Positions 1 through 64,000 of a DNA stretch of 64,000 nucleotides are shown one piece after another. Under the pieces are notes generated by a model. It made no database searches. It was not told where the DNA came from and was given only the letters and a program-made list of their open reading frames with translations. Position 1 is the stretch's first letter. The number at the start of each line of letters is the position of its first letter. A program made the position numbers and the translations under genes. This DNA comes from Streptomyces sp. NBC_01237 (lineage in GTDB: Bacteria > Actinomycetota > Actinomycetes > Streptomycetales > Streptomycetaceae): positions 744,001 to 808,000 of the forward strand of contig NZ_CP108509.1 in assembly GCF_035917275.1 (NCBI RefSeq). Reading direction: 5' to 3'.

Positions 1-1
1 G

Positions 2-1798
2 GCCGCGGCGGCGCACGCGGGCCGGCGCGCCTCCACCGCCTCCGACCGTCCGCCGCTCAGCGCCGACCAGTCCGCGCAGCGCACCGACTACAGCCGGCCG
101 CAGGCCCGGAAGTCCCTGCATTCGCGCCCCTCGCAACTCGGGCGCAAGAGCGGAGTCCGGGCAGCCGACTGCCAGATCGGTGACTTCACCCAGAACACCG
201 GCGACGCACTGGTCCGGAAGATCAAGGAGTCTGCCACCGACTGCGTCAACACACTGTTCAACCTCACCGGCGGCGACGCGCGCGGGGCCTTCCGCGAGGA
301 GCAGATGGCCACCGTCGCCCAGGCACTCCGGGCGGGTTCTGCCGACTACCCCGGCGACAGTTCCACCGGGATGCCTCAGCTGGTGCTGTTCCTGCGCGCG
401 GGCTACTTCGTGCAGTGGTACCACCCGGACGACGTGGGCCCGTACGGCGGCACACTGAAGTCCGCGATCCAGGGCGGCCTGGACGCCTTCTTCGCCGCCC
501 CGCGCTCGCAGGACGTCACCGACGCCAACGGCGAGACTCTTTCCGAGGCGGTCATCCTGGTCGACAGCGCCCAGGAGAACGCCCGTTACCTGTCCGTCGT
601 CAAGCGGCTGCTGGCCGACTACGACGAGAGCTACAACGACTCCTACTGGATGGTCAACGCGGTCAACGGCGTCTTCACGGTGCTCTTCCGCGGGCACCAG
701 GTGCCGGAGTTCGTCACCGCGGTGGAGCAGGACCCGAGCGTGCTGGACAGCGTCACCAAGTTCGCCGTGGACCACATCGACACGCTCGGCAGCGACAAGT
801 CGTTCCTCGTCTACAACGCCGGTCGCGAGCTGGGCCGTTTCCTCCAGCACGACAGCCTGCGCGAGAAGGCCGCTCCGCTGGCCAAGGACCTGCTCGCCAA
901 GTCGCAGATCACCGGCCCCACCGCGCCGCTGTGGGTGGGCGTCGCCGAGATGACCGACGCCTACGACAAGGAGAGGTGCGAGGAGTACGGCACCTGCAAC
1001 CTCAAGGAGCGGCTGACCGAGGCGGTGCTGCCCGTGCGGCACGACTGCGGAGGCGGCATCACCGTCAAGGCCCAGGAGATCACCGCCGAGCAGCTGGCCG
1101 AGGCGTGTCGCAGCATGACCGAACAGAACGCCTTCTTCCACAGCGTGGCGCGCGACAGCGGCCCCGTGAAGGACGACCGCAACGAGACCATCGAGGTCAC
1201 CGCCTTCGACTCCAGCAACGACTACCGGACCTACGCCGGGATCATCTACGGCATCGACACCAACAACGGCGGCATGTACCTGGAGGGCGACCCCTCGGTG
1301 GAGGGCAACCAGCCGCGCTTCATCGCCTACGAGGCGGAGTGGCAGAAGCCCGAGTTCGCCATCTGGAACCTCAACCACGAGTACACCCACTACCTCGACG
1401 GCCGGTACAACATGTACGGCGACTTCGAGGACGGCATGACGACCCCGACCGTCTGGTGGGTCGAGGGCTTCGCCGAGTACGTCTCCTACTCCTACCTCAA
1501 GCAGACCAACGAAGCGGCGATCACCGAGGCCGGCAAGCGCACGTACCGGCTGAGCACGCTGTTCGACACCACCTATGCCAACAGCAACCAGGACCGGACC
1601 TATCGCTGGGGCTACCTGGCCGTCCGTTTCATGATCGAGCGTCACCCCGGCGAGGTGGACAACCTGCTCCGCTACTACCGCAGCGGTGACTGGCCGGGCG
1701 CGCGCGACCTCCTGACCCGTTCCATCGGCGGAGCCTACGACTCCGAGTTCGATCAGTGGCTGATCGACTGCGCGGCGGGCGCCTGCAAGACCTCCTGA
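2..1798 (+). CDS. Secreted M9-type collagenase, 5' end outside the window
   Basis: The frame is open from base 2, so the gene starts before the window and a downstream ATG at 305 is internal. The translated part carries the collagenase activator region and then the peptidase domain: HEYTH (zinc ligands and catalytic Glu, bases about 1377-1391) followed by the glutamate-containing WWVEGFAEY about 30 residues later, the third zinc ligand of the M9 (gluzincin) family. The protein stops soon after the catalytic subdomain, so it lacks the PKD and collagen-binding domains of clostridial collagenases, as is usual in Streptomyces. It should be exported and hydrolyse collagen or gelatin; the signal peptide is not visible. 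Two strong hairpins follow the stop codon. Confidence 0.88.
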   Translation, partial: AAAAHAGRRASTASDRPPLSADQSAQRTDYSRPQARKSLHSRPSQLGRKSGVRAADCQIGDFTQNTGDALVRKIKESATDCVNTLFNLTGGDARGAFREEQMATVAQALRAGSADYPGDSSTGMPQLVLFLRAGYFVQWYHPDDVGPYGGTLKSAIQGGLDAFFAAPRSQDVTDANGETLSEAVILVDSAQENARYLSVVKRLLADYDESYNDSYWMVNAVNGVFTVLFRGHQVPEFVTAVEQDPSVLDSVTKFAVDHIDTLGSDKSFLVYNAGRELGRFLQHDSLREKAAPLAKDLLAKSQITGPTAPLWVGVAEMTDAYDKERCEEYGTCNLKERLTEAVLPVRHDCGGGITVKAQEITAEQLAEACRSMTEQNAFFHSVARDSGPVKDDRNETIEVTAFDSSNDYRTYAGIIYGIDTNNGGMYLEGDPSVEGNQPRFIAYEAEWQKPEFAIWNLNHEYTHYLDGRYNMYGDFEDGMTTPTVWWVEGFAEYVSYSYLKQTNEAAITEAGKRTYRLSTLFDTTYANSNQDRTYRWGYLAVRFMIERHPGEVDNLLRYYRSGDWPGARDLLTRSIGGAYDSEFDQWLIDCAAGACKTS

Positions 1799-1806
1799 CC
1801 CGTCGG

Positions 1807-1863
1807 CCCGACCGGGAGACCGGTCGGGCAGCTCCGCCGCCCCCGGCCCGGGGGCGGCGGAGC
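1807..1863 (+). terminator. Tandem hairpins after the collagenase gene
   Basis: Hairpin 1 at 1807-1828 has a 9-bp perfect stem and a GAGA loop. Hairpin 2 at 1831-1863 has a 15-bp perfect stem with a 3-base loop. There is no T-run, which is common for Streptomyces terminators. They begin 9 bases after the stop. Confidence 0.75.
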
Positions 1864-2206
1864 GCTTCGGCGGTACGGGCCCGGGTGGTCCGGCTCGACC
1901 GCTCGCCGTGCGGGACGGGAACCAGCGCACGGATGGCACCGCCGCACGCACGGGGGCTGCCTACGACCGGGCAGGGCGTCGTCCACGGGTCCTTCATCGG
2001 CTCCCGCTCCACCGGCCGGTACCAGGCAGCACCTGCTCGATGCCACAGCCTCCTTCCCGGCCGGGTTCACCGTGTGAACCCGGCCGAGGGGCCCGTGCGG
2101 CGGGCCCACCGCCCGATCGGCGTCCGGCCCGCCGTGCCCCTATGCCCGGCCGCCGCACGGCGGACCGGCCCACAACACGCAGAGACACATCAGGGAGGAT
2201 GACCAA
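1864..2206. other. Intergenic region before the racemase gene
   Basis: No convincing gene is seen here. The region holds a strong inverted repeat at 2059-2085 and the GGAGG ribosome binding site at 2194-2198 used by the next gene. Confidence 0.5.
2059..2085. repeat. Perfect 12-bp inverted repeat upstream of the racemase gene
   Basis: Two perfect 12-base arms (GGCCGGGTTCAC and its complement) flank a 3-base loop, about 120 bases before the racemase start. The core GTTCAC-CGT-GTGAAC looks like a dimeric repressor site, but the uninterrupted GC-rich stem could equally terminate upstream transcription. Confidence 0.55.
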
Positions 2207-3337
2207 GTGACATGGGAGAGTCCGACGGTGGTCGGCACACCGGAAGGGAGCAGGCGGGTGGAACATCCGACAGCGACGGCGCAGACGCGCGGACCGCTGC
2301 GCACCGAACCGGTCGAGACGGTGGAGTGGCATACCGGGGGCGAACCGTTCCGGATCGTGCCGCAGGCTCCACCGGCCGTGACTCAGCCCGGGCTCACCGT
2401 CGCCGAACGGCGTACGGCCGCCATGGCCAGCGACGAGGTCCAGTGGACGCGGGCCCTGCTGTGCGGCGAACCGCGCGGCCACGCCGACATGTACGGGGCC
2501 TTCCTGGTGCCGCCGGACGACGCCGGTGCCCACCTCGGAGCCCTCTTCTGGCACAAGGACGGCTTCTCCACGGCCTGCGGCCACGGCACGATCGCCCTCG
2601 GGGCATGGGCGGTCGCCTCGGGCCTGGTCCCGGCGTCCGCCGACGGAACGACGGACGTCGTGATCGACGTACCCTCCGGTCGCGTCACGGCGTGCGTACG
2701 CACCGCCGGCGGCCGGGTCGCGGACGTGACGTTCATCAATGTCCCCGGTTACGTGCACGCGCGCGGCGTGGAGGTGACGACCTCGCACGGACCCGTCGCC
2801 GTCGACATCGCCTTCGGCGGCGCCATGTACGCGGTGCTTCCGGCCGCGCGCTTCGGCCTCCGGGTCCGGCCGGAGGACATTCCCGTGCTCGTCGCGGCGG
2901 GCCGCGAGATCCGCGACGCGCTGAACGCGGCCGGCGCGGCCGGACATCCGGAGGACCCGCGGCTGTCCGGCGTCTACGGGACGGTGTTCACCGAGGAGGC
3001 CGGCCCACCGGCCCACCGGCCCGATGGCACCCGGCGGTTGCACCACCGCAATGTCACCGTGTTCGCGGACGGTCAGGTCGACCGCTCCCCGTGCGGCTCG
3101 GGCACCGCCGCACGGGTCGCGCTGCTCGCCGATGCCAGGGAACTGCGGCCCGGCGACGAACTTCTGCACGAGTCGGTGGTGGGATCGGTCTTCCACGCCA
3201 GGATCGCCCGCCTGACCACTGCCCACGGCCTCCCCGCGGTCGTACCGGCCGTGACGGGCACGGCGTACGCCACCGGGACCTGCCGTTTCACCGTCGACCC
3301 CGACGACACCCTCCTGCCGGGGTTCGTGCTGCGATGA
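2207..3337 (+). CDS. Proline racemase / 4-hydroxyproline 2-epimerase family enzyme
   Basis: This 376-residue protein belongs to the cofactor-independent proline racemase fold. Both catalytic cysteines are visible: the first in ACGHGTIALG and the second in SPCGSGTAAR. That separates it from trans-3-hydroxyproline dehydratases, which replace the second Cys by Thr or Ser. It should invert C2 of proline or hydroxyproline in the cytoplasm. The GTG at 2207 has GGAGG eight bases upstream; a GTG at 2258 would remove a 17-residue extension and is a possible alternative. The stop overlaps the ATG of the next gene (ATGA), so the pair is translationally coupled and probably serves imino-acid metabolism. 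Whether the substrate is proline or hydroxyproline cannot be told by eye. Confidence 0.85.
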   Translation: MTWESPTVVGTPEGSRRVEHPTATAQTRGPLRTEPVETVEWHTGGEPFRIVPQAPPAVTQPGLTVAERRTAAMASDEVQWTRALLCGEPRGHADMYGAFLVPPDDAGAHLGALFWHKDGFSTACGHGTIALGAWAVASGLVPASADGTTDVVIDVPSGRVTACVRTAGGRVADVTFINVPGYVHARGVEVTTSHGPVAVDIAFGGAMYAVLPAARFGLRVRPEDIPVLVAAGREIRDALNAAGAAGHPEDPRLSGVYGTVFTEEAGPPAHRPDGTRRLHHRNVTVFADGQVDRSPCGSGTAARVALLADARELRPGDELLHESVVGSVFHARIARLTTAHGLPAVVPAVTGTAYATGTCRFTVDPDDTLLPGFVLR

Positions 3338-4275
3338 CGACGATGCTCGACGAGAAGGACGTGCTCGCGCTCGGACCGGTCGGCGCGGTCGCCTCAGTCC
3401 GGGAAGCGCTGGTCGGGGGGCTCGACCCGGACGGGGGCGTGCCGCGTGCGATCGTTCCGCTGGCACATGGTCAGGGGCTGCTCATGCCCTCGGAATCCGG
3501 CGGCTGGTTCGGTGTGAAGATCGCGACCGTCGCGCCGGGCAACGCCGCGCGCGGGCTGCGGCGCATCAACGCCACGTATCTGCTGCACGACAGCGAGACC
3601 CTGACCCCGGTGGCGATCCTGGACGGGGTGGCGCTGACGACCCTGCGGACCCCGGCCGTCTCGGTCGCGGCCTGTCTGGACCGGCTGCGCGCGCTCGCGG
3701 ACGCCCGCGGGGGACTTCGTCTGGTGGTCTTCGGTGCGGGCCCCCAGGGCGAGGGGCACGTCGCCACCGTCCGGGCCCACGTCCCGGTGGCCGATGTCAC
3801 GGTCGTCACCCGGCGCGGGGGACCCGTTCCCGGCTGGGCGGACCGGCACACGACGGCGGACGGCGCGGAGACGGCTGCTCCGGTATCTCGCGCGGATGTC
3901 GTCGTCACCGCGACCTCCGCCCGCGAACCGGTGTTCGACGGACGGCTGGTGCGCGACGGTGCGGTGGTGCTGGCGGTCGGCTCGCACGAACCGGACGTGC
4001 GGGAACTCGACGGCGCGCTGATGGGCCGTGCGACGGTCGTCGTGGAGAGCCGGGAGACCGCCCTCCGCGAGGCGGGCGATGTCGTGATGGCCATGCACGA
4101 GGGCTCACTCCTCCCGGACTCGCTGGTGACCATGACGGACCTGATCGCCTCGCGGGCCGTAGCCCCGGCCGACCGCCCGCTGGTCGTGAAGACGTGCGGG
4201 ATGGCCTGGCAGGACCTGGTGGTCGCCGTCGCGGCCTACCGGCGGAAGGGGGGAACGCCGGGGGCACGGTCCTGA
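3334..4275 (+). CDS. Ornithine cyclodeaminase / mu-crystallin family (possible pyrroline-2-carboxylate reductase)
   Basis: The product is 313 residues, normal for the family. It has the NAD(P)-binding motif VVFGAGPQGEG, the family lysine in GVKIATVAPGN, and the conserved SHEPDVREL segment with the catalytic-type Asp. The frame is open upstream, but the ATG at 3334 overlaps the racemase stop and is the natural start. Members either convert ornithine to proline or reduce delta1-pyrroline-2-carboxylate to L-proline. Because it is coupled to a proline racemase-family gene, a role in hydroxyproline or D-proline breakdown is the better guess. Supply of proline to the distant NRPS clusters is less likely. 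Confidence 0.82.
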   Translation: MTTMLDEKDVLALGPVGAVASVREALVGGLDPDGGVPRAIVPLAHGQGLLMPSESGGWFGVKIATVAPGNAARGLRRINATYLLHDSETLTPVAILDGVALTTLRTPAVSVAACLDRLRALADARGGLRLVVFGAGPQGEGHVATVRAHVPVADVTVVTRRGGPVPGWADRHTTADGAETAAPVSRADVVVTATSAREPVFDGRLVRDGAVVLAVGSHEPDVRELDGALMGRATVVVESRETALREAGDVVMAMHEGSLLPDSLVTMTDLIASRAVAPADRPLVVKTCGMAWQDLVVAVAAYRRKGGTPGARS

Positions 4276-4337
4276 CCGTCCGGTCCGTGGGCGCCCCGAC
4301 CGGTCGGCACAGCCGGTCGTGCGGGACGGGCCCCGTG

Positions 4338-4562
4338 TCAGCGGGGTCCGCGCCGGAGGGCCGAGGACGCGTGGCCGGCTTCCCGCTTCCGCGCCGGCCA
4401 CAGGGTCCGCACATGCGCGAGATGGCCGCGCATGTGCTCGCCGGCCTCCGGCGCGTCCCCCGTGATCGTGATGTCCCGGCACCGGTCTCCGCGTGACAAT
4501 CCATCACCGGCGTCCGAGCACCGGTACGACGCAGCCCCAGTCCCAAGCAGGATCCGGACCAT
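4338..4562 (-). CDS. Small protein resembling DUF1059
   Basis: From the ATG at 4562 this frame encodes 74 residues with YRCSDAG, then CRDITITGDAPEA, then spaced histidines (HMRGHLAHV). That spacing is what I remember for the small DUF1059 family, and the function is unknown. The C-terminal part is Arg/Ala-rich and may be readthrough of a decayed end. No strong ribosome binding site is seen. It could be a chance frame in GC-rich DNA. Confidence 0.35.
   Translation of the reverse strand: MVRILLGTGAASYRCSDAGDGLSRGDRCRDITITGDAPEAGEHMRGHLAHVRTLWPARKREAGHASSALRRGPR
4411..4435. terminator. Hairpin between converging genes
   Basis: A 9-bp perfect stem (ACATGCGCG and its complement) with a 7-base loop lies between the + strand reductase gene and the - strand gene ending at 4660. 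It could end transcription in both directions, although it also lies inside the doubtful small frame 4338-4562. Confidence 0.4.
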
Positions 4563-4659
4563 AGGCGGGCCAACTCCCCACATTCAGCGCGCCGGACCGA
4601 CATCCTGGCCGGTCAGAAGGGTGCACCGCCGGTAGCGCCGGCAGAGCGGCATGCCGGGC

Positions 4660-5994
4660 TCACTCCCCGGCCGCGCCCCGGCCCGCGGAACGCTGCCGGG
4701 CGCGGCTGAACTCACCGGTGCCGACTCGGGCGGCAAGCGTGTCGTCGGGGCCGGACAACAGGGATCCGTAACCGGTGGCCGCCCACAGGCTGCGTTCGGG
4801 GGCCACCTCGAAGTAGGGAATGGTGCGGCCCTGGTCGCGGACCGCCAGCACCTGCGGCGAGCGGCGGGCGTGCAGGGCCTGACCGCAGTCCTCGCAGACC
4901 GCGACGTCGACCCGCTCCCGGCGCCCGAGCGGACGCCAGCTGGTCCGGCGAACGGCGCGGCCGTGCCGAGGGTCGAAGAAGCACAACGGAAGTCCGGGGT
5001 CCGTGGCCAGGGCGGAGCGGCCCTCGGCGACCAGGGCCAGTACTCCGACCAGATCGGGCATGCCCTGTGCAGCGTCCAGCACCCGGCCGGCCGCATCGTA
5101 GGCGTCCAGGGCCCGGCTCAGGCCCGGAGTGGCGGCGCCGTCGGCGTGCTCAACCGCCTCGCCGAGAGCGAGTATCCCGGCGGAGGCCTGTCGGCGCAGC
5201 CCTGCCTCGTCGGCAGCCTGCTCGGCGGCGAATACGGCGTCAGGGAAGGTGAAGGCGGTGTGCCGGGGCGAGCGGCGGCGCACCAGGAGGGCAGTACCGG
5301 CGACGGCGAGTATCAGTACCGCGGCAACCGCGAGCCAGGTGCCCGGACCACCGCCGGAAGAGGAGCCGGACGGGTTCTCGTCGAGCATGGGCCGGGCTGA
5401 GTACTCCTTGTCGATCCTGGCGGTCTCAGCCTTGTAGACCTCGGTGCCGTTGCCGGTGTTGATCAGTTCCACGGCCTTGCCGACCCGGGCGGCCAGTCCG
5501 GCGTCGTTGAGCTCCTTGAGGAAGCCGACGGCCGCGGCGGCGTCACGAGTCTGGTGCGCGTCAGTGGGCCATTCGGTGCCGGTGAGCGACTTCCCGTACT
5601 TGTCGGTGGTGATCAGGATCAGCTGTTGCTGCCCCAGCCGTTCCTTGATCACCGAGGCGAGCGCGCGGTCGTTGCCGTCGAACGCGTCGCCCTTCTTCAA
5701 CGGCACCAGCACCACCTTGATCGGAAGGCCGGTCGTGGCGATCTGGTCGACCAGGGCGTCCTGCTGGGCAGAGTTGACGGCGGCCTCGTAGGAGGGGTCT
5801 ACGTAGACCGGGCTGTCGGCCAGCGCCTCGGCGATCGTCGACGCGGTCGGCCCGGTCCCCGCGGTCTCCGCCCGGGCCGCGGCGCCGGTGCCGAGCAGTG
5901 CCGTGCAGGCCATCAACAGAGCGGTGAGCAGCCGGGCGGCGGAGCGGCGGGAAGTGCCGGACGGGCGGTCACAGGTCAGATGTTCACTGGACAC
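4660..5994 (-). CDS. Secreted/membrane-anchored protein of unknown function (repeat domain plus Cys pair)
   Basis: The 444-residue product starts at GTG 5994, which overlaps the last codons of the upstream gene by 11 bases. It has an N-terminal signal sequence (LLTALLMACTALLGTGAAARAE), then an extracellular domain beginning SPVYVDPSYEAAV, a Gly/Ser linker, one membrane helix (WLAVAAVLILAVAGTALLV) followed by RRR, and a cytoplasmic tail with a CEDCG cysteine pair. The PVYVDP domain is the same type as the repeats in the upstream protein. I do not recognise a named enzyme; the domain resembles extracellular modules of actinobacterial membrane proteins. The two genes are probably made together and may form a complex. 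Confidence 0.75.
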   Translation of the reverse strand: MSSEHLTCDRPSGTSRRSAARLLTALLMACTALLGTGAAARAETAGTGPTASTIAEALADSPVYVDPSYEAAVNSAQQDALVDQIATTGLPIKVVLVPLKKGDAFDGNDRALASVIKERLGQQQLILITTDKYGKSLTGTEWPTDAHQTRDAAAAVGFLKELNDAGLAARVGKAVELINTGNGTEVYKAETARIDKEYSARPMLDENPSGSSSGGGPGTWLAVAAVLILAVAGTALLVRRRSPRHTAFTFPDAVFAAEQAADEAGLRRQASAGILALGEAVEHADGAATPGLSRALDAYDAAGRVLDAAQGMPDLVGVLALVAEGRSALATDPGLPLCFFDPRHGRAVRRTSWRPLGRRERVDVAVCEDCGQALHARRSPQVLAVRDQGRTIPYFEVAPERSLWAATGYGSLLSGPDDTLAARVGTGEFSRARQRSAGRGAAGE

Positions 5995-8203
5995 TGGCGG
6001 ACTCCCTGGCCCTGAGGATGAGTGTGTCAAGCCCTTCACGGGCAGCCGGAAGGACCTGTCCGGCCTCGTCCCAGGCGGTGCGGGTGCGGCTGTCCGCCGC
6101 GGGCAGGCGCAGCAGCCGTTCGGTGACCTCCCGTTCGCGGGTGGCCGGGCCTGAGGCGCTGCGGTCGGCGCCGCTCCTGCGGAGGGCGTCCCGGCACGCG
6201 GGGCACAACTGCGCGGACCGAGGGCCGACGTCGAGGTCGACGAGCCACCCCGGGACCCTGCCGCCGGTGGCCTCGCCATGCAACGGGTTGAGCCGGCAGA
6301 GGGTGGGGTGGAGGTGTCCCCGAAGAGCGGCGAGTCCGGCCTGGGCGAGCACGAGGACAGCGGCCAGGCGCCCGGCCTCGGCGGCCTCGTCAGGACATCC
6401 GTCACCGGAGCCGGCCAGCAGCTCGGCGGCGTCCAGGCAGTCCCAGGCGCGGGCGCGGCCGGGCGCTTCCTGGCCGGCGGCCGCCAGCCTCCCGCTGAGC
6501 TCGCGGACATCGGCGGCAGCCCAGGCGCGCAACTGCCGGACGGACGGCAGCGCAGTGGCATGCCGAGGTCCGGCGTGCGACGGCGAGGGGTCCGACGCGC
6601 GGGTGCGGAGGGAACGCAGCACGGCCCGGGTGAGGACGATCCCCAGCCAGGCGAGCGGCAGCAGCACGCCCAGCAGCATCGTGCCGAGCATGATCCCGGG
6701 CCCGAAGTCGCTGGTGAACAGGCCGGGCAGCCGGTTGTCGCGCAATGGGGGAAGTCCGGCATCGCGGTCCGCGGGGTCGTCGCCCTTGCTCGGCCTGGCT
6801 GCGGCAACGGCGTCCAGGGTCCGGTTGAGGCGCGGCACCACCCGGAGGTCGCCGTCGCTGCGGTACTCCGGATACAGAACGCTGGACGGCAGATCCCTGA
6901 AGCGGCGCGCGGCGTCCTGGTCGGTCCCGAAGGTGTCCAGGTCGATCCGGCCGGACACCGGGTCGATCAGCACATAGACGCCGTTCCGGCCGGTGCGTTC
7001 ATGCACCCGGGCGAGCAGGACGCTCCTGTCGCCCCCACTCTCGTCATCGCCGTCCGTCGTCGTGACCAGTACGTGCACCGGGCCCTTGGGCACGAGATCG
7101 GCGATCCGCTGCCGGATCGCGGGCAGGTCGGCACCGGCCAGCACGTCCGCGGTGGACGGGTCCTGGTAGACCGGTCCGGCGGCGAGCCCCGCGGCGACCT
7201 CCTCCACCCTGGCGTCCAGGTCGCCCCGGGTGACGGTGAGGTCGGGCCTGTCGACGGTCTGCGGGAAGACGGTGGGACCGGCCAGCACCACAGCGACCGC
7301 GGCAGCCACCGCCGCCACTGTCGTCACGGGCAGCACACCGCGTCGCCGGGCAGCGAACCAGGTGGTGCGGGCCGGAGCCTTCGGATTCGCCGCTGCCTTG
7401 CCGGCGGCCTTTGCCGGACCCTTGGCCAAGGTGACGGCCGGAGTCTCGACCGGGGCGGCGGACTTCTTGTTCCCGGCCGACTGCGAGCGGCGCCGGGAGA
7501 GCCGGATACCGAGGGCCAGTACCAGGCCGGGGATCACCACCACGGCCAGGCCGAGCAGCAGGTTCTGGTTGTGCCGGTCGGTGGAGCTGATGTACAGGTC
7601 GGGCTTGCCGTCCTTGTGATAGCGGTCGAACAGCGCGTCCGCGTCGGCTGCGGCCCGGTCGCGGCCGGAGGCGATCGCGTCGACGAAGGACTCGAACGCG
7701 GCGAGTGGAGCGGCCCCGTACGGGGTCCCGTACAGGGCGATACGGCGGGCCTCCTCGACCGGGACGTCGACGCCGAACGCGGAGGCAGAGATGCTGCTGT
7801 GGTCGCCGATCAGCACGTACAGTCCGTCCTCGCCCAGCCGGTCGTGCACCAGGGCGAGCAGCGTGTCGTCGCCCGCAGGCAACGCCAGCACATAGGTGGG
7901 CACGCCGGTGCGTTCGGCGAGGGCGGCGATGTCCGGGGCGAGCGAGCGCGGCAGCCTACGGGGACGGTCGGCCGATACGTAGACCGGATTCCTGCGCAGT
8001 TCCCCGGCCAGGCGCTCGGGCTGGGTGGTGCCTTCGGCGAATCGAGCGGTGGGAGCGGTGGTGGCTGTGGCGCTCGACGCGGTGCTCGGGCCGGCCGCGG
8101 CACTCGTTCCGGCGCTGCCGAGCAGCACGAGGACCGCCAGCGCCGCGCCCGCTCGGGCCCTGAACGCCCCAGTCCGTCTCCGTATCCCTGTCAGCGTCCG
8201 CAC
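5984..8203 (-). CDS. Multi-pass secreted/membrane protein with duplicated PVY repeat domains
   Basis: The product is 739 residues, from GTG 8203 with GGGAGGG five bases upstream. Order: a signal sequence, a first domain starting NPVYVSADRPRRL and ending near ALFDRY, a membrane helix (LLLGLAVVVIPGLVLALGI), a basic Lys/Ala-rich loop, a second helix (TTVAAVAAAVAVVLAGPTV), a second domain starting GPVYQDPSTADVL, a third helix (GIMLGTMLLGVLLPLAWLGIVLT), and a soluble C-terminal domain with C-x2-C and other cysteines. Both outer domains share the pattern PVY-x-(D/P), a DALV/LARVHERTGRNGVYVL-like core and a predicted alpha/beta fold. The function is unknown; coupling to the next gene supports a shared envelope role. 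Confidence 0.75.
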   Translation of the reverse strand: MRTLTGIRRRTGAFRARAGAALAVLVLLGSAGTSAAAGPSTASSATATTAPTARFAEGTTQPERLAGELRRNPVYVSADRPRRLPRSLAPDIAALAERTGVPTYVLALPAGDDTLLALVHDRLGEDGLYVLIGDHSSISASAFGVDVPVEEARRIALYGTPYGAAPLAAFESFVDAIASGRDRAAADADALFDRYHKDGKPDLYISSTDRHNQNLLLGLAVVVIPGLVLALGIRLSRRRSQSAGNKKSAAPVETPAVTLAKGPAKAAGKAAANPKAPARTTWFAARRRGVLPVTTVAAVAAAVAVVLAGPTVFPQTVDRPDLTVTRGDLDARVEEVAAGLAAGPVYQDPSTADVLAGADLPAIRQRIADLVPKGPVHVLVTTTDGDDESGGDRSVLLARVHERTGRNGVYVLIDPVSGRIDLDTFGTDQDAARRFRDLPSSVLYPEYRSDGDLRVVPRLNRTLDAVAAARPSKGDDPADRDAGLPPLRDNRLPGLFTSDFGPGIMLGTMLLGVLLPLAWLGIVLTRAVLRSLRTRASDPSPSHAGPRHATALPSVRQLRAWAAADVRELSGRLAAAGQEAPGRARAWDCLDAAELLAGSGDGCPDEAAEAGRLAAVLVLAQAGLAALRGHLHPTLCRLNPLHGEATGGRVPGWLVDLDVGPRSAQLCPACRDALRRSGADRSASGPATREREVTERLLRLPAADSRTRTAWDEAGQVLPAAREGLDTLILRARESASVQ

Positions 8204-8898
8204 CAGTGCCCTCCCGTGGTTCGGACGGTCACTCTACCGGTGCCGGTTCCCGACAACTACGGATGCCTTCCGGCCCCGGGGAGCCTGCCGCGGCACTGCG
8301 AGGCACGGGACCCGCTGCACCTGGAATCCACCGGTCGCCCTCTTCGGCATCGAGGCCCGGGGGCAGCGGCGCCCGGTCGGCCATACACCCCCTGCTCGTA
8401 CGTCGGCAGAAATGTGGGCACTCGACCCCCTCGACGGTGAAATCGGCCACCCTAACGGGGTAATGCCCGACAGATCACGGGATAGTACATTGGGGATGGC
8501 AACGAAGAAGCCAAGTGACTGGGCTTCAGTTCCTGTGTCCGAGCACCCGACGCGGTGTGCCCAGTACCAGCCGCAGAATCGCGAAGAGGGGCGACGCGGC
8601 CGCTTCTGTTCCTCACCTCAAGGACATGACCGGCTGCGGCAACACATCGCTGGATGACGATCGACGTCATGTCAGCCAAGGCCCTGCGAGCGCGGTCCCC
8701 CGGACGGCCTTCCTCCGCTCCCCTGTCGCTCGACCGACTTCAGGTCCGTCGGTATCTCTCAACGGACCTGCCCCAGCTCGGCTTTCAACGCTTCGGCCGC
8801 CGAGCCGACACACCAAACCCCTCGTGCACCAACGGCGCCACAGTGGCAAGGCGCACACCGCCACTGCCACCACTCCACCCCACAAGAGGAGTTGACCC
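8204..8898. other. Long intergenic region between divergent genes
   Basis: This 695-base stretch separates the - strand membrane gene from the + strand cysteine-rich gene and should hold both promoters. Apart from one doubtful small frame (8496-8657) I see no gene, strong hairpin or repeat. Confidence 0.5.
8496..8657 (+). CDS. Doubtful small protein
   Basis: An ATG preceded by GGGG opens a 53-residue basic frame starting MATKKPSDWASVPV. Codon use is less GC-biased than in real genes nearby and nothing is recognised. It may be a real short gene or chance. Confidence 0.22.
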   Translation: MATKKPSDWASVPVSEHPTRCAQYQPQNREEGRRGRFCSSPQGHDRLRQHIAG

Positions 8899-10410
8899 AT
8901 GAGTGGATGCGGCTGCGGGCAGTCCCCCATTGCCATCGGCGGCTGTCAGCCCTCCAAACCGGCCTGTCCCCCCGTCGCTTGTCCCGGCTCCAAGCCGTGC
9001 GAGCACTGCGAGACGACCCCACTGCGCGACTCCGCGCCGTACCGGGTGGCAGCGACCGCGAGCAGCACCGACCCGACGCCGTACTACACCATCGCCAACA
9101 CCCATGCCGCGCTGGACCCAGTCGTCGCCCAGACCATCCTGAACAGCGGGACGGGCACGTTCCCGGCCGACGACGGGACGCACAACGGCCAGCACACCTG
9201 GCTCGCCGGTGTCGTGCACATCGACCCTGCGTCACTGCGGGGCAACCCCACCAGCGTCACGGTCAGCGCCTCGGTCCATGTCCACAACGACGGCAGGAAC
9301 GCGGCCTGCCGGCTCTACGGCCGCTTCGCCCTGTGGAACGGCACGACCCCGATCCGCACCGACCTCCTGGGCCCACCCGATCTGCCGGCGGGGGGTGACG
9401 ACAACGGCGTCATCCCAGCGACCACCGTGTCCGTCGCGGACGTCCTCGCGGGAAAGATCGTCGTCGAGCTCAACCTGGAAACAGGCAACGACGACGCCTG
9501 CCGGGTCGGCCCCAAGCAGTGGACCGTCGACAGCTTCGTCCTGACCGTCCAGGCGTCCGCCCCGGGCTGCGGCAGGCCGTTCCTCCGTACGACCTGCCGC
9601 AACTGCGACGGCACGGTCACCTGCACGACCGACACCCTCGACGGCTCGACGACTCCCTACGCCGCGGTCCCGCCGGTCATCCCGGTCGCCTCCTGCCAGG
9701 ACGGATGTGCCGCCGCCCGCCCTCCGTGCCTCTCCACCGACCGGGGAAACGCCATCACCCGGGGCAGCGACGGGTGTCTGTACGCACCCGACACTCCTGC
9801 TCTGGACCCGTCCCCCTGCAATGCCGCGAGGAACACGACCGGTGGACTACTCGTGCCGCGGATCGACCTGACGGGTATCGCTCCTGGCGGCAACAGCAGT
9901 GGCGAACGGTCGGTGGACATCGACGTCACCGGCACGCCCGGCTGCCCCGAAAGGTGGAAGATCGGCGCCCGACTCACACCGGTGAGCGGGTTCCTCAACT
10001 CCGAGCGCCAGCACGCCAACCTCCTGGCCCGGGCCGGTACCGACGTACCGATCCCCGAGTCCGACATCGTGCTCCCGGAAGCCGGGGTGTACCACATCGA
10101 CAGCGATGTACGGTACGCGCTCGGTTCCGCCACGGGCGGCAGCGGCTACATCATCGGCTGGCTCAGGGACGAGACCACGGACACCCTGCTGACGAGCTTC
10201 ACCCAGATCGCGGCGATCAACGCGGCGAGCCAGGAGCAGCAAGGCGGAACCACACACATCATGACCGAGTACGCGGTCACTTCCGGCCCCCGGAGGGTCC
10301 GCCTGCACCTGATGTTCGTCCTCACCGGCGGCAAGATCTCCAACGCCGAGGCCGGTGGCACCGACAGCAATGGCGCAACCCGGATGCGCTTCCTCAAGGT
10401 CAGGGACTAA
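8899..10410 (+). CDS. Cysteine-rich protein with phage-fibre-like C-terminal part
   Basis: The product is 503 residues, with GAGGAG eight bases before the ATG. The N-terminus is packed with cysteines (MSGCGCGQSP, then about seven Cys in 40 residues) and no signal peptide is obvious. Two more Cys-rich stretches follow around residues 225-300 (TCRNCDGTVTC, CQDGCAAARPPC). A segment NAITRGSDGCLYAP resembles a short motif I know from actinophage tail proteins. The last 150 residues (EAGVYHIDSDVRYAL onwards) read as beta-strands like C1q/fibre-head folds. Function unknown; a surface or tail-derived adhesin is a guess. The stop codon lies directly beside the IS630-type element. Confidence 0.7.
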   Translation: MSGCGCGQSPIAIGGCQPSKPACPPVACPGSKPCEHCETTPLRDSAPYRVAATASSTDPTPYYTIANTHAALDPVVAQTILNSGTGTFPADDGTHNGQHTWLAGVVHIDPASLRGNPTSVTVSASVHVHNDGRNAACRLYGRFALWNGTTPIRTDLLGPPDLPAGGDDNGVIPATTVSVADVLAGKIVVELNLETGNDDACRVGPKQWTVDSFVLTVQASAPGCGRPFLRTTCRNCDGTVTCTTDTLDGSTTPYAAVPPVIPVASCQDGCAAARPPCLSTDRGNAITRGSDGCLYAPDTPALDPSPCNAARNTTGGLLVPRIDLTGIAPGGNSSGERSVDIDVTGTPGCPERWKIGARLTPVSGFLNSERQHANLLARAGTDVPIPESDIVLPEAGVYHIDSDVRYALGSATGGSGYIIGWLRDETTDTLLTSFTQIAAINAASQEQQGGTTHIMTEYAVTSGPRRVRLHLMFVLTGGKISNAEAGGTDSNGATRMRFLKVRD

Positions 10411-10442
10411 GTGGTCCGTTCCGGAAGTCCTTCGGGGGTTGA

Positions 10443-11612
10443 TCAGGCTGCCAGGGCGACGGAGGATTCTTGGTGTCGGTCGGCGGGTGTGTGCCGGTCG
10501 AGTCGGGCCAGCAGATCGTCCAGGTCGGAGGTGGTGAACCTCCACTGGAACGGCTGTGCCGTGGCGTTGTAGCGGTCTTCGAATGCTCGGAGCCGGTCCC
10601 CGACCTGGGTCAGGTCGGTGAAGTCGTTGGGTGAGACGACCTTGCGCTGCACCACGGAGAAGTAGATCTCCACCTGGTTCAACCAGGAGGCGTGCACGGG
10701 GGTGTGGACCATGACGGCGTTGGGGAACGCCGCCGTCAGCCGTTCGGCGGCCCTCTTGCCGCGGTGGGAAGAGCCGTTGTCGACGACCCGGAAGACACGC
10801 CTGGCGCTGGCGTAGGGTTCCTGTGTCATGACCTGGACGACCAGGCTCATGAACGGGGCGATGCCGGTGCGCGGTTCGCAGCGGCCGAGCACTTGGGCCT
10901 GGTGGACGTCGTAGGCGGCCAGGTAGGCCACGGCACCGCCGCGGCCGTACTCGTGATTGACGCGCATCGCCCTGGCCTGGCCCGGGGCCAGGGTCGGGTG
11001 GCAGCTGCAGCGGGCCTGGACCGAGGTCTTCTCGTCGCTGGAGACGACGTACTCGTCCGTGCCGAGGGGTTCGCCTTCGAAGGTGCGGGCGTACAGGTCC
11101 AGGACCCGCTGGGCCCCGGCGCGGAAGTCCGTGTCGCGGATGAAGATCCAGGACCGGTACTGCCAGGACTTGAGCGCGTCCTGGCGCAACCAGCGGCGCA
11201 CCGTGGACGCGGAGATGCTGCCGGTGATCTGGCGCGCGGTCAGGTCGGTGGCCAGCTCCGGGCACGACCAGCGCGACAACGGGGCCCCGGTCTCGGCCGG
11301 GAGCTGGCAGGCCAGGGCCTTGGCCTCGGCGACCTGCACGGGGGTGAAACGGGCCGGGCGCCCCGAGCGCCTGCGGTCGGCCAGGGCCGGCAGCCGGCCG
11401 TCGGCGAAGCGGTTGCGCCAGGTCCGCACGGTGTCCAGGTGCAGGCCCGTCTCGCGGGCAATGTGCGCATTGGGGCGCCCGCGGGCCGCGTGAAGCACGA
11501 TCGCGGCCCGCTGCCGGGCCTGGTACGCGGTCTTGTGACCGTAGGCCGCCTTCTTCAACCGCTCACGTTCGGCGTTGGTCAGGACGATCGGACGGGCGAG
11601 GGCAACAGGCAT
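10443..11612 (-). CDS. IS630-family transposase
   Basis: This 389-residue protein has an N-terminal winged helix-turn-helix region (AHIARETGLHLDTVRTWRNRF) and a C-terminal DDE catalytic domain with SSDEKTS, VVDNGSSHRG and NQVEIYFS as the three acidic motifs, typical of IS630. It looks intact. Terminal inverted repeats could not be fixed by eye: the left end is probably close to 10408-10411 (a TA in the neighbour's stop codon) and the right end in 11620-11705. The insertion probably separated the flanking genes from their original neighbours. Confidence 0.9.
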   Translation of the reverse strand: MPVALARPIVLTNAERERLKKAAYGHKTAYQARQRAAIVLHAARGRPNAHIARETGLHLDTVRTWRNRFADGRLPALADRRRSGRPARFTPVQVAEAKALACQLPAETGAPLSRWSCPELATDLTARQITGSISASTVRRWLRQDALKSWQYRSWIFIRDTDFRAGAQRVLDLYARTFEGEPLGTDEYVVSSDEKTSVQARCSCHPTLAPGQARAMRVNHEYGRGGAVAYLAAYDVHQAQVLGRCEPRTGIAPFMSLVVQVMTQEPYASARRVFRVVDNGSSHRGKRAAERLTAAFPNAVMVHTPVHASWLNQVEIYFSVVQRKVVSPNDFTDLTQVGDRLRAFEDRYNATAQPFQWRFTTSDLDDLLARLDRHTPADRHQESSVALAA

Positions 11613-11746
11613 GGCCGGCAGGCCGATCGGGAGAAGTGGATCACCGGTACCGCAGTCTCCCGTGCCCGTGGCGGGACTTGTCGGGCAGGATGACCGTCAT
11701 ACCCACGCCCCCGGATTCCACAAGGCCACCGTCCTATTGTTGGCTG

Positions 11747-12415
11747 ATGCGCGCACACCATATTGACCGCCCAGCCGATCTCGACGTCGTCCGTGAGTCC
11801 TATGACCAGGTGGCCGACAACTACGCCCACATGGTGGTGACGACGGGCATGGGTGACATCCGTCGCCATCCCTGGCTCAAGGCGTCGATCGACGCCTTCG
11901 CCGACACCGTGGGCGAGCTCGGGCCCGTCCTCGACGTCGGTTGCGGCCCCGGCACGGTGACCGGCTACCTCGCCGAACGCGGACTCGACGTATCCGGGGT
12001 AGACCTCTCTCCCCGCATGATCGAGAACGCACGCCGTCTTCATCCGCAATGCCGCTTCAGCGTCGCCTCCGCCACCGAGCTCGACCTCGGTGAAGCCTCC
12101 CTCGGCGGCCTCCTCGGGTGGTGGTCACTGTTCAACCTCCCCCGCGATGTCCTTCCACAGGTCCTCGCCCATTTCGCGCACGCCCTGAAGCCGGGCGGGC
12201 ACTTCATCGCCGCCACACACGTCGGCGACGAGGACGCGGTGCGCACCGAGGCCTACGGAGGAGTGCCCGTTCGCTGGACCACGCACAAGTGGCGGCCGGA
12301 ACAGCTCGCGGACCTGATCGAGCAGGCCGGACTGCACCCGGTCGCCGAACTCCGGCTCCCCGCGGATGAGCAAACCGGGCCGGGCGTGGTCATCATGGCC
12401 AAGCGCCCCGTCTGA
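11747..12415 (+). CDS. Class I SAM-dependent methyltransferase
   Basis: The 222-residue product has motif I VLDVGCGPGTVTGYLAERG followed by the acidic residue of VSGVDLSPRMIENARR, and a post-motif region LKPGGHFIAATHVGD, all as in small-molecule methyltransferases. The ATG at 11747 gives an N-terminus beginning MRAHHIDRPADLDVVRESYD, normal for this group; the longer upstream frame lies in the insertion-element flank. The substrate is unknown. It sits alone between two transposable elements, so its original context is lost. Confidence 0.82.
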   Translation: MRAHHIDRPADLDVVRESYDQVADNYAHMVVTTGMGDIRRHPWLKASIDAFADTVGELGPVLDVGCGPGTVTGYLAERGLDVSGVDLSPRMIENARRLHPQCRFSVASATELDLGEASLGGLLGWWSLFNLPRDVLPQVLAHFAHALKPGGHFIAATHVGDEDAVRTEAYGGVPVRWTTHKWRPEQLADLIEQAGLHPVAELRLPADEQTGPGVVIMAKRPV

Positions 12416-12553
12416 GGACCCCCGGCCCCAAAGGCGCCACCCTCCGGACTGCGCCTGCGCCCTCTACCTCGCAGCCCCCGACACATCTGACCAGCCCCAC
12501 ACGACGCCGCCTCCGGAGTCAACCCCCGAAGGACCTCCGGAGGCGACCACTAA

Positions 12554-13440
12554 CTGATCGTTTCAGAATGAGATCGGTTTAGTGGCTTGGCAGTTGGGCG
12601 TTGGGTCGGCAGGATCTGGTGGGTGTCTGCTGACCTTGTGCCTGATGACCTGTGGGAACGCGTAGCTCCGCTGCTTCCGGTTCGTTCGCCTCGGCGGCAC
12701 CGGTATCCCGGGCGGCTGCCGGCCGATGACCGTGCTGCTCTGCGGGGCATCGTTTACGTGCTGCGCAAGAGTGTGAGCTGGCGGGACGTTCCCGCGGAGC
12801 TGGTGGGCTGCAGTGGGGTGACGGCCTGGCGGCGCCTGCGGGACTGGACCGAAGCCGGCGTATGGCCCCGCCTGCACGAGGTTCTCCTGGCGGAACTACG
12901 TAAAGAGGGCCTGCTGGAGATGGACGACGCCTCGATCGGCGGCTCGCACGTCAGAGCCCTCAAAGGGGGGCTCACACCGGACCTTCGCCGGTCGACCGGG
13001 CCCGGCCCGGCAGCAAGCACCACTTGATCGTCGACCGGCACGGAACTCCGCTCGCCGTCTCTCCGACCAGCGGCAACCGCCACGACGTCACCCAGCTCAT
13101 GCCCCTGCTGGACGCCATACCCCACATTCGCGGACTGCGCGGCCGGCCACGCCACCGGCCCCGGCGACTGTTCGCCGACCGCGGGTACGACTACGACAAA
13201 TACCGCCGTCTCGTCCGCGCACGTGGGATCACACCCAAGATCGCCCGCCGCGGCACCCCGCACGGCTCAGGACTGGGCAAGACCCGGTGGGTCGTCGAGC
13301 GCACCTTCGCCTGGCTCCACCAGTTCAAAAGACTCCGCATCCGTTACGAGATACGAGCCGACCTCCACCTCGGACTACTCCAACTCGCCTGCAGCATCAT
13401 CTGCTTGAGGCGACTCCGGACCTCATTCTGAAACGATCAG
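12554..13440 (+). mobile_element. Complete IS5-type insertion sequence, 887 bp
   Basis: The ends are matching inverted repeats: CTGATCGTTTCAGAATGAG at 12554-12572 and its complement at 13422-13440. Directly outside both ends is the same 3-base word TAA (12551-12553 and 13441-13443), read here as the target-site duplication. Size, end structure, TA-rich target and two overlapping frames fit the IS427-type branch of IS5. Intact ends suggest recent insertion. Confidence 0.88.
12623..13431 (+). CDS. IS5-family transposase in two overlapping frames (-1 frameshift)
   Basis: Frame 1 runs from GTG 12623 to 13027 and contains the DUF4096-like N-terminus (LVPDDLWERVAPLLP) and the first catalytic Asp (MDDASIGGSH). 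Homology then continues in the -1 frame: after the run AAAGGGGGG (about 12959-12967) the other frame reads GAHTGPSPVDRARPGSKHH and on through the second Asp (LFADRGYDYDKY) and the Glu (TRWVVERTFAW) to 13431. The slippery run at the switch point is what IS427-type elements use for programmed -1 frameshifting, so the transposase is probably functional rather than broken. Confidence 0.85.
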
Positions 13441-13700
13441 TAAGGGCTGTCCCGTGGGGCGTCGCTTCGTTCGGTGAGTGGGCGTCGGCCGAGTGAGGGT
13501 GTCGCGCCGGTAGACGCAGTCGAGCGCGGCGATGCCCCAGTGGCTGCGAGGCGCTCGGGGCCGAGAGAAGATGCGCGTGCGTGTCACCGCACCCGTCGCG
13601 TGAGCTGTCGGGCGCCCCGGTGGGCACCGGACGGCCGCAGCGACCACCGGAGTCCGCCCGGCCGTGCCGCCGGGTCAGGTCCCGGCGGCCGTCGGCGCGG

Positions 13701-13856
13701 TTATTCCTCTCGTTCCAACTCGGCCTGGGCCCGCTGGGCGTCCAGGTCGTCCTGAGCGGTCTTATAGATGTCGCGCACGAGTTCGGCGCCTTCCTTCTCG
13801 GATGCGCCTGTGAGGCCCCGCATTCGATCGGCCCAGGTTTCATCAGGCTGAGTCAT
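13701..13856 (-). CDS. Small acidic hypothetical protein
   Basis: From the ATG at 13856 (GGAG eight bases upstream) this encodes 51 residues, highly charged and probably all helical, starting MTQPDETWADRMRG and ending AQAELEREE. Codon third positions are GC-rich as in real genes. No family is recognised; the charge pattern would suit a small cytoplasmic protein. Confidence 0.5.
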   Translation of the reverse strand: MTQPDETWADRMRGLTGASEKEGAELVRDIYKTAQDDLDAQRAQAELEREE

Positions 13857-14058
13857 CTCGGTCTCCAACCCTGGAGGACACGGACATACGCCAGGTTCAA
13901 CAGGTGGCAACGGCGAAAGACACATCGACCATTACCCCACTTGCAACGATATCGCGCTGTTTGTCAGCACTCCACCCGCCCACGGGCGAGAGCGGCATCG
14001 AGGCAGCGCCGGGACGTAGTCTGATCAACCTTTCACTCAGAAACCGAGGACTCCCATC

Positions 14059-14670
14059 TTGTTGCGCTATTGGATCGCGGCCGTGCGTCGCACCGCCGTG
14101 GCCGCCGCTTCGGTCGCCGTTGTCGTGGGGGCGGCCATGGCCGGTGTACTGATATCGGAGGACACGGACGTCTGGTCGGCCGCGCTGCTCCAAGGTGCGC
14201 TCGCCGGCCTCCTGGCCGGCGTCGTCCTGTCTGCCGCGGTCGCCACGTCGAGCACGTGGCATGCCTGGCGTACGGCCTCGCGTCATGGTCTGAGTCCGGC
14301 CGCCGAGGCCGCGGCTGTGCCCTGCACCGCCGAGTTCCGGACCCCCGTGCCCGCCGGCACCACCGCCTACCAGCTCACCGACAGCGTGCTGCACGCCCTC
14401 AAGAAGGTGCCGTTCCCCCGGATCGATGAAGTCGAGGAGTTCACGCACGGCAAGCTCACCCTCGTCTGCACGAGTTCGCTCGCCCTTCCGGTGAGGCTGC
14501 ACATCTCCATCGAGACAGACCGGGACACCGCGACGGTGACCATGGACGCCCGCCCTGTGACCACATGGAAGCGTCTCGACGGCGGCGCCAGCTGGAGCGT
14601 CCTCACAGCGACCAAACCGCATGTCAGCAAGGCCATCCACCATGAAGCGGGCAGCACGAACGCAACCTGA
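14059..14670 (+). CDS. Hypothetical membrane protein
   Basis: The 203-residue product has two N-terminal membrane helices (AVAAASVAVVVGAAMAGVLI and AALLQGALAGLLAGVVLSAA) and a soluble C-terminal domain of about 120 residues. The frame begins at TTG 14059 with CGAGGA about nine bases upstream; a GTG at 14083 is another possible start. No known family is recognised and no operon partner is present. Confidence 0.6.
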   Translation: MLRYWIAAVRRTAVAAASVAVVVGAAMAGVLISEDTDVWSAALLQGALAGLLAGVVLSAAVATSSTWHAWRTASRHGLSPAAEAAAVPCTAEFRTPVPAGTTAYQLTDSVLHALKKVPFPRIDEVEEFTHGKLTLVCTSSLALPVRLHISIETDRDTATVTMDARPVTTWKRLDGGASWSVLTATKPHVSKAIHHEAGSTNAT

Positions 14671-14829
14671 GCACGGTCGACGACGGCCTTCTTGGCCTTG
14701 GCTTTGCAGTTGCTGCTGAGTGGTCGCGGCGACCGAGGCGGAACTCATCTGAAGCCGGAAGACGGACTGAGGCCGTACCGGCGCATCGAGGGTTTCCCCG
14801 CATGGGAGAAGGCCCCGGAGATGGTGGTG

Positions 14830-15805
14830 GTGGAGGAGGCGGCGTGTCCGTGCTCGGTGCGGCTGTCGGCACCGTCGCCTCCGGCGCGATCACCACCGGG
14901 TGTCGTGGCGGTGGATGTTCGCCGTACCCGTCATCGTCGCCGTCCTCGCCCTGACCGTCGCGCGGCGGCTGCTGCCGTCCGGGCCCGCCGGAACGTCCCG
15001 GCCCCGGCCCGGCCTCGACCCCGCAGGGGCCGTACTCGCCACCCTGGGCATCTCCGTCGGCAGTTATGGCCTGATCGTCAGCGGCGATCACCCGTGGACG
15101 TCTGCCGACGTGCTCGTCCCGCTCACCGCGGGCGCCGTACTGCTCTCGGCGTTCCTCGCGGTCGAGCGCCGTGTCCGCCGGCCGCTGCTGCCGCCCGGGT
15201 TCCTCAGGAGGCCGAGCCGCGCCCTCGGGCTCACCGGCATTCTGCTGGCATCGGCCGGCACCGGAGTGGTGACCTTCCTGCTCTCCCTCTACCTTCAGCA
15301 ACAACACCACTGGACACCGCTGGCGACAGCCGGCGCCTTCATACCCTTCACCGTCGTCCTGATCACGACCAGCCGCGTGGCCGGAGTGCTGGTCGGACGA
15401 TTCGGAGCGGCCCGCGTCACCACCGCGGGACTCCTCACAGGAGCAGCCGGACTCGCACTCCTCGCCGGCATCGACCCCGGCACCACCTTCGCCCTCGGCC
15501 TCCTGCCCGGCCTCATCCTCCTGCCCGCCGGTGCCTCCCTCATCTTCTCCGGAGCTGCCGTCCTGTCCACGGCGGACGTACCCACGCATCAGACCGGTCT
15601 GGCAGGCGGCACCATGAACACCGCCATGGAACTCGGCCCCACCGTCGGCCTCGCCGCACTGATGTCCGTCGCCGCGACACAGACCGACACGGTGACCGGC
15701 TACGCCTGGGCCTTCTCCACCGGCGCCGCCGTCTACCTGGCCGCCGCGCTCGCCGCACTCGCACTGAACCGCCGCACCACCACCGCAAGGCGCGATCCTT
15801 CATGA
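14830..15805 (+). pseudogene. DHA2-type MFS drug transporter, 5'-truncated and frameshifted
   Basis: The C-terminal two thirds of a 14-helix drug/H+ antiporter is readable from 14900 (SWRWMFAVPV, the segment after helix 6) to the stop at 15805, with about seven to eight hydrophobic helices. Immediately upstream, in a different frame, the expected preceding segment VLGAAVGTVASGAITTG is recognisable, so a frameshift lies near 14898. The first 150 or so residues, including the motif A loop, are missing. A full member has about 480 residues, so the gene is almost certainly dead. Confidence 0.7.
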
Positions 15806-16266
15806 CTGACGGTTCGCGGGTTCAGCCGCAGAGGTACGGACGAGAGGGGCCCGCGACACCGTCAACCCGGAGGAGTGCGCAGTCGGGGACTGTCGGTCTT
15901 CGATCACGTTGCCGCATTGCTCGCGCGGAACGGTTCCTGCGCACGAACCGCGCCCCTCGGGGCACGAAGCCGCGTCTCGCCGCGGGCAGCGAGTTTCTCC
16001 AGGACCGCGCGGTGGAGCCGAGCCCGAACCCGGTCCAGGCTCCACCGCGCGATCCGCCGGCAGACCGTCCGCCGGGCCGGACCGAAACACTGTCGGAAGC
16101 TGCCGCCATGTAGAGCCCGAGCCGGCCGCGAGGACGACCGCGGCCAGAGCCTCACGTTCGGCAGCCCGACGCCGGCCCCCGCCCTACGGACGCCTCACCT
16201 CTGCTCGACGAAGGAGTCCGTCGACAGCCGAACGTGTCATCGCCCCCGGGCCAGGATGAGAAGGAG
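15806..16266. other. Gap between converging transporter remnant and oxygenase gene
   Basis: No gene is seen. It holds two inverted repeats: 16007-16050 (listed separately) and a 7-bp stem at 16124-16145. Confidence 0.5.
16007..16050. terminator. Inverted repeat, possible bidirectional terminator
   Basis: Two perfect 13-base arms (GCGCGGTGGAGCC at 16007-16019 and its complement at 16038-16050) are separated by 18 bases. It lies downstream of the last gene of the first NRPS operon (- strand) and of the transporter remnant (+ strand). Confidence 0.5.
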
Positions 16267-16869
16267 TCACTGACCTTCGGGCACGAAGAACATGACCAGC
16301 GAACCACGTACACCGGAGCTCACTTCGCTCACCTCGTGCACCAGGTCGTTGGTGCCGACGAGAATCGAGCCGCGGCGAAGGACGAACCGTCTGGGCTGCT
16401 CGCTGTCCCCGTGAGCCACGAACTCGCCGCCGGTGTAGTCATCACTGAGACCGATGACGACGTTGGCGCAGTACTCCGGGTTCGATTCCGAGTCGGTGTG
16501 GCGTCCTATGTACTGGCCACGCTGCATGTAGTTGACCTGCGACCGCCGTACGGACACCTTGTGGCCACACAGCTCGCCCCAGTAGGCCATTGCCTCACTC
16601 TTGGCAATGATCTGAAGGATCTCCTCGGCGATGTGCGGCGCTGCCACCTTGTGAGGTGCGGAGCTGGAACCGGACATCGCGATGTCGAAGGAGTCGACGA
16701 CTATGCGCCCGACCTCGACATTGTTGTTGTCGCCGATTCCTACATCACGCGGCAGCTTCTCGCAGAGCTCAGCCACCCTTTCGATCTCCTCTGCGGAGTA
16801 GGGCCCGTCATCGGGTCCTTCGATCATCAGGACGGAATCCAGCATGAGCAGTTCGCGGTTGGTACTCAT
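16267..16869 (-). CDS. 2-oxoglutarate/Fe(II)-dependent oxygenase
   Basis: The 200-residue product starts at ATG 16869 with GGGAGG upstream. It shows the jelly-roll iron site: H124-x-D126 (GRHTD), distal H178 (NDLVHEV), and R188 (SGVRGSL) for the 2-oxoglutarate carboxylate, as in prolyl-4-hydroxylase-like enzymes. It is the last gene of the first NRPS operon, 27 bases after the amidinotransferase-fold gene. The likely role is hydroxylation or desaturation of an amino acid precursor, possibly the arginine- or piperazate-derived residue, before or after loading. The substrate is inferred from position only. Confidence 0.85.
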   Translation of the reverse strand: MSTNRELLMLDSVLMIEGPDDGPYSAEEIERVAELCEKLPRDVGIGDNNNVEVGRIVVDSFDIAMSGSSSAPHKVAAPHIAEEILQIIAKSEAMAYWGELCGHKVSVRRSQVNYMQRGQYIGRHTDSESNPEYCANVVIGLSDDYTGGEFVAHGDSEQPRRFVLRRGSILVGTNDLVHEVSEVSSGVRGSLVMFFVPEGQ

Positions 16870-16896
16870 GATTTAGCCTCCCTAGTGGCGTGTGGG

Positions 16897-17703
16897 TCAG
16901 CGAAGTACCAGCGTGCAGCACTTGACGCTGCCGCCGGCCTTGAGAAGTTCCGATACGTCCACTCCGACGGGGGTGAAACCCCGTTTCTCCAACTGCGGAA
17001 TCAGGCCGGTCGCGGCCTTGGGCAGAAGAACGTTCCGACCGTCCGAAAAGGCGTTGAGTCCGAACACCGCGGCGTCTTCGTCCGACGCGATGACGGCGTC
17101 CGGGAACATCTCCTTCAGAACTGCCTGGCTGCCGGGCGTGAACGCTGCCGGATAGTACATTATTTCGGTATCGGAGAGTACGGCCAGGGCGGTGTCCAAG
17201 TGGTAATGCCTCGGGTTGACCAGGGTCAGCCCCGTGACCGGAAGCCCGAAGAATTCCTGAGCTTCGGCGTGTGACCGGGGGTCCGTACGGAAGCCCGTGC
17301 CGGCCAGGATTCTGCGGCCGACAGTCAGGTAGTCACCTTCTCCCTCATTGATGAACTCCGGCCACAGGACGTCCTCGTAGCCGTTCCGCAAGAACCAGTT
17401 CAGATAGGCGGGCCCTTCGGCCGTGCGCTCGACATGCCGGAATCGGGCGCCCAGGACCTTTCCATCGACGACGGTGGCACCGTTCGCGGCGAAGACCATG
17501 TCCGGGAGGCCGGGAACGGGCTCCACTACCTCAACGGTGTGCCCGAGGTCCGTGTAGAGCTGCTGGAGCTCCTCCCACTGACGCACCGCCAGGCCGTTGT
17601 CGACCGGCTTCTCCGGCGCCATCCATGGGTTGATCGAGTAGACGACGTCGAAGTGCCGGGGACGGCACATCAGCAGTCGGTGTGGTTCGGCCGTGCGGAA
17701 CAT
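16897..17703 (-). CDS. DDAH / arginine dihydrolase-like enzyme (amidinotransferase fold)
   Basis: This 268-residue protein belongs to the guanidine-modifying superfamily: early YSINPWM (residues 22-28), VFAANG with Asn74, GEGD (121-124), catalytic-type His168 in NPRHYHLDT, and the nucleophile Cys262 or 263 near the C-terminus. Members release citrulline from arginine or methylarginine, or, in the ArgZ/AgrE type, ornithine plus ammonia and CO2. From memory, Asn at the position of Asn74 and the INPWM motif go with the ornithine-forming type. In this operon, ornithine would feed the N-hydroxylase/piperazate synthase. GGAG lies six bases before the ATG. An alternative is tailoring of an arginine residue in the peptide. 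Confidence 0.75.
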   Translation of the reverse strand: MFRTAEPHRLLMCRPRHFDVVYSINPWMAPEKPVDNGLAVRQWEELQQLYTDLGHTVEVVEPVPGLPDMVFAANGATVVDGKVLGARFRHVERTAEGPAYLNWFLRNGYEDVLWPEFINEGEGDYLTVGRRILAGTGFRTDPRSHAEAQEFFGLPVTGLTLVNPRHYHLDTALAVLSDTEIMYYPAAFTPGSQAVLKEMFPDAVIASDEDAAVFGLNAFSDGRNVLLPKAATGLIPQLEKRGFTPVGVDVSELLKAGGSVKCCTLVLR

Positions 17704-17784
17704 TCACCGCTCCGTTCTGGAATTCGTGGTTTCCACAGGGGACAGCATCGACGCCTCCGATACGGCTCGATGTGAATCCGGTTG

Positions 17785-19095
17785 TCAGCGGCTCTGAAGC
17801 TCGTCGGTGCACCCGATGTCCTCCTCGTCCGCGCGGGCGTCACCCGCCGCCGCCCGTGCTGCCGGCCGCCCTCCGCGTGTCCTACGCCGAGCGGAGATCC
17901 CGAGCACCACCGCTGCGGCCAACAGAGTGCAGAGACCCATGCCGAGCATGGCCGCCCGCAGCCCGTAGGCATGTGCGACGACACCGGCAAGAATCGGGGG
18001 GGCCAGGCTCCCGAAGGACTGAACCGCCCTCCAGAGCCCCATGGCGCGTCCGTGCATCTCCGCAGGAGCGGCCTTGAGGAAGGCGATCCTGCTCGCGGGG
18101 TTGAAGAGACCCGCGGCCATTCCCCAGAGGGAGATGGCGGCGAATGCCATGCCCACACTGTGGGAGGAGGCGAACAGGGATTCCCCGGCGCCGACGAGCA
18201 CCACGGTCATGACGAAGAACCAACGGCGGACGACGAGAGTCTGCCCCTTCGACATCACGTAGGTCGCCGCCAGGAGCGCGACTCCGAAGGCCACTTGGAG
18301 AGCCGCGTACGTCTCGGCCGGCTCGGACAATACCTCGCTGACGAAGAGAATCTCCAACGGGCCGATCCAGCCCAGGGACACCCAGACAATGCCCGTCAGT
18401 ACCAGTGCCTCACGCAGCGACGGATCTCTGATGAGGCTCCGGTGACGGCCGCCCGCATCAGGGTTCCTGTCCCTGCTGCGGGAGGGCACGTCGACCCGCA
18501 GCACGCAGAAGATCGCCAGTCCGACCAGATGGACGGCCGCGTTCGCCCACTGGGCGCTGTTGCTGCCCCAGTTCGCCAGCATGACGGCCGACAGGGTGGG
18601 GCCCGCGACGATGGGAACGCTGCTGGCGAAGCCCAGCAGAATGCTCGATCTCACTTCCTGGTTGCTCCCCAGCATCCTGCTGGGCAACGCGTCGATGGCG
18701 ACCTGGGTGACCGCCCTGGCCACTCCGCTGATCAAGGCCGCCACGAGCAACCACTGCGCCGAGTCCGCGACGGCAAGGCCGACCGCCCCGCCGACACCGA
18801 CGGCAGTGCTCGCCGCCCCCACGACAGCGGGACTGTGCAGATCGGCCAGACGTCCTATCCACGGCCCCAGGAGGATGGTGGGGGCTCCCCAGACCGTGGC
18901 CACCAGGGCGAGGTACAGCTCCGTCGCACCCAGTTCGTAGGTCGCCCGCGCCTGGTTGGCGACCAATGCCATCCACCAGGCGGTGCCCATGGTGAGCTGG
19001 AGGGCTACCACCAGACTCAGGGGAGCGGGCCTGACCCGCAGGTGTCGTCGTAAGTGCCTCCTCCCTGCGGTCGTCTCGTCCTCCCCCGCTTTCAT
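17785..19095 (-). CDS. MFS exporter of the first NRPS operon
   Basis: The 436-residue product has about twelve hydrophobic helices and a charged middle loop (RSRDRNPDAGGRHRS) typical of the major facilitator superfamily, with the loop 2-3 motif GPWIGRLADLHSP. Its ATG overlaps the stop of the terminal NRPS gene (ATGA), so it is translationally coupled and probably exports the peptide or gives self-resistance. Codon 15 is TTA (bases 19053-19051), which makes expression depend on the bldA tRNA in Streptomyces. The C-terminal tail is long, polar and Arg/Ala/Asp-rich. Confidence 0.85.
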   Translation of the reverse strand: MKAGEDETTAGRRHLRRHLRVRPAPLSLVVALQLTMGTAWWMALVANQARATYELGATELYLALVATVWGAPTILLGPWIGRLADLHSPAVVGAASTAVGVGGAVGLAVADSAQWLLVAALISGVARAVTQVAIDALPSRMLGSNQEVRSSILLGFASSVPIVAGPTLSAVMLANWGSNSAQWANAAVHLVGLAIFCVLRVDVPSRSRDRNPDAGGRHRSLIRDPSLREALVLTGIVWVSLGWIGPLEILFVSEVLSEPAETYAALQVAFGVALLAATYVMSKGQTLVVRRWFFVMTVVLVGAGESLFASSHSVGMAFAAISLWGMAAGLFNPASRIAFLKAAPAEMHGRAMGLWRAVQSFGSLAPPILAGVVAHAYGLRAAMLGMGLCTLLAAAVVLGISARRRTRGGRPAARAAAGDARADEEDIGCTDELQSR

Positions 19096-22000
19096 GTGCG
19101 CTCGCGCAGAATGCTCTTGAAGATCGAAGCCAGCGTTCCCTCGTGGTCCGCGGACATCACGCTGTAGTGATCCGCGTCGACGTCGTGGATACGGACCTCC
19201 TTGGCGAAGGCTCCGATTCCGCGGTCGGCGGATTCCCGTACCTGCCGCGGGTAGGGGCTCTCCGCTCCATCCGCCGTGGCCCTGACGAGGTCGACCACCA
19301 GTTCCGACCGAGCCGGCCGGTAGGCACGAAAGGCTTGCAAGGTTCCGGCCAGCACCCGCAGCATCCCGGTCTCCGTCTCACTGGGGAGGCCGTCCGGCAC
19401 CAGGCCGCGCCGACGCAGCGTGGCCACCGCTTCCTCGGGGGTATCCCCTGCGGTGTCCTGGAGGCTGTCCCCGATCCAGGAGTCGATGAGGACCGTGGCC
19501 AGTGGAGCGCGTCCACGGCGGTCGAGCGCCGCGGCGAGTTCGTAGGCGACGTTGCCGCCGAAGGACCAGCCCGTCAGCACCAGCTGTCGTGAGGCGGCCA
19601 GTCGCTCGACGAGCGGAAGGTAGACCGCGGTGAACTCCTCCACCGAACCGGGAGTCCTGGCATCCGACTCCAGACCGGGCGCCTGCAGCCCGAGGAAGGA
19701 ACAGCGGTCCGCCAGCGCGCGGCTGAGCGGAAGGTACGGCAGTGCGGAACCCGTGGCCGCGTGTACGCCGATGACCAGCGGCCCTTCTTCCCGTGGCATC
19801 AGCGGAACGACAATGTCCTGCTCACTGCTGGTCGTCTCGCTGATCCATGCGGCGAGTTCTCGCGGTGTGGGATGGGCGAAGATCGTCGCCACGGACGGCT
19901 TGATACCCAGGCGCTCCTTGCACACGGCCGTGAGCTTGAGTACTTGGAGGGAGTGCCCGCCCAGGGCGAAGAAGCCCGTGTCAGGATCGGCCGACGGGAT
20001 CTCCAGGACGTTCTCGAAGACGGCACATACCCGAGCCTCCAGCGAACCGTCGGCCGGCTTCGGCCTCCTGACCGTGTCCCCCGTCGGTCGCCCGGAACCC
20101 GCACTCCGCCGGCTTTCCTTCCAGAGCGCTGTCAGGGCGGCTTGGTCCGTCTTGCCGTTCGGGGTGGTGGGGATGGTCTCCACCTCCACCAGGGCGGACG
20201 GGATGATGTTGTGCGGCAGCCGGTGCTCCAGATGACTGCGCAGGGCGCGCGGATCGGGTACGAAACCCTCCACCGGCACATAGAAACCGATCAGTCTCTG
20301 TTCAAGTCCGCTCCCCGTCACCAGCACGCGGGCGGCGGCGACCTCGGCCGACGCCAGCATCGCCTGTTCGATCTCCGCGGGTTCCAGACGGATCCCTCTC
20401 AGCTTCACCTGCCGGTCGCTCCGGCCGAGGTACTCCAGCTCGCCTCCCGGCAGTTGTCGGCAGACGTCCTGGGTGCGGTACATCCGGCCGCCCGGCACTC
20501 TGCTGTAGGGGTCCGGGAGAAACTTCTCCGCCGTGGCGGCGGGACTGCCCTCGTACCCGTCGGCAAGCCCCAGTTCGCCGGCTATGTACAGCTCTCCAGG
20601 CATACCCACAGGGACCGGCCGCAGGTCCGCGTCGAGCACGTACAGGCGTACGTAGGGCAATGGATGACCGATGGGTACGGTCCCCACGGGCCCGGGCCGG
20701 GTGAGGTGGTAGCTCACCGCGCCGGCCTCGGTGGGCCCGTACAGATTGATCAGTTCGGCTTCGAGCTTCCGGTGGGTCAGGGCCACGAGCCCCGGCTTGA
20801 GCTCCTCACCGGCGGACAGCACATGGCTCAGGGAAGGGCATCCGGAGGCGTCGAGCTGCCCCAGGAAGCTCTCCAGCATCGAAGGGACGAAGTTCACCAC
20901 GTTCACTTCATGCCGCTGGACGAACCGCGCGAGATAGCTCGGGTCCAGATGGCCGTCAGGGTCCGCCACCACGATCGTGGCCCCCTGGTAAAGAGGCCAG
21001 AAGAGCTCCCACACGGACACGTCGAAGCCGTAGGGCGTCTTGAGAAGGAGGCGATCGCCCGGGCCCACCGGTATCAGGTCCTGAAGCCAGTCGAGAAAGG
21101 CCAACGACGCGTCCGTGGGATAGGCAACAGGCTTCGGCCGTCCCGTGGACCCTGAGGTGTGCAGCACGTAGGCCGTGCGCTCCGAGGACAGCCCGTCGAC
21201 GGCGGTGTCCGGAAGGACATCCCCTACCGCGTCCGGATCCGCCAGGCTCTCCGTGCGCACAACGCCCCAGGGGCCGTCGGGCACCTTGTCAGCGGTCGCG
21301 CCATGGGCCGTGACAAGGTCAATGTCCAGCGCCGACAGCATGCCGTGGAGGCGTTCCCGCGGGGCCGATGGGTCCAGGGGGACGTAGGCCGCGCCGATCG
21401 CGCACACCGCGTGCAGGGCGGCAACCATGTCGAAGGAGCGCTGCATGAGCACGCCCACCCTGTCGCCGGGCCGCACACCGCGCCCGTACAGGCCGGCGGC
21501 GAACCGCTCGACTCTCTCCCACAGTTGTGCGTAGGTGAGCGTCCCCTCGTCACCGAGGAGCGCCACGGCATCCGGTGTCCGCCGCGCCTGCTCTCCGAAG
21601 GGCTCGCTGAGTGTCCGGTACGGCACCGTCGGCCGGGGCGAAGCGGCGGGCGGGAGAACCGTTTCCTCGTCGCGGGGACCGGTCAGTGCGTGCTCGGCCA
21701 GCTGGGCGTCCGGCCCATCGGTGAGCGAGCGGAGCAACTCTAGGTAGGCGTGGACGAAGCCCTCCACGAACGCCGTATCCGCCAGCCCGGGGAACCACTC
21801 GGCCTGCCCCTCGATCACACGGTCCGTCTGCTCCAGCGAGAGCGTCAGGTCGAACTTGGCCGTGCCGGTGTCCAGATGCGTGGGAGCCACCGTCCTCCCC
21901 TCCCACTGCAGCTGCCCGCCTGGAGTGTTCTGCCAGGCCAGCATGGTGCGGAACAGCGCGCTCTCCGATGTGTCCCCGCTGAGGCCGAGGAGTTCGACGA

Positions 22001-23081
22001 TGCGGTCGAAAGGCGTGTCCTGGTGGTCCTGCGCTTCCATGACCGTGACGCGCACCCGCTCCAGAACGTCCCGGAAGGTCCGGACACCGGTCAACTCGGT
22101 GCGCAGCGGGAGTGTGTTGACGAAGAAGCCGACGACGTTGTCGAGGCGAGGGTCGGGGCGTCCTGCGAACGGTGCGCCGACCACCACATCGTCCACACCC
22201 GCCACCCGTTGCAGCAGCACCTTGAACGCGGACAGGAGGACCACGAAGGTGGTCGTACCGGCCGACTCGGCGAGCCGCTCCACGGCGGAGACCGTGGGGG
22301 CCGGGATGACGAAGCCCATGAGCTTGCCGGCGGCGTGATCCGCCGGCCGGCGCGGGGCGTCACTGAACGGAGTCGGCGCGGCCGGGGCGCCGGACAGCTT
22401 CTTGGTCCAGTACGCCTCGTCCTCGGGATCGAGCGACTGCCCGGAGGTCTCGGCCACCCAGTCGAGGAACCGGAAGGACGGAACCGGGCCCAGGCTGCCG
22501 CCGCTCAGCAGGGTGCCCAGTTCATCGAGAAGGACGCCGACGGACCACCCGTCCACGACGATGTGATGGAAGCACAGCACGAGGTGCCAGCGGTCATCGG
22601 CAAGAAGGACGGCCGCACACCGGAAGAGCGGGCCCTCGTCCAGCCGGAACGGACGCTCGGCGCAGTCCGCGGCGATCCGGCGGGCCGTCCGGTCGGGGTC
22701 CGCGTCCGCGGACGGGGCCCGCAGGTCGTGCCAGGCGAGGGGCACTCCCTCACCCGGTACGACCTCCTGCCGGGGTTCACCGTCCTGCTCGGTGAAGCGG
22801 CAGCGCAGGACCGTGTGCCGGTCCTGCACGATGTGCAGGGCGTTCTGGAGGGCGTCCCGGGACGGCGTCCCGTGCAGCTCCGCCATCAGGGCAATGTTGT
22901 AGGTGGCTGTCCCCGGCTTCAGCTGTTCGAGAAACCACAGCCGACGCTGGGCGACCGACAGAGGCCCCCCGGTGTGCGTTCCGGCTCCGGCTCCGGTGGT
23001 CGTCCGGCCCAGCCCCTGCGCGAGCAGCTGGGCCACCAGCTGCTCCTGGCGGGAAGCGGACCCGGTGAGGTGCTCGCTCAT
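19092..23081 (-). CDS. NRPS, terminal module C-A-PCP-TE
   Basis: The 1329-residue product is coupled by ATGA to the preceding NRPS gene. Domains: C (HHIVVDG at 172-178), A ([25 protein letters not shown]), PCP (phosphopantetheine Ser in LGGHSL), and type I thioesterase (GWSFGG with Ser about 1173; His about 1305 in DADHYS). By eye the A-domain code reads D-V-W-N-L-A-L-A-V-K, which I cannot assign. Core A3 has Pro where Gly is usual (PKPV) and A7 reads YRTQD instead of YRTGD, both unusual. It adds the last residue and releases the product of the first NRPS line by hydrolysis or cyclisation. Confidence 0.9.
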   Translation of the reverse strand: MSEHLTGSASRQEQLVAQLLAQGLGRTTTGAGAGTHTGGPLSVAQRRLWFLEQLKPGTATYNIALMAELHGTPSRDALQNALHIVQDRHTVLRCRFTEQDGEPRQEVVPGEGVPLAWHDLRAPSADADPDRTARRIAADCAERPFRLDEGPLFRCAAVLLADDRWHLVLCFHHIVVDGWSVGVLLDELGTLLSGGSLGPVPSFRFLDWVAETSGQSLDPEDEAYWTKKLSGAPAAPTPFSDAPRRPADHAAGKLMGFVIPAPTVSAVERLAESAGTTTFVVLLSAFKVLLQRVAGVDDVVVGAPFAGRPDPRLDNVVGFFVNTLPLRTELTGVRTFRDVLERVRVTVMEAQDHQDTPFDRIVELLGLSGDTSESALFRTMLAWQNTPGGQLQWEGRTVAPTHLDTGTAKFDLTLSLEQTDRVIEGQAEWFPGLADTAFVEGFVHAYLELLRSLTDGPDAQLAEHALTGPRDEETVLPPAASPRPTVPYRTLSEPFGEQARRTPDAVALLGDEGTLTYAQLWERVERFAAGLYGRGVRPGDRVGVLMQRSFDMVAALHAVCAIGAAYVPLDPSAPRERLHGMLSALDIDLVTAHGATADKVPDGPWGVVRTESLADPDAVGDVLPDTAVDGLSSERTAYVLHTSGSTGRPKPVAYPTDASLAFLDWLQDLIPVGPGDRLLLKTPYGFDVSVWELFWPLYQGATIVVADPDGHLDPSYLARFVQRHEVNVVNFVPSMLESFLGQLDASGCPSLSHVLSAGEELKPGLVALTHRKLEAELINLYGPTEAGAVSYHLTRPGPVGTVPIGHPLPYVRLYVLDADLRPVPVGMPGELYIAGELGLADGYEGSPAATAEKFLPDPYSRVPGGRMYRTQDVCRQLPGGELEYLGRSDRQVKLRGIRLEPAEIEQAMLASAEVAAARVLVTGSGLEQRLIGFYVPVEGFVPDPRALRSHLEHRLPHNIIPSALVEVETIPTTPNGKTDQAALTALWKESRRSAGSGRPTGDTVRRPKPADGSLEARVCAVFENVLEIPSADPDTGFFALGGHSLQVLKLTAVCKERLGIKPSVATIFAHPTPRELAAWISETTSSEQDIVVPLMPREEGPLVIGVHAATGSALPYLPLSRALADRCSFLGLQAPGLESDARTPGSVEEFTAVYLPLVERLAASRQLVLTGWSFGGNVAYELAAALDRRGRAPLATVLIDSWIGDSLQDTAGDTPEEAVATLRRRGLVPDGLPSETETGMLRVLAGTLQAFRAYRPARSELVVDLVRATADGAESPYPRQVRESADRGIGAFAKEVRIHDVDADHYSVMSADHEGTLASIFKSILRERT

Positions 23082-26000
23082 GCGCCGTTCTCCTCCAGCA
23101 GTGCGGCGGCCTTCTTCTCCAGGGCAGCCATCACCAACCGTGCCTGCCCTTCCACTGTGGGGGCGTGCATGAAGTCCCGGACCGACAGCCGGATCTCGAA
23201 TGAGGCCTTGAGCGTCGCCAGCACACGCGTGGTCTGAAGCGAGTTGCCGCCCAGGGCGTAGAAGCCGTCGCGACGGCCGACTTTCCCGATCCCCAGCACC
23301 TCTGCCCACACAGCGGCGAGATGAGCCTCCAGAGGCGTCTGCGGTTCCTCCCAGGGCTTCTCCTCCTCGAAATCGGAGGGCCGCGGTTCGGGCAGCCGGT
23401 TTCGATCGATCTTTCCGCTCGCCGTGCGTGGCATTTCGCCGAGGTGGACGAACGCACTGGGAACCATGTACCAGGGCAGGCTGGACGCGGCGTGGCCGGC
23501 CAGCTCCGCGCGACCGGCCTCCCGCCCGACGGTGTAGGCCACCAGGCAGAGGTCACCGCCCGGTCCGGGACGCGCGATCACCACGCAGGAGGTGAGGGCA
23601 GGGTGGTCCAGGAGCACGCTCTCGACCTCACCGGTCTCCACCCGGCAGCCCCGGATCTTCACCAGGTGATCGGCACGGCCCAGATAGACGATCTCCCCGC
23701 CGGCACGGCGCCGGACCAGGTCCCCGGTGCGGTAGAGGCGTTCGCCCGGCCGCGCCGGGTACGGGTGGGGAACGAAGCTCTGTGCGGTGAGGCTCGCCCT
23801 GCCCACGTAGCCGCGGGCCAGGCCGTCCAGTCCGGCCACACAGAGCTCGCCCGGCATGTCGTGGGGAACCAGTTCCTGCGACTCGTCCATCACATAGAGC
23901 CGGTAGGCGCCCACCTGCGTGCCGATGACCGACAGTTCGGGGAGGGAGTCACCGTCGCCTTCCCATACAGCGACCTCGGAGGTCTCGGTCTGGCCGTACT
24001 GATTGTGCACGGGCACCCCGAAGTGCTGCGCGGCCCGCTCGATCAGGGCGGCCGAAGCGGCCTCTCCGCTGAGCGCGACCCACTGGAGGTGGGCGTATTC
24101 CTGCGGGTCGACTCCGTCGAGGTAGACCTCCAGCATGGAGGGCACGAAGTGCGCCAGCACGACGGGGTGCTCGCGGAGGAGGTCCGCGATGTGCTGGATG
24201 TCGGACTCGGCTTCGGCATCCGCCATAACGACGGTCGCACCGGTCATGAGAGGGAGGAAGATCTCCCAGATCGCGACGTCGAAGATGAGCGGCGTCTTGT
24301 AGAGCACCGCCTTCCCGCTGCCCAGCGCGTAGCGGCGCCGCAGCCATTCCAGACGGGTCCCGGCGCACAGATGATCGATGGCCACGCCTTTGGGCCTACC
24401 GGTCGAACCCGACGTGTAGTACACGTAGGCCAGGCCGGACGGATCAGTGGCGCGGGTCGTCGCGACAGCGTCCGGAACCGTTTCCGCGTCGGGGACGAGC
24501 AGGGGTGCCAGGCCGTCGAGCAGGTCGAGGCACTGCTCGTCGGTCACGACGAGGGCGAGTGAGGCGTCATCGGCTATGCCCGCCAGACGTGCCCTCGGGA
24601 GGCGCGGGTCGAGCGGCACGAACGCCCCGCCGGCCTTCAGTATCGCCAGCAGCGAGACGATCTGCTCGACCGAGCGCTGCATGCATACACCGACGACCGA
24701 CTCCCGGCCGATGCCTCGCTCGGCCATGACAGCCGCCAGGGCGTCGGATCGCCGGTCCAGTTCGGCATAGGTGACGTTCGCTCCGTCCGCAACGATCGCG
24801 ATCGCGTCAGGGGTTCGGGCGGCCTGTTCCACGACAGGGCCGTGCAAGGTCCAGTCGATCCGGTAGGACTCCACGCCCTGCGCGGTGTCCCGGAGGATTC
24901 CGGCCCTCGTCCCGTCCGGGAGCAGCGGAGCTTCCCCGACGGGAAGGGAGCGGGAGACCGGCGCCCTGCGCAGCAATTCGCCGAATGCCAGGCCGAACTG
25001 CTCGGCCCAGTCGGCGTCGAAGGTATCCGTCGCGTATTCGAGCTCGCAGGTGAACGTGTCCGATTCCCTGACGACGGACAGCGTGAGGTCGAACTTCGCC
25101 GTTCCGTTGTGGACGTGCACCGGCTCCGTCCTGCAGCCGGGCAGCGAGAGAGTAGTTGCCGACTCCGTGTTCTGCATCACGAAGACGGAGTCGAACAGGG
25201 GGTTCGCGTCCGCGCTCCGATGTGGTGCGACGGCGCCCACGACCTCGTCGAAGGGCAGTTCCTGGTGGCTCAGGGCCTCGCGCATGCGCTGCCCGACACT
25301 CCGGACCGCGTCCGTGAGCGAGGTTCCCTTGTCGAACTCGGTGGGAACGGCCACGGTGTTGACGAAGTAGCCGAGTATCGACTCGCTCTCCGGAGTCGTC
25401 CGGCAGGCCACCGGCACCCCCGTGCTCACCACATCATTCAGCGAGTAGCGGTGCAGCAGCGCCTGGAAGGCCGCCAGCAGGACGGAGAACGGCGTCGCCG
25501 AAGCCTGGGAGGAGACCTCCTCGACCGGTGCCGCGGGAACACCGAACCGATGGATCGCGCCCGCACGCGGGCCGTCGGCGGCACGGTTGCGACGCGGATG
25601 GATGGAGAGAGGCGGGTACCCCTGTTCGAGCGCCTCTTTCCAGTACTGCCGGGATCGCCGGGCCTCGTCGCCGGAGCGCCAGCCCTCCTGCCACTGGGCG
25701 TAGTCCCCGTACTGGTGGGGTACGGCCGGCAGGGCCACGTCGGCGCAGGCCGCGTTGAGATCGCCGAAGAAGATGTCGAGCGACCACGCGTCGATCACGG
25801 TGTGGTGGAAGACGAACAAGAGTCCATGGCTGCCGTCGGCAAGCGCGTAGAGGTGGACCCGCAGCAGGGGCGCGCGGGAGAGGTCGACGGGCTCGCAGGC
25901 GTCCTTGTGCGCGGCACGGATGAAATCGTCGAACGACTCCGCGTTCCTGCGCTCAACCACGAAGGGTGACGGTTCGCAGATCTCCTGGCGAAGGCCATCG

Positions 26001-26269
26001 GCGTCGACGACCAGCGCTGTGCGGAGAGCCTCGTGGCGTTCGACGACCAGGGAGACACCGCGTTCCAGAGCCTCGGCATCCAGCGGGCCGTCGATGTGGA
26101 AGGCCACGGGCACATGGTACGGAACGGTGCTCTCGTCGGCTTCCGCGAGGAACCAGAGCCGGCGCTGCGCCGCCGATGCCGGGGTCCGGTCGGCCGTCCT
26201 TCGCTTGGGGAACCCGGCCGCGGGTGGTGCCTGCCGGAGCCGGTCGAGCAGGGACAGGGGCTCACTCAT
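23078..26269 (-). CDS. NRPS, elongation module C-A-PCP
   Basis: The product is 1063 residues; its ATG at 26269 overlaps the upstream stop (ATGA). Domains: C (about 30-440; HHTVIDA with H155, H156 and D160), A (about 480-930; [24 protein letters not shown]) and PCP (Ser about 1010 in LGGNSL). The eye-read code is D-V-W-H-A-S-Q-E-V-K, nearly the same as the loading module, so both may take related, unusual substrates. Core A5 reads YGQTE instead of YGPTE. No epimerase or methyltransferase domain is present. It joins the second residue of the first peptide. Confidence 0.9.
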   Translation of the reverse strand: MSEPLSLLDRLRQAPPAAGFPKRRTADRTPASAAQRRLWFLAEADESTVPYHVPVAFHIDGPLDAEALERGVSLVVERHEALRTALVVDADGLRQEICEPSPFVVERRNAESFDDFIRAAHKDACEPVDLSRAPLLRVHLYALADGSHGLLFVFHHTVIDAWSLDIFFGDLNAACADVALPAVPHQYGDYAQWQEGWRSGDEARRSRQYWKEALEQGYPPLSIHPRRNRAADGPRAGAIHRFGVPAAPVEEVSSQASATPFSVLLAAFQALLHRYSLNDVVSTGVPVACRTTPESESILGYFVNTVAVPTEFDKGTSLTDAVRSVGQRMREALSHQELPFDEVVGAVAPHRSADANPLFDSVFVMQNTESATTLSLPGCRTEPVHVHNGTAKFDLTLSVVRESDTFTCELEYATDTFDADWAEQFGLAFGELLRRAPVSRSLPVGEAPLLPDGTRAGILRDTAQGVESYRIDWTLHGPVVEQAARTPDAIAIVADGANVTYAELDRRSDALAAVMAERGIGRESVVGVCMQRSVEQIVSLLAILKAGGAFVPLDPRLPRARLAGIADDASLALVVTDEQCLDLLDGLAPLLVPDAETVPDAVATTRATDPSGLAYVYYTSGSTGRPKGVAIDHLCAGTRLEWLRRRYALGSGKAVLYKTPLIFDVAIWEIFLPLMTGATVVMADAEAESDIQHIADLLREHPVVLAHFVPSMLEVYLDGVDPQEYAHLQWVALSGEAASAALIERAAQHFGVPVHNQYGQTETSEVAVWEGDGDSLPELSVIGTQVGAYRLYVMDESQELVPHDMPGELCVAGLDGLARGYVGRASLTAQSFVPHPYPARPGERLYRTGDLVRRRAGGEIVYLGRADHLVKIRGCRVETGEVESVLLDHPALTSCVVIARPGPGGDLCLVAYTVGREAGRAELAGHAASSLPWYMVPSAFVHLGEMPRTASGKIDRNRLPEPRPSDFEEEKPWEEPQTPLEAHLAAVWAEVLGIGKVGRRDGFYALGGNSLQTTRVLATLKASFEIRLSVRDFMHAPTVEGQARLVMAALEKKAAALLEENGA

Positions 26270-28050
26270 AACGGTATCCCGGGGGAATCGAGGTTCTCGA
26301 ACCGCTGCTCGAGGACGGTGGCGATGGAACGTACGGTGCCGGCCGTGAAGAACTCCTCCACGGTGAGGTCGAGCCCTGTCAGCCGGCGTAGCCGGCCGAC
26401 GAGTTGAACGGCTTTGAGGGAATTGCCGCCCGAGTCCAGGAATTCCTGATCGATCGACATCGGTGACCGGCCCGTCACTCCCGCCCACACTTCGGCGACG
26501 GCGGTGTGCAGCTCCGAGGCACCGCCCATGGACCCGTCCCCGGCCTCCGCGTCGAGCGCGTGTACGGGCAGGGCATCACGGTCCAGCTTGCCGTTGCGGT
26601 TCACGGGGAACTCGTCCAGAACCACATAGTGCGAGGGCACGGCTGCCGCCACGAGGGTCTCCGCGAGAAGACGCCGTGCGTCGCCGGGGCTGAAAGGAGA
26701 GTCCGTGAGCACGTAGCCGACCAGCCGTCCACCGGTCTCGTCGGGCACGACCTTGGCGGCGGCCTCCCGGACGCCCGGCAGCTTCCGGAGAGCGGCTTCC
26801 ACCTCCCCGGTCTCGATGCGGTTGCCGTGCAGCTTCACCTGGCTGTCGGTCCTGCCCAGGTACAGCAACCCGGCCTCGGGGTCATGCCTGACCCGGTCCC
26901 CGGTCCGGTACATGCGCTCTCCGGGTGGGCCGAACGGGTCCGGCAGAAACTTCTCGGCCGTGAGGACAGGCTCCCCGAGGTAGCCGTGCGCGAGGTTCCC
27001 GTCTCCGCCCAGGAAGAGCTCACCGGCCTCACCGTCGGGAACCCGTTCGAGGTGCTCGTCGAGGACGTAGGTACGGAACCCCGGGATGGCTTGCCCGATG
27101 GGTGTCGAGGCATGGCCGTGGTTCTCCCGGTAGGTCCACCAGGTGCATTCGCCCGACTCCGTGGGCCCGTACTGGTTGTCCACCCGGATTCCCAGTTTCT
27201 GGTGCACAGCTTCCGCCAGTTCCGGGGAGAGCGCCTCACCGCTGGCGAACAGATGACGCAGCGAGGGGGTGAACTCCCCCACGTCCTCCTGGTCGAGGAA
27301 GATGCGCAGAACCGACGGCACGAAATGGGCGACAGTGATCCGCTCGTCCCTGATCAGCGCGGCCACTCGCGCCGGATCCCGGTGCTCTCCCGGAGAGGCG
27401 AAAACCAGGGTGGCACCCACGGACAGCGGCCAGAAGAACTCCCAGAACGACACGTCGAATCCATAAGGTGTCTTCTGGATCACCCGGTCGCCCGGCCGGA
27501 GGCCGTACGTCTCCTGGAGCCAGCGCAGCCGGTTCACCGCGCCCGCGTGGGGGTAGACAACGCCCTTGGGTTTCCCGGTCGATCCGGAGGTGAACAGCAC
27601 GTAGGCGGCAACCGTAGGAGAGACCGCGATTGCCGGCGCCTGCCGCCCGGGCGTGCACTCAGCTGCGGGCACCTGTACCACGCCGAGGTCCAGCCAGTCG
27701 CGCATGGCTCCCGCACCGCCGGTAAGCACCACCCGGGCACCGGATGTACGGAGCATTCCCCGCACCCGAGCGTCGGGAAGCTCTTGCTCGATCGGCAAGT
27801 ACGCCGCACCCGCCTTGAGGATGCCCAGCATGCCGGCAATCAGGTCGAACGACCTTGGGCAGGCGACGGCCACGACATCGCCCGGCAGCACGCCCTTCTC
27901 GACAAGTATCGCGGCAATGCTGTCAGAGGCCCTCCGCAACGAGAGGTACGAGTGATCGATCCCCTCTGCCCGCACAGCCACGGCTTTTGGAGACTGCACC
28001 GCTCGATGGTCGAACAGCTCGTGCACACCGCCTGGTTCGGCATCGCTCAT
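26266..28050 (-). CDS. NRPS, loading module A-PCP
   Basis: The 594-residue product has an A domain (TSGSTGKPKGV at 154-164, FDVSFWEFFW near 198, DNQYGPTE, RNGKLDRD) and a PCP (Ser544 in LDSGGNSL), with no C domain, so it starts a chain. The code read by eye is D-V-W-H-F-S-Q-E-C-K. The first six positions match EntF serine (DVWHFS) but Q-E-C differ, so the substrate is open. Start chosen at ATG 28050 (GGGGGA eight bases upstream); ATG 28077, overlapping the MbtH stop, adds nine residues. The final sense codon is TTA (26271-26269), directly at the overlap with the next NRPS start, a striking place for a bldA-dependent codon. Confidence 0.88.
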   Translation of the reverse strand: MSDAEPGGVHELFDHRAVQSPKAVAVRAEGIDHSYLSLRRASDSIAAILVEKGVLPGDVVAVACPRSFDLIAGMLGILKAGAAYLPIEQELPDARVRGMLRTSGARVVLTGGAGAMRDWLDLGVVQVPAAECTPGRQAPAIAVSPTVAAYVLFTSGSTGKPKGVVYPHAGAVNRLRWLQETYGLRPGDRVIQKTPYGFDVSFWEFFWPLSVGATLVFASPGEHRDPARVAALIRDERITVAHFVPSVLRIFLDQEDVGEFTPSLRHLFASGEALSPELAEAVHQKLGIRVDNQYGPTESGECTWWTYRENHGHASTPIGQAIPGFRTYVLDEHLERVPDGEAGELFLGGDGNLAHGYLGEPVLTAEKFLPDPFGPPGERMYRTGDRVRHDPEAGLLYLGRTDSQVKLHGNRIETGEVEAALRKLPGVREAAAKVVPDETGGRLVGYVLTDSPFSPGDARRLLAETLVAAAVPSHYVVLDEFPVNRNGKLDRDALPVHALDAEAGDGSMGGASELHTAVAEVWAGVTGRSPMSIDQEFLDSGGNSLKAVQLVGRLRRLTGLDLTVEEFFTAGTVRSIATVLEQRFENLDSPGIPL

Positions 28051-28076
28051 CGAGAATTCCCCCACAGCACCGGCCA

Positions 28077-28256
28077 TCACCGCGCGCTCTTCGGACGCAT
28101 GTCCGTCCACAGCTCCTCGATACGACCCAGGCATTCGGCCCTCTCCGCCGGCTCGCCCACCACCGTCCAGCCGTCCGGGATTCGTCGACCGGCGCGCCAG
28201 ATCGAGTACTGCTCTTCAATGTTGCGGACAACTACATATGCGCCAGGATTTTCCAT
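28077..28256 (-). CDS. MbtH-like protein
   Basis: This 59-residue protein carries the full family signature: YSIWRAGRRIPDGWTVVG, the second conserved stretch ECLGRIEELWTDMRP, and three conserved Trp. MbtH-like proteins bind and stabilise NRPS adenylation domains. It sits 43 bases after the piperazate gene and touches the loading NRPS gene (TGATG). As the only MbtH in this window, it could also serve the second NRPS line. Confidence 0.95.
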   Translation of the reverse strand: MENPGAYVVVRNIEEQYSIWRAGRRIPDGWTVVGEPAERAECLGRIEELWTDMRPKSAR

Positions 28257-28299
28257 GATTCCTCGTCCAAGTTCCAGTCAGCTGGGGCTGAGGAGCGGT

Positions 28300-30183
28300 T
28301 CACTGCTGGTGAATGCGGGCCACAAAGTCATGGTGCTCCTCGCCCGCGCCCTCACGGAGAACCGCCATGGCACGCTTCCGATCCTCGTCGTTCCGGTCCT
28401 GGGAGAGCTTGAAGCGGCCGGTCAACGATTCGATGTCCAGCTCGAACCCCACGATTCCACCGATAAGCTTCTCGATACGCGAGTCGTTCTCGTCCAAGCG
28501 GTATGCGCCATCAGACGGATCAGCCTTCTCGCTGATGCTGGCGAGACCCGAGACAACCTGATCCTGGTTCTCCAGAACGCGCACGTGACCCCGCACATGG
28601 ACAGCTACGTAATTCCAGGTCGGCAGCTGATCCGTCGCATAGGTCCTGGGCGATATATAGGAATTCGGACCGTGGAACACTGCTAGCACCCGGCGGCCGT
28701 TGAGATTCGGGACCTGGGGGTTTCCCACGTCGAGATGACCGAACAGCACCCCCTGCTCACCCCGTTCCCGGTCAAGGATCAGCGGAAGGTGCGTCGCGAA
28801 CACCTCACTCTCGTCGTCCGAGGAGATCAACGTCGCGAGCGGGAAGCGCTGCAGGGTTTCCAGAATGGTTGCCCTGTCCGGCTCGATGTGCCGAGCAGGC
28901 GGGTATTCCACCTCATCCACCGACGGTGCTTCCGACCTCTGCCGCACGTCTTCAGCTATCTCGGCGGACCGGAAGGGCAGGAGCGAAAGCAAGGTGTCGC
29001 CAATACCGTGGGACAACTCCGCGAGGCCCTGAAAATAGATGCCGGCCGTCAGTTCCGGTGCACTGTCCGCTCGGTACGCACGACTGACCAGGAAATTACC
29101 TGATTCGTTCCGCCGCAGATGCGGGATGACATCCCGGAACATCTCGGGGTCGAGCTCGCGGTGATAGCCCGTAGCCAGCACGAGGCCGTCCAGGTTCAGG
29201 CTCCGGCTACCCTCCGGGCCACCGACGGTCACCCCGATCCCCGAGGGGCCGGCGTCCGCCGACAGCAGCCTGCTGGACCGGCAGAGCACGAGCCGCGGCA
29301 CGTTCCCACGGACCTGATCCTCGTAGCCCATGCGGTACAGGTCTTCGATGAGGTCGAGGTCCACGACGCCGTAGTTGGTGCTGCGCGCCTCCGCCAGCCG
29401 GGCTGCGCGGTCATGGGCGGCGAAGTGGCCGTCGACCTCGGCGGAGAAGAAGACCTCGTTGCTGTACGGGCTGTCGTCCGCGGGCCGGAAGGAGTATCCG
29501 GGGAGAACCGCGTGGACGCGGCTCAAGGGGTACTTCGCGAGGATGTACTCGATGATCTCCGCAGCGGACTGACCGCCGCCGACCACGGCGAACGACAGAT
29601 CCGCCGAGCGATCGGGGAAGCTCTTCGGGAAACGCTCAAGGAATTCCGCGGTATGAATGACACGCTCGTCACGCGGAGCCACGCCTGCGACCCGATTCGG
29701 GGTTCCGCCCGGGGCGTACACGACATTGCGCGCCTGATAGGTGACGTACTCCCCTGAATTCGCGAGTTCCGCTCTGACCGTGAAGCTGCGCGCCATACCG
29801 TCGATACCGAAGTCCGGACTGACCGACGTCACGCGCGCCCCGAAGACAGTCTGGTGCTCGAAGTACCCCGCCACCCAGCGAAGATAGTCCTGGAACTCAA
29901 TACGAGAGGGATAAAATTCCCGGAGATTCGCGAACTCCTCCAGGCGACCCTTCGCCTTGAGGTACGCAAGGAAAGAATAAGGGCTTTCCGGATTACGCAG
30001 CGTCACCAGGTCCTTCAGGAACGAAATCTGCATCCGGGCGCCATCAAGTAACATCCCCGGATGCCAGCCGAATCTCTCTTTGGCCTCCAGGAAGAGTGAT
30101 CTGGATGGATTCTCCCCCTCTGCTATGGCAGCAGCCAGCGCCACATTGGAAGGACCGAATCCAATCCCCAGCAGATCGAGCAT
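28300..30183 (-). CDS. Fused L-ornithine N5-hydroxylase / piperazate synthase (KtzI-KtzT type)
   Basis: The 627-residue product has two parts. Residues 1-425 are an FAD/NADPH N-monooxygenase of the ornithine/lysine type: GIGFGPSN (6-13), substrate-side HPGMLLDG, VVGGGQSA (200-207) and LVLATGYH. Residues 430-627 match the PaiB/FMN_bind_2 fold (FATHLP with His465, FGHLDVGNPQ with His483, NSYISPRTY, PTWNYVAVH). KtzT, a heme-dependent PaiB homologue, closes N5-hydroxyornithine to L-piperazic acid by N-N bond formation. The fusion should therefore make piperazate from ornithine for the downstream NRPS. The ATG at 30183 has GAGGAG seven bases upstream. Codon 45 is TTA (30051-30049), implying bldA control. 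Confidence 0.9.
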   Translation of the reverse strand: MLDLLGIGFGPSNVALAAAIAEGENPSRSLFLEAKERFGWHPGMLLDGARMQISFLKDLVTLRNPESPYSFLAYLKAKGRLEEFANLREFYPSRIEFQDYLRWVAGYFEHQTVFGARVTSVSPDFGIDGMARSFTVRAELANSGEYVTYQARNVVYAPGGTPNRVAGVAPRDERVIHTAEFLERFPKSFPDRSADLSFAVVGGGQSAAEIIEYILAKYPLSRVHAVLPGYSFRPADDSPYSNEVFFSAEVDGHFAAHDRAARLAEARSTNYGVVDLDLIEDLYRMGYEDQVRGNVPRLVLCRSSRLLSADAGPSGIGVTVGGPEGSRSLNLDGLVLATGYHRELDPEMFRDVIPHLRRNESGNFLVSRAYRADSAPELTAGIYFQGLAELSHGIGDTLLSLLPFRSAEIAEDVRQRSEAPSVDEVEYPPARHIEPDRATILETLQRFPLATLISSDDESEVFATHLPLILDRERGEQGVLFGHLDVGNPQVPNLNGRRVLAVFHGPNSYISPRTYATDQLPTWNYVAVHVRGHVRVLENQDQVVSGLASISEKADPSDGAYRLDENDSRIEKLIGGIVGFELDIESLTGRFKLSQDRNDEDRKRAMAVLREGAGEEHHDFVARIHQQ

Positions 30184-30208
30184 AGACCTTCTCCTCAATA
30201 ATGCAGAA

Positions 30209-30236
30209 ATTATCGTGGTCTGGGCAGCTCAGTAAA
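30209..30236 (-). promoter_or_regulatory. Candidate promoter of the first NRPS operon
   Basis: Read on the - strand, TTTACT (30236-30231) and GATAAT (30214-30209) are 16 bases apart, just ahead of the fused piperazate gene. The start of transcription would be near 30202, giving a short leader that contains GAGGAG. The -10 is good, the -35 weak. Confidence 0.35.
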
Positions 30237-31171
30237 AGTTGGCATGGTGAACAGGAGCCAACTCTCGGGTACGATGCGGCGCGGTTCTTCAGCTATTCAT
30301 ATCAGACACGCGCACATTTGCGTAATCTTTCGAAGCCGGCCGACGCCGGCATCCATGGATGAGGGTTTATCCGCCCTTCACCACAAGCGATCCAGTGCCG
30401 CGTGAAGGCCTATGAAGACCTGAGGCCCACCCATTTGGCAAATATTGCCAAGACCCCGTCCCTCATTTACCCCCGGTACACATGTACTGACAAGCACGCA
30501 TGCCCACCCCCACCGCGGAGCGCCCCCAAAGCGCTAGGAGCGGCTGCAAATTGTCGTGCCGGCGTGACACCCACGCAAGACCACTCCCATAACCACCTTT
30601 TAATACAATGAAGTCGATCGCCTGTCAACCATCAGCCTCCGCAGCCCTTTAGCCGACTTCGAGGGGATCGATGGATGTGCCCCGGCCTGGTCAATCACCA
30701 TGCAGCGCGCCATCCACGCGCCTTTCCGAGGGCCCACTACTACCGTCGAGCCCATGACTAGTGCCATATCAGGCAACGTTTGTCCGGTTCACGACCTCAC
30801 GAAGGCCCTTCGCTCGGTCGATTCCCCCGAAGGCGAAGTAACGCAATGCGGTGAACTGGACCCCGATCCGGCTGAGCCCGGAGCTGCCGGATCGGGGAAT
30901 GGGCGATCTTGAGTTGTTCGCCTCCGTCCACCTCGCGAAGCGCCGGCACCGTTTCGTCGTCAGGCGCGGGAAGTGGTTCTCACAGACGATCGCAATTGCG
31001 TACGCCCATCGGATGCCGTGAACACAGGTAGAGGAAGAGGGAACTTCGACCTCTTCCTGGTCTCCTTGACGTGCCGCAGCGGCCGGGAAGTCGGCCGGCT
31101 TCACCGGGCTCCGGCCGGGAACGGCAGGCCGTGGTGTTCACCGCCGGCCCCACAGGGTCTGCTCGTTCCCG
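30237..31171. other. Lower-GC gap upstream of the first NRPS operon
   Basis: This stretch is clearly more AT-rich than its surroundings. It holds an inverted repeat GCCGGC-CGAC-GCCGGC (30335-30350) followed by a 12-base palindrome CATCCATGGATG (30350-30361). A 56-residue + strand frame at 30851-31021 (starting VNWTPIRLSPELPDRG) looks like debris of a larger gene. I see no convincing gene. Confidence 0.5.
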
Positions 31172-31545
31172 TCATGCCCGGGGTGGCCACCCGATGACGT
31201 CTTCCGCCTGGACATTACGCGGGGACGCTCCCCCGAACCGGGCACCGGTGACGTCGGTCAGCCCGAGCGGGGGCATGCCCGTGTTCACGCTTGCGAACCT
31301 GGCATCGGTCAGATCGGTGTCGCGCGGGTCAGCACCCCGACGATCGCATCCGGCTAAGGGCTAGCACTTAGGCCGACCTCGCGCAGTGACGCCCCACGCG
31401 CATCTGCGCCGCTGAAGTCACAGAACTTGAACGAACACCCGTCCAGGGTGGCGTGGCGCAGATCGGCCCCGATGAACGAGCAGCGGGTGAACCGCAGCCG
31501 CGGGCGGGTCGGTGGCCGTCGCCCGGATTTCCGACCGTCCGTCAT
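31172..31545 (-). pseudogene. Pentapeptide-repeat protein remnant
   Basis: The - strand reads FTRCSFIGADLRHATLDG and FCDFSGADARGASL, classic A(D/N)LXX repeats, up to a stop at 31354. Recognisable repeat text (LTDARFASV, LTDVTGARFGG) then continues in a different frame to a stop at 31172. So a frameshift and the loss of most of the repeats have left a broken gene. The function is not inferable. Confidence 0.55.
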
Positions 31546-31594
31546 CCGCTGTCCGCCGGCCGATCATCCAGGTCGTGACTGGTCCGCGCGGCCT

Positions 31595-32488
31595 CTACCC
31601 CTGCCGCGCCCCCGACAGCCGCCCCCGCGCGGCGGCCTGGATCTGGGAGGGCCCGAGCCCCCACTCAAGGGTTCGTCCGACGGCCGTCGCCAGGGGTCGG
31701 TCCCAGCCGGCGCGGACAGGGGCCGGGCGGTGGATGCCGAGTTCGGTGCGGGCCCAGTCGGGGAGGATTCCGACCGAGGCGTTCGTGAGGAGGCCCACGG
31801 CCAGCCGCTCCCGTCGTGTGCGACCGAAGCGTCGGAGGAACAGCACCGAGTCCAACGCGGCTTGCGTGGCATGGAGTTGGGGGCGGACACGGGACAGGTA
31901 ACGCTCGACTTCGAGGGACGTGCGCGGTACGTTCCGTGCGCCCAACGCCTCGGCGAACCGGCCTGCTTGGCGGTAGTAGGCATCGCACTCGGCGGGCGTC
32001 AGCCGAAGCGGCCGGGGTGCGTAGCTCTGGTGACCGGCGAGAAAGCTGCGCACCTCGGCGGTATGGACCCAGGTGAGCAGATCGGGGTCGTCCGCACGGT
32101 ACGGCCGGCCGTCGGGGGCGGTGCCGTGCACCCGGGTGTGGATCCGCCGGACGAGGTCGATCACCTCGCGGGCGGCGGCCGAGGAGCCGAAGGTGGTCGT
32201 GGTGATGAACCGTACGGTTCCGTTCAGCCGCCCGACCGGATCGGCGCGGAAGTCGGAGTGCTGGTCGACCCCGGCCATGGCCAGCGGATGCAGCGACTGG
32301 AGCATGAGCGCGGCGAACCCGCCGGTGAGCATCCCGGTGGCCTGCCCGTGCACCCGCCACACCGGGTCCCCCGGCGCGATACCGAACAGCCCGGGATCAC
32401 CGGGCGGCCCGGCATACCGCTCCAGCTTGAGATCCCCGCCATGCATGGTCGCCGTAAGTTCCGCCGCGATCCGTTCCCGCAGTCCCAC
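31595..32488 (-). CDS. MpaB-like oxygenase (DUF2236)
   Basis: The 297-residue product has the MpaB/latex-clearing-protein fold pattern: GDPVWRVHGQATGMLTGGFAALMLQSLHP near the N-terminus, HSDFRADPVGRLNGT, VRRIHTRVHG and WVHTAEVRSFL, with the conserved histidines of the family heme site. Such proteins are heme-dependent oxygenases or of unknown activity. A GTG at 32488 has GGAGG five bases upstream and is preferred to the GTG at 32494. It follows the UbiA gene by about 24 bases, so the two form an operon. Confidence 0.75.
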   Translation of the reverse strand: MGLRERIAAELTATMHGGDLKLERYAGPPGDPGLFGIAPGDPVWRVHGQATGMLTGGFAALMLQSLHPLAMAGVDQHSDFRADPVGRLNGTVRFITTTTFGSSAAAREVIDLVRRIHTRVHGTAPDGRPYRADDPDLLTWVHTAEVRSFLAGHQSYAPRPLRLTPAECDAYYRQAGRFAEALGARNVPRTSLEVERYLSRVRPQLHATQAALDSVLFLRRFGRTRRERLAVGLLTNASVGILPDWARTELGIHRPAPVRAGWDRPLATAVGRTLEWGLGPSQIQAAARGRLSGARQG

Positions 32489-32512
32489 CAGCACCTCCAG
32501 GGTCGGTGTCCC

Positions 32513-33457
32513 TCAGCCGAGGGTACCGACCCGCCCGGCCAGCACGGCCACGAGGATGAGCAGTCCGCACAGGGGGTTGGTGCCGAACGCCCGCCCGCAG
32601 GCTCCGGCGTCCGCAGGGTTCGCCCGCCATACCTGCCACCCCAACTGCCCGGCGACCACGCACAGTCCGGGCCAGTACAACGGCCCGAGCCCGGCCACGG
32701 CCCCGAACCAGGCGAGCAGCACCACACACCCCGCGTACACGCCGCCCACCAGTACCCGGCTACGGCGCCCCAGCAGCACGGCGGCCGACCGCACGCCGGC
32801 CCGCACATCGGCCTCCCGGTCCTGGCAGGCGTAGATCACGTCCGTCCCCACGGCCCAGCAGATCAGCGCCCCGTACAGCACCCATCCCCCGCGCCCGAGC
32901 CCTCCGGTGAGCAGGACGTACACCAGCGGCACCGTCCAGTTGATGGTGAGGCCCAGCCACACATGCGGCCAGTGGGTGACCCGCTTCATATACGGATACA
33001 CCGCCGCGAGGGGCGCCCCGACCGCCGCCCACACCACCGCTTCCACACTCCAGAACCCCATCACCAACGGCGCGACGGCCCCCACCGCGACGCACAGGAC
33101 CAGGGCCCGCCCGGCCGCCAGCCGTCCCGAGGCGACGGGCCGCCCCGCCGTACGGGGCACCCGCGCGTCGAACCGTGCGTCCAGCACATCGTTGAGCCCG
33201 CAGGCGGCTCCTCTCGACAGCACCCCGAACACCAGGAGCAGCAGTCCGAGCAGGACCCCGTCCCGGGGCCCGGCTGTCGCTCCCAGGGCTATCCATCCGG
33301 GCACCACCAGCAGCCAGGCCCCCACCGGCCGGTCGAGCCGCAGCAACTCCAGATACGGCCGCGCCCCTGAGGGGGCCCGCCGCACCAACCGGGCAGCGCG
33401 GCCCTGGGGCGAGGCTGGGGCCGGGGCTGGGGGCGGGGCTTGTGAGGTGACGGTCAT
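32513..33457 (-). CDS. UbiA-family prenyltransferase
   Basis: The 314-residue integral membrane protein has about eight helices and both Mg-diphosphate motifs: NDVLDARFD (first) and YACQDREAD (second). It transfers an isoprenoid chain to an aromatic acceptor in the membrane; its size and motif form fit 4-hydroxybenzoate polyprenyltransferase-like members. The partner DUF2236 gene follows closely. No meroterpenoid genes are nearby, so a link to the NRPS clusters is unproven. Confidence 0.82.
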   Translation of the reverse strand: MTVTSQAPPPAPAPASPQGRAARLVRRAPSGARPYLELLRLDRPVGAWLLVVPGWIALGATAGPRDGVLLGLLLLVFGVLSRGAACGLNDVLDARFDARVPRTAGRPVASGRLAAGRALVLCVAVGAVAPLVMGFWSVEAVVWAAVGAPLAAVYPYMKRVTHWPHVWLGLTINWTVPLVYVLLTGGLGRGGWVLYGALICWAVGTDVIYACQDREADVRAGVRSAAVLLGRRSRVLVGGVYAGCVVLLAWFGAVAGLGPLYWPGLCVVAGQLGWQVWRANPADAGACGRAFGTNPLCGLLILVAVLAGRVGTLG

Positions 33458-33763
33458 CCCGATTCATGTCCCTTCCCGGGGGATCGCACGACGATCGGTC
33501 CAACCTAATCCCGAACAGAGCGAGTTGGCCGTCCTTCCAGGGGTCCCGGAGGGACGCTCCTGCGGGCCGGGAAGCGGTCGATCGGCGCGGGCCGGGCGGT
33601 GGCAGCGATCGGTTCTGCGGTCATGACGACCCGCTTCAGCAACGGGTCGCATCGGCCATCGTGGACTGACCGCGCCCAGGAATCAGCGACGGCGCGACGG
33701 CCTTCCTGTCCTTCACCGCGCGTCGGCCCACGGGTGCGGCCCGCTCGGTTCCGGCCGGAATCC
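33458..33763. other. Gap upstream of the UbiA gene
   Basis: About 306 bases between two - strand genes. It should contain the UbiA promoter and the end of the MFS transcript; no clear element is recognised. Confidence 0.45.
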
Positions 33764-35041
33764 TCAACCGTCGCCGGCAGGTGCGCCCGGCAGGTCGCGG
33801 AGGCCGCGCAGCGGCGCCACGAGCAGGAAACCGCCGGCGGCCACCAGCGCGGCCGTGACGACCCACATCGTGGGGCGGGCACCGAAGAGGGAGGCGAGGG
33901 AGCCGCCCAGGAGAGCGCCGAGCGGGATGGTGCTGTAGTTGAGGAACAGGGTGGTCGCGGTGACGCGGCCCAGCAGCTCGGACGGGCAGTACGCCTGCCG
34001 GAAGCTGACGATGATGACGTTGCAGGCCACCACCCCGGCGAGCATCACGGCCGTTCCGCACACGAAGAACGCCAGCCGCGGCCCGGGACCGGTGAGCGCG
34101 GTCAGCAGGCCGAAGGGCGAGGCGGCGAACTGGATGGCCAGGAGGGCGCGTGCCGACCCCATGCGTGTGGCGAGCCGGCCGGCCACGAGGCCGCCGAGCA
34201 CCCCGCCGAGACCGCCGCAGGAGACCAGCCAGCCGAGCGTGTCGGAGTCGACGCCGACGGTCCGCACGAGAAAGACGATCTGGACGGCCTGGAGGCCGGC
34301 CATCGCCAGATTGACCGCCGCACCGAACGCGGTGACGGCCCGGACCTGCGGATCTCCGACGACGAAGCGCAGGCCGTCGGAGATCTCGCGGCTCAGCCGC
34401 CGCCGGGGTGCCGGGGCGGAGCGCGGAGCGTCGGAGCGGATGGCCGTGAGACAGAGCGACGACACCACGAAGGAGACCGCGTCGAGGAGCAGGCCCGGCA
34501 CACTGCCCAGGGTCTGGGCGATCAGCCCGCCGAGGCCGGGGCCCACCACCCTGGCGGTCTGGTCCCCGGCCTGCAGCTGCGCGTTCCGCTCCATCAGGTC
34601 CTGTGTGGGCACCAGTTGGGGCAGATAGGCCGAGTAGGCGGTGGAGAAGAAGACGGAGGCGGCACCGGAGATCAGGGCAGCTCCGAGGAGATGCCCGATG
34701 GTCAGGGCTCCCAGCCACCAGGTGACCGGCACGCTCACGAACACCGCCGCGGAGACGGCGTTGCACACGAGCATCACCCGGCGCGGGGCGAGACGGTCGA
34801 CCCACGCACCCGCAGGCAGGCCGAGTATCAGCCACGGCAGCCACGGCGCGGCGGTGAGCACGCCCATCACGAACGGCGAGGCGTGGAGGGTGGTGACGGC
34901 CACGAGCGGCAGCAGGACGGACGTCACACTGGTGCCCAGCTTGCTGGTGGTCTCGCCGATGAGCAGCAACCGGAAGTTCCGGTGGGGTCGCCGGTCCCGA
35001 CCCTTCGCGGACTGCGCGGCAGTTGGCATGGCGGACTCCAT
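33764..35041 (-). CDS. MFS exporter divergent from the second NRPS operon
   Basis: The 425-residue product starts at ATG 35041 with GGAGG six bases upstream. It has about twelve helices, the loop motif [15 protein letters not shown], and the overall look of EntS-type peptide/siderophore exporters ([18 protein letters not shown] at the start). It is transcribed away from the second NRPS operon across a shared 500-base promoter region, which suggests that it exports that product. Confidence 0.85.
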
Positions 35042-35542
35042 CAGGGGCCTCCGGACTTCGACGACCGACGGATTTCTGACGCGCCACGGAAGGTGCGGTG
35101 GCCGTTGGTTCGCGCTGGAGCGTACAAGTTCGTCGCCCCGGAAACCAGGGTGGCCGTTTCCCACGGGGGCGGCCCTTCGGCTCGACCGTTTCCATTGCCA
35201 ACGAACCGTGCCCCATGCCAAAGTCGAGCCCGGATGACCTGTCCGTTCGAGAGCGATTCCGGTCATTTCCCGGTCCTGTCACTGAGGAGGACCAGCACTC
35301 CCTCCGGCCTATGGAATTCAATATTCCGGACGGGTGGAACGCGGCATTCGGACCAGGCCCGCGGGTGGCCTGCCTGGACTGCGTCCGGCACGCCCGGACC
35401 GGCATGCGGCCGACGGGCCCGCGCGCCACGACGGACATGGCACCGCACCGGCGACGGCCTGTTCCGAGGGCGCCGCGACCGCCTCCGGTCCCTCCGTCAT
35501 CGCCCACACCGGCAAACCCCTTTCCCTTGCAAGGAGCTGTCC
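35042..35542. promoter_or_regulatory. Shared promoter region between exporter and second NRPS operon
   Basis: The 500 bases separate divergent genes and must hold both promoters. A small AT-rich imperfect palindrome, GGAATTCAATATTCC, lies at about 35310-35328. The NRPS ribosome binding site AAGGAG is at 35531-35536. No StrR-type operator was found here by eye. Confidence 0.45.
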
Positions 35543-38500
35543 GTGGTCACCAGCGCGATCGACCTCCTCACCCGCTTTCTGCGGGAGGCGGCCCGGCACC
35601 CCGAGCGCGCCGCCGTGGTCACACCGTCGGAGTCGGTGACGTTCGGCGAACTGGGCGAGCGCGTGGAGCGGACTGCCCGGGCGCTGAACTCGGCGGGCGC
35701 GGAGCCCGGTACGGCCGTCGCCCTGAACCTCCCCCGCGGTATCGGCCTGGTGACGGCGATGCTCGCGGTGTGGCGGGTCGGCGCGGCGTACGTCCCGCTC
35801 GACCCGGCCCACCCGGCGCACCGACGGCGCCTGCTCGCCGAACAGGCCGGCGCGCGCCTGGTGCTCACCGCGGAGACGGACCGCACCGAGTGGCCGACGG
35901 GCGCGTGCCGCCTCGATCCGGCCTCCGGCCCCGGCCCGTTCGCCTGGGGCACACCGGCCCCGGTGAGCGACGTGCCGGACGGCGCCGCGGCGTGCGTCGT
36001 CCACGCCTCGGGCACCCTCGGGCTCCCCCGGGGGGTGACGGTGACCCGGCGCAACACCGCCCATCTCGTCCGCGCGTTGGAGGACAGCGGTGTCTATCCC
36101 CCGGCCCCCTCGCGGGTGGTGTGGAACGCGGACCTCGGCTCCGACGCCCCGTTCCAGCAGTGGACCCGGATCTGCCGGGGCGACACCCTGCTCCTTCCGA
36201 CCGACGAACTGCGCGCCGACCCAGAGCTGTTCGCCCGGTTCCTCGCGGAGTACGGGGCCACCGACCTCGACGCCACCCCGTCCCAGTGGGAGGTCCTGCG
36301 CCCCTACGTGGTGCCCGGGACGCCGGACACCGCTCCGCTGCGGCTCCTCCTCGGCGGGGAGCCCGTGTCCCCGGCCCTCTGGGCGGACCTGACGCGACAT
36401 GCCGAGCGGGGGCGGGTGGACGCCGTCCATCTGTACGGGCCGGCGGAGTGCACGTTCGTCTCCACCGCCGCGCCCGTCACCGGCCCTTTACCCCATATCG
36501 GTTCTCCTCTGCCCGCCGTACGCGCCCATGTCCTCGACGGCGCGCTGCGACCGGTGGCCGAGGGCGAGCCGGGAGACCTGTACCTCGCGGGTGACGGTGT
36601 CGCCCTCGGGTACGAGGGCCGCCCGGGGCCGACCGCCGAGCGGTTCGTCGCCGACCCCCATGGTCCGGCCGGCACCCGGATGTACCGCACCGGCGACCGG
36701 GTCCGCCGGCTCCCCGGCGGACAGCCGGCCCGCCTCGGCCGGGTGGACGACCGGACCGAGCCGGGCGACTCCCCCGACATCTCCGACACCCCGGCACGGC
36801 CGCTGCTCGGCCTCTTCGAGGAGCGCGCCGGGAGCGCCCCGGACGCCACGGCCCTGGTGTTCGGCGAGGACAGCGTCTCGTACGCGGAGCTCGACGCCCG
36901 TGCGAACCGGCTGGCCCACCTGCTGGCCGCAAAGGGCGCCGGGCCGGAGACGGTGATCGCCTCGGCGCTCGACCGGTCGGTGGAACTGGTCGTCGCGGTG
37001 CTGGCGGTGATGAAGACCGGGGCGGCCCACCTTCCGGTGGATCCCGGTTACCCCGAGGCGCGCATCGCCCACATTCTGGGCGACGCGGCGCCGGCGCTGC
37101 TCCTCGCGGATTCCGGCACGGTCCTCCCGGACGGCACCGGCGTACCCCGTACCGACATGGACGATCCGGAGACCGGCGCGGCGCTGCGGCGTGCCCCGGC
37201 GGCCGCCCCGCCCACCGGCGCCCGGCGCGCACAGGGCGAACTGCCCGCGTACGTCATCTACACCTCAGGGTCCACGGGCCTGCCCAAGGGCGTGGTCGTC
37301 ACCCGCTCCGGTCTCGCCAACCTGGCCGCCCATCAGCGCGGCACCCTCGCGGTGGACACCGACAGCCGGGTCCTGCAGTTCGCCTCGCCCAGCTTCGACG
37401 CGTTCTTCTGGGAGCTGGCGATGGCGCTCTCCGCCGGGGCCACGCTCGTCCTGGCGCCCGCCCGCAGCCTGCTGCCCGGGCCCGGTCTGTGCCGTCTCGC
37501 CGACGAGCAGCGGATCACGCACGTCACCCTGCCCCCGTCCGTGCTGCGCGTCCTGCCGTCGGACGCCCTCCCGCGCGTACGGGTCCTGGTCGCCGCCGGC
37601 GAGGCACTGGACGCGGAACAGCAGCGGCGCTGGGCTCCCGGCCGGACCCTGATCAACGCGTACGGACCGACGGAGACCACGGTCTGCGCCACGATGAGCC
37701 GACCCCTCGCGGAGGGCTCCGGCACGCCGCCGATCGGCGGGGCTGTCCGGGGCGCGCGCCTCCATCTGCTCGACGCCGCCCTGCGGCCGGTGCCCGCCGG
37801 AGTGGTGGGCGAGCTGTACGTCGCCGGAGCGGGCCTGGCCCGCGGCTACCTCGACCGGCCCGGAATGACGGCGCAGCGCTTCGTCGCGGACCCCTACGGC
37901 CCGGCCGGGACGCGGATGTACCGCACCGGCGACCTGGCCCGCCGAAGGGCTTCGGGCGAACTGGAGTTCGCCGGGCGCGCGGACGACCAGGTCAAGGTGC
38001 GCGGGCACCGGATCGAACCGGGCGAGATCGAGGCGCGGCTCGTCGGACACCCCCGGGTGTCCGCCGCCGCGGTGGCCGTGCACGAGGACCAGGACGGCGA
38101 CCGGAGGCTCGTGGCCTACGTCCGCCGCGAGCCGGCCGCACCGGCGAGCGCCGGTCTCCCGAGGGACGCGGACCGCGTGGCCGACTGGCGGCTCGTCCAC
38201 GACGCCGTGCCCGCCGACGACGGACCGACGGCCTTCGGCGAGGACTTCAGCGGGTGGAACAGCCGCTACGACGGCAGTGCGCTGCCGCTGGAGCAGCTGC
38301 GGGAGTGGCGCGACGAGACCGTACGGAGCATCCGCGCCCTGCGGCCCCGGCGCGTCCTCGAACTCGGCGTGGGCAACGGACTGTTGCTGTCACGCCTCGC
38401 CCCCGAGGCGGAGGCCTACTGGGGGCTCGACCTGTCGCCCCGGGTGATCGAGCGGCTGCGGCGGCAGGTGGACGGGCAACCGGATCTGGCCGGGCGGGTC

Positions 38501-39847
38501 GTCCTGCACAGCCGGCCCGCCGACGACCACGAGGGCGTCCCGCGCGGGTACTTCGACGTGGTCGTCATCAACTCCGTCCTCCAGTACTTCCCCAGCGGGC
38601 ACTATCTCGCCCGGGTGCTGGAGCTCGCTGCGGCCGCCCTGGCGCCCGGCGGCTCGGTGTTCGTCGGCGATGTCCGGCACCTGGGGCTTCTGGAGCCCTT
38701 CCACGGGGCGGTCGCGGCCCGCTCGGCGAACGCCGCACCGGGCAGTGCGGAGCATCGCCGGGCCGTGGCACACGGCATGGCCACGGAGCCGGAGCTGCTG
38801 GTGGATCCGGAGTTCTTCCGGTCGCTGACGGTCGCGGCCGAGGGGTCCGTGCCGCGCTTCGCGACCTGCGACGTACGGCTGAAACGGGGAACCCATCACA
38901 ACGAGCTGACCCGCTACCGCTACGACGTCGTCCTGCGCCGCACCGGCGGCGCGCGGCCCCGCACCGGTGCGGTGACGGATCTGCTGTGGGGAGCGGAGGT
39001 CCGTACGCTCGACGGCCTCGCCGCCATCCTGCGGGACGGCGCGCGGGACGCCGCGTCCGTCCGGGTCACCGGGGTGCCCAACGCACGCCTCGCCGAGGAT
39101 CTGCGCGCGTCCGGCAGGTCGCCGGGCTCCCGTCCAGACCCGGAGGACCTGGCGCGGCTGGGCGAACGGCTGGGGTACCGCGTCGTGGTGCGCTGGTCCG
39201 CGAAGGCGGGGCCCGACCACGTCGATGCCGAGTTCTCCTTCGGGGAGCGGGACTTCCCGCCGGAGGCGGGGACCGGGCCGATGGTGGATACCGAGCGCCA
39301 TGTCAACGTCCCCTTCGCGGCGTCCGACGACGCGGAGCTCATCGCGTCGGTCGCCGCGTGGGCTTCCGCGTACCTCCCCGGGCCCATGGTGCCGTCCGCG
39401 ATCGTCGTCCTCGACGAGTTGCCGCTCACCCCGCACGGCAAGCTCGACCGGGCCGCCCTGCCCGCCCCTCTCCGCGCCCTGCGGAGTCCCGGCCGCCGGC
39501 CGCGGAGTCCGCAGGAAGCAGCGCTGTGCCGGATGTACGCGGAGGTCCTCGGGCTCGTCACGGCGGAACCGGCGGACGGAACGGACCGGGCCGGCCCGGC
39601 GAGAGAGCCGGACGCGTCGAGCGGGACCGGACCGGCGTTCGCGGTGGGGATCGACGACAGCTTCTTCGCGCTCGGTGGCCATTCACTGCTCGTCACCCGG
39701 CTGGTGAGCCGCGTCCGCGCCGAACTGGGGGTGGAGCTCCAGGTGGGCACGGTCTTCGACGCGCCCACGGTGGCCGGCCTCGCCTCCCGGCTCACGGGGG
39801 CCCGCAAGGCGCGACCGGGCCTGCGGAGGATGCCTCGCCCCGACTGA
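35543..39847 (+). CDS. NRPS with degenerate A domain, then A(N-methyltransferase)-PCP loading module
   Basis: The 1434-residue product starts at GTG 35543 (AAGGAG six bases upstream). Residues 1-405 are an A domain that lost key parts: A3 is [12 protein letters not shown] (catalytic-loop Lys now Arg), A5 is YGPAEC, and it ends after A7 with no A8-A10 lysine and no PCP. Residues 410-830 are a normal A domain ([26 protein letters not shown]) whose code reads D-A-W-T-V-A-A-V-C-K, matching phenylalanine. An N-methyltransferase (VLELGVGNG 938-946; ending TRYRYDVVL) is inserted between A8 and A9, and A10 (HGKLDR) and a PCP (Ser1381) follow. The predicted starter is N-methyl-Phe. Codon 316 is TTA. 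Confidence 0.88.
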
Positions 39848-39909
39848 CGCGGCGCGGGCCCGCGACACCGAACGGATCAGATACGGCCAGGGTTATCGAA
39901 GGGTTCCCG

Positions 39910-40959
39910 ATGGACTTCAGCCTCTTCTACTTCGCCGACGACAGCACACCGGACGGGGACGCCGGACGGTACGAGCTGCTGCTGGAGGGTGCCCGCTTCG
40001 CCGACCGGCACGGCTTCCGCGCGGTGTGGACGCCCGAGCGGCACTTCCACCCCTTCGGAGGGCTCTACCCGAACCCGTCCGTGGTGGGCGCCGCCCTGGC
40101 GATGGTCACGAGCACCGTCGCCATCCGCGCCGGAAGCGTCGTCGCACCCCTCCACCATCCGCTGAGGATCGCCGAGGAGTGGTCGGTCGTGGACAACCTC
40201 TCCGGCGGCCGGGCCGGGGTGTCCCTCGCCTCCGGCTGGCACCCGGTGGACTTCGCGCTGAGCCGGGTGCCGTACGGGGACCGCAAACGCGTGCTGACCG
40301 ACAGCATCGAGCAGCTCCGCGGGCTGTGGCGGGGGGACGGCCACGAAGTCGTGGACGGCAACGGCGCCCCGGCGACCGTACGGATGTTCCCGCCGCCGGT
40401 GCAGCGGGAACTGCCGCTCTGGGTGACCAGCGCGGGCGACGCGGAGACCTTCCGTTCGGCGGCGGCGGCGCGCGCCGGGGTCCTCACCCATCTGCTGCAC
40501 CAGGATGTCGACGAACTCGCCGCGAAGATCGCCGACTACCGGCGGACGGCGCGTGAGACGTACACCGGCTGGGACGGGCACGTCGTCCTGATGCTGCACA
40601 CCTTCCTCGGCACCGACCGGGACGAGGTGCGCGCCACCGTCGAAGGGCCGCTGCGCGCCTATCTCAGGAGCTCGGTCCATCTCCTCACCCGCTCGTTCAG
40701 CGCCCTCGACCCCGACTTCGACATCGACGCGCTGGAGGACGAGGACCTCGACTTCCTCGTCGCCCAGTCCTTCGACACCTACTTCGAGCAGCGGGGGCTG
40801 TTCGGGACGGTGGAGGAGGCGACGGCGACGGTCGAGCGGCTGCGTGCCATCGGCGTGGACGAGATCGCCTGCCTGATCGACTACGGCATCGGCACCAGGA
40901 CCGTGCTGGACGGGCTGCGCCACCTGAACGCCCTTCGCGAAGCATGCGAAGCGAACTGA
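39910..40959 (+). CDS. Luciferase-like FMN monooxygenase (MupA/Atu3640 type)
   Basis: The 349-residue product has the bacterial-luciferase TIM-barrel pattern of the natural-product branch: [11 protein letters not shown] at the start, [40 protein letters not shown], and [13 protein letters not shown]. Relatives of this type sit inside NRPS/PKS operons (MupA of mupirocin) and hydroxylate carrier-bound intermediates with FMNH2 and O2. The gene lies between two NRPS genes and overlaps the next start by 16 bases. Beta- or alpha-hydroxylation of a bound residue is the likely job; the substrate is unknown. Confidence 0.85.
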
Positions 40960-43900
40960 TCCGAGAGACCCGAGAGGCCGAGACCACCGTGATCCCTCTG
41001 TCGTTTTCGCAGCTGCGGTTCTGGTTCCAGGGAGAGATGGAGCCCGGGGGCGAATCGCCCAACACTTCGATGGCACTCCGGCTGACGGGACGGCTGGACG
41101 CGGTGGCGATGCGCTGCGCGCTGCGGGACGTGGTGACGCGGCACGAGAGCCTGCGCACCGTCTTCCCGGTCACCGACGGAGTGCCGGGGCAGCGCATCCT
41201 GGAGGCGGTGACGGTCGAGCTGCCCGTACGGCAGGTCGCGGAGAAGGATGTCGGTGCGGCCGTGGCCGACGCGGCCGGGCATCCCTTCGACCTGGGGCGC
41301 GAGATCCCGCTGCGGGCCGTCCTGCTCGCCGTCGGCTCCCACGACCACCATGTGCTGGCGATCACCGTGCACCACATCGCCTTCGACGGCTGGTCCGTCG
41401 CACCGTTCCTCCGCGACCTCTCGCACGCCTACACCGCGCGCCTCGACGGACGGCCTCCGTCCTGGGAGGAACTTCCCTTCCAGTACGTGGACTTCACCCT
41501 GTGGCAGCGCAAGGAGCTCGGTGCGCCCGACGACCCGGGGAGTGTCTTCGCCGAGCAGCTGGCCCACTGGACGCGTGCCCTCGCCGACGCGCCTGCCGAA
41601 CTCCCCCTCCCCACCACCCGGCCACGCCCCGCCACCGCCACCCACCGCGCCGGGGCGGTCCCCTTCCATCTGCCGCCCGACAGCGTCCAACAGCTGACCC
41701 GGCTCGCCCTCCGGCACGGCGTCAGCACCTTCATGGTCCTCCACGCGGCGCTCGCGGGGCTCCTTCACAGGCTCGGCGCCGGCACCGACATCCTGGTCGG
41801 CAGCCCGGTCGCCGGCCGCACCGACGTCGGCCTCGACGACCTCGTCGGCTGCTTCGTCAACACCGTCGTCGTCCGGACCGACACCTCCGGCGACCCCACC
41901 TTCCACGAACTGCTCCAGCGGGCCCGGACCAGCGTCGTGGCCGCACTCGACCACCAGGACGTGCCCTTCGAGCAGGTCGTGGAGGCCGTCAACCCGGCCC
42001 GGTCGGCAGCCCGGCACCCGCTCTTCCACGTCATGCTCAGCGTGCAGAACAACGCGGGCGCCGCCGTGCGCCTCCCCCACCTCGACAGCCGTCTGCTGCC
42101 CTACAGCCACCGGAGGGCCGACTTCGACCTGCTCCTCGACATCACGGAGACCGACGGGGCACTCGACGGCAGCCTGGTCCACGCCCTCGACCTCTTCGAC
42201 CACGACACCGCCGAGCGTCTTGTCCGCCGCTTCACCGCCTTCCTGACCCAGGCGGTCGCCGCGCCGGAGCGGCGCATCGGTGGTCCGGAGCTCCTCACCC
42301 CCGCCGAGCGCCGCACCACGCTGGAGACGTGGAACGGCCGGGACACGCCGGTCCCGGCCGCCTCCGTACCGGAGCTCTTCCGGCGGCGGGCCGCCGCCTC
42401 GCCCGATGACACCGCGGTGATCTGCGGCGCGACCCGGCTCACCTACGCGGAGCTGGAGGCAAGGGCCGACCGTCTCGCCGGCCGTCTGCGCCGGCAGGGC
42501 GCGGGTCCGGAACGGCTGGTCGCCGTGGCCATGGACCGCTCGGCCGACCTGGTCGTCGCCCTGCTCGCGGTACTGAACACGGGGGCCGCCTACCTTCCCC
42601 TGGACCCGCGCAACCCGGATGAGCGCCGGCGCACGGTCCTGGAGGAGGCGCGGCCCGCGCTGCTCCTGGCGGACGCGTCCACGAAGGAGCGGGCCGAGGA
42701 GCTCGCGGGCGCGCCGCTCGGCCTGCCGCTGGTCCTCGTCGACGGCGACGGTCCGGCCGTCACCGGTCCGGAGGCGGGCGGGTGGCCGGACATCGCCGGC
42801 GACGGGGCCGCCTACGCGATGTACACGTCCGGCTCCACCGGCCGCCCCAAGGGTGTCCTGGTGACCCACCGGAACATCGTCTCTCTCGCCGCCGATCCGT
42901 GCTGGGCCGCGGACGGTGGCCACACCCGGGTGCTCGCCCACTCGCCGCACTCCTTCGACGCCTCGACGTACGAGGTGTGGGTGCCGCTGCTCAGCGGCGG
43001 CACGGTCGTGATGGTGCCGGCCGGCGACTCCTCGCAGCAGGCGCTGGAGCGGGCCGTGACCGAGGGGGGCGCGACGAGCGCGTTCCTCACCACCTCGCTC
43101 TTCAACCTGCTGGTCGCGGAGAGGAGTCCGGCGCTCGGCCGGCTCGGACACGTCTGGACGGGTGGGGAGCAGCCGTCGGCGGGGGCCGTGCGGCAGATGC
43201 TGACGGATTTCCCCGGCACCGTGCTGACCCATGTCTACGGGCCGACCGAGAACACGACGTTCACCACCTTCGGACTGCTGGACCCGGACCGGGACGCGGA
43301 CGGCGGCAAGCCGCCGATCGGCCGGCCCATGGCGAACACACGGGTGTATGTGCTGGACGAGCGGCTCCGGCCGGTGCCCGCCGGGGTGCCGGGCGAGTTG
43401 TACGTCGCCGGCGCCGGACTGGCCCGCGGCTACCTCGGCCTCCCGGGCCTCACCTCGGGGCGCTTCGTCGCCGACCCCTACGGCGCGACGGGCACCCGCA
43501 TGTACCGCACCGGTGACGTCGTCCGCTGGACCGCCGACGGCCGGCTCGACTTCCTCACCCGCGTCGACGGCCAGGTCAAGATACGCGGCTTCCGCATCGA
43601 ACCCCGCGAGATCGAGGCCGCTCTGGAGCGCCATCCGGCCGTCGGCCGTGCCGCCGTCCTCGTACGGGAGGACCGGCCCGGGGAGCGCGGCCTCGTCGCC
43701 TACGTCGTCCCCGCCACGGACATCGACGGCGATCCCGCACCGGAGATCACCGAGCACGCCCGGCGGGCCCTGCCCGGCTACATGGTCCCTCTCGTCGTCG
43801 TGCTTCCCGACGGGCTCCCCCTCACGCCCAACGGAAAGCTCGACCGGGCGGCTCTGCCCGCCCCCGGGGAGGGCACCGGCTCCCGCCCGCCGCGCACACC

Positions 43901-46900
43901 CGCCGAGCGGCTCGTGTGCGCGCTGTTCGCCGAGATCCTCACCCTGCCGGCGGTCGGTGCGGACGACGACTTCTTCGAGCTCGGCGGCCATTCCCTGCTG
44001 GCCATCAGGCTGGTGAACCGGCTGCGCGAGGTGCTGGACGACGGGATCGGGATGCGTACGGTCTTCGAGTCGCCGACGCCCGCCGCACTCGCCGAGAGGT
44101 TCGGGGACACGGGGGCCGGCCGCGGCCCGCTGCGGCCCCGGCCACGCGGGGACGTACTGCCGCCGTCGTTCTCCCAGCTACGTTTCTGGCTGCAGGGCGA
44201 GCTGGCGGAGGGAGCCGCCTCGCACACCGTCACGACCGCCCTTCGGCTGTCGGGTCCGCTGGATGCCGGGGCGCTGTCGGCGGCACTCCGGGACGTGGTG
44301 ACACGGCACGAGAGCCTGCGCACCGTCTTCCCGGTCACCGATGGCGTGCCCAGTCAACTGGTGCTGAACGACGCCGAGTTCGACCTCACCGTGCGGGAGG
44401 TGGCGAAGCGGGACGTCGAGGCGGCGGTGGTCGCGGCCTCGGAGCACGACTTCGACCTGGCACGGGAGAGACCGGTGCGGGCGGAGCTCTTCGCCTGCGC
44501 CCCCGAGGAGCATGTCCTCGCCATCACGATCCACCACATCGCCTTCGACGGCTGGTCCGCCGCACCCTTCCTCCGCGACCTCTCCGCGGCCTACGCCGCC
44601 CGGCTGCGGGGGCGGACTCCCGACTTCCCGGAACTGCCCGTGCAGTACGCCGACTTCACTCTGTGGCAGCGTGAGGAGCTCGGGGAAGCGGACGACCCCG
44701 ACAGCCCCCTCGCCCGGCAACTCGCCCACTGGAGCGGCACGCTGGCCGGCGCTCCCGAGGAAATCGCGCTGCCCGCCGACCGGCCACGCCCCGCCGTCGC
44801 CACCCACCGCGTCGGCACGGTGCCGTTCCGGCTCGCCCCGCAGGACCACGCGCGTGTCACCGCCCTGGCGCGGAAGCACGGTGCGAGCGTGTTCATGGTG
44901 CTGCACGCCGCGCTGGCGGTCCTGCTGCGGCAACTCGGCGCCGGGACGGACGTTCTCGTCGGCAGCCCGGTCGCCGGACGCGCCGACAGCGGTCTCGACG
45001 ACCTGGTCGGCTGCTTCGTGAACACCGTGGTGGTACGCACCGACGTCTCCGGGGATCCGGACTTCGGCGGTCTGCTCGACCGCGTCCGCACCGAGGTCCT
45101 CGCCGCGCTGGAGAACCAGGACGTGCCCTTCGAGCAGGTCGTGGACGCCGTCGACCCGGCGCGGTCGGCGGCCCGGCACCCGCTCTTCCAGGTCATGCTG
45201 AGTCTGCAGAACAACGCGGCCGGCGCCGTGGAACTGCCGGGCCTCCACGTCGGCAGGCTCGATCACGGCCGGTACCGGACCGTTCCCTTCGACCTGCTCC
45301 TCGATCTCACCGAGTCCGACGGGGGCCTGGACGGCACCCTCGTCCACGCCCACGACCTCTTCGACCACGCCACCGCGGAACGCCTCGCCGGGTACTTCAC
45401 CACCCTCCTCGCCGACGCGGCGGCCCGTCCCACCCGGCCGGTGCGGCAGTTGGACGTCCTGTCCCCCGCCCAGCGGCACACCGTCCTCGCCCGGTGGAGC
45501 GGTCCGGCGGCCGGTGCGCGGCCGCCGACCGGTTCGGTGCCGCAGTGGTTCCGGGATCAGGCCGCCAGGACACCCGACGCGGCGGCGGTGCTCCACGGGG
45601 ACCGCCGGATCGCGTACGGGGAGCTCGACGCGCGGGTGGACCGGCTGGCCGGGCATCTGCGGAAGCTCGGTGCCGGCCCCGAGCGGCTGGTCGCCGTGGC
45701 CATGAACCGCACTCCCGACCTTCTGGTCGCCCTCCTCGCCGTGCACCGGACCGGTGCCGCGTACCTCCCGGTCGATCCGGACCATCCCAGGGACCGGGTG
45801 GCGACGGTGCTGTCCGAGGCCGCGCCGCTCCTGGTGCTCTCGGACCGCGCCACCCGCGACACGCTCGGCACCGACGACTGGCTCGCCCTGGACGACCCCC
45901 GGCTCGTCGCCGCACTCACCGCCGGGGCCGGTGGCGACGGCACGGTCCCGAACGGGGAGATCCCGGCCGACTCCACGGCGTACGTCCTCTACACCTCCGG
46001 TTCGACGGGCCGGCCGAAGGGGGTCGTGGTCACCCACGGCAATGTCGCCCATCTGCTGGCCGCCATGCGGGACCGGCTGCCGCTGGGTCCCGCCGACCGG
46101 CTGCTGGCCGTGACGACCGTCGCCTTCGACATCGCCCACCTGGAACTCCTCCTGCCCCTGCTCCACGGCGCGGCCGTCGTCCTCGCCTCTCCCGACGAGG
46201 TGCGCGAGCCGCACGCCCTCGGCCGGCTGATCGGACGGCACGGGGTCACCGCCGTCCAGGCGACGCCCTCCCTGTGGTCCGGCCTCGTGGCGGAGGTACC
46301 CGACGCGGTCCGGGGGCTGCGCGTCCTGGTCGGCGGCGAAGCGCTGCCCCCCGCTCTGGCCGGCGGTCTCGCCGCCCTGGCAGCGGAGGTCACCAACGTG
46401 TACGGGCCCACCGAGACGACCATCTGGTCCCTCGCGGCACCGATCGGCCCGCACAACGCGGAGCGTCCACCGCTCGGCTCCCCGCTGGGCGGGACCCGGG
46501 TGTACGTCATGAACGAGGCGCTGCGGCCGGTGCCCGTGGGGGTGCCGGGCGAGCTGTACATCGGGGGTGCGGGTGTGGCCCGAGGCTATCTCGGCCGTCC
46601 GGGGCTGACCGCCGAGCGCTTCGTCGCCGATCCGTACGGGCCGTCCGGCACCCGCCTGTACCGCACCGGCGACCTGGTCCGGTGGACCCCGGAAGGGGAA
46701 CTCGACTTCCTCGGGCGCACCGACGACCAGGTGAAGCTGCGTGGCTTCCGTATCGAGCCCCGCGAGGTCGAAGCGGCCCTGGACCGGCACCACCACGTCA
46801 TCCGCAGCGCCGTCGTGGTGCGCGAGGACCGGCCGGGCGAGCGCCGGCTCGTCGCCTACGTGGCACCCGTCCGGGGCGCGGGCACCGCCGACGGGCTCGT

Positions 46901-48704
46901 CCCCGAACTCACCGCGTGGGCGCGGCGGGCGCTGCCGCCGTACATGGTCCCCACCGTCGTCGTGCTCCCCGACGGGCTTCCCCTCACGCCCAACGGAAAG
47001 CTCGACCGGTCCGCTCTGCCCGCCCCGCACGGACCCGCCTCCCCCGCCCGTGAGGCCCGGGGGCCGAACAGCCCCGCGGAGAGGCTCCTGTGCGAACTGT
47101 TCGCCGCCATCCTCGGACGGCCCGACGTCCGCGTCGAGGACGATTTCTTCGAGCTGGGCGGCGACAGCATCGTGTCGATCCGGCTGGTGTCCCGGGCCCG
47201 CTCACGAGGTCTGGCCATCTCCACTCGGGACGTCTTCCGGTACCGGACCGTCGCCGAACTGGCCGTCCACGCGAAGGTGCGGACGCCCGCGGCGGGCGCG
47301 GCGACGGGACCCGCCCCGGCGTCGTCGGCCGGCGAGGTGCCGCTCACCCCGATCGTCCACTGGCAGCGCGAGCGGGGCGGCCCCGTCGACGGCTTCCACC
47401 AGTCCGTGCTCGTACGGACCCCGGCGGACCTGTCCCTGCCACGGCTTCGGGCGCTGGTCCAGTCGCTGCTCGACCGGCACGACGCGTTGCGGATACGGCT
47501 GACGCGCGCCTCCACGTGGCGCCTCGATGTCCTGCCGCGCGGTGCGGTCGACGCGGCCGGACGCGTCGTACGGATCGACGCGGGCGGCCCGGCCGCCGGG
47601 AAGCTCGCGGACCTGGTCCGCGCCGAGGCGGACGCGGCACGACGGCGTCTGGCGCCCGGAGACGGGAACATGCTCCAGGCGGTGTGGTTCGACGCGGGTC
47701 CCGGCCGGGCCGGCCGGCTGCTCCTGATGATCAACCACCTCGTCGTGGACGGCGTTTCGTGGCGGATCCTCCTGGAGGACCTGAGCACCGGCGGCGCCCA
47801 GCGGACGACGGGGCCGGACTTCGCGCCCGTCTCGTTCGCCGACTGGGGGCGCCGACTGGAGCGCGAGGCGCGCGGGCGGGTGTCGGAACTCCCCTTCTGG
47901 CTCGGGCTCGCCGAAGGGGCGGAGGATCTCGTCGAAGGTGCGGGCCTCGTGGCCGCCCGTGATGTCGAGGGCTCGAAGCACACCGTCACCCGGATCCTTC
48001 CCGCCGACCGGACGGAGCCGCTTCTGACCCGCGTGCCCGCCCGGCTCGGCGTCGGGGTGAACGCCGTGCTGCTCGGCGCGCTGAGCACGGCCGCGGGGCA
48101 CTGGCGTACGGCACCGGTCCCCGGTGGTGCCTCCGACGGCGCGGCGGCCCGCGGCGACGCGCCGTTCCTCGTGGACGTGGAGGGACACGGCCGCGAGGAG
48201 ATCACGGGCGACCTCGACCTGTCGGCGACCGTGGGCTGGTTCACCAGCATGTTCCCCGTGCGGCTCCCGGGGCGGCCGGACGATCTCGAAGGAACCGTGC
48301 GGGCCGTGGACGGCCAGCTCGGGAGCATGCCCGACAAGGGGCTCGGCTTCGGTCTGCTGCGCCATCTCGATCCGGAGACCGCGCCCGTGCTCGGGGCACT
48401 GCCCCGGGCGCAGATCCTGTTCAACTACCTGGGCAGGTTCGACCGGCCGGACGAGTCCGACTGGGGCCTGGCACCGGAAGCCGGCGCGGTCGCCGGAGGC
48501 GGCGACCCCGAGATGCCCCTGACGCATCTCCTGGAGGTGTCCGCGATCGTCCACGACCGCGGGGACGGGCCGGAACTGCACATCACCTGGGCGTATCCGA
48601 AGGCCGTCCTGGAGCGGCCCCGGGTGGAGGCCCTGGCCGACGCCTGGTTCGAGGCCCTGGACACCCTGACCACACAGACCGGCGAACCGGGAGAGACGGC
48701 GTGA
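40944..48704 (+). CDS. NRPS, two modules with epimerase: C-A-PCP-C-A-PCP-E
   Basis: The 2586-residue product starts at ATG 40944; GTG 40989 is an alternative. Domains: C (HH at 143-144, D148), A (code D-A-Y-F-W-G-V-T-F-K, like branched Val/Ile codes), PCP (Ser about 1017, GGHSL), C (HH at 1197-1198), A (code D-I-L-Q-V-G-V-I-W-K, close to the glycine code DILQLGLIWK), PCP (Ser about 2075, in the GGDSI form typical before E), E (2130-2570; [10 protein letters not shown] with the first His replaced by Asn; NYLGRFD). The product so far would be N-MePhe-(Val/Ile)-X with X epimerised. An epimerase after a glycine-type A domain is contradictory, so X is probably a chiral small or unusual residue. 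The stop overlaps the next GTG. Confidence 0.9.
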
Positions 48705-51700
48705 CCGCATCAGATCGCACCCACGGGCGGACGTCGAGACCGGCGCCGCTCCAGCAAGGGCTGTTCTTCCACACGGCGTTCGACACCGACGGCCAGGACA
48801 TCTACACCATCCAGCTGGCACTGGACTTCGAGGGCCCGGTCGACCCCGTTCTTCTGCGAGAGGTCTGCCAGGTCCTCCAGGACCGGCACGACAGCCTGCG
48901 TTCGGGGTTCCGTACGGACGCGTCGGGCGCGCCCGTACGGTTCGTGGCAGCCCGGGTCGAGCCGGCCTGGCGGACGGCCGACCTCACCGGGACGGCGCCC
49001 GGCGACCGGGAGGCCGAGGCCGCGCGGCTGGTCGAGGAGGAGCGGCGGCGGCGCTTCGACACCGCCCGGCCGCCGCTGATCCGCTTCCTGCTGATCCGGC
49101 TGGACGACACCCGGTGGCGCTTCGCGTTGACGAACCATCACATCATTCTTGACGGCTGGTCCACCTCGATCCTCCTCGACGAGCTGTTCCGGCTGTACGA
49201 CGCCGGTGCCGGTGCCGCGGCGGCGGACCCGCTGCCTGCCGCCCCCTCGTACACCTCCTATCTGGACTGGCTCGGCGAGGTCGACCACGAGTGGTCCCGT
49301 GACGCCTGGGCGGAGGCGCTCTCCGGGATCGAGGGGCCGACGCTGGTGGCTCCGCGGGCGCGGGGCACGGTGGTGCCCGAACGGGTGGTGCGCAGACTGA
49401 GCGCCGCGCGCACCGCCGCGCTGACGGACCGGGCGCGCGCGGCGGGGGTCACACTCGGCACGGTGATGCAGGTGGCCTGGGGGCTGGTGCTGCGGCAGCT
49501 GACCGGGCAGGGCGACGTGCTCTTCGGGATGACGGTGTCGGGGCGGGCCGCCGAGGTCGACGGCGTCGAGACCATGGTCGGCCTCCTCATCAACACCGTT
49601 CCGGCGCGGGTGCGGATCGGCCCGCGGGACACGCTGCTCGATCTCCTCGAACGGGTCCAGGACGAGCAGCTCGACCTGTTCGAGCACCACCACGTCGGGC
49701 TGACGGAGATCCAGCAGCAGGCGGGCTTCGGGGCCCTGTTCGACACCACGACCGTCTTCGACAACTATCCGATGGACACGGGCGAACGCCGTCTGGGCGA
49801 AGCACTTCTCGTCGATGTCACGGGGTTCGACGCCACCCACTATCCGCTCTCCCTGATCTGCACTCCGGCCGAGCGACTGGGCATACGGATCGATTTCCGG
49901 CCCGATCTGCTCGGGCGCGGGACGGTGGAGGGGATCGCCGGGCGGCTCGAACGGATCCTGGAGGCGATCGCCGAGGATCCGCACCGTGCGGCCGGCAGCC
50001 TGCCGGTCCTTTCGGACGGCGAGCGCCGACAGGTGCTGGAGGAATGGAACGCCACCGACCGCCCGGTGTCACCGGCCACGCTTCCCGGCCTGATCGAGGC
50101 GCGAGCCGCGCGGATCCCGCGGCGGCCCGCCCTCTCGCACCAGGGGATGACCCTCGACCACGACGAGCTCAACCGCCGGGCGAATCGTCTGGCGCGCGTG
50201 CTGCTCGCCGAAGGTGCGGGACCGGAGACCCGGGTGGCCCTGGCCCTGCCGAGGTCCGTGGACATGGTCGTCGCCCTGCTCGCCGTGCTCAAGACCGGGG
50301 CCGCCTATGTGCCGGTCGACGTGCGCTACCCGGCCGACCGGGTGGCGCGGATGTTCGGCGACGCGCGGCCCCGGCTCGCCGTCGTCACCGAGGCGACCGG
50401 GGGGGTGCTGCCGGAGGGGACGGTCGCGCTCGTCCTGGACGACCCCTCCGTGGCACGGCGCGTCCAGGAGCAGGAGGAGACGGACATCGTGGACGCGGAG
50501 CGGCCGGGACCGCTCCTCCCCCGGCACCCCGCCTACGTCATCTACACCTCGGGCACCACCGGCGTCCCCAAGGGCGTGGTCGTCGAGCACGCGAACGCCG
50601 TCAACTTCGTGGCGACCGTCGAGGACCATTTCGGCGCCGACGGCATGGCGCGGGTCCTGGCGTCCACCTCGCTCAGCTTCGACGTGTCGGTCTTCGAGAT
50701 CGTCACGACCCTCGCGCTCGGCGGCCATCTGGAGCTGGTGGACGACCTGTTCGCACTGCTCGAACGGGACGGCTGGGAGGGGAGCCTGGTCAGCGGCGTT
50801 CCCTCGGCAATGGCGAGCATGCTGGCGGGCGACGCCTTCGAGGTGTCGGCACGGCACGTGGTGCTCGGCGGCGAGGCGGTGCCGCACGCCCTGCTGCGCG
50901 AGCTTCGGGAGCGGGTGCCCGGCTGTGCGGTCACCAACATCTACGGCCCCACCGAGGCGACCACCTACTCGACGTGGTGGCGCAGCGGCGAGCGGGACGC
51001 CGACGGCGATCCGCCGATCGGCCGGCCGGTCCCCAACTCCCGGATGTACGTGCTGGATCCCTGGCTCCAGCCGGTCGCGGTGGGGCAGCCGGGAGAGCTG
51101 TACATCGCCGGCGCGGGCGTCACCCGCGGCTATCTGAACCGGCCGGCGCTGTCCTCGGAGCGCTTCGTGGCCTGTCCGTTCGGCGCGCCCGGCGGCCGGA
51201 TGTACCGCACGGGCGACCGGACGCGGTGGCGGGCCGATGGGCAGCTGGAGTACCTGGGGCGGCTCGACGGCCAGGTGAAGGTCCGTGGCTTCAGGATCGA
51301 ACTCGGCGACGTGGAGGCCGCTTTGCTGCGGCACGGGAGTGTGGCGCAGGCCGTCGCGGTCGTACGGGAGGACCGGGCGGGAGACCGCAGGCTGGTCGCG
51401 TACGCCCTGGCGGCGGAGCAGGGCACGGTGCTCGACGGCGCGGAGCTGCGGCGTTTCACCCGTGACACGCTGCCGGAGCACATGGTGCCGTCGGCGGTGG
51501 TGCAGCTGGAGCGGTTCCCGCTGATGCCGAACGGCAAGCTGGACCGGTCGGCGCTGCCTGCCCCCACGTACGGCGCCACCGTCCACCGGGGGCCGGCCCA
51601 CGCGCACGAGGAGCCGCTGTGCGCGCTGTTCGCCGAGGTGCTCGGGGTGGAGCGGGTCGGACCGGACGACGGCTTCTTCGATCTGGGCGGGCACTCCCTG

Positions 51701-52561
51701 CTGGCGACCCGGCTGGTGAGCCGGGTGCGTGCGGTCCTGGGCACCGAGCTGTCCGTCCGAGCCCTGTTCGAGGCGCCGACCCCGGCGGCCCTCGCACGCC
51801 GGCTCGACGGCGAGGGGGACGGCACCGGCCTGGACGTGCTGCTGCCGCTGCGGACCGGCGGACGTCTGCGGCCGCTGTTCGCGGTGCACGCGGCGAGCGG
51901 CCTCGCCTGGCCGTACGCCCGGCTGCTGCCGCACCTGGACCCGGATGTGCCGCTGTACGGCCTGCAGGCACCGAGTCTCGCCGATCCGGACGGCGGTGCG
52001 CGCAAGCCGGAGGAGCTGGTACGGGAGTACGCGCGGCGGATCCGGGAGGTGCAGCCGGAGGGTCCGTACCGGCTGCTCGGGTGGTCGGTCGGCGGCACCC
52101 TCGCCTACGCGGTGGCCGCGGAGCTGGTGGAGCGGGGGCACCCCGTGGAGTTCGTGGCCCTGCTCGACTCGTACCCGGCGCCCGAGGAGGGTCTGCCCGA
52201 CTGGGAGGAGACGCACCGGCACGTGGCCGGGTCGGCCGGGTTCGCCGCGGACGGGACGCCACCGGAGCAGATCGCGCTGCTCGGGGAGCGGGCGGTGGAG
52301 GGCGCACGGCTGGCGGTGCGGTCGGCGGTGGACGCGCTGCGGGCCGCTCCGGCACGGACACGGGGTGTGCATGTGCTCCACTTCCGCGCCGCGTCGGACG
52401 GGCCGGGCACCGCCCCGGAGGTCTGGCAGGCGTACGGCGGCGGGCGGTTCTCGGCCTTCGACGTCGCGTGCGGCCACTACGGGATGCTGGATCCCGTTCC
52501 GCTCGCCTCGATCGGCGCGGTGCTGACGGACAGAGCCGTGGAAGGGACGGCAGGGCGATGA
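48701..52561 (+). CDS. NRPS, terminal module C-A-PCP-TE
   Basis: The 1286-residue product begins at GTG 48701, overlapping the previous stop (GTGA). Domains: C (HHIILDG, His146-147, Asp151; expected to accept the D-residue made by the upstream E), A ([27 protein letters not shown]; code D-V-F-S-V-G-I-T-Y-K), PCP (Ser999) and TE (GWSVGG, Ser1129; His1259 in CGHYGM). I cannot assign the code firmly; its start DVFSV reminds me of piperazate-type codes, unverified. It should add the fourth residue and release the second peptide. It converges with the sulfate-activation operon. Confidence 0.9.
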
Positions 52562-52642
52562 ACCGGGCGACGGGGAGCGTGCCGGTCATGGCCCTGCCAC
52601 GGCGAAGTACGCGTACGTCCCTTCGCGGGCGGCGGTCCGACC

Positions 52643-53971
52643 TCAGAAGTCCCAGCCGTCGTCGGCGGCGGTGCCCTTGACCGGTTCGGGAACGGCGGAG
52701 GAGGCGCCGACCATGCCCGCGGTCAGGGTGGTGCCGTCACCGGGGTCGATCAGGATGAACGAGCCGGTGCGGCGCGAGTCGGCGTAGAAGTCGACGGGCA
52801 GCGGCTCCGCGGTGCGGATCCTGATGCGGCCGATGTCGTTGGCGACGAGCCGGCCCGGGTGGGGGTGCGGGGACAGGTCGTCGAGGGTGAGCCGGGAGGG
52901 GATGCTCTCGACGATGGCCTTGACCGTGCGGGTGCCGTGCTTGAGCAGCACCCGGTGCCCGACGGTCAGGTCCTGGTCGGCCACATGGCAGACGGTCGCC
53001 TCGATGTCCTGGGTGGCCGCCGGGGCGTCCGCCGTCGGCGCGATCAGGTCACCACGCGAGACGTCGATGTCGTCCTCCAGCAGGACGGTCACCGACTGCC
53101 CGGTCCAGGCGACGTCGACCCGCCTGCCGAGCAGGTCGATACCGGAGATCTTCGTCGTACGGCCGGACGGCAGGATCGTGACCGACTCGCCGACGCGGAA
53201 GGAACCGGCCGCGATCCGGCCGGCGTAGCCGCGGTAGTCGGCGTGTTCGGCGGTCCGGGGGCGGATGACGTACTGCACCGGCAGCCGGGCTTGGCGGTGG
53301 GCCGGGCCGTGGCCGACCGGGACCGTCTCCACGTGGTCGAGCACCGTCGGGCCGCTGTACCAGTCCATGACCGCCGACGGCTCCACCACGTTGTCCCCGG
53401 CCAGCGCCGAGATCGGTATCGCGGTGACCTCGGGGATGCCCAGCTCGGCCGCGTACGCCGTGAACTCCTCCACGATCGCGTCGAACACCGGCTCGCGGTA
53501 GCCGACCAGGTCCATCTTGTTGACCGCCAGGGCGACATGCGGAACGCGCAGCAGTGCGGCGATGGCGGCGTGACGGCGGGTCTGCTCGACCACACCGTTG
53601 CGGGCGTCGACCAGGATCACGGTCAGTTGGGCGGTGGAGGCACCGGTGACCATGTTGCGGGTGTACTGCACATGCCCGGGTGTATCGGCCAGGATGAACC
53701 GCCGCTTCGGGGTGGCGAAGTAGCGGTAGGCGACATCTATGGTGATGCCCTGTTCCCGTTCGGCGCGCAGACCGTCGGTGAGCAGGGCGAGGTCGGGCGT
53801 GTCCTGGCCACGGCCGGCCGACGCCCGCTCCACGGCCTCCAGCTGGTCGGCCAGAACGGACTTGGAATCGTGCAGCAGCCGGCCCACCAGCGTGGACTTG
53901 CCGTCGTCGACGGAGCCGGCGGTGGCGAACCGCAGAAGGGTGGTGGTCGGGAGTTCCGTGGTCCTGGTCAT
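52643..53971 (-). CDS. cysN: Sulfate adenylyltransferase subunit 1 (GTPase)
   Basis: The 442-residue product is an EF-Tu-like GTPase: GSVDDGKSTL (G1), DTPGHVQYTRNM (G3) and NKMDL (G4). With CysD it makes adenosine phosphosulfate from ATP and sulfate, using GTP hydrolysis to drive the reaction. It lacks a fused APS kinase, which is encoded separately upstream. Its ATG lies two bases after the CysD stop. It is the last gene of the nine-gene operon beginning at 60860. Confidence 0.95.
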   Translation of the reverse strand: MTRTTELPTTTLLRFATAGSVDDGKSTLVGRLLHDSKSVLADQLEAVERASAGRGQDTPDLALLTDGLRAEREQGITIDVAYRYFATPKRRFILADTPGHVQYTRNMVTGASTAQLTVILVDARNGVVEQTRRHAAIAALLRVPHVALAVNKMDLVGYREPVFDAIVEEFTAYAAELGIPEVTAIPISALAGDNVVEPSAVMDWYSGPTVLDHVETVPVGHGPAHRQARLPVQYVIRPRTAEHADYRGYAGRIAAGSFRVGESVTILPSGRTTKISGIDLLGRRVDVAWTGQSVTVLLEDDIDVSRGDLIAPTADAPAATQDIEATVCHVADQDLTVGHRVLLKHGTRTVKAIVESIPSRLTLDDLSPHPHPGRLVANDIGRIRIRTAEPLPVDFYADSRRTGSFILIDPGDGTTLTAGMVGASSAVPEPVKGTAADDGWDF

Positions 53972-53973
53972 GC

Positions 53974-54909
53974 TCAGAAGTACCCTTCGCGCTTGCGGTC
54001 CTCCATGGAGGCCTCGGAGAGCTTGTCGTCGGCACGTGTCGCGCCCCGCTCGGTCAGCCGGGACGCGGCGATCTCCGCGATCACCTGGTCCAGGGTCACC
54101 GCGTCGGACTCGACCGCGCCGGTGCAGGACATGTCACCGACCGTGCGGTAGCGGACGAGCCGCTTCTCGACGGTCTCGCCGTCCTTCGGGCCGCCCCACT
54201 TCCCCACGGGCAGCCACATCCCGGAGCGCTGGAAGACCTCGCGCTCATGGGCGAAGTAGATCTCCGGCAGCTCGATGCCCTCGCGGGCGATGTAGTGCCA
54301 CACGTCCAGCTCCGTCCAGTCGGACAGCGGGAAGACGCGTACATGTTCACCGGGGGCGTGCCGGCCGTTGTAGAGCTGCCACAGCTCCGGACGCTGGCGG
54401 CGCGGGTCCCACTGCGAGAACTGGTCCCGGAGGCTGAACACCCGTTCCTTGGCCCGGGCCTTCTCCTCGTCACGACGGCCGCCACCGAGGACCGCGTCGA
54501 ACCGCTCCGACTGGATCCTCTCCGTCAGCGGCAGCGTCTGCAGCGGATTACGGGTCCCGTCGGGGCGCTCCTTGAGCGTGCCGCGGTCGATGTAGTCCTG
54601 TACGCAGGCCACATGGAGACGCAGCCCGTGGGCCGCCACCACACGGTCCCGGTGCTCCAGGACCTCCGGGAAGTTGTGTCCGGTGTCCACGTGCAGCAGC
54701 GCGAACGGCACAGGGGCGGGGGCGAACGCCTTCAGAGCGAGGTGCAGCATGACGATGGAGTCCTTGCCGCCGGAGAAGAGGATCACCGGCCGCTCGAACT
54801 CACCCGCCACCTCACGGAGGATGTGCACCGCCTCCGACTCCAGCGCGTCCGCGTGGGTCAGCGTGTACGGGTTGTCGGTCCTCCCGGACCGTTGCGTCGC
54901 CGTCGTCAT
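53974..54909 (-). CDS. cysD: Sulfate adenylyltransferase subunit 2
   Basis: The 311-residue product has the PP-loop LFSGGKDSIVMLHLAL and the conserved HVDTGHNFPEVLEHRD, GGGRRDEEKARAKER and WDPRRQRPELWQLYN stretches of CysD, the catalytic ATP sulfurylase subunit. The ATG at 54909 overlaps the CysC stop (ATGA), so the three sulfate-activation genes are coupled. Together they make PAPS, the donor for sulfotransferases or for reductive assimilation. Confidence 0.95.
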   Translation of the reverse strand: MTTATQRSGRTDNPYTLTHADALESEAVHILREVAGEFERPVILFSGGKDSIVMLHLALKAFAPAPVPFALLHVDTGHNFPEVLEHRDRVVAAHGLRLHVACVQDYIDRGTLKERPDGTRNPLQTLPLTERIQSERFDAVLGGGRRDEEKARAKERVFSLRDQFSQWDPRRQRPELWQLYNGRHAPGEHVRVFPLSDWTELDVWHYIAREGIELPEIYFAHEREVFQRSGMWLPVGKWGGPKDGETVEKRLVRYRTVGDMSCTGAVESDAVTLDQVIAEIAASRLTERGATRADDKLSEASMEDRKREGYF

Positions 54910-55475
54910 GCCAGCCCCTTCTCCCGCAGCAGCGCGACAAGCGCCTGCGCCGACTCCGTCCTGCTCTGCTCGTGCGCCGGGATCCGCAGATCCGGTGCGG
55001 CCGGCGGCTCGTACGGATCGTCGACGCCGGTCAGTCCGGTCATCTCGCCCCGCGCCTGCCTGGCGTACAGACCCTTCACATCGCGTACGGCGCACACCTC
55101 GACCGGCGTCGCCACATGCACCTCGACATACGCGGTACCGGCGGCCTCGTGCCGCTCGCGCACCGCTTCGCGGGCGTCCGCGTACGGGGCGATGACCGGT
55201 ACCAGCACCGTCACACCGTAGGAGGCGAGCAGCTGCGCGACGTAGCCGATGCGGCACACGTTCGCCTCCCGGTCCTTGCGGGAGAAGCCGAGGCCGGCCG
55301 TCAGGTGTGCGCGCAGCTCGTCACCGTCCAGGATGTGCACCCGGCGCCCGGCGGAGCGCAGTTCGGCGGCCGCGGTCAGCGCGATCGTGGTCTTCCCCGC
55401 GCTGGGCAGGCCGGTCAGCCACACCGTCGCGCCGACGGCGCCACCGTTGTTGAGTTCGTCGGTCATGTGCTCCAT
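54906..55475 (-). CDS. cysC: Adenylylsulfate kinase
   Basis: The 189-residue product has the Walker A motif GLPSAGKTT, the APS-binding DGDELR segment and FSRKDREANVCRIG, all diagnostic of APS kinase, which phosphorylates APS to PAPS. ATG 55475 is used; ATG 55466 would also fit. A 140-base gap with a hairpin separates it from the upstream LnmK-like gene, so the cysCDN block could be partly independent. Confidence 0.95.
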   Translation of the reverse strand: MEHMTDELNNGGAVGATVWLTGLPSAGKTTIALTAAAELRSAGRRVHILDGDELRAHLTAGLGFSRKDREANVCRIGYVAQLLASYGVTVLVPVIAPYADAREAVRERHEAAGTAYVEVHVATPVEVCAVRDVKGLYARQARGEMTGLTGVDDPYEPPAAPDLRIPAHEQSRTESAQALVALLREKGLA

Positions 55476-55569
55476 CCGGGGTGTGGTTCATCGAAGAGAG
55501 CTTTCCCGCCTGCCGTGACCGATGAGGCCGGCCGGCCGTGTCCCGGCCACCGTGACGCGGTTCCCCGCG

Positions 55570-55591
55570 CGGCCCGGTTTCCGCCGGGCCG
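55570..55591. repeat. Hairpin in the gap before cysC
   Basis: An 8-bp perfect stem (CGGCCCGG and its complement) has a 6-base loop, in the only sizeable gap of the operon. It may attenuate or partly end transcription from the amino-acid genes. Confidence 0.4.
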
Positions 55592-55615
55592 GGCGGGCGG
55601 CGGACGGCCGGGGCG

Positions 55616-56596
55616 TCACCCGCCGTCCGAGGGGCGGATGCCCGCCGCCCCGACCTCGATCTCGATCGCGGTGACGGCTATCAGCTGCCCGGTCGCCGTG
55701 TCGCGCAGGGCCATGTCGGCCACCTCGGCCTCCGAGGACCCGGTGCTCCGCCACCTGCGTACGGTGACCTCGAAGACCGTGCCGGGGTCGGCGTTGCCGA
55801 AGTAACCGATCTTCTGGTCGATCACCCTGCGCCGCAGGAACTGTTCGTCCGTCCGTCCCAGCGAGCGCCACAGCCGCAGCAGCATCGTGTCGAAGACGGC
55901 GAAATACGAGGCGAAGTACATCAGTCCGGCACCGTTGAGGTCGCGCACGACGTCCAGTGCGTAGGGGAAGGTCCGGGGCTGCCCGGCCTCCTGGAATCCG
56001 GGCGGCCCCGTGGGGTGGAAGCTTCCGGTGGCCCGGGCCCGGCCCACCAGGGACCGGGGGGAGTAGGCGTTCGGAAGCGGCGCCAGCTCCTGGTAGCTGA
56101 AGTCCGGCGGTGTCACCTGGGCGAGAGACCGGTTGCTGCCCGCGGTGGTGCGGGCGACCCACCGGTTGAAGTTCTCCGCGTAGAGGCAGTGCGGGTGCGG
56201 GTGTTCGTACACTTCCGCCGGGTCCAGTGGTCCGTCCGGCAGCTCCAGGCCGGCGGGGGCCAGCCGGTGCAGCGTGATGACCGACTGACTGCCGAACTGG
56301 AAGGCCCGGGAGTCGACCCGGAGTTCGTCGCCGAAGGTGAGTCCGTGGGGATGGACGACATCTCCGCCGCGCACATGGAAGTAGTAGAAGGACAGGTAGG
56401 CGGGGTCTCCGGCGGCGGTCCGGGCCGCGTGTACGTTGACCCGGCACGACTCGCTCACCACCTCCCAGGTCCAGTCCCCGATCCGGCCGAACACCGTGGA
56501 GCCGCCACTGCACATTCCCGGCGCGACGACCACATGACGGGAGACCCCGGCGTCGGCCGGGACCAGAGCACCCGGTGCGGTGTGAAGAGTGGTCAT
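55616..56596 (-). CDS. LnmK-like acyltransferase/decarboxylase (Pnap_2097 family)
   Basis: The 326-residue product has the double hot-dog look of LnmK: VVVAPGMCSGGSTVFGRIGDWTW at the start, LSFYYFHVRGG, HGLTFGDELRVDSRAFQFG, and NFNRWVARTTAGSNRSL in the middle. LnmK of leinamycin loads methylmalonyl from CoA onto an ACP and decarboxylates it to propionyl-ACP. Its ATG overlaps the aminotransferase stop (ATGA) behind GGAGG, and an ACP gene sits two genes upstream, giving a natural partner. It probably makes propionyl-ACP (or another short acyl-ACP) for the aldehyde-forming enzyme. Which acyl group is used cannot be seen. Confidence 0.75.
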   Translation of the reverse strand: MTTLHTAPGALVPADAGVSRHVVVAPGMCSGGSTVFGRIGDWTWEVVSESCRVNVHAARTAAGDPAYLSFYYFHVRGGDVVHPHGLTFGDELRVDSRAFQFGSQSVITLHRLAPAGLELPDGPLDPAEVYEHPHPHCLYAENFNRWVARTTAGSNRSLAQVTPPDFSYQELAPLPNAYSPRSLVGRARATGSFHPTGPPGFQEAGQPRTFPYALDVVRDLNGAGLMYFASYFAVFDTMLLRLWRSLGRTDEQFLRRRVIDQKIGYFGNADPGTVFEVTVRRWRSTGSSEAEVADMALRDTATGQLIAVTAIEIEVGAAGIRPSDGG

Positions 56597-57720
56597 ACCT
56601 CCGCCTCCTTTCGGACCTGACGCGGCCGCCCGGCCCCGGCCGTGGCCGTCCGCCCTGCGGAGCGCCACTCGTCCGCCGCGGCGAGGAACTGGTCGTTGTC
56701 CTCGGCGGAACCGATCGACACACGCACGCCCACGTCCCCGAACGCCCGTACCGCGATGCCCCTGCCCGCACACCACTCACCGAAGCCGACGGCGTGCCGG
56801 CCCAGTCGCAGCCAGAGGAAGTTCGCCTGGCTGTCCGGGATCTCCCAGCCGCGGCGCACCAGGGTGTCCCGTACGCGAGTGCGTTCCGCGACCGTGCTGT
56901 CGACGCGCCGCAGCAGCTGCTCCTCAAGTCCCAGGGCCGCGACGGCCGCCTGCTGCGCGACGGTGTTCACCGCGTAGGGGAGGCATGCCCTGCGCAGCCT
57001 TTCGACGACATGGGCATCCCCCACCAGGTATCCGGTCCGCAGTCCGGCCAGTCCGTAGGCCTTCGAGAACGTACGCAGCACGACCAGGTTCGGATGCGCG
57101 GCGCACAGCCGCAGGGCACTGGGCACCGCCGGCCCGCGGACGTACTCGTAATAGGCCTCGTCCACGGCCACCAGGCAGGTCGGTGGTACGGACTCGATGA
57201 ACTCCCGGAGCTCTTCGTGACCGACGACCGTGCCCGTCGGATTGTTGGGGTTGCAGATGATGACGAGCCTGGTCCGGGAGGAGATCCGGTCGGCCATGGC
57301 CCGCAGGTCATGGGTCTCGTCGGCCAGCGGCACCTGTACGGATTCCACGCCGGCCAGGGCGGCGAGCGTGGGGTAGACCTCGAACGACGGCCAGGCGTAC
57401 ACGGCTTCGGCGCCAGGATCGGCGATCGCCTGGAACAGTGTCTGCAGGAGGGCCACGGAACCGGCACCGGCCACGATGCGGTCCTCCTCGATCCCGTGGG
57501 ACCGGGCGATGGCATCCACCAGCGGTCCGCAGCCGGGGTCCGGATAGCGGTTCACCAGGGATCCGGCCCGCTCGATCACCTCGACGATGCCGGGCAGAGG
57601 GGTGTGCGGCGACTCGTTCGCCGACAGCGGGCGAGCTCGCTCGGTCGACCCGTGGACACCGTCGGACGGCTTGTAGGAGGCAACGGTTTCGAGAACCGCG
57701 CGCAGCGGTGGATAAGACAT
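56593..57720 (-). CDS. HisC-type PLP aminotransferase
   Basis: The 375-residue fold-type I aminotransferase shows LSANESPHTPLP, the NPNNPTGT loop, DEAYYEYV, and the PLP lysine in TFSKAYGLAGLRTGY. Sequence style is histidinol-phosphate aminotransferase, but the gene has no histidine-operon context. Nikkomycin NikT is an ACP fused to such a domain, and here an ACP gene lies directly upstream. The likely role is to convert the 2-oxo acid made by the aldolase and hydratase into the alpha-amino acid used by an NRPS. Confidence 0.88.
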   Translation of the reverse strand: MSYPPLRAVLETVASYKPSDGVHGSTERARPLSANESPHTPLPGIVEVIERAGSLVNRYPDPGCGPLVDAIARSHGIEEDRIVAGAGSVALLQTLFQAIADPGAEAVYAWPSFEVYPTLAALAGVESVQVPLADETHDLRAMADRISSRTRLVIICNPNNPTGTVVGHEELREFIESVPPTCLVAVDEAYYEYVRGPAVPSALRLCAAHPNLVVLRTFSKAYGLAGLRTGYLVGDAHVVERLRRACLPYAVNTVAQQAAVAALGLEEQLLRRVDSTVAERTRVRDTLVRRGWEIPDSQANFLWLRLGRHAVGFGEWCAGRGIAVRAFGDVGVRVSIGSAEDNDQFLAAADEWRSAGRTATAGAGRPRQVRKEAEV

Positions 57721-57789
57721 GGGACTCCCGGTGGAGGGGGACGCCGCCGCGCTCGGTCGTGCGAACGGCGCCCGAATCGACTGTGGGGC

Positions 57790-58020
57790 TCAGCCTCCCG
57801 GCCGCCGTTCCGCCATCAGACGGGCCACGTCGGCGAGGGTGCCGGCGTCCAGCAGTTCGTAGTCGTGGACCTCGATGCCGAGCCGCTCGTTCAGTGCGGT
57901 GGCGAGTTCCAGCACCGACAGGGAGTCCAGCCCGACCTCTTCACGGGTGGCCGTGGGCACGACATCCTCCTCGCGTACGTGCAGTTCGCCGACCAGGATG
58001 TCTTTGAGTACGTCGTACAC
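57790..58020 (-). CDS. Acyl carrier protein
   Basis: From GTG 58020 (GAGGGAAGAG upstream) this gives 76 residues with the phosphopantetheine site VGLDSLSVLEL and a normal four-helix length. A longer form from GTG 58083 would overlap the aldolase stop and add 21 unlikely residues. The carrier is probably loaded by the LnmK-like enzyme, and its acyl group reduced by the neighbouring aldehyde dehydrogenase, or used to hold an amino acid intermediate as in NikT. Confidence 0.88.
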   Translation of the reverse strand: MYDVLKDILVGELHVREEDVVPTATREEVGLDSLSVLELATALNERLGIEVHDYELLDAGTLADVARLMAERRPGG

Positions 58021-58075
58021 GACTGGCTCTTCCCTCGATGTCCTCGCCCGACCGGAAGCCGCGGGCTCGCGGCTC

Positions 58076-59113
58076 TCACGCACTACGAGCAGCCTTCAGG
58101 GCGAGGGCCACCTCGACGATGAGGTCCTCCTGGCCCGCCACGGCCTGCCTCTTGCCCAGTTCGAAGAAGACGTCACGCGGATCGACGTCCTCACGCCGCG
58201 AGATGTCCAGGACCCGGTTCTTGAACCCGGAGAACACTCCGGCCAGGCCGCTGACGACACTCACCGAGTCGATGGTGGGCGGTGCCGGCATGAGTTCGCG
58301 CTCGGCGATGTCGGCCGCGTCCAGCAGACCGTACAGGTCGATGCCCGTCGGGAAGCCCATCCGTTCCAGCACGGGCACCAGGACCTCGAGCTGGGTGTTC
58401 CCGGCGCCCGCTCCGAAACCCCGGGCGCAGGCGTCCAGGATGTCCGCACCCGCTTCCGCGGCGGCGATCGAGTTCGCGACCGCCATCCCGAGGTTGTTGT
58501 GGGCGTGGAACATCACCGGTACCTCGACGGCTTCCCGCATGGCGGCGACGCGCTCCGTGACATCGGCCGGCAGATAGTGGCCGGAGGAGTCCATGATGCC
58601 CACCGCGTTCGCGCCGAACTCCACCAGCCGGGCGCATTCATGAGCCAGCCGTTCGGGACTCGCCATATGACTCATCAGAAGAACGGCCTGGGCCTGGACC
58701 CCCTGCTCCCGGAGAAAGCCCACATGCCGTTCGGCGAGGTCCCCTTCGGTGCAGTGGGTGCCGATCCGCACCACATCCACCTGATGGGCGATGGCCCGCT
58801 CCAGGTCCGCGGTCGTACCCCATCCCGGCAGCATGAAGACGGCCATCCTGCTGTCGCGCAGGGACTCCCGCACGATCGACAGCATCTCGTCGTCACCGAG
58901 CCGGGACTGCCCGACCTGGAGGGAGGAGGCACCCAGACCGTTGCCGTGCCCCACCTCGACCATGGGAACGCCGGCGGCGTCCGCCGCCCTCGCATAGGAC
59001 CGCAGTTGTTCACGGTCCAGCTGGTGACGGACCGCGTGATGGCCGTCGCGCAGGGACGCGTCGTAGATGAGGACCGGCTTCCCGGCGCCGCCGGGAGATG
59101 CTGCTGCGCTCAT
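58076..59113 (-). CDS. 4-hydroxy-2-oxovalerate aldolase-type enzyme
   Basis: The 345-residue DmpG/MhpE-like protein has [16 protein letters not shown] (metal-binding Asp and catalytic Arg/His), [24 protein letters not shown] and [14 protein letters not shown] (metal-binding His-x-His). In catabolism it splits 4-hydroxy-2-oxopentanoate to pyruvate and acetaldehyde; the reaction is reversible. The ATG at 59113 overlaps the dehydrogenase stop, matching the usual channelling complex of the two enzymes. With carrier protein, aminotransferase and NRPS genes beside it, the aldol (building) direction is more likely, as for NikB of nikkomycin. Confidence 0.92.
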
Positions 59114-60003
59114 GACGTCTCCGTACCCGTGCTCGCCAGGCCGACCGCCGCGCACTGTTCGGCGACATGAACCGCGGCGGAGTTGATGATGTCGAGGTTG
59201 CCGGCGTACCGGGGAATGCGTCCGCCGGACGAAGTGACCTCCGCGGCGACGAACACCTTGCTCTCCTCCACGACACACGCGGTGATCCGGTAGCCCTTGG
59301 CGAAGGAGCGAACCTGGTCGGCCGCGGCCGTCACGGCCGCGTTCACCGACGCCGTGCCGAACCCCTCCCCCAGCATCGACATGGCGACCCGGAAGGTCGC
59401 CGGCGGCCGGGCCGGACTGACGTTGAGGATCGCCTTGACGTCCTTGACGCCGGTGAAGTCACGTACCGCGTCCTGTGTGGTCTCGACGTACTCGTCGAGA
59501 TTGAGCCGGGTGGAGCGCCCGACACTCGGACTGGCGGCCGTCGTGACGACCTCGACGTACTCGACCCTGTGTCCCTGGGTGATCGCGTGCAGGATCGGTA
59601 TCGACGCCTGGCCACCACAGCTGATCATGTTGATGTCGTCGCAGCTCAGGACCTCCGCCCCGTTCACGCTCGGAATCACCATCCGCCCGACCTTGCTCGG
59701 TGTCAGGTCCACGAGCTTCGTACCCGACAGGCTCAGGCGTTCCGCGTGCTCGGCATGGGCCATGGCGTTGGTCGCGTCGAACACGATGCCGAACGGCTGC
59801 GGGGCGTCCAGGAGGGACTCGATACCGCGCGTACCGATGGCAAGACCGAGTTCGGCCGCCTGCCGCAGGCCGGGCGTCTTTTCGTCGCGTCCCACGACCA
59901 GCCCGCAGTCGAGGTACTCGGAACGCATGATCTTCTCTGCCAGATCGACTCCGATGAGGCCGGCGCCGAGGACGGCCACGGGCAGGCGCCCGTTTCGCTT
60001 CAT
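59110..60003 (-). CDS. Acylating aldehyde dehydrogenase (DmpF/MhpF/NikA type)
   Basis: The 297-residue product has the NAD motif [13 protein letters not shown], the nucleophile Cys in [12 protein letters not shown], and [22 protein letters not shown]. It interconverts acyl-CoA and aldehyde in complex with the aldolase. In the building direction it would reduce an acyl-CoA or acyl-ACP to the aldehyde that the aldolase condenses with pyruvate or another 2-oxo acid. The ATG at 60003 is preceded by a GGGAAGGG box somewhat further upstream than usual. Confidence 0.92.
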
Positions 60004-60065
60004 GGCTGCATTGCCCTTCCCTCTCTAGAGATTCACCGAGATTCGCCTTGGGGCGCGTCGGTGGT

Positions 60066-60860
60066 CTACCTGTCGCCCACGTGAAGGGTGACGGTGCCCA
60101 GCCGGTCGAACTCGGCCACGAAGCTGTCGCCGGGACACATCGTGACCGCGGCGTGAAGGGCGCCGGTCATGATCAGCTGACCCGCTTCGAGCGTCACACC
60201 GTGCTCGCCGAGCACATTCGCCAGCCAGGCGACCACGGCGACCGGATCACCCAGGGCAGCGGCACCGGCTCCGGTCGCCACGAGTGCGCCGTTGCGGGAG
60301 AAGGCCATACCGACGAGGCGCACATCGCAGTCGTCGGGCAGGGCGACCGGAGGGCCGAGTACCACCGCTCCGTTCGACGCGAGGTCGGCGATGGTGTCCG
60401 CGAGCCGGATCCGCCAGTCCTCGATCCGGGAATCGACGATCTCCAGCCCCGCCATGACGTCGGAGATCGCCTCCCGTGCCGCGGCCACGGTGACACCGGG
60501 CCCCTTGAGCGACGTGCCGAGCCGGAAAACGATCTCCGCCTCGACCTTGGGCGCGATGAACGAGCCGCCCGGCGTGGTGGCTCCGTTCTCGTACACGGTC
60601 GAACCCAGCACCGGTCCGTAGTCCGGGGTACTGACACCGAACAGCTCCTGCATCGGGGCGGAGGTGAGTCCCGCCTTGTAGCCGACGACGGTGTCGCCGG
60701 CCGCTGTCAGCATCCCGACCAGTTCGCGCTGGATGGCGTATCCGTCGTGCATGTCCAGCGCGGGATGCTCGTCGGTGAAGGGAGGGATGGGGCGGCCCGT
60801 CGCACGTGATTCGTAGAGCGCCTTGGCCTTGACTCTGACATCGTCCACCGAGATGTTCAC
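60066..60860 (-). CDS. 2-oxopent-4-enoate hydratase family enzyme (MhpD type)
   Basis: From GTG 60860 (AGGAG four bases upstream) the product has 264 residues, normal for the family. Conserved features are GYKAGLTS, the metal-binding glutamates in PKVEAEIVFRLG, and the glycine-rich ALGDPVAVVAWLANVL. In meta-cleavage pathways it adds water to 2-hydroxypenta-2,4-dienoate; reversed, it would dehydrate a 4-hydroxy-2-oxo acid to a 2-oxo-4-enoate. It is the first gene of the nine-gene operon, so the operon promoter must lie in 60861-61160. Confidence 0.9.
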   Translation of the reverse strand: MNISVDDVRVKAKALYESRATGRPIPPFTDEHPALDMHDGYAIQRELVGMLTAAGDTVVGYKAGLTSAPMQELFGVSTPDYGPVLGSTVYENGATTPGGSFIAPKVEAEIVFRLGTSLKGPGVTVAAAREAISDVMAGLEIVDSRIEDWRIRLADTIADLASNGAVVLGPPVALPDDCDVRLVGMAFSRNGALVATGAGAAALGDPVAVVAWLANVLGEHGVTLEAGQLIMTGALHAAVTMCPGDSFVAEFDRLGTVTLHVGDR

Positions 60861-60925
60861 TCTGCTCCTGTCAGAACACATCGCACCTGCCGCATGGGCC
60901 CGCCGGTCACCTGCACGCGGACCGT

Positions 60926-61005
60926 CTCGTGTTCCGACGCATCGACGTCACCCATGACGCCGGTCCGCCTCTGACGGACTGCCACCGGCACCCGTGGAAC
61001 ACGAG
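60926..61005. promoter_or_regulatory. Spaced inverted repeat, possible paired operator
   Basis: CTCGTGTTCC (60926-60935) and its exact complement (60996-61005) lie 60 bases apart, 66-145 bases upstream of the first gene of the operon. The centre spacing of 70 bases is close to whole helical turns, so looping by one regulator is possible. Confidence 0.35.
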
Positions 61006-61366
61006 GTCCATGACGTGCGGACCACATCACTCGGATCAGCAGAACGGATCCGGGCGAGGGGAGCACGGCCGCGAAGCCCGGGGCTCGATGCCTGCCCCCT
61101 CGTTTCGCGTCTCACCGTAACCACGAAGTGGGCGCCGCAGAAGGTTTCACCCATGCACACGAGTCCGGTAATTGAGCACATTCACCACTCTGTCCCCCAC
61201 ACAAATGGCACCAAGAGGAGGCGATCCACCCATCAAACGTGAGCTTCGTCACCGAGCGTTTCTCATGTTCGCCGCCCGTGGCCTGGGAAGGCGCCCGGGC
61301 ACGTCGATGCCGCACGTCACGGGGTGGGCGCACGGCACACCGCGTGAGGCGGTCACCGGCCGGGCA

Positions 61367-61394
61367 CGGGCGACGGGCGACGGGCGACGGGCGA
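61367..61394. repeat. Four tandem copies of a 7-base unit
   Basis: CGGGCGA is repeated four times without spacers. It is a simple-sequence expansion, not a CRISPR array. Confidence 0.7.
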
Positions 61395-61552
61395 GGCTCT
61401 CAAGGCGGTGGTGCGACAGGAGGGGATGGCGCATCGTCCGTACGACGCGGACCGCTGCCGGCGCCGGATGCCCGACCGAACGCCACGCCGTCCTGCGACG
61501 CAGGCCAGCACCCGACCGCACAGCGCCGGTTCGGTGAGGTCTCCTCCTCGCA

Positions 61553-61584
61553 GCCGTCGGCGGTGACCTCCCACCGCCGACGGC
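61553..61584 (-). terminator. Hairpin after the StrR-type regulator
   Basis: A 13-bp perfect stem (GCCGTCGGCGGTG and complement) with a 6-base loop begins about 40 bases after the regulator stop on the - strand. It probably insulates the amino-acid operon from regulator transcription. Confidence 0.7.
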
Positions 61585-61625
61585 ACACCGGCGGTGGTCT
61601 CACCGGACCGCTCACCAGGAGCCGT

Positions 61626-62741
61626 TCATCGGGTCGGGGTCTGCAGCCCGGCGGCCAGCCGCTCCCACTCCCTGGCGTAGTGACTCACCACTTCGGTGAG
61701 GGCTCTGGCGCAGTGCGGTGGGACGGCTGCCAGCAGCTGCTCGCCCGCCGCCAGCCCGTGGGCCTGGCCGTTGAGCCAGCGCAGGAGAGCGCGGCCGCTG
61801 TCCGTGAAGCGAATCGATGGATCGTTGGAGAGAACGTCCATGGCCCGCACCCGGATGCGCGCGGTCCCTCGCGAGGCGGGTTCCGGCGGAGTCGGACGGG
61901 AGACCGGGCCGGAGCATCGCGCGGGCGCCACGGCCACGAGCGCGGTGAGGGACGCGGAGTCCTCGTGCACGGCCGCCGCGGCCGGCACCTGCTCGTCCGA
62001 TTCGGGCACGGCCGTGCAGGACCGCAGTTCCTGCCGCAGGCGGTGCGCGGTGCTGACGGAGACACCGGCCTCCTGGGCCACTTCGCGCAGCGTCGCCCGG
62101 GGCCGCTCCGTCAACAGGGACCGCGCCTTCTCCCGGCGCTCCGGCATGTCGGCCGGGCGCGCCCGGCCGTCCCTGCCCACGCGGGCGACCGAGGGATTCG
62201 ACTGAGGAGATTCCTCAGTCGAACACCTCCCCCGTACTGCCCCTACCGTCTTCGGCGACACCCCTGTGACGGCGGCGATGGCCCGGTCCGACCAGTGGGG
62301 GTGGGTCGCGAGGATGCGCAGGACCGCCGCCTTGCGGTCCCCGAGTGTCAGGGGAAGGCCATGGCTGATGTTGGCCTGCACCGACCGGACGAACAGATCG
62401 GCCGACGCGCCCTCGACATAGCGGACCGTGATGCGGCGTTCCCCGCGCAGGATCGCGGCCCGCAGCCGGTGCATGCCGTCGACCACGCGTCCCGTGTCCC
62501 GGTGCACGAGGATCGGTTCGAACTCGGTCCCGCCCTCCGCCAGTGCCTGCGCATGGCCCTCGCTCAGACCTTCCAGTCGCGGCGAGTCCGCCGGCAGCAG
62601 GGATTCGACCGGCACTGTGTGAATCGTCGACTGCGGTGCGTCAAACAACTGTTCCACCCCTTCTGCTTGCGGTGCCCCTGGGCCGTGTCCGCAGGCGCCT
62701 TCACTGCGAGTCCTCGCCCCTCCGCGCATACGGGATCCCAC
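61626..62741 (-). CDS. StrR-type pathway-specific transcriptional activator (ParB-like fold)
   Basis: The frame encodes up to 371 residues; the true start could be GTG 62657 (VEQLFDAPQ), since neither site has a clear ribosome binding site. Family signatures are strong: PADSPRLEGLSEGHAQAL, ILVHRDTGRVVDGMHRLRAA, VQANISHGLPLTLGDRKAA, HPHWSDRAIAAVTGVSPKTV (helix-turn-helix), and a second helix-turn-helix-like LREVAQEAGVSVSTAHRLR. StrR, NovG and Tei15*-type proteins activate streptomycin, novobiocin and glycopeptide clusters. It probably controls the neighbouring operon, the second NRPS operon, or both. An operator-like site lies within its own coding sequence at 62196-62224. Confidence 0.9.
   Translation of the reverse strand: MGSRMRGGARTRSEGACGHGPGAPQAEGVEQLFDAPQSTIHTVPVESLLPADSPRLEGLSEGHAQALAEGGTEFEPILVHRDTGRVVDGMHRLRAAILRGERRITVRYVEGASADLFVRSVQANISHGLPLTLGDRKAAVLRILATHPHWSDRAIAAVTGVSPKTVGAVRGRCSTEESPQSNPSVARVGRDGRARPADMPERREKARSLLTERPRATLREVAQEAGVSVSTAHRLRQELRSCTAVPESDEQVPAAAAVHEDSASLTALVAVAPARCSGPVSRPTPPEPASRGTARIRVRAMDVLSNDPSIRFTDSGRALLRWLNGQAHGLAAGEQLLAAVPPHCARALTEVVSHYAREWERLAAGLQTPTR
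62196..62224. promoter_or_regulatory. StrR-type operator inside the regulator gene
   Basis: The site reads ATTCGACTG, 11 bases, CAGTCGAAC. The consensus known for StrR is GTTCGACTG-N11-CAGTCGAAC, so 17 of 18 half-site bases match and the spacer length is exact. The spacer itself is mostly palindromic. It lies in the stretch between the ParB-like domain and the second helix-turn-helix. Confidence 0.75.
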
Positions 62742-62867
62742 GCCGTCCTCGTGCCGGGCCGAGGCCGCCGACCGGTATCGGCGCGGGAGGTCCGGGCGGC
62801 ACCGGCGGCGTACGAGGGCCGTGGCGGCGTCACACCGAGCGCACCCCGCGCCGTCGCCCGTCCGGCC

Positions 62868-63230
62868 TCACACCTTCTCGGCGACCACGGTCCTGGGGGC
62901 GAGCCCCCGATAGGTGGTGTACGAGAACGGGCTCAGCAGCAACGGGACGTGCAGATGGCTCGGGTCACCTTGATAGTGGAGCGAGACGATGACTTCCCCG
63001 TACAGGCTGTCGACCGCCCGCTCGGCGAAGTACTCACCGGTTTCGAAGACCAGCCGGTAGGACCCGTACGGCAGGGCCGTGCCGCTCAGCGAGTTGATCC
63101 TCCCCGCGCTGTCGGTCCGCGACCGGGACACGACGGGCCACGCACCGTCCTCCCGGGCGTGCAGGGTGACGACCAGATCCGCGACCGGGCAGCCGCTGCT
63201 GGAATCGATGACCCGAACCGAGATGCTCAT
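62868..63230 (-). CDS. 5-hydroxyisourate hydrolase
   Basis: This 120-residue transthyretin-related protein has the N-terminal ISVRVIDSSSGCPVADL pattern and the C-terminal HLHVPLLLSPFSYTTYRG, including the YRG signature. It hydrolyses 5-hydroxyisourate in urate breakdown. GGGAGGTGA precedes the ATG. The last signature residue is Leu (YRGL) instead of the usual Ser, and the tail extends further by a dozen residues, as in some actinobacterial forms. It is a primary-metabolism gene and probably marks the edge of the cluster. Confidence 0.88.
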   Translation of the reverse strand: MSISVRVIDSSSGCPVADLVVTLHAREDGAWPVVSRSRTDSAGRINSLSGTALPYGSYRLVFETGEYFAERAVDSLYGEVIVSLHYQGDPSHLHVPLLLSPFSYTTYRGLAPRTVVAEKV

Positions 63231-63923
63231 GTGCGGTCACCTCCCGTTCGGTACAGGCCGTTCGGCGTCCGCTCTTCACATGCCATCAACACCGCGTCAC
63301 ATCCTGCGTCATAAGTACGTGAAGGCACTCGCCGGCCGCATGCGGTCCGGGCAGTTCCTCGTCCGGGCCGCATTGTCGCCGGGGCCGACGTGTGCCCTTC
63401 GTGGCACTCCGTGCGGCCCGTCTCTCGCGCCATGCCGTGGGAAAGCCGTCCCGGCCCCGGCGACAATCACCTGCCAAGTGGCGGAAAATCAGCCCCAGAT
63501 GGTGTCGTCCTGGCGGTGGACGCCCGCGAATTCGGCCAGGGTGTACAGCAGAGCCAACATAGCGATCTCCCATGCGGAAACTCATGACCCGGAGGTCCGG
63601 GTGGACACCTCCAGTTCTAGTGAGTTCCCTTTTCGTCCTCCTACCGGAACGCTAAGTACTCGCTAAGCGACCGGGGCCAAAGGACGAGACCGCCCTCGTG
63701 AGTCAACCGCCGGCGCCGATCCGTGGCCATCGCCCTGAAGGGCACCGCGCTCGGCGAGGTGCGGGACCGAGGGATCGCCTTCGCCCGCAGCCGCCCCGTC
63801 AAATTGGGCACGGGTTCCGTCCGCGCCGACGACGAAACCGCCGAACTTCACACGACCGCGCCACCGCAGGGGAGATGACCGGGGTGGGGTCGCCCGTCCT
63901 CGTTCCTCACCCGTGCGCCACGG
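63231..63923. other. Gap with direct repeats and no clear gene
   Basis: Contents: the 5-hydroxyisourate hydrolase promoter, a small - strand frame ending near 63499 (MLALLYTLAEFAGVHRQDD, doubtful), and two copies of CGCTAAG spaced 11 bases apart (63650-63656, 63661-63667). No supported gene. Confidence 0.4.
63650..63667. repeat. Heptamer direct repeat with 11-base period
   Basis: CGCTAAG occurs twice, 11 bases apart. That geometry is used by SARP activators, although the heptamer is not the usual TCGAG type. Confidence 0.35.
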
Positions 63924-64000
63924 CTACTGGCCGACGGCACACACCGCATAGCCGTGGGGGGCGATCACGATCGGAATCTCCTGGTCGATCTCCCACTCGG
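63924..64000 (-). CDS. C-terminal end of an unidentified protein, 5' part outside the window
   Basis: The - strand reads EWEIDQEIPIVIAPHGYAV and then CAVGQ to a TAG at 63924-63926, with codon use like a real gene. Only 25 residues are visible and no family can be named. Confidence 0.45.
   Translation of the reverse strand, partial: EWEIDQEIPIVIAPHGYAVCAVGQ

Follow-up and report, generated by a model that had tools for sequence, protein, structure and literature searches.

Six minus-strand genes in a 64,000-nucleotide stretch of the Streptomyces sp. NBC_01237 genome (the window, in which the positions listed below are counted) appear to encode a variation on the nikkomycin-type route. Judged from the sequence, this block has very probably been repurposed for biosynthesis and probably supplies a non-protein amino acid to the adjoining nonribosomal peptide synthetases (NRPS), with the lower meta-cleavage pathway running in reverse from a carrier-bound acyl group.

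Composition, conservation and surroundings of the block

The block comprises:

60066..60860, minus: hydratase (FAA_hydrolase; 2-oxopent-4-enoate hydratase-like), GTG start
59110..60003, minus: acylating aldehyde dehydrogenase of the DmpF/NikA type, SCGGQ motif kept
58076..59113, minus: pyruvate aldolase of the DmpG/NikB type with a DmpG_comm domain, Phe at BphI positions 87 and 290
57790..58083, minus: acyl carrier protein (ACP) with a GLDSL motif; a shorter start is possible at 58020
56593..57720, minus: HisC-type aminotransferase, sharing 51% identity with the corresponding half of the NikT-like fusion
55616..56596, minus: LnmK-like acyltransferase/decarboxylase, its start overlapping the hisC stop

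All six are intact open reading frames in a single run from 60860 to 55616, which bears out the gene set named by the first-pass annotation; the interval it gave, 56593-60860, contains the five genes from the hydratase to HisC and stops there, leaving LnmK just outside. Adjacent frames overlap by 4 bases (dehydrogenase/aldolase), 8 bases (aldolase/ACP) and 4 bases (HisC/LnmK), with gaps of 62 bases between hydratase and dehydrogenase and 69 bases between ACP and HisC. The dehydrogenase scores 288 bits against the cut-off of 282 for NCBIfam acetaldehyde dehydrogenase (acetylating), the aldolase (HMGL-like and DmpG_comm domains) 369 against 286 for 4-hydroxy-2-oxovalerate aldolase, and the LnmK-like protein 280 against a model cut-off of 100. 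The best NCBIfam model for the hydratase, 2-oxopent-4-enoate hydratase, yields 238 bits, under its cut-off of 409; the K, E.E and E motif stretches, which we take to hold the functional residues, are kept.

The block recurs elsewhere: dehydrogenase, aldolase, hydratase, LnmK and ACP occur together in all 15 closely studied loci and are thus associated by more than chance. The ACP is a separate gene in 12 of these loci and is fused to the aldolase in three, whereas HisC, found in 11 loci including that of the window, is missing in four (L031, L032, L093 and L094). Two hydratase calls are short (L030, 227 aa; L096, 146 aa, excluded from the hydratase tree). In a dehydrogenase search of 392 genomes, LnmK was located within about 3 kb of the dehydrogenase in all eight genomes where the latter is at least 65% identical; among the 26 tested genomes with a dehydrogenase 45-62% identical, 25 had no LnmK and one had a fragment of 58 residues interrupted by stops. 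In G590 and G366, the extended frame of the LnmK match contains one stop. The assembly lines adjoining LnmK-dehydrogenase blocks differ among loci, and a family-13 methyltransferase, weakly similar to a 2-keto-acid methyltransferase, adjoins nine of the 15 blocks and is absent from the window. Among the matches listed from a collection of mainly open-access papers, no title or abstract described an LnmK-dehydrogenase-aldolase block.

The remaining cluster genes considered are:

33764..35041, minus: MFS transporter
35543..39847, plus: NRPS 1, domains A-A-MT-T
39910..40959, plus: luciferase-like monooxygenase of the MupA/Atu3671 family
40944..48704, plus: NRPS 2, C-A-T-C-A-T and a third condensation-type domain, presumably an epimerase by its motif
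48701..52561, plus: NRPS 3, C-A-T-TE
52643..53971, minus: cysN, APS/PAPS synthesis
53974..54909, minus: cysD, APS/PAPS synthesis
54906..55475, minus: cysC, APS/PAPS synthesis
61626..62741, minus: putative cluster regulator

The first-pass annotation placed the block between NRPS genes and a StrR-type regulator. NRPS genes are indeed nearby, but cysC, cysD and cysN intervene, such that LnmK is followed by the cys genes and only then by the NRPS. The regulator, with homologues in L024-L027, has only helix-turn-helix matches in Pfam and no NCBIfam match at 1e-10; it is putatively StrR-like. The cysC-cysD-cysN genes are kept in four of the 15 block loci; no sulfotransferase that could use their PAPS was present among the Pfam-scanned genes of the window, and a PF00685 match scarcely above the cut-off is found in the same genome at C2:851358. 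The MFS transporter adjoins NRPS also in S. zaomyceticus and S. hydrogenans. The A-domain codes of the neighbouring NRPS single out no module.

Catabolic and nikkomycin relatives

Given that its enzyme families are those of meta-cleavage, the block could degrade an aromatic or steroid compound and stand beside the NRPS by accident, a reading we regard as highly improbable. In agreement with the initial claim that a ring-cleavage dioxygenase is missing, no homologue of catechol 2,3-dioxygenase or 3-hydroxyanthranilate dioxygenase was detected at 1e-3 in the genes called for the 15 block stretches, LigB-type enzymes being outside these queries; within this scope, the blocks do not show the association with ring cleavage that would have spoken against the first-pass proposal. 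The genome carries its own catabolic copy elsewhere, in a 3-hydroxyanthranilate dioxygenase operon, and a search of this genome with the extradiol model TIGR03213 returned one weak match, remote from the block (C2:1277297). Furthermore, a degradative pathway has no use for LnmK, ACP or HisC, and these occur in none of the 16 comparison loci. In favour of degradation, 12 of the block hydratases are closest to the hydratase of a catechol 2,3-dioxygenase operon.

The aldolase and dehydrogenase of the block are set apart from the catabolic enzymes (support 100/99) and group with those of nikkomycin clusters. Consistently, F87/[LI]89/F290 (BphI numbering) is found in 15 of 15 block aldolases and L87/Y290 in 16 of 16 catabolic ones, with L134 and L079, both labelled catabolic in the trees, counted apart; L134 is probably biosynthetic, since its cluster contains 4HPPD-like, lactate-oxidase-like, prephenate dehydrogenase and CmlS-like halogenase genes. 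Work on BphI variants (PMC3962088) reports that Y290 sets stereochemistry, that an engineered 87/290 pair flips it, and that Leu or Ile at position 89 suits C2 and C3 aldehydes alike; the natural L87F/Y290F pair of the block aldolase appears to resemble this engineered switch. Taken together, the LnmK linkage, the separate catabolic operon, the splits in trees and residues and the missing ring-cleavage homologue disfavour a catabolic origin of the block, and the earlier proposal that meta-cleavage enzymes were recruited to amino-acid building in a nikkomycin-like manner finds support in the dioxygenase search, the separate catabolic set and the nikkomycin-side trees.

Within the LnmK-linked group, the position of the nikkomycin aldolases is firm (support 99/92) and that of the nikkomycin dehydrogenases weak (83/54), the block dehydrogenases possibly forming one clade apart from nikkomycin (14% of bootstrap trees); both trees are unrooted and span the sampled loci. 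Because the nikkomycin pair branches inside this group, it seems less that LnmK was added to the nikkomycin scheme than that the relation runs the other way. The hydratase and LnmK had both been described as such additions: for the hydratase this holds, as it is present in all 15 block loci and was not seen in the two nikkomycin stretches, whereas for LnmK the tree suggests the opposite.

Proposed route and product

In the route that we infer, the LnmK-like protein would take methylmalonyl from CoA, load it onto the small ACP and decarboxylate it to propionyl-S-ACP. The dehydrogenase would reduce this ACP thioester to propanal, which would be handed to the aldolase inside a dehydrogenase-aldolase complex and combined with pyruvate to give 4-hydroxy-2-oxohexanoate, predicted to be (4R). 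The hydratase, acting as a dehydratase, would then form 2-oxo-4-hexenoate, and HisC would aminate it to 2-amino-4-hexenoate for the NRPS; were the hydratase idle, the product would be 4-hydroxynorleucine. Against the dehydration step, hydratases of this type are known to work by adding water. On balance, we slightly favour a C6 amino acid as the product, and a 4-ene rather than a 4-hydroxy compound is not quite an even bet.

The propionyl unit is suggested by the LnmK-like protein, which matches LnmK chains at 2.8e-86 over 296 residues spanning both hot-dog domains. The Tyr aligned with LnmK Tyr62 (numbered by counting along the chain), which we take to be an active-site residue, is kept in 23 of 24 LnmK rows, the exception being the short call L033. 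The block LnmK proteins are not quite one clade, as L033, a locus where no dehydrogenase or aldolase was recognised, falls inside. Other LnmK homologues are located in HMG-synthase cassettes and are proposed to make propionyl-ACP. LnmK-type enzymes are described with methylmalonyl-CoA in PMC9396626 and in a title cited by PMC8666670. The same route could start from C2 units, with the LnmK homologue taking malonyl-CoA and acetaldehyde leading to 2-amino-4-pentenoate (allylglycine) or 4-hydroxynorvaline; the scores above the acetaldehyde and 4-hydroxy-2-oxovalerate model cut-offs and the Leu/Ile at position 89 are compatible with this, but the described methylmalonyl-CoA use and the long alignment with LnmK render it unlikely.

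The ACP is 44-45% identical to the ACP half of the NikT-like fusion; HisC is only slightly closer to the aminotransferase half (51%) than to the next best aminotransferase of the genome (47%). With four of the 15 block loci devoid of HisC, the route might end at the 2-oxo or a 2-hydroxy acid, to be taken up by the NRPS while HisC serves elsewhere; we deem this improbable, considering the retention of HisC in the other 11 loci, its overlap with lnmK and its likeness to the NikT half.

In line with the proposed aldehyde step, PMC3520715 assigns aldehyde formation in nikkomycin to SanN, without which the amino acid is no longer made. SanN is, however, reported to use an acyl-CoA, not an ACP thioester; the block ACP could therefore hold a later intermediate. 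This also accords with a division into two jobs, in which LnmK and the ACP would provide a propionyl cap or starter while the dehydrogenase, aldolase, hydratase and HisC make another unit from a CoA thioester, LnmK-ACP pairs serving differently in HMG-synthase cassettes. Such a division seems rather unlikely in view of the ACP-aldolase and, in nikkomycin loci, ACP-aminotransferase fusions, and of LnmK accompanying the dehydrogenase in the eight genomes of the search despite their differing assembly lines.

Related pathways and significance

The propionyl-ACP route shares with the nikkomycin peptidyl pathway (NikA/SanN, NikB/SanM and NikT, towards hydroxypyridylhomothreonine) a dehydrogenase and an aldolase that fall on the same tree branch (about 60% and 75% identical to L073/L074), an ACP, a HisC-type aminotransferase and the logic of acyl group, aldehyde, aldol and amino acid. 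It differs in having LnmK in place of an aryl ligase, the block containing no aryl-CoA ligase or adenylating enzyme that would load picolinate, in the added hydratase, in the unfused ACP and aminotransferase of the window and in a starting acyl group predicted to be aliphatic; no mutase subunits were found in the window. With lower meta-cleavage (DmpE/F/G, BphH/J/I, HsaE/G/F), the block has in common three enzyme families and the intermediates, the steroid version HsaE/G/F working on the same C6 compounds, but the predicted direction is opposite, the block enzymes occupy a separate tree branch, Phe replaces Tyr at BphI 290 and a recognised ring-cleavage partner is lacking. As in the LnmK-LnmL(-LnmM) systems of leinamycin-type clusters (propionyl beta-branching), LnmK stands beside a discrete ACP; the HMG-synthase partner (LnmM), present in L034-L041, and a decarboxylating ketosynthase are not recognised in the window block, where reduction of the propionyl group is predicted in place of condensation. 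A 4-ene product would be the same 2-amino-4-hexenoate as in ilamycin, which according to PMC5577134 is assembled out of acetate by a type I PKS (IlaE), with oxidation and amination following.

More tentatively, we suggest that actinobacteria possess a family of aldol pathways fed by carrier proteins and descended from catabolic DmpF/DmpG-type enzymes, in which the acyl loader can be exchanged: LnmK in the window, KAS III in group C and L072, and an aryl ligase for nikkomycin. Nikkomycin would then be a branch of the LnmK-fed form, and the window would make 2-amino-4-hexenoate by a route unrelated to that of ilamycin, its aldolase naturally carrying L87F/Y290F, a pair similar to the BphI switch. 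The block would provide a specific set of genes to associate with gamma-hydroxy and gamma,delta-unsaturated amino acids, and would show how a degradation pathway may be reversed by an added carrier protein and loader. The BphI 87/89/290 pattern, which in our sample split biosynthetic from catabolic members bearing the same database name, provides a simple sequence test and hints at stereochemistry and chain length. Predictions also become feasible for several uncharacterised Streptomyces clusters that carry the same pair.

Organization and conservation of the block

The genome of Streptomyces sp. NBC_01237 (10.19 Mb) carries, within positions 744001–808000 of contig C2, genes for a hydratase, an acylating aldehyde dehydrogenase (DH), an aldolase, an acyl carrier protein (ACP), a HisC-type aminotransferase and LnmK, an acyltransferase/decarboxylase. 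The six are read in one minus-strand run, which confirms the single operon observed in the first-pass annotation; LnmK falls just beyond the interval it gave (56593–60860). Three junctions are overlaps of 4 to 8 bases each, and the small NRPS on the plus strand is convergent with the block.

60860 to 55616, minus strand: hydratase, DH, aldolase, ACP, HisC-type aminotransferase and LnmK, in this order
52643–55475, minus strand: cysC-cysD-cysN, after LnmK
35543–40959, plus strand: NRPS 1, domains A-A-MT-T, then a MupA/Atu3671-family luciferase-like monooxygenase
Plus strand: further NRPS proteins, C-A-T-C-A-T with a third condensation-type domain, then C-A-T-TE

Of the two consecutive A domains of the first NRPS protein, the first has a core motif that is unusual by eye. 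At what we take to be the code positions, the A domains read DAWTVAAVC, DAYFWGVTF, DILQLGVIW and DVFSVGITY, almost identically in relatives where fetched (one has DILQLGVVW); none of these four window codes allowed the predicted new residue to be assigned to a module. No sulfotransferase was recognised near the PAPS genes cysC-cysD-cysN.

LnmK was matched (E ≤ 0.001) in 17 of 394 genomes of the family, three of them weakly, and at 18 loci of a named genome collection, nine of which have the block; DH was matched in 169 of 392 genomes of the genus. Fifteen loci, including the window, were chosen from these searches for close study. DH, aldolase, hydratase and LnmK recur at all 15, so that the block, which the first-pass annotation had proposed seeking elsewhere, is a conserved unit. 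ACP is a separate gene in 12 and fused to the aldolase C-terminus in three (L030, L031, L096); HisC is present in 11, a family-13 methyltransferase in nine and PAPS genes in four. The fusion recurs in the protein database: among the best 120 of 6162 matches to the L030 protein, four proteins of 443–449 aa (P0001, P0002, P0003, P0006) combine HMGL-like, DmpG_comm and PP-binding domains. DH and LnmK likewise lie near each other in genomes G512 and G635, outside the 15 loci. Because several of these loci were picked via LnmK, the 392-genome DH search is the fairer test of linkage: all eight genomes with DH at least 65% identical (the window's included) have LnmK within ~3 kb; at 45–62% identity LnmK is absent from 25 of 26 further genomes tested, the 26th (G396) having a 58-residue fragment with stops. 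Both S. zaomyceticus and S. hydrogenans keep the window cluster from regulator through transporter, as does Streptomyces sp. TSRI0281 (L024) over the part retrieved. The closest relative among the genomes compared, G410, labelled as the same species, was treated as one genome with TSRI0281, LnmK having identical contig number and coordinates in both.

Relation to catabolic and nikkomycin enzymes

A catabolic role for the block is argued against by a separate operon in the same genome (L004, contig C1), in which a second aldolase neighbours a DH and two hydratase-family genes together with 3-hydroxyanthranilate 3,4-dioxygenase, 2-hydroxymuconic semialdehyde dehydrogenase and kynureninase, all three above model cut-offs. 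It is further opposed by the absence of ring-cleavage dioxygenases noted in the first pass: queries with a catechol 2,3-dioxygenase and a 3-hydroxyanthranilate dioxygenase, neither of which covers LigB-type enzymes, found no homologue at 1e-3 among the 278 genes called in the 15 block stretches, the L003 flank and the stretches of two nikkomycin loci. The same queries matched 3-hydroxyanthranilate dioxygenase in four of 16 further loci with 38–44% DH matches, among whose gene calls no LnmK, ACP or HisC homologue was found at 1e-8; one of the 16, L134, turned out to lie in a probably biosynthetic cluster.

We take L073 and L074 to be nikkomycin loci because they carry, in the nik order, a pair of mutase-subunit homologues, a fused ACP-HisC and a homologue of amine oxidase (hmmscan on L073 only). 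Aldolase and DH trees each comprised 58 rows: 15 block, two nikkomycin, one L072, 12 and 10 from groups B and C (other loci with a DH-aldolase pair of the biosynthetic branch), and 18 with a catabolic label, L134 and L079 among them. Both separate 41 rows (block, nikkomycin, L072, B, C and L079) from the other 17 (support 100/99), L134 joining between the two sides. As viewed from the catabolic rows, the two nikkomycin sequences and L072 lie inside the block group, firmly so in the aldolase tree (99/92) and weakly in the DH tree (83/54), where 14% of bootstrap trees recover the block as a single clade. Since the trees were midpoint-rooted and drew a long-branch warning from the tool, any ancestry read from them is a suggestion. 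In them the nikkomycin branch stands amid clusters fed by LnmK, which would amend the first-pass view of LnmK as an addition to the nikkomycin scheme. In the hydratase tree, 12 block rows group with the hydratase of L146, from a catechol 2,3-dioxygenase operon, but L030 and L094 cluster with L033 and L134, indicating repeated recruitment of this enzyme or its exchange.

Together, conservation, trees, residues and the lack of these dioxygenase homologues support the first-pass proposal as far as it describes a repurposed set of biosynthetic enzymes like that of nikkomycin, its product being a candidate only.

Aldolase residues and proposed route

BphI positions 87/89/290 correspond to DmpG 88/90/291, counted along the DmpG chain; the offset of one is consistent with Arg16/17. 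Catabolic aldolases have Leu87 and Tyr290 (16/16, L134 and L079 counted apart, with Phe and Val at 290, respectively). Block aldolases have Phe87, Leu or Ile89 and Phe290 (15/15), group B Phe87, Leu89 and Phe290 (12/12), group C Phe290 (10/10) and mostly Ala89 (8/10), and the nikkomycin enzymes Leu87, Phe89 and Phe290. According to review excerpts (PMC3962088), BphI Y290F loses its 4S preference, L87W/Y290F and L87N/Y290F accept the 4R but not the 4S compound, and L89A gains longer aldehydes while using acetaldehyde and propionaldehyde at wild-type level. We predict 4R products and, as substrate, a short aldehyde in the block and longer aldehydes in group C, assuming that Phe87 is equivalent in effect to Trp87; nikkomycin, with Phe89 and yet a bulky aldehyde, shows that no simple rule applies. 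Motifs whose roles we presume are kept in aldolase (RDG..H, HxH), DH (SCGGQ), hydratase (K, E.E and E stretches) and ACP (GLDS).

In nikkomycin biosynthesis, SanM, interacting with SanN, reportedly forms the 4-hydroxy-2-oxo acid, according to a title cited in PMC3146816. SanN converts acyl-CoA to aldehyde, and the amino acid is no longer made once SanN is lost (excerpt of PMC3520715); for LrgK, methylmalonyl transfer to ACP and decarboxylation to propionyl-ACP are proposed by analogy with LnmK (excerpt of PMC9396626). Taken together, these suggest a chain in which the LnmK step would give propionyl-ACP, convertible to propanal and then to 4-hydroxy-2-oxohexanoate, whose dehydration might yield 2-oxo-4-hexenoate and, by amination, 2-amino-4-hexenoate. 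At eight of the 18 collection loci (L034–L041), LnmK adjoins ACP, ketosynthase and HMG-CoA-synthase-type genes (representatives checked), its known use.

The distribution of the hydratase gives a hint of dehydration: it is present at 15/15 block loci and was not found in the stretches retrieved for the two nikkomycin loci, whose amino acid retains its hydroxyl. A 2-oxo acid intermediate is likewise hinted at by the family-13 methyltransferase, not found in the window, one scanned member of which weakly matched 2-ketoarginine methyltransferase as best NCBIfam model (52 bits, cut-off 425). Ilamycins contain 2-amino-4-hexenoate, for which labelled acetate and gene deletions implicate the PKS IlaE (excerpt of PMC5577134); if made by the block, it would have a second, unrelated route.

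Related loci and neighbouring genes

Group B, a candidate pathway (L076, L077, L081–L084, L086, L087, L089, L090, L097, L098), has the DH-aldolase pair but no hydratase; each of its 12 loci also holds genes for a BioF-like PLP enzyme, a cupin/JmjC-like protein and an ornithine-cyclodeaminase homologue, besides an HpcH/HpaI-type gene. Group C, ten Streptomyces loci (L075, L078, L080, L085, L088, L091, L099–L102), joins hydratase, DH and aldolase of the biosynthetic branch to HpcH/HpaI-type and MaoC-type genes, with KAS III in six and a family-32 ACP in five. L134 encodes hydratase, family-13 methyltransferase, aldolase and DH; its 4HPPD-like, lactate-oxidase-like, prephenate dehydrogenase and CmlS-like halogenase neighbours suggest a hydroxyphenylglycine-type peptide cluster. 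In L033 (Actinomadura sp. 7K507), NRPS genes adjoin LnmK, which groups among block LnmKs, a family-13 methyltransferase and a hydratase; DH and aldolase were not recognised there.

A second NRPS-type cluster in the window (16267–30183, minus strand) encodes a lysine/ornithine N-monooxygenase with an FMN-binding domain, A-T, C-A-T and C-A-T-TE proteins, an MFS transporter, and DDAH-like and 2OG-Fe(II) oxygenase-like proteins. A hydroxyisourate hydrolase/transthyretin-family gene (62868–63230) adjoins the regulator and is kept in L024–L026.
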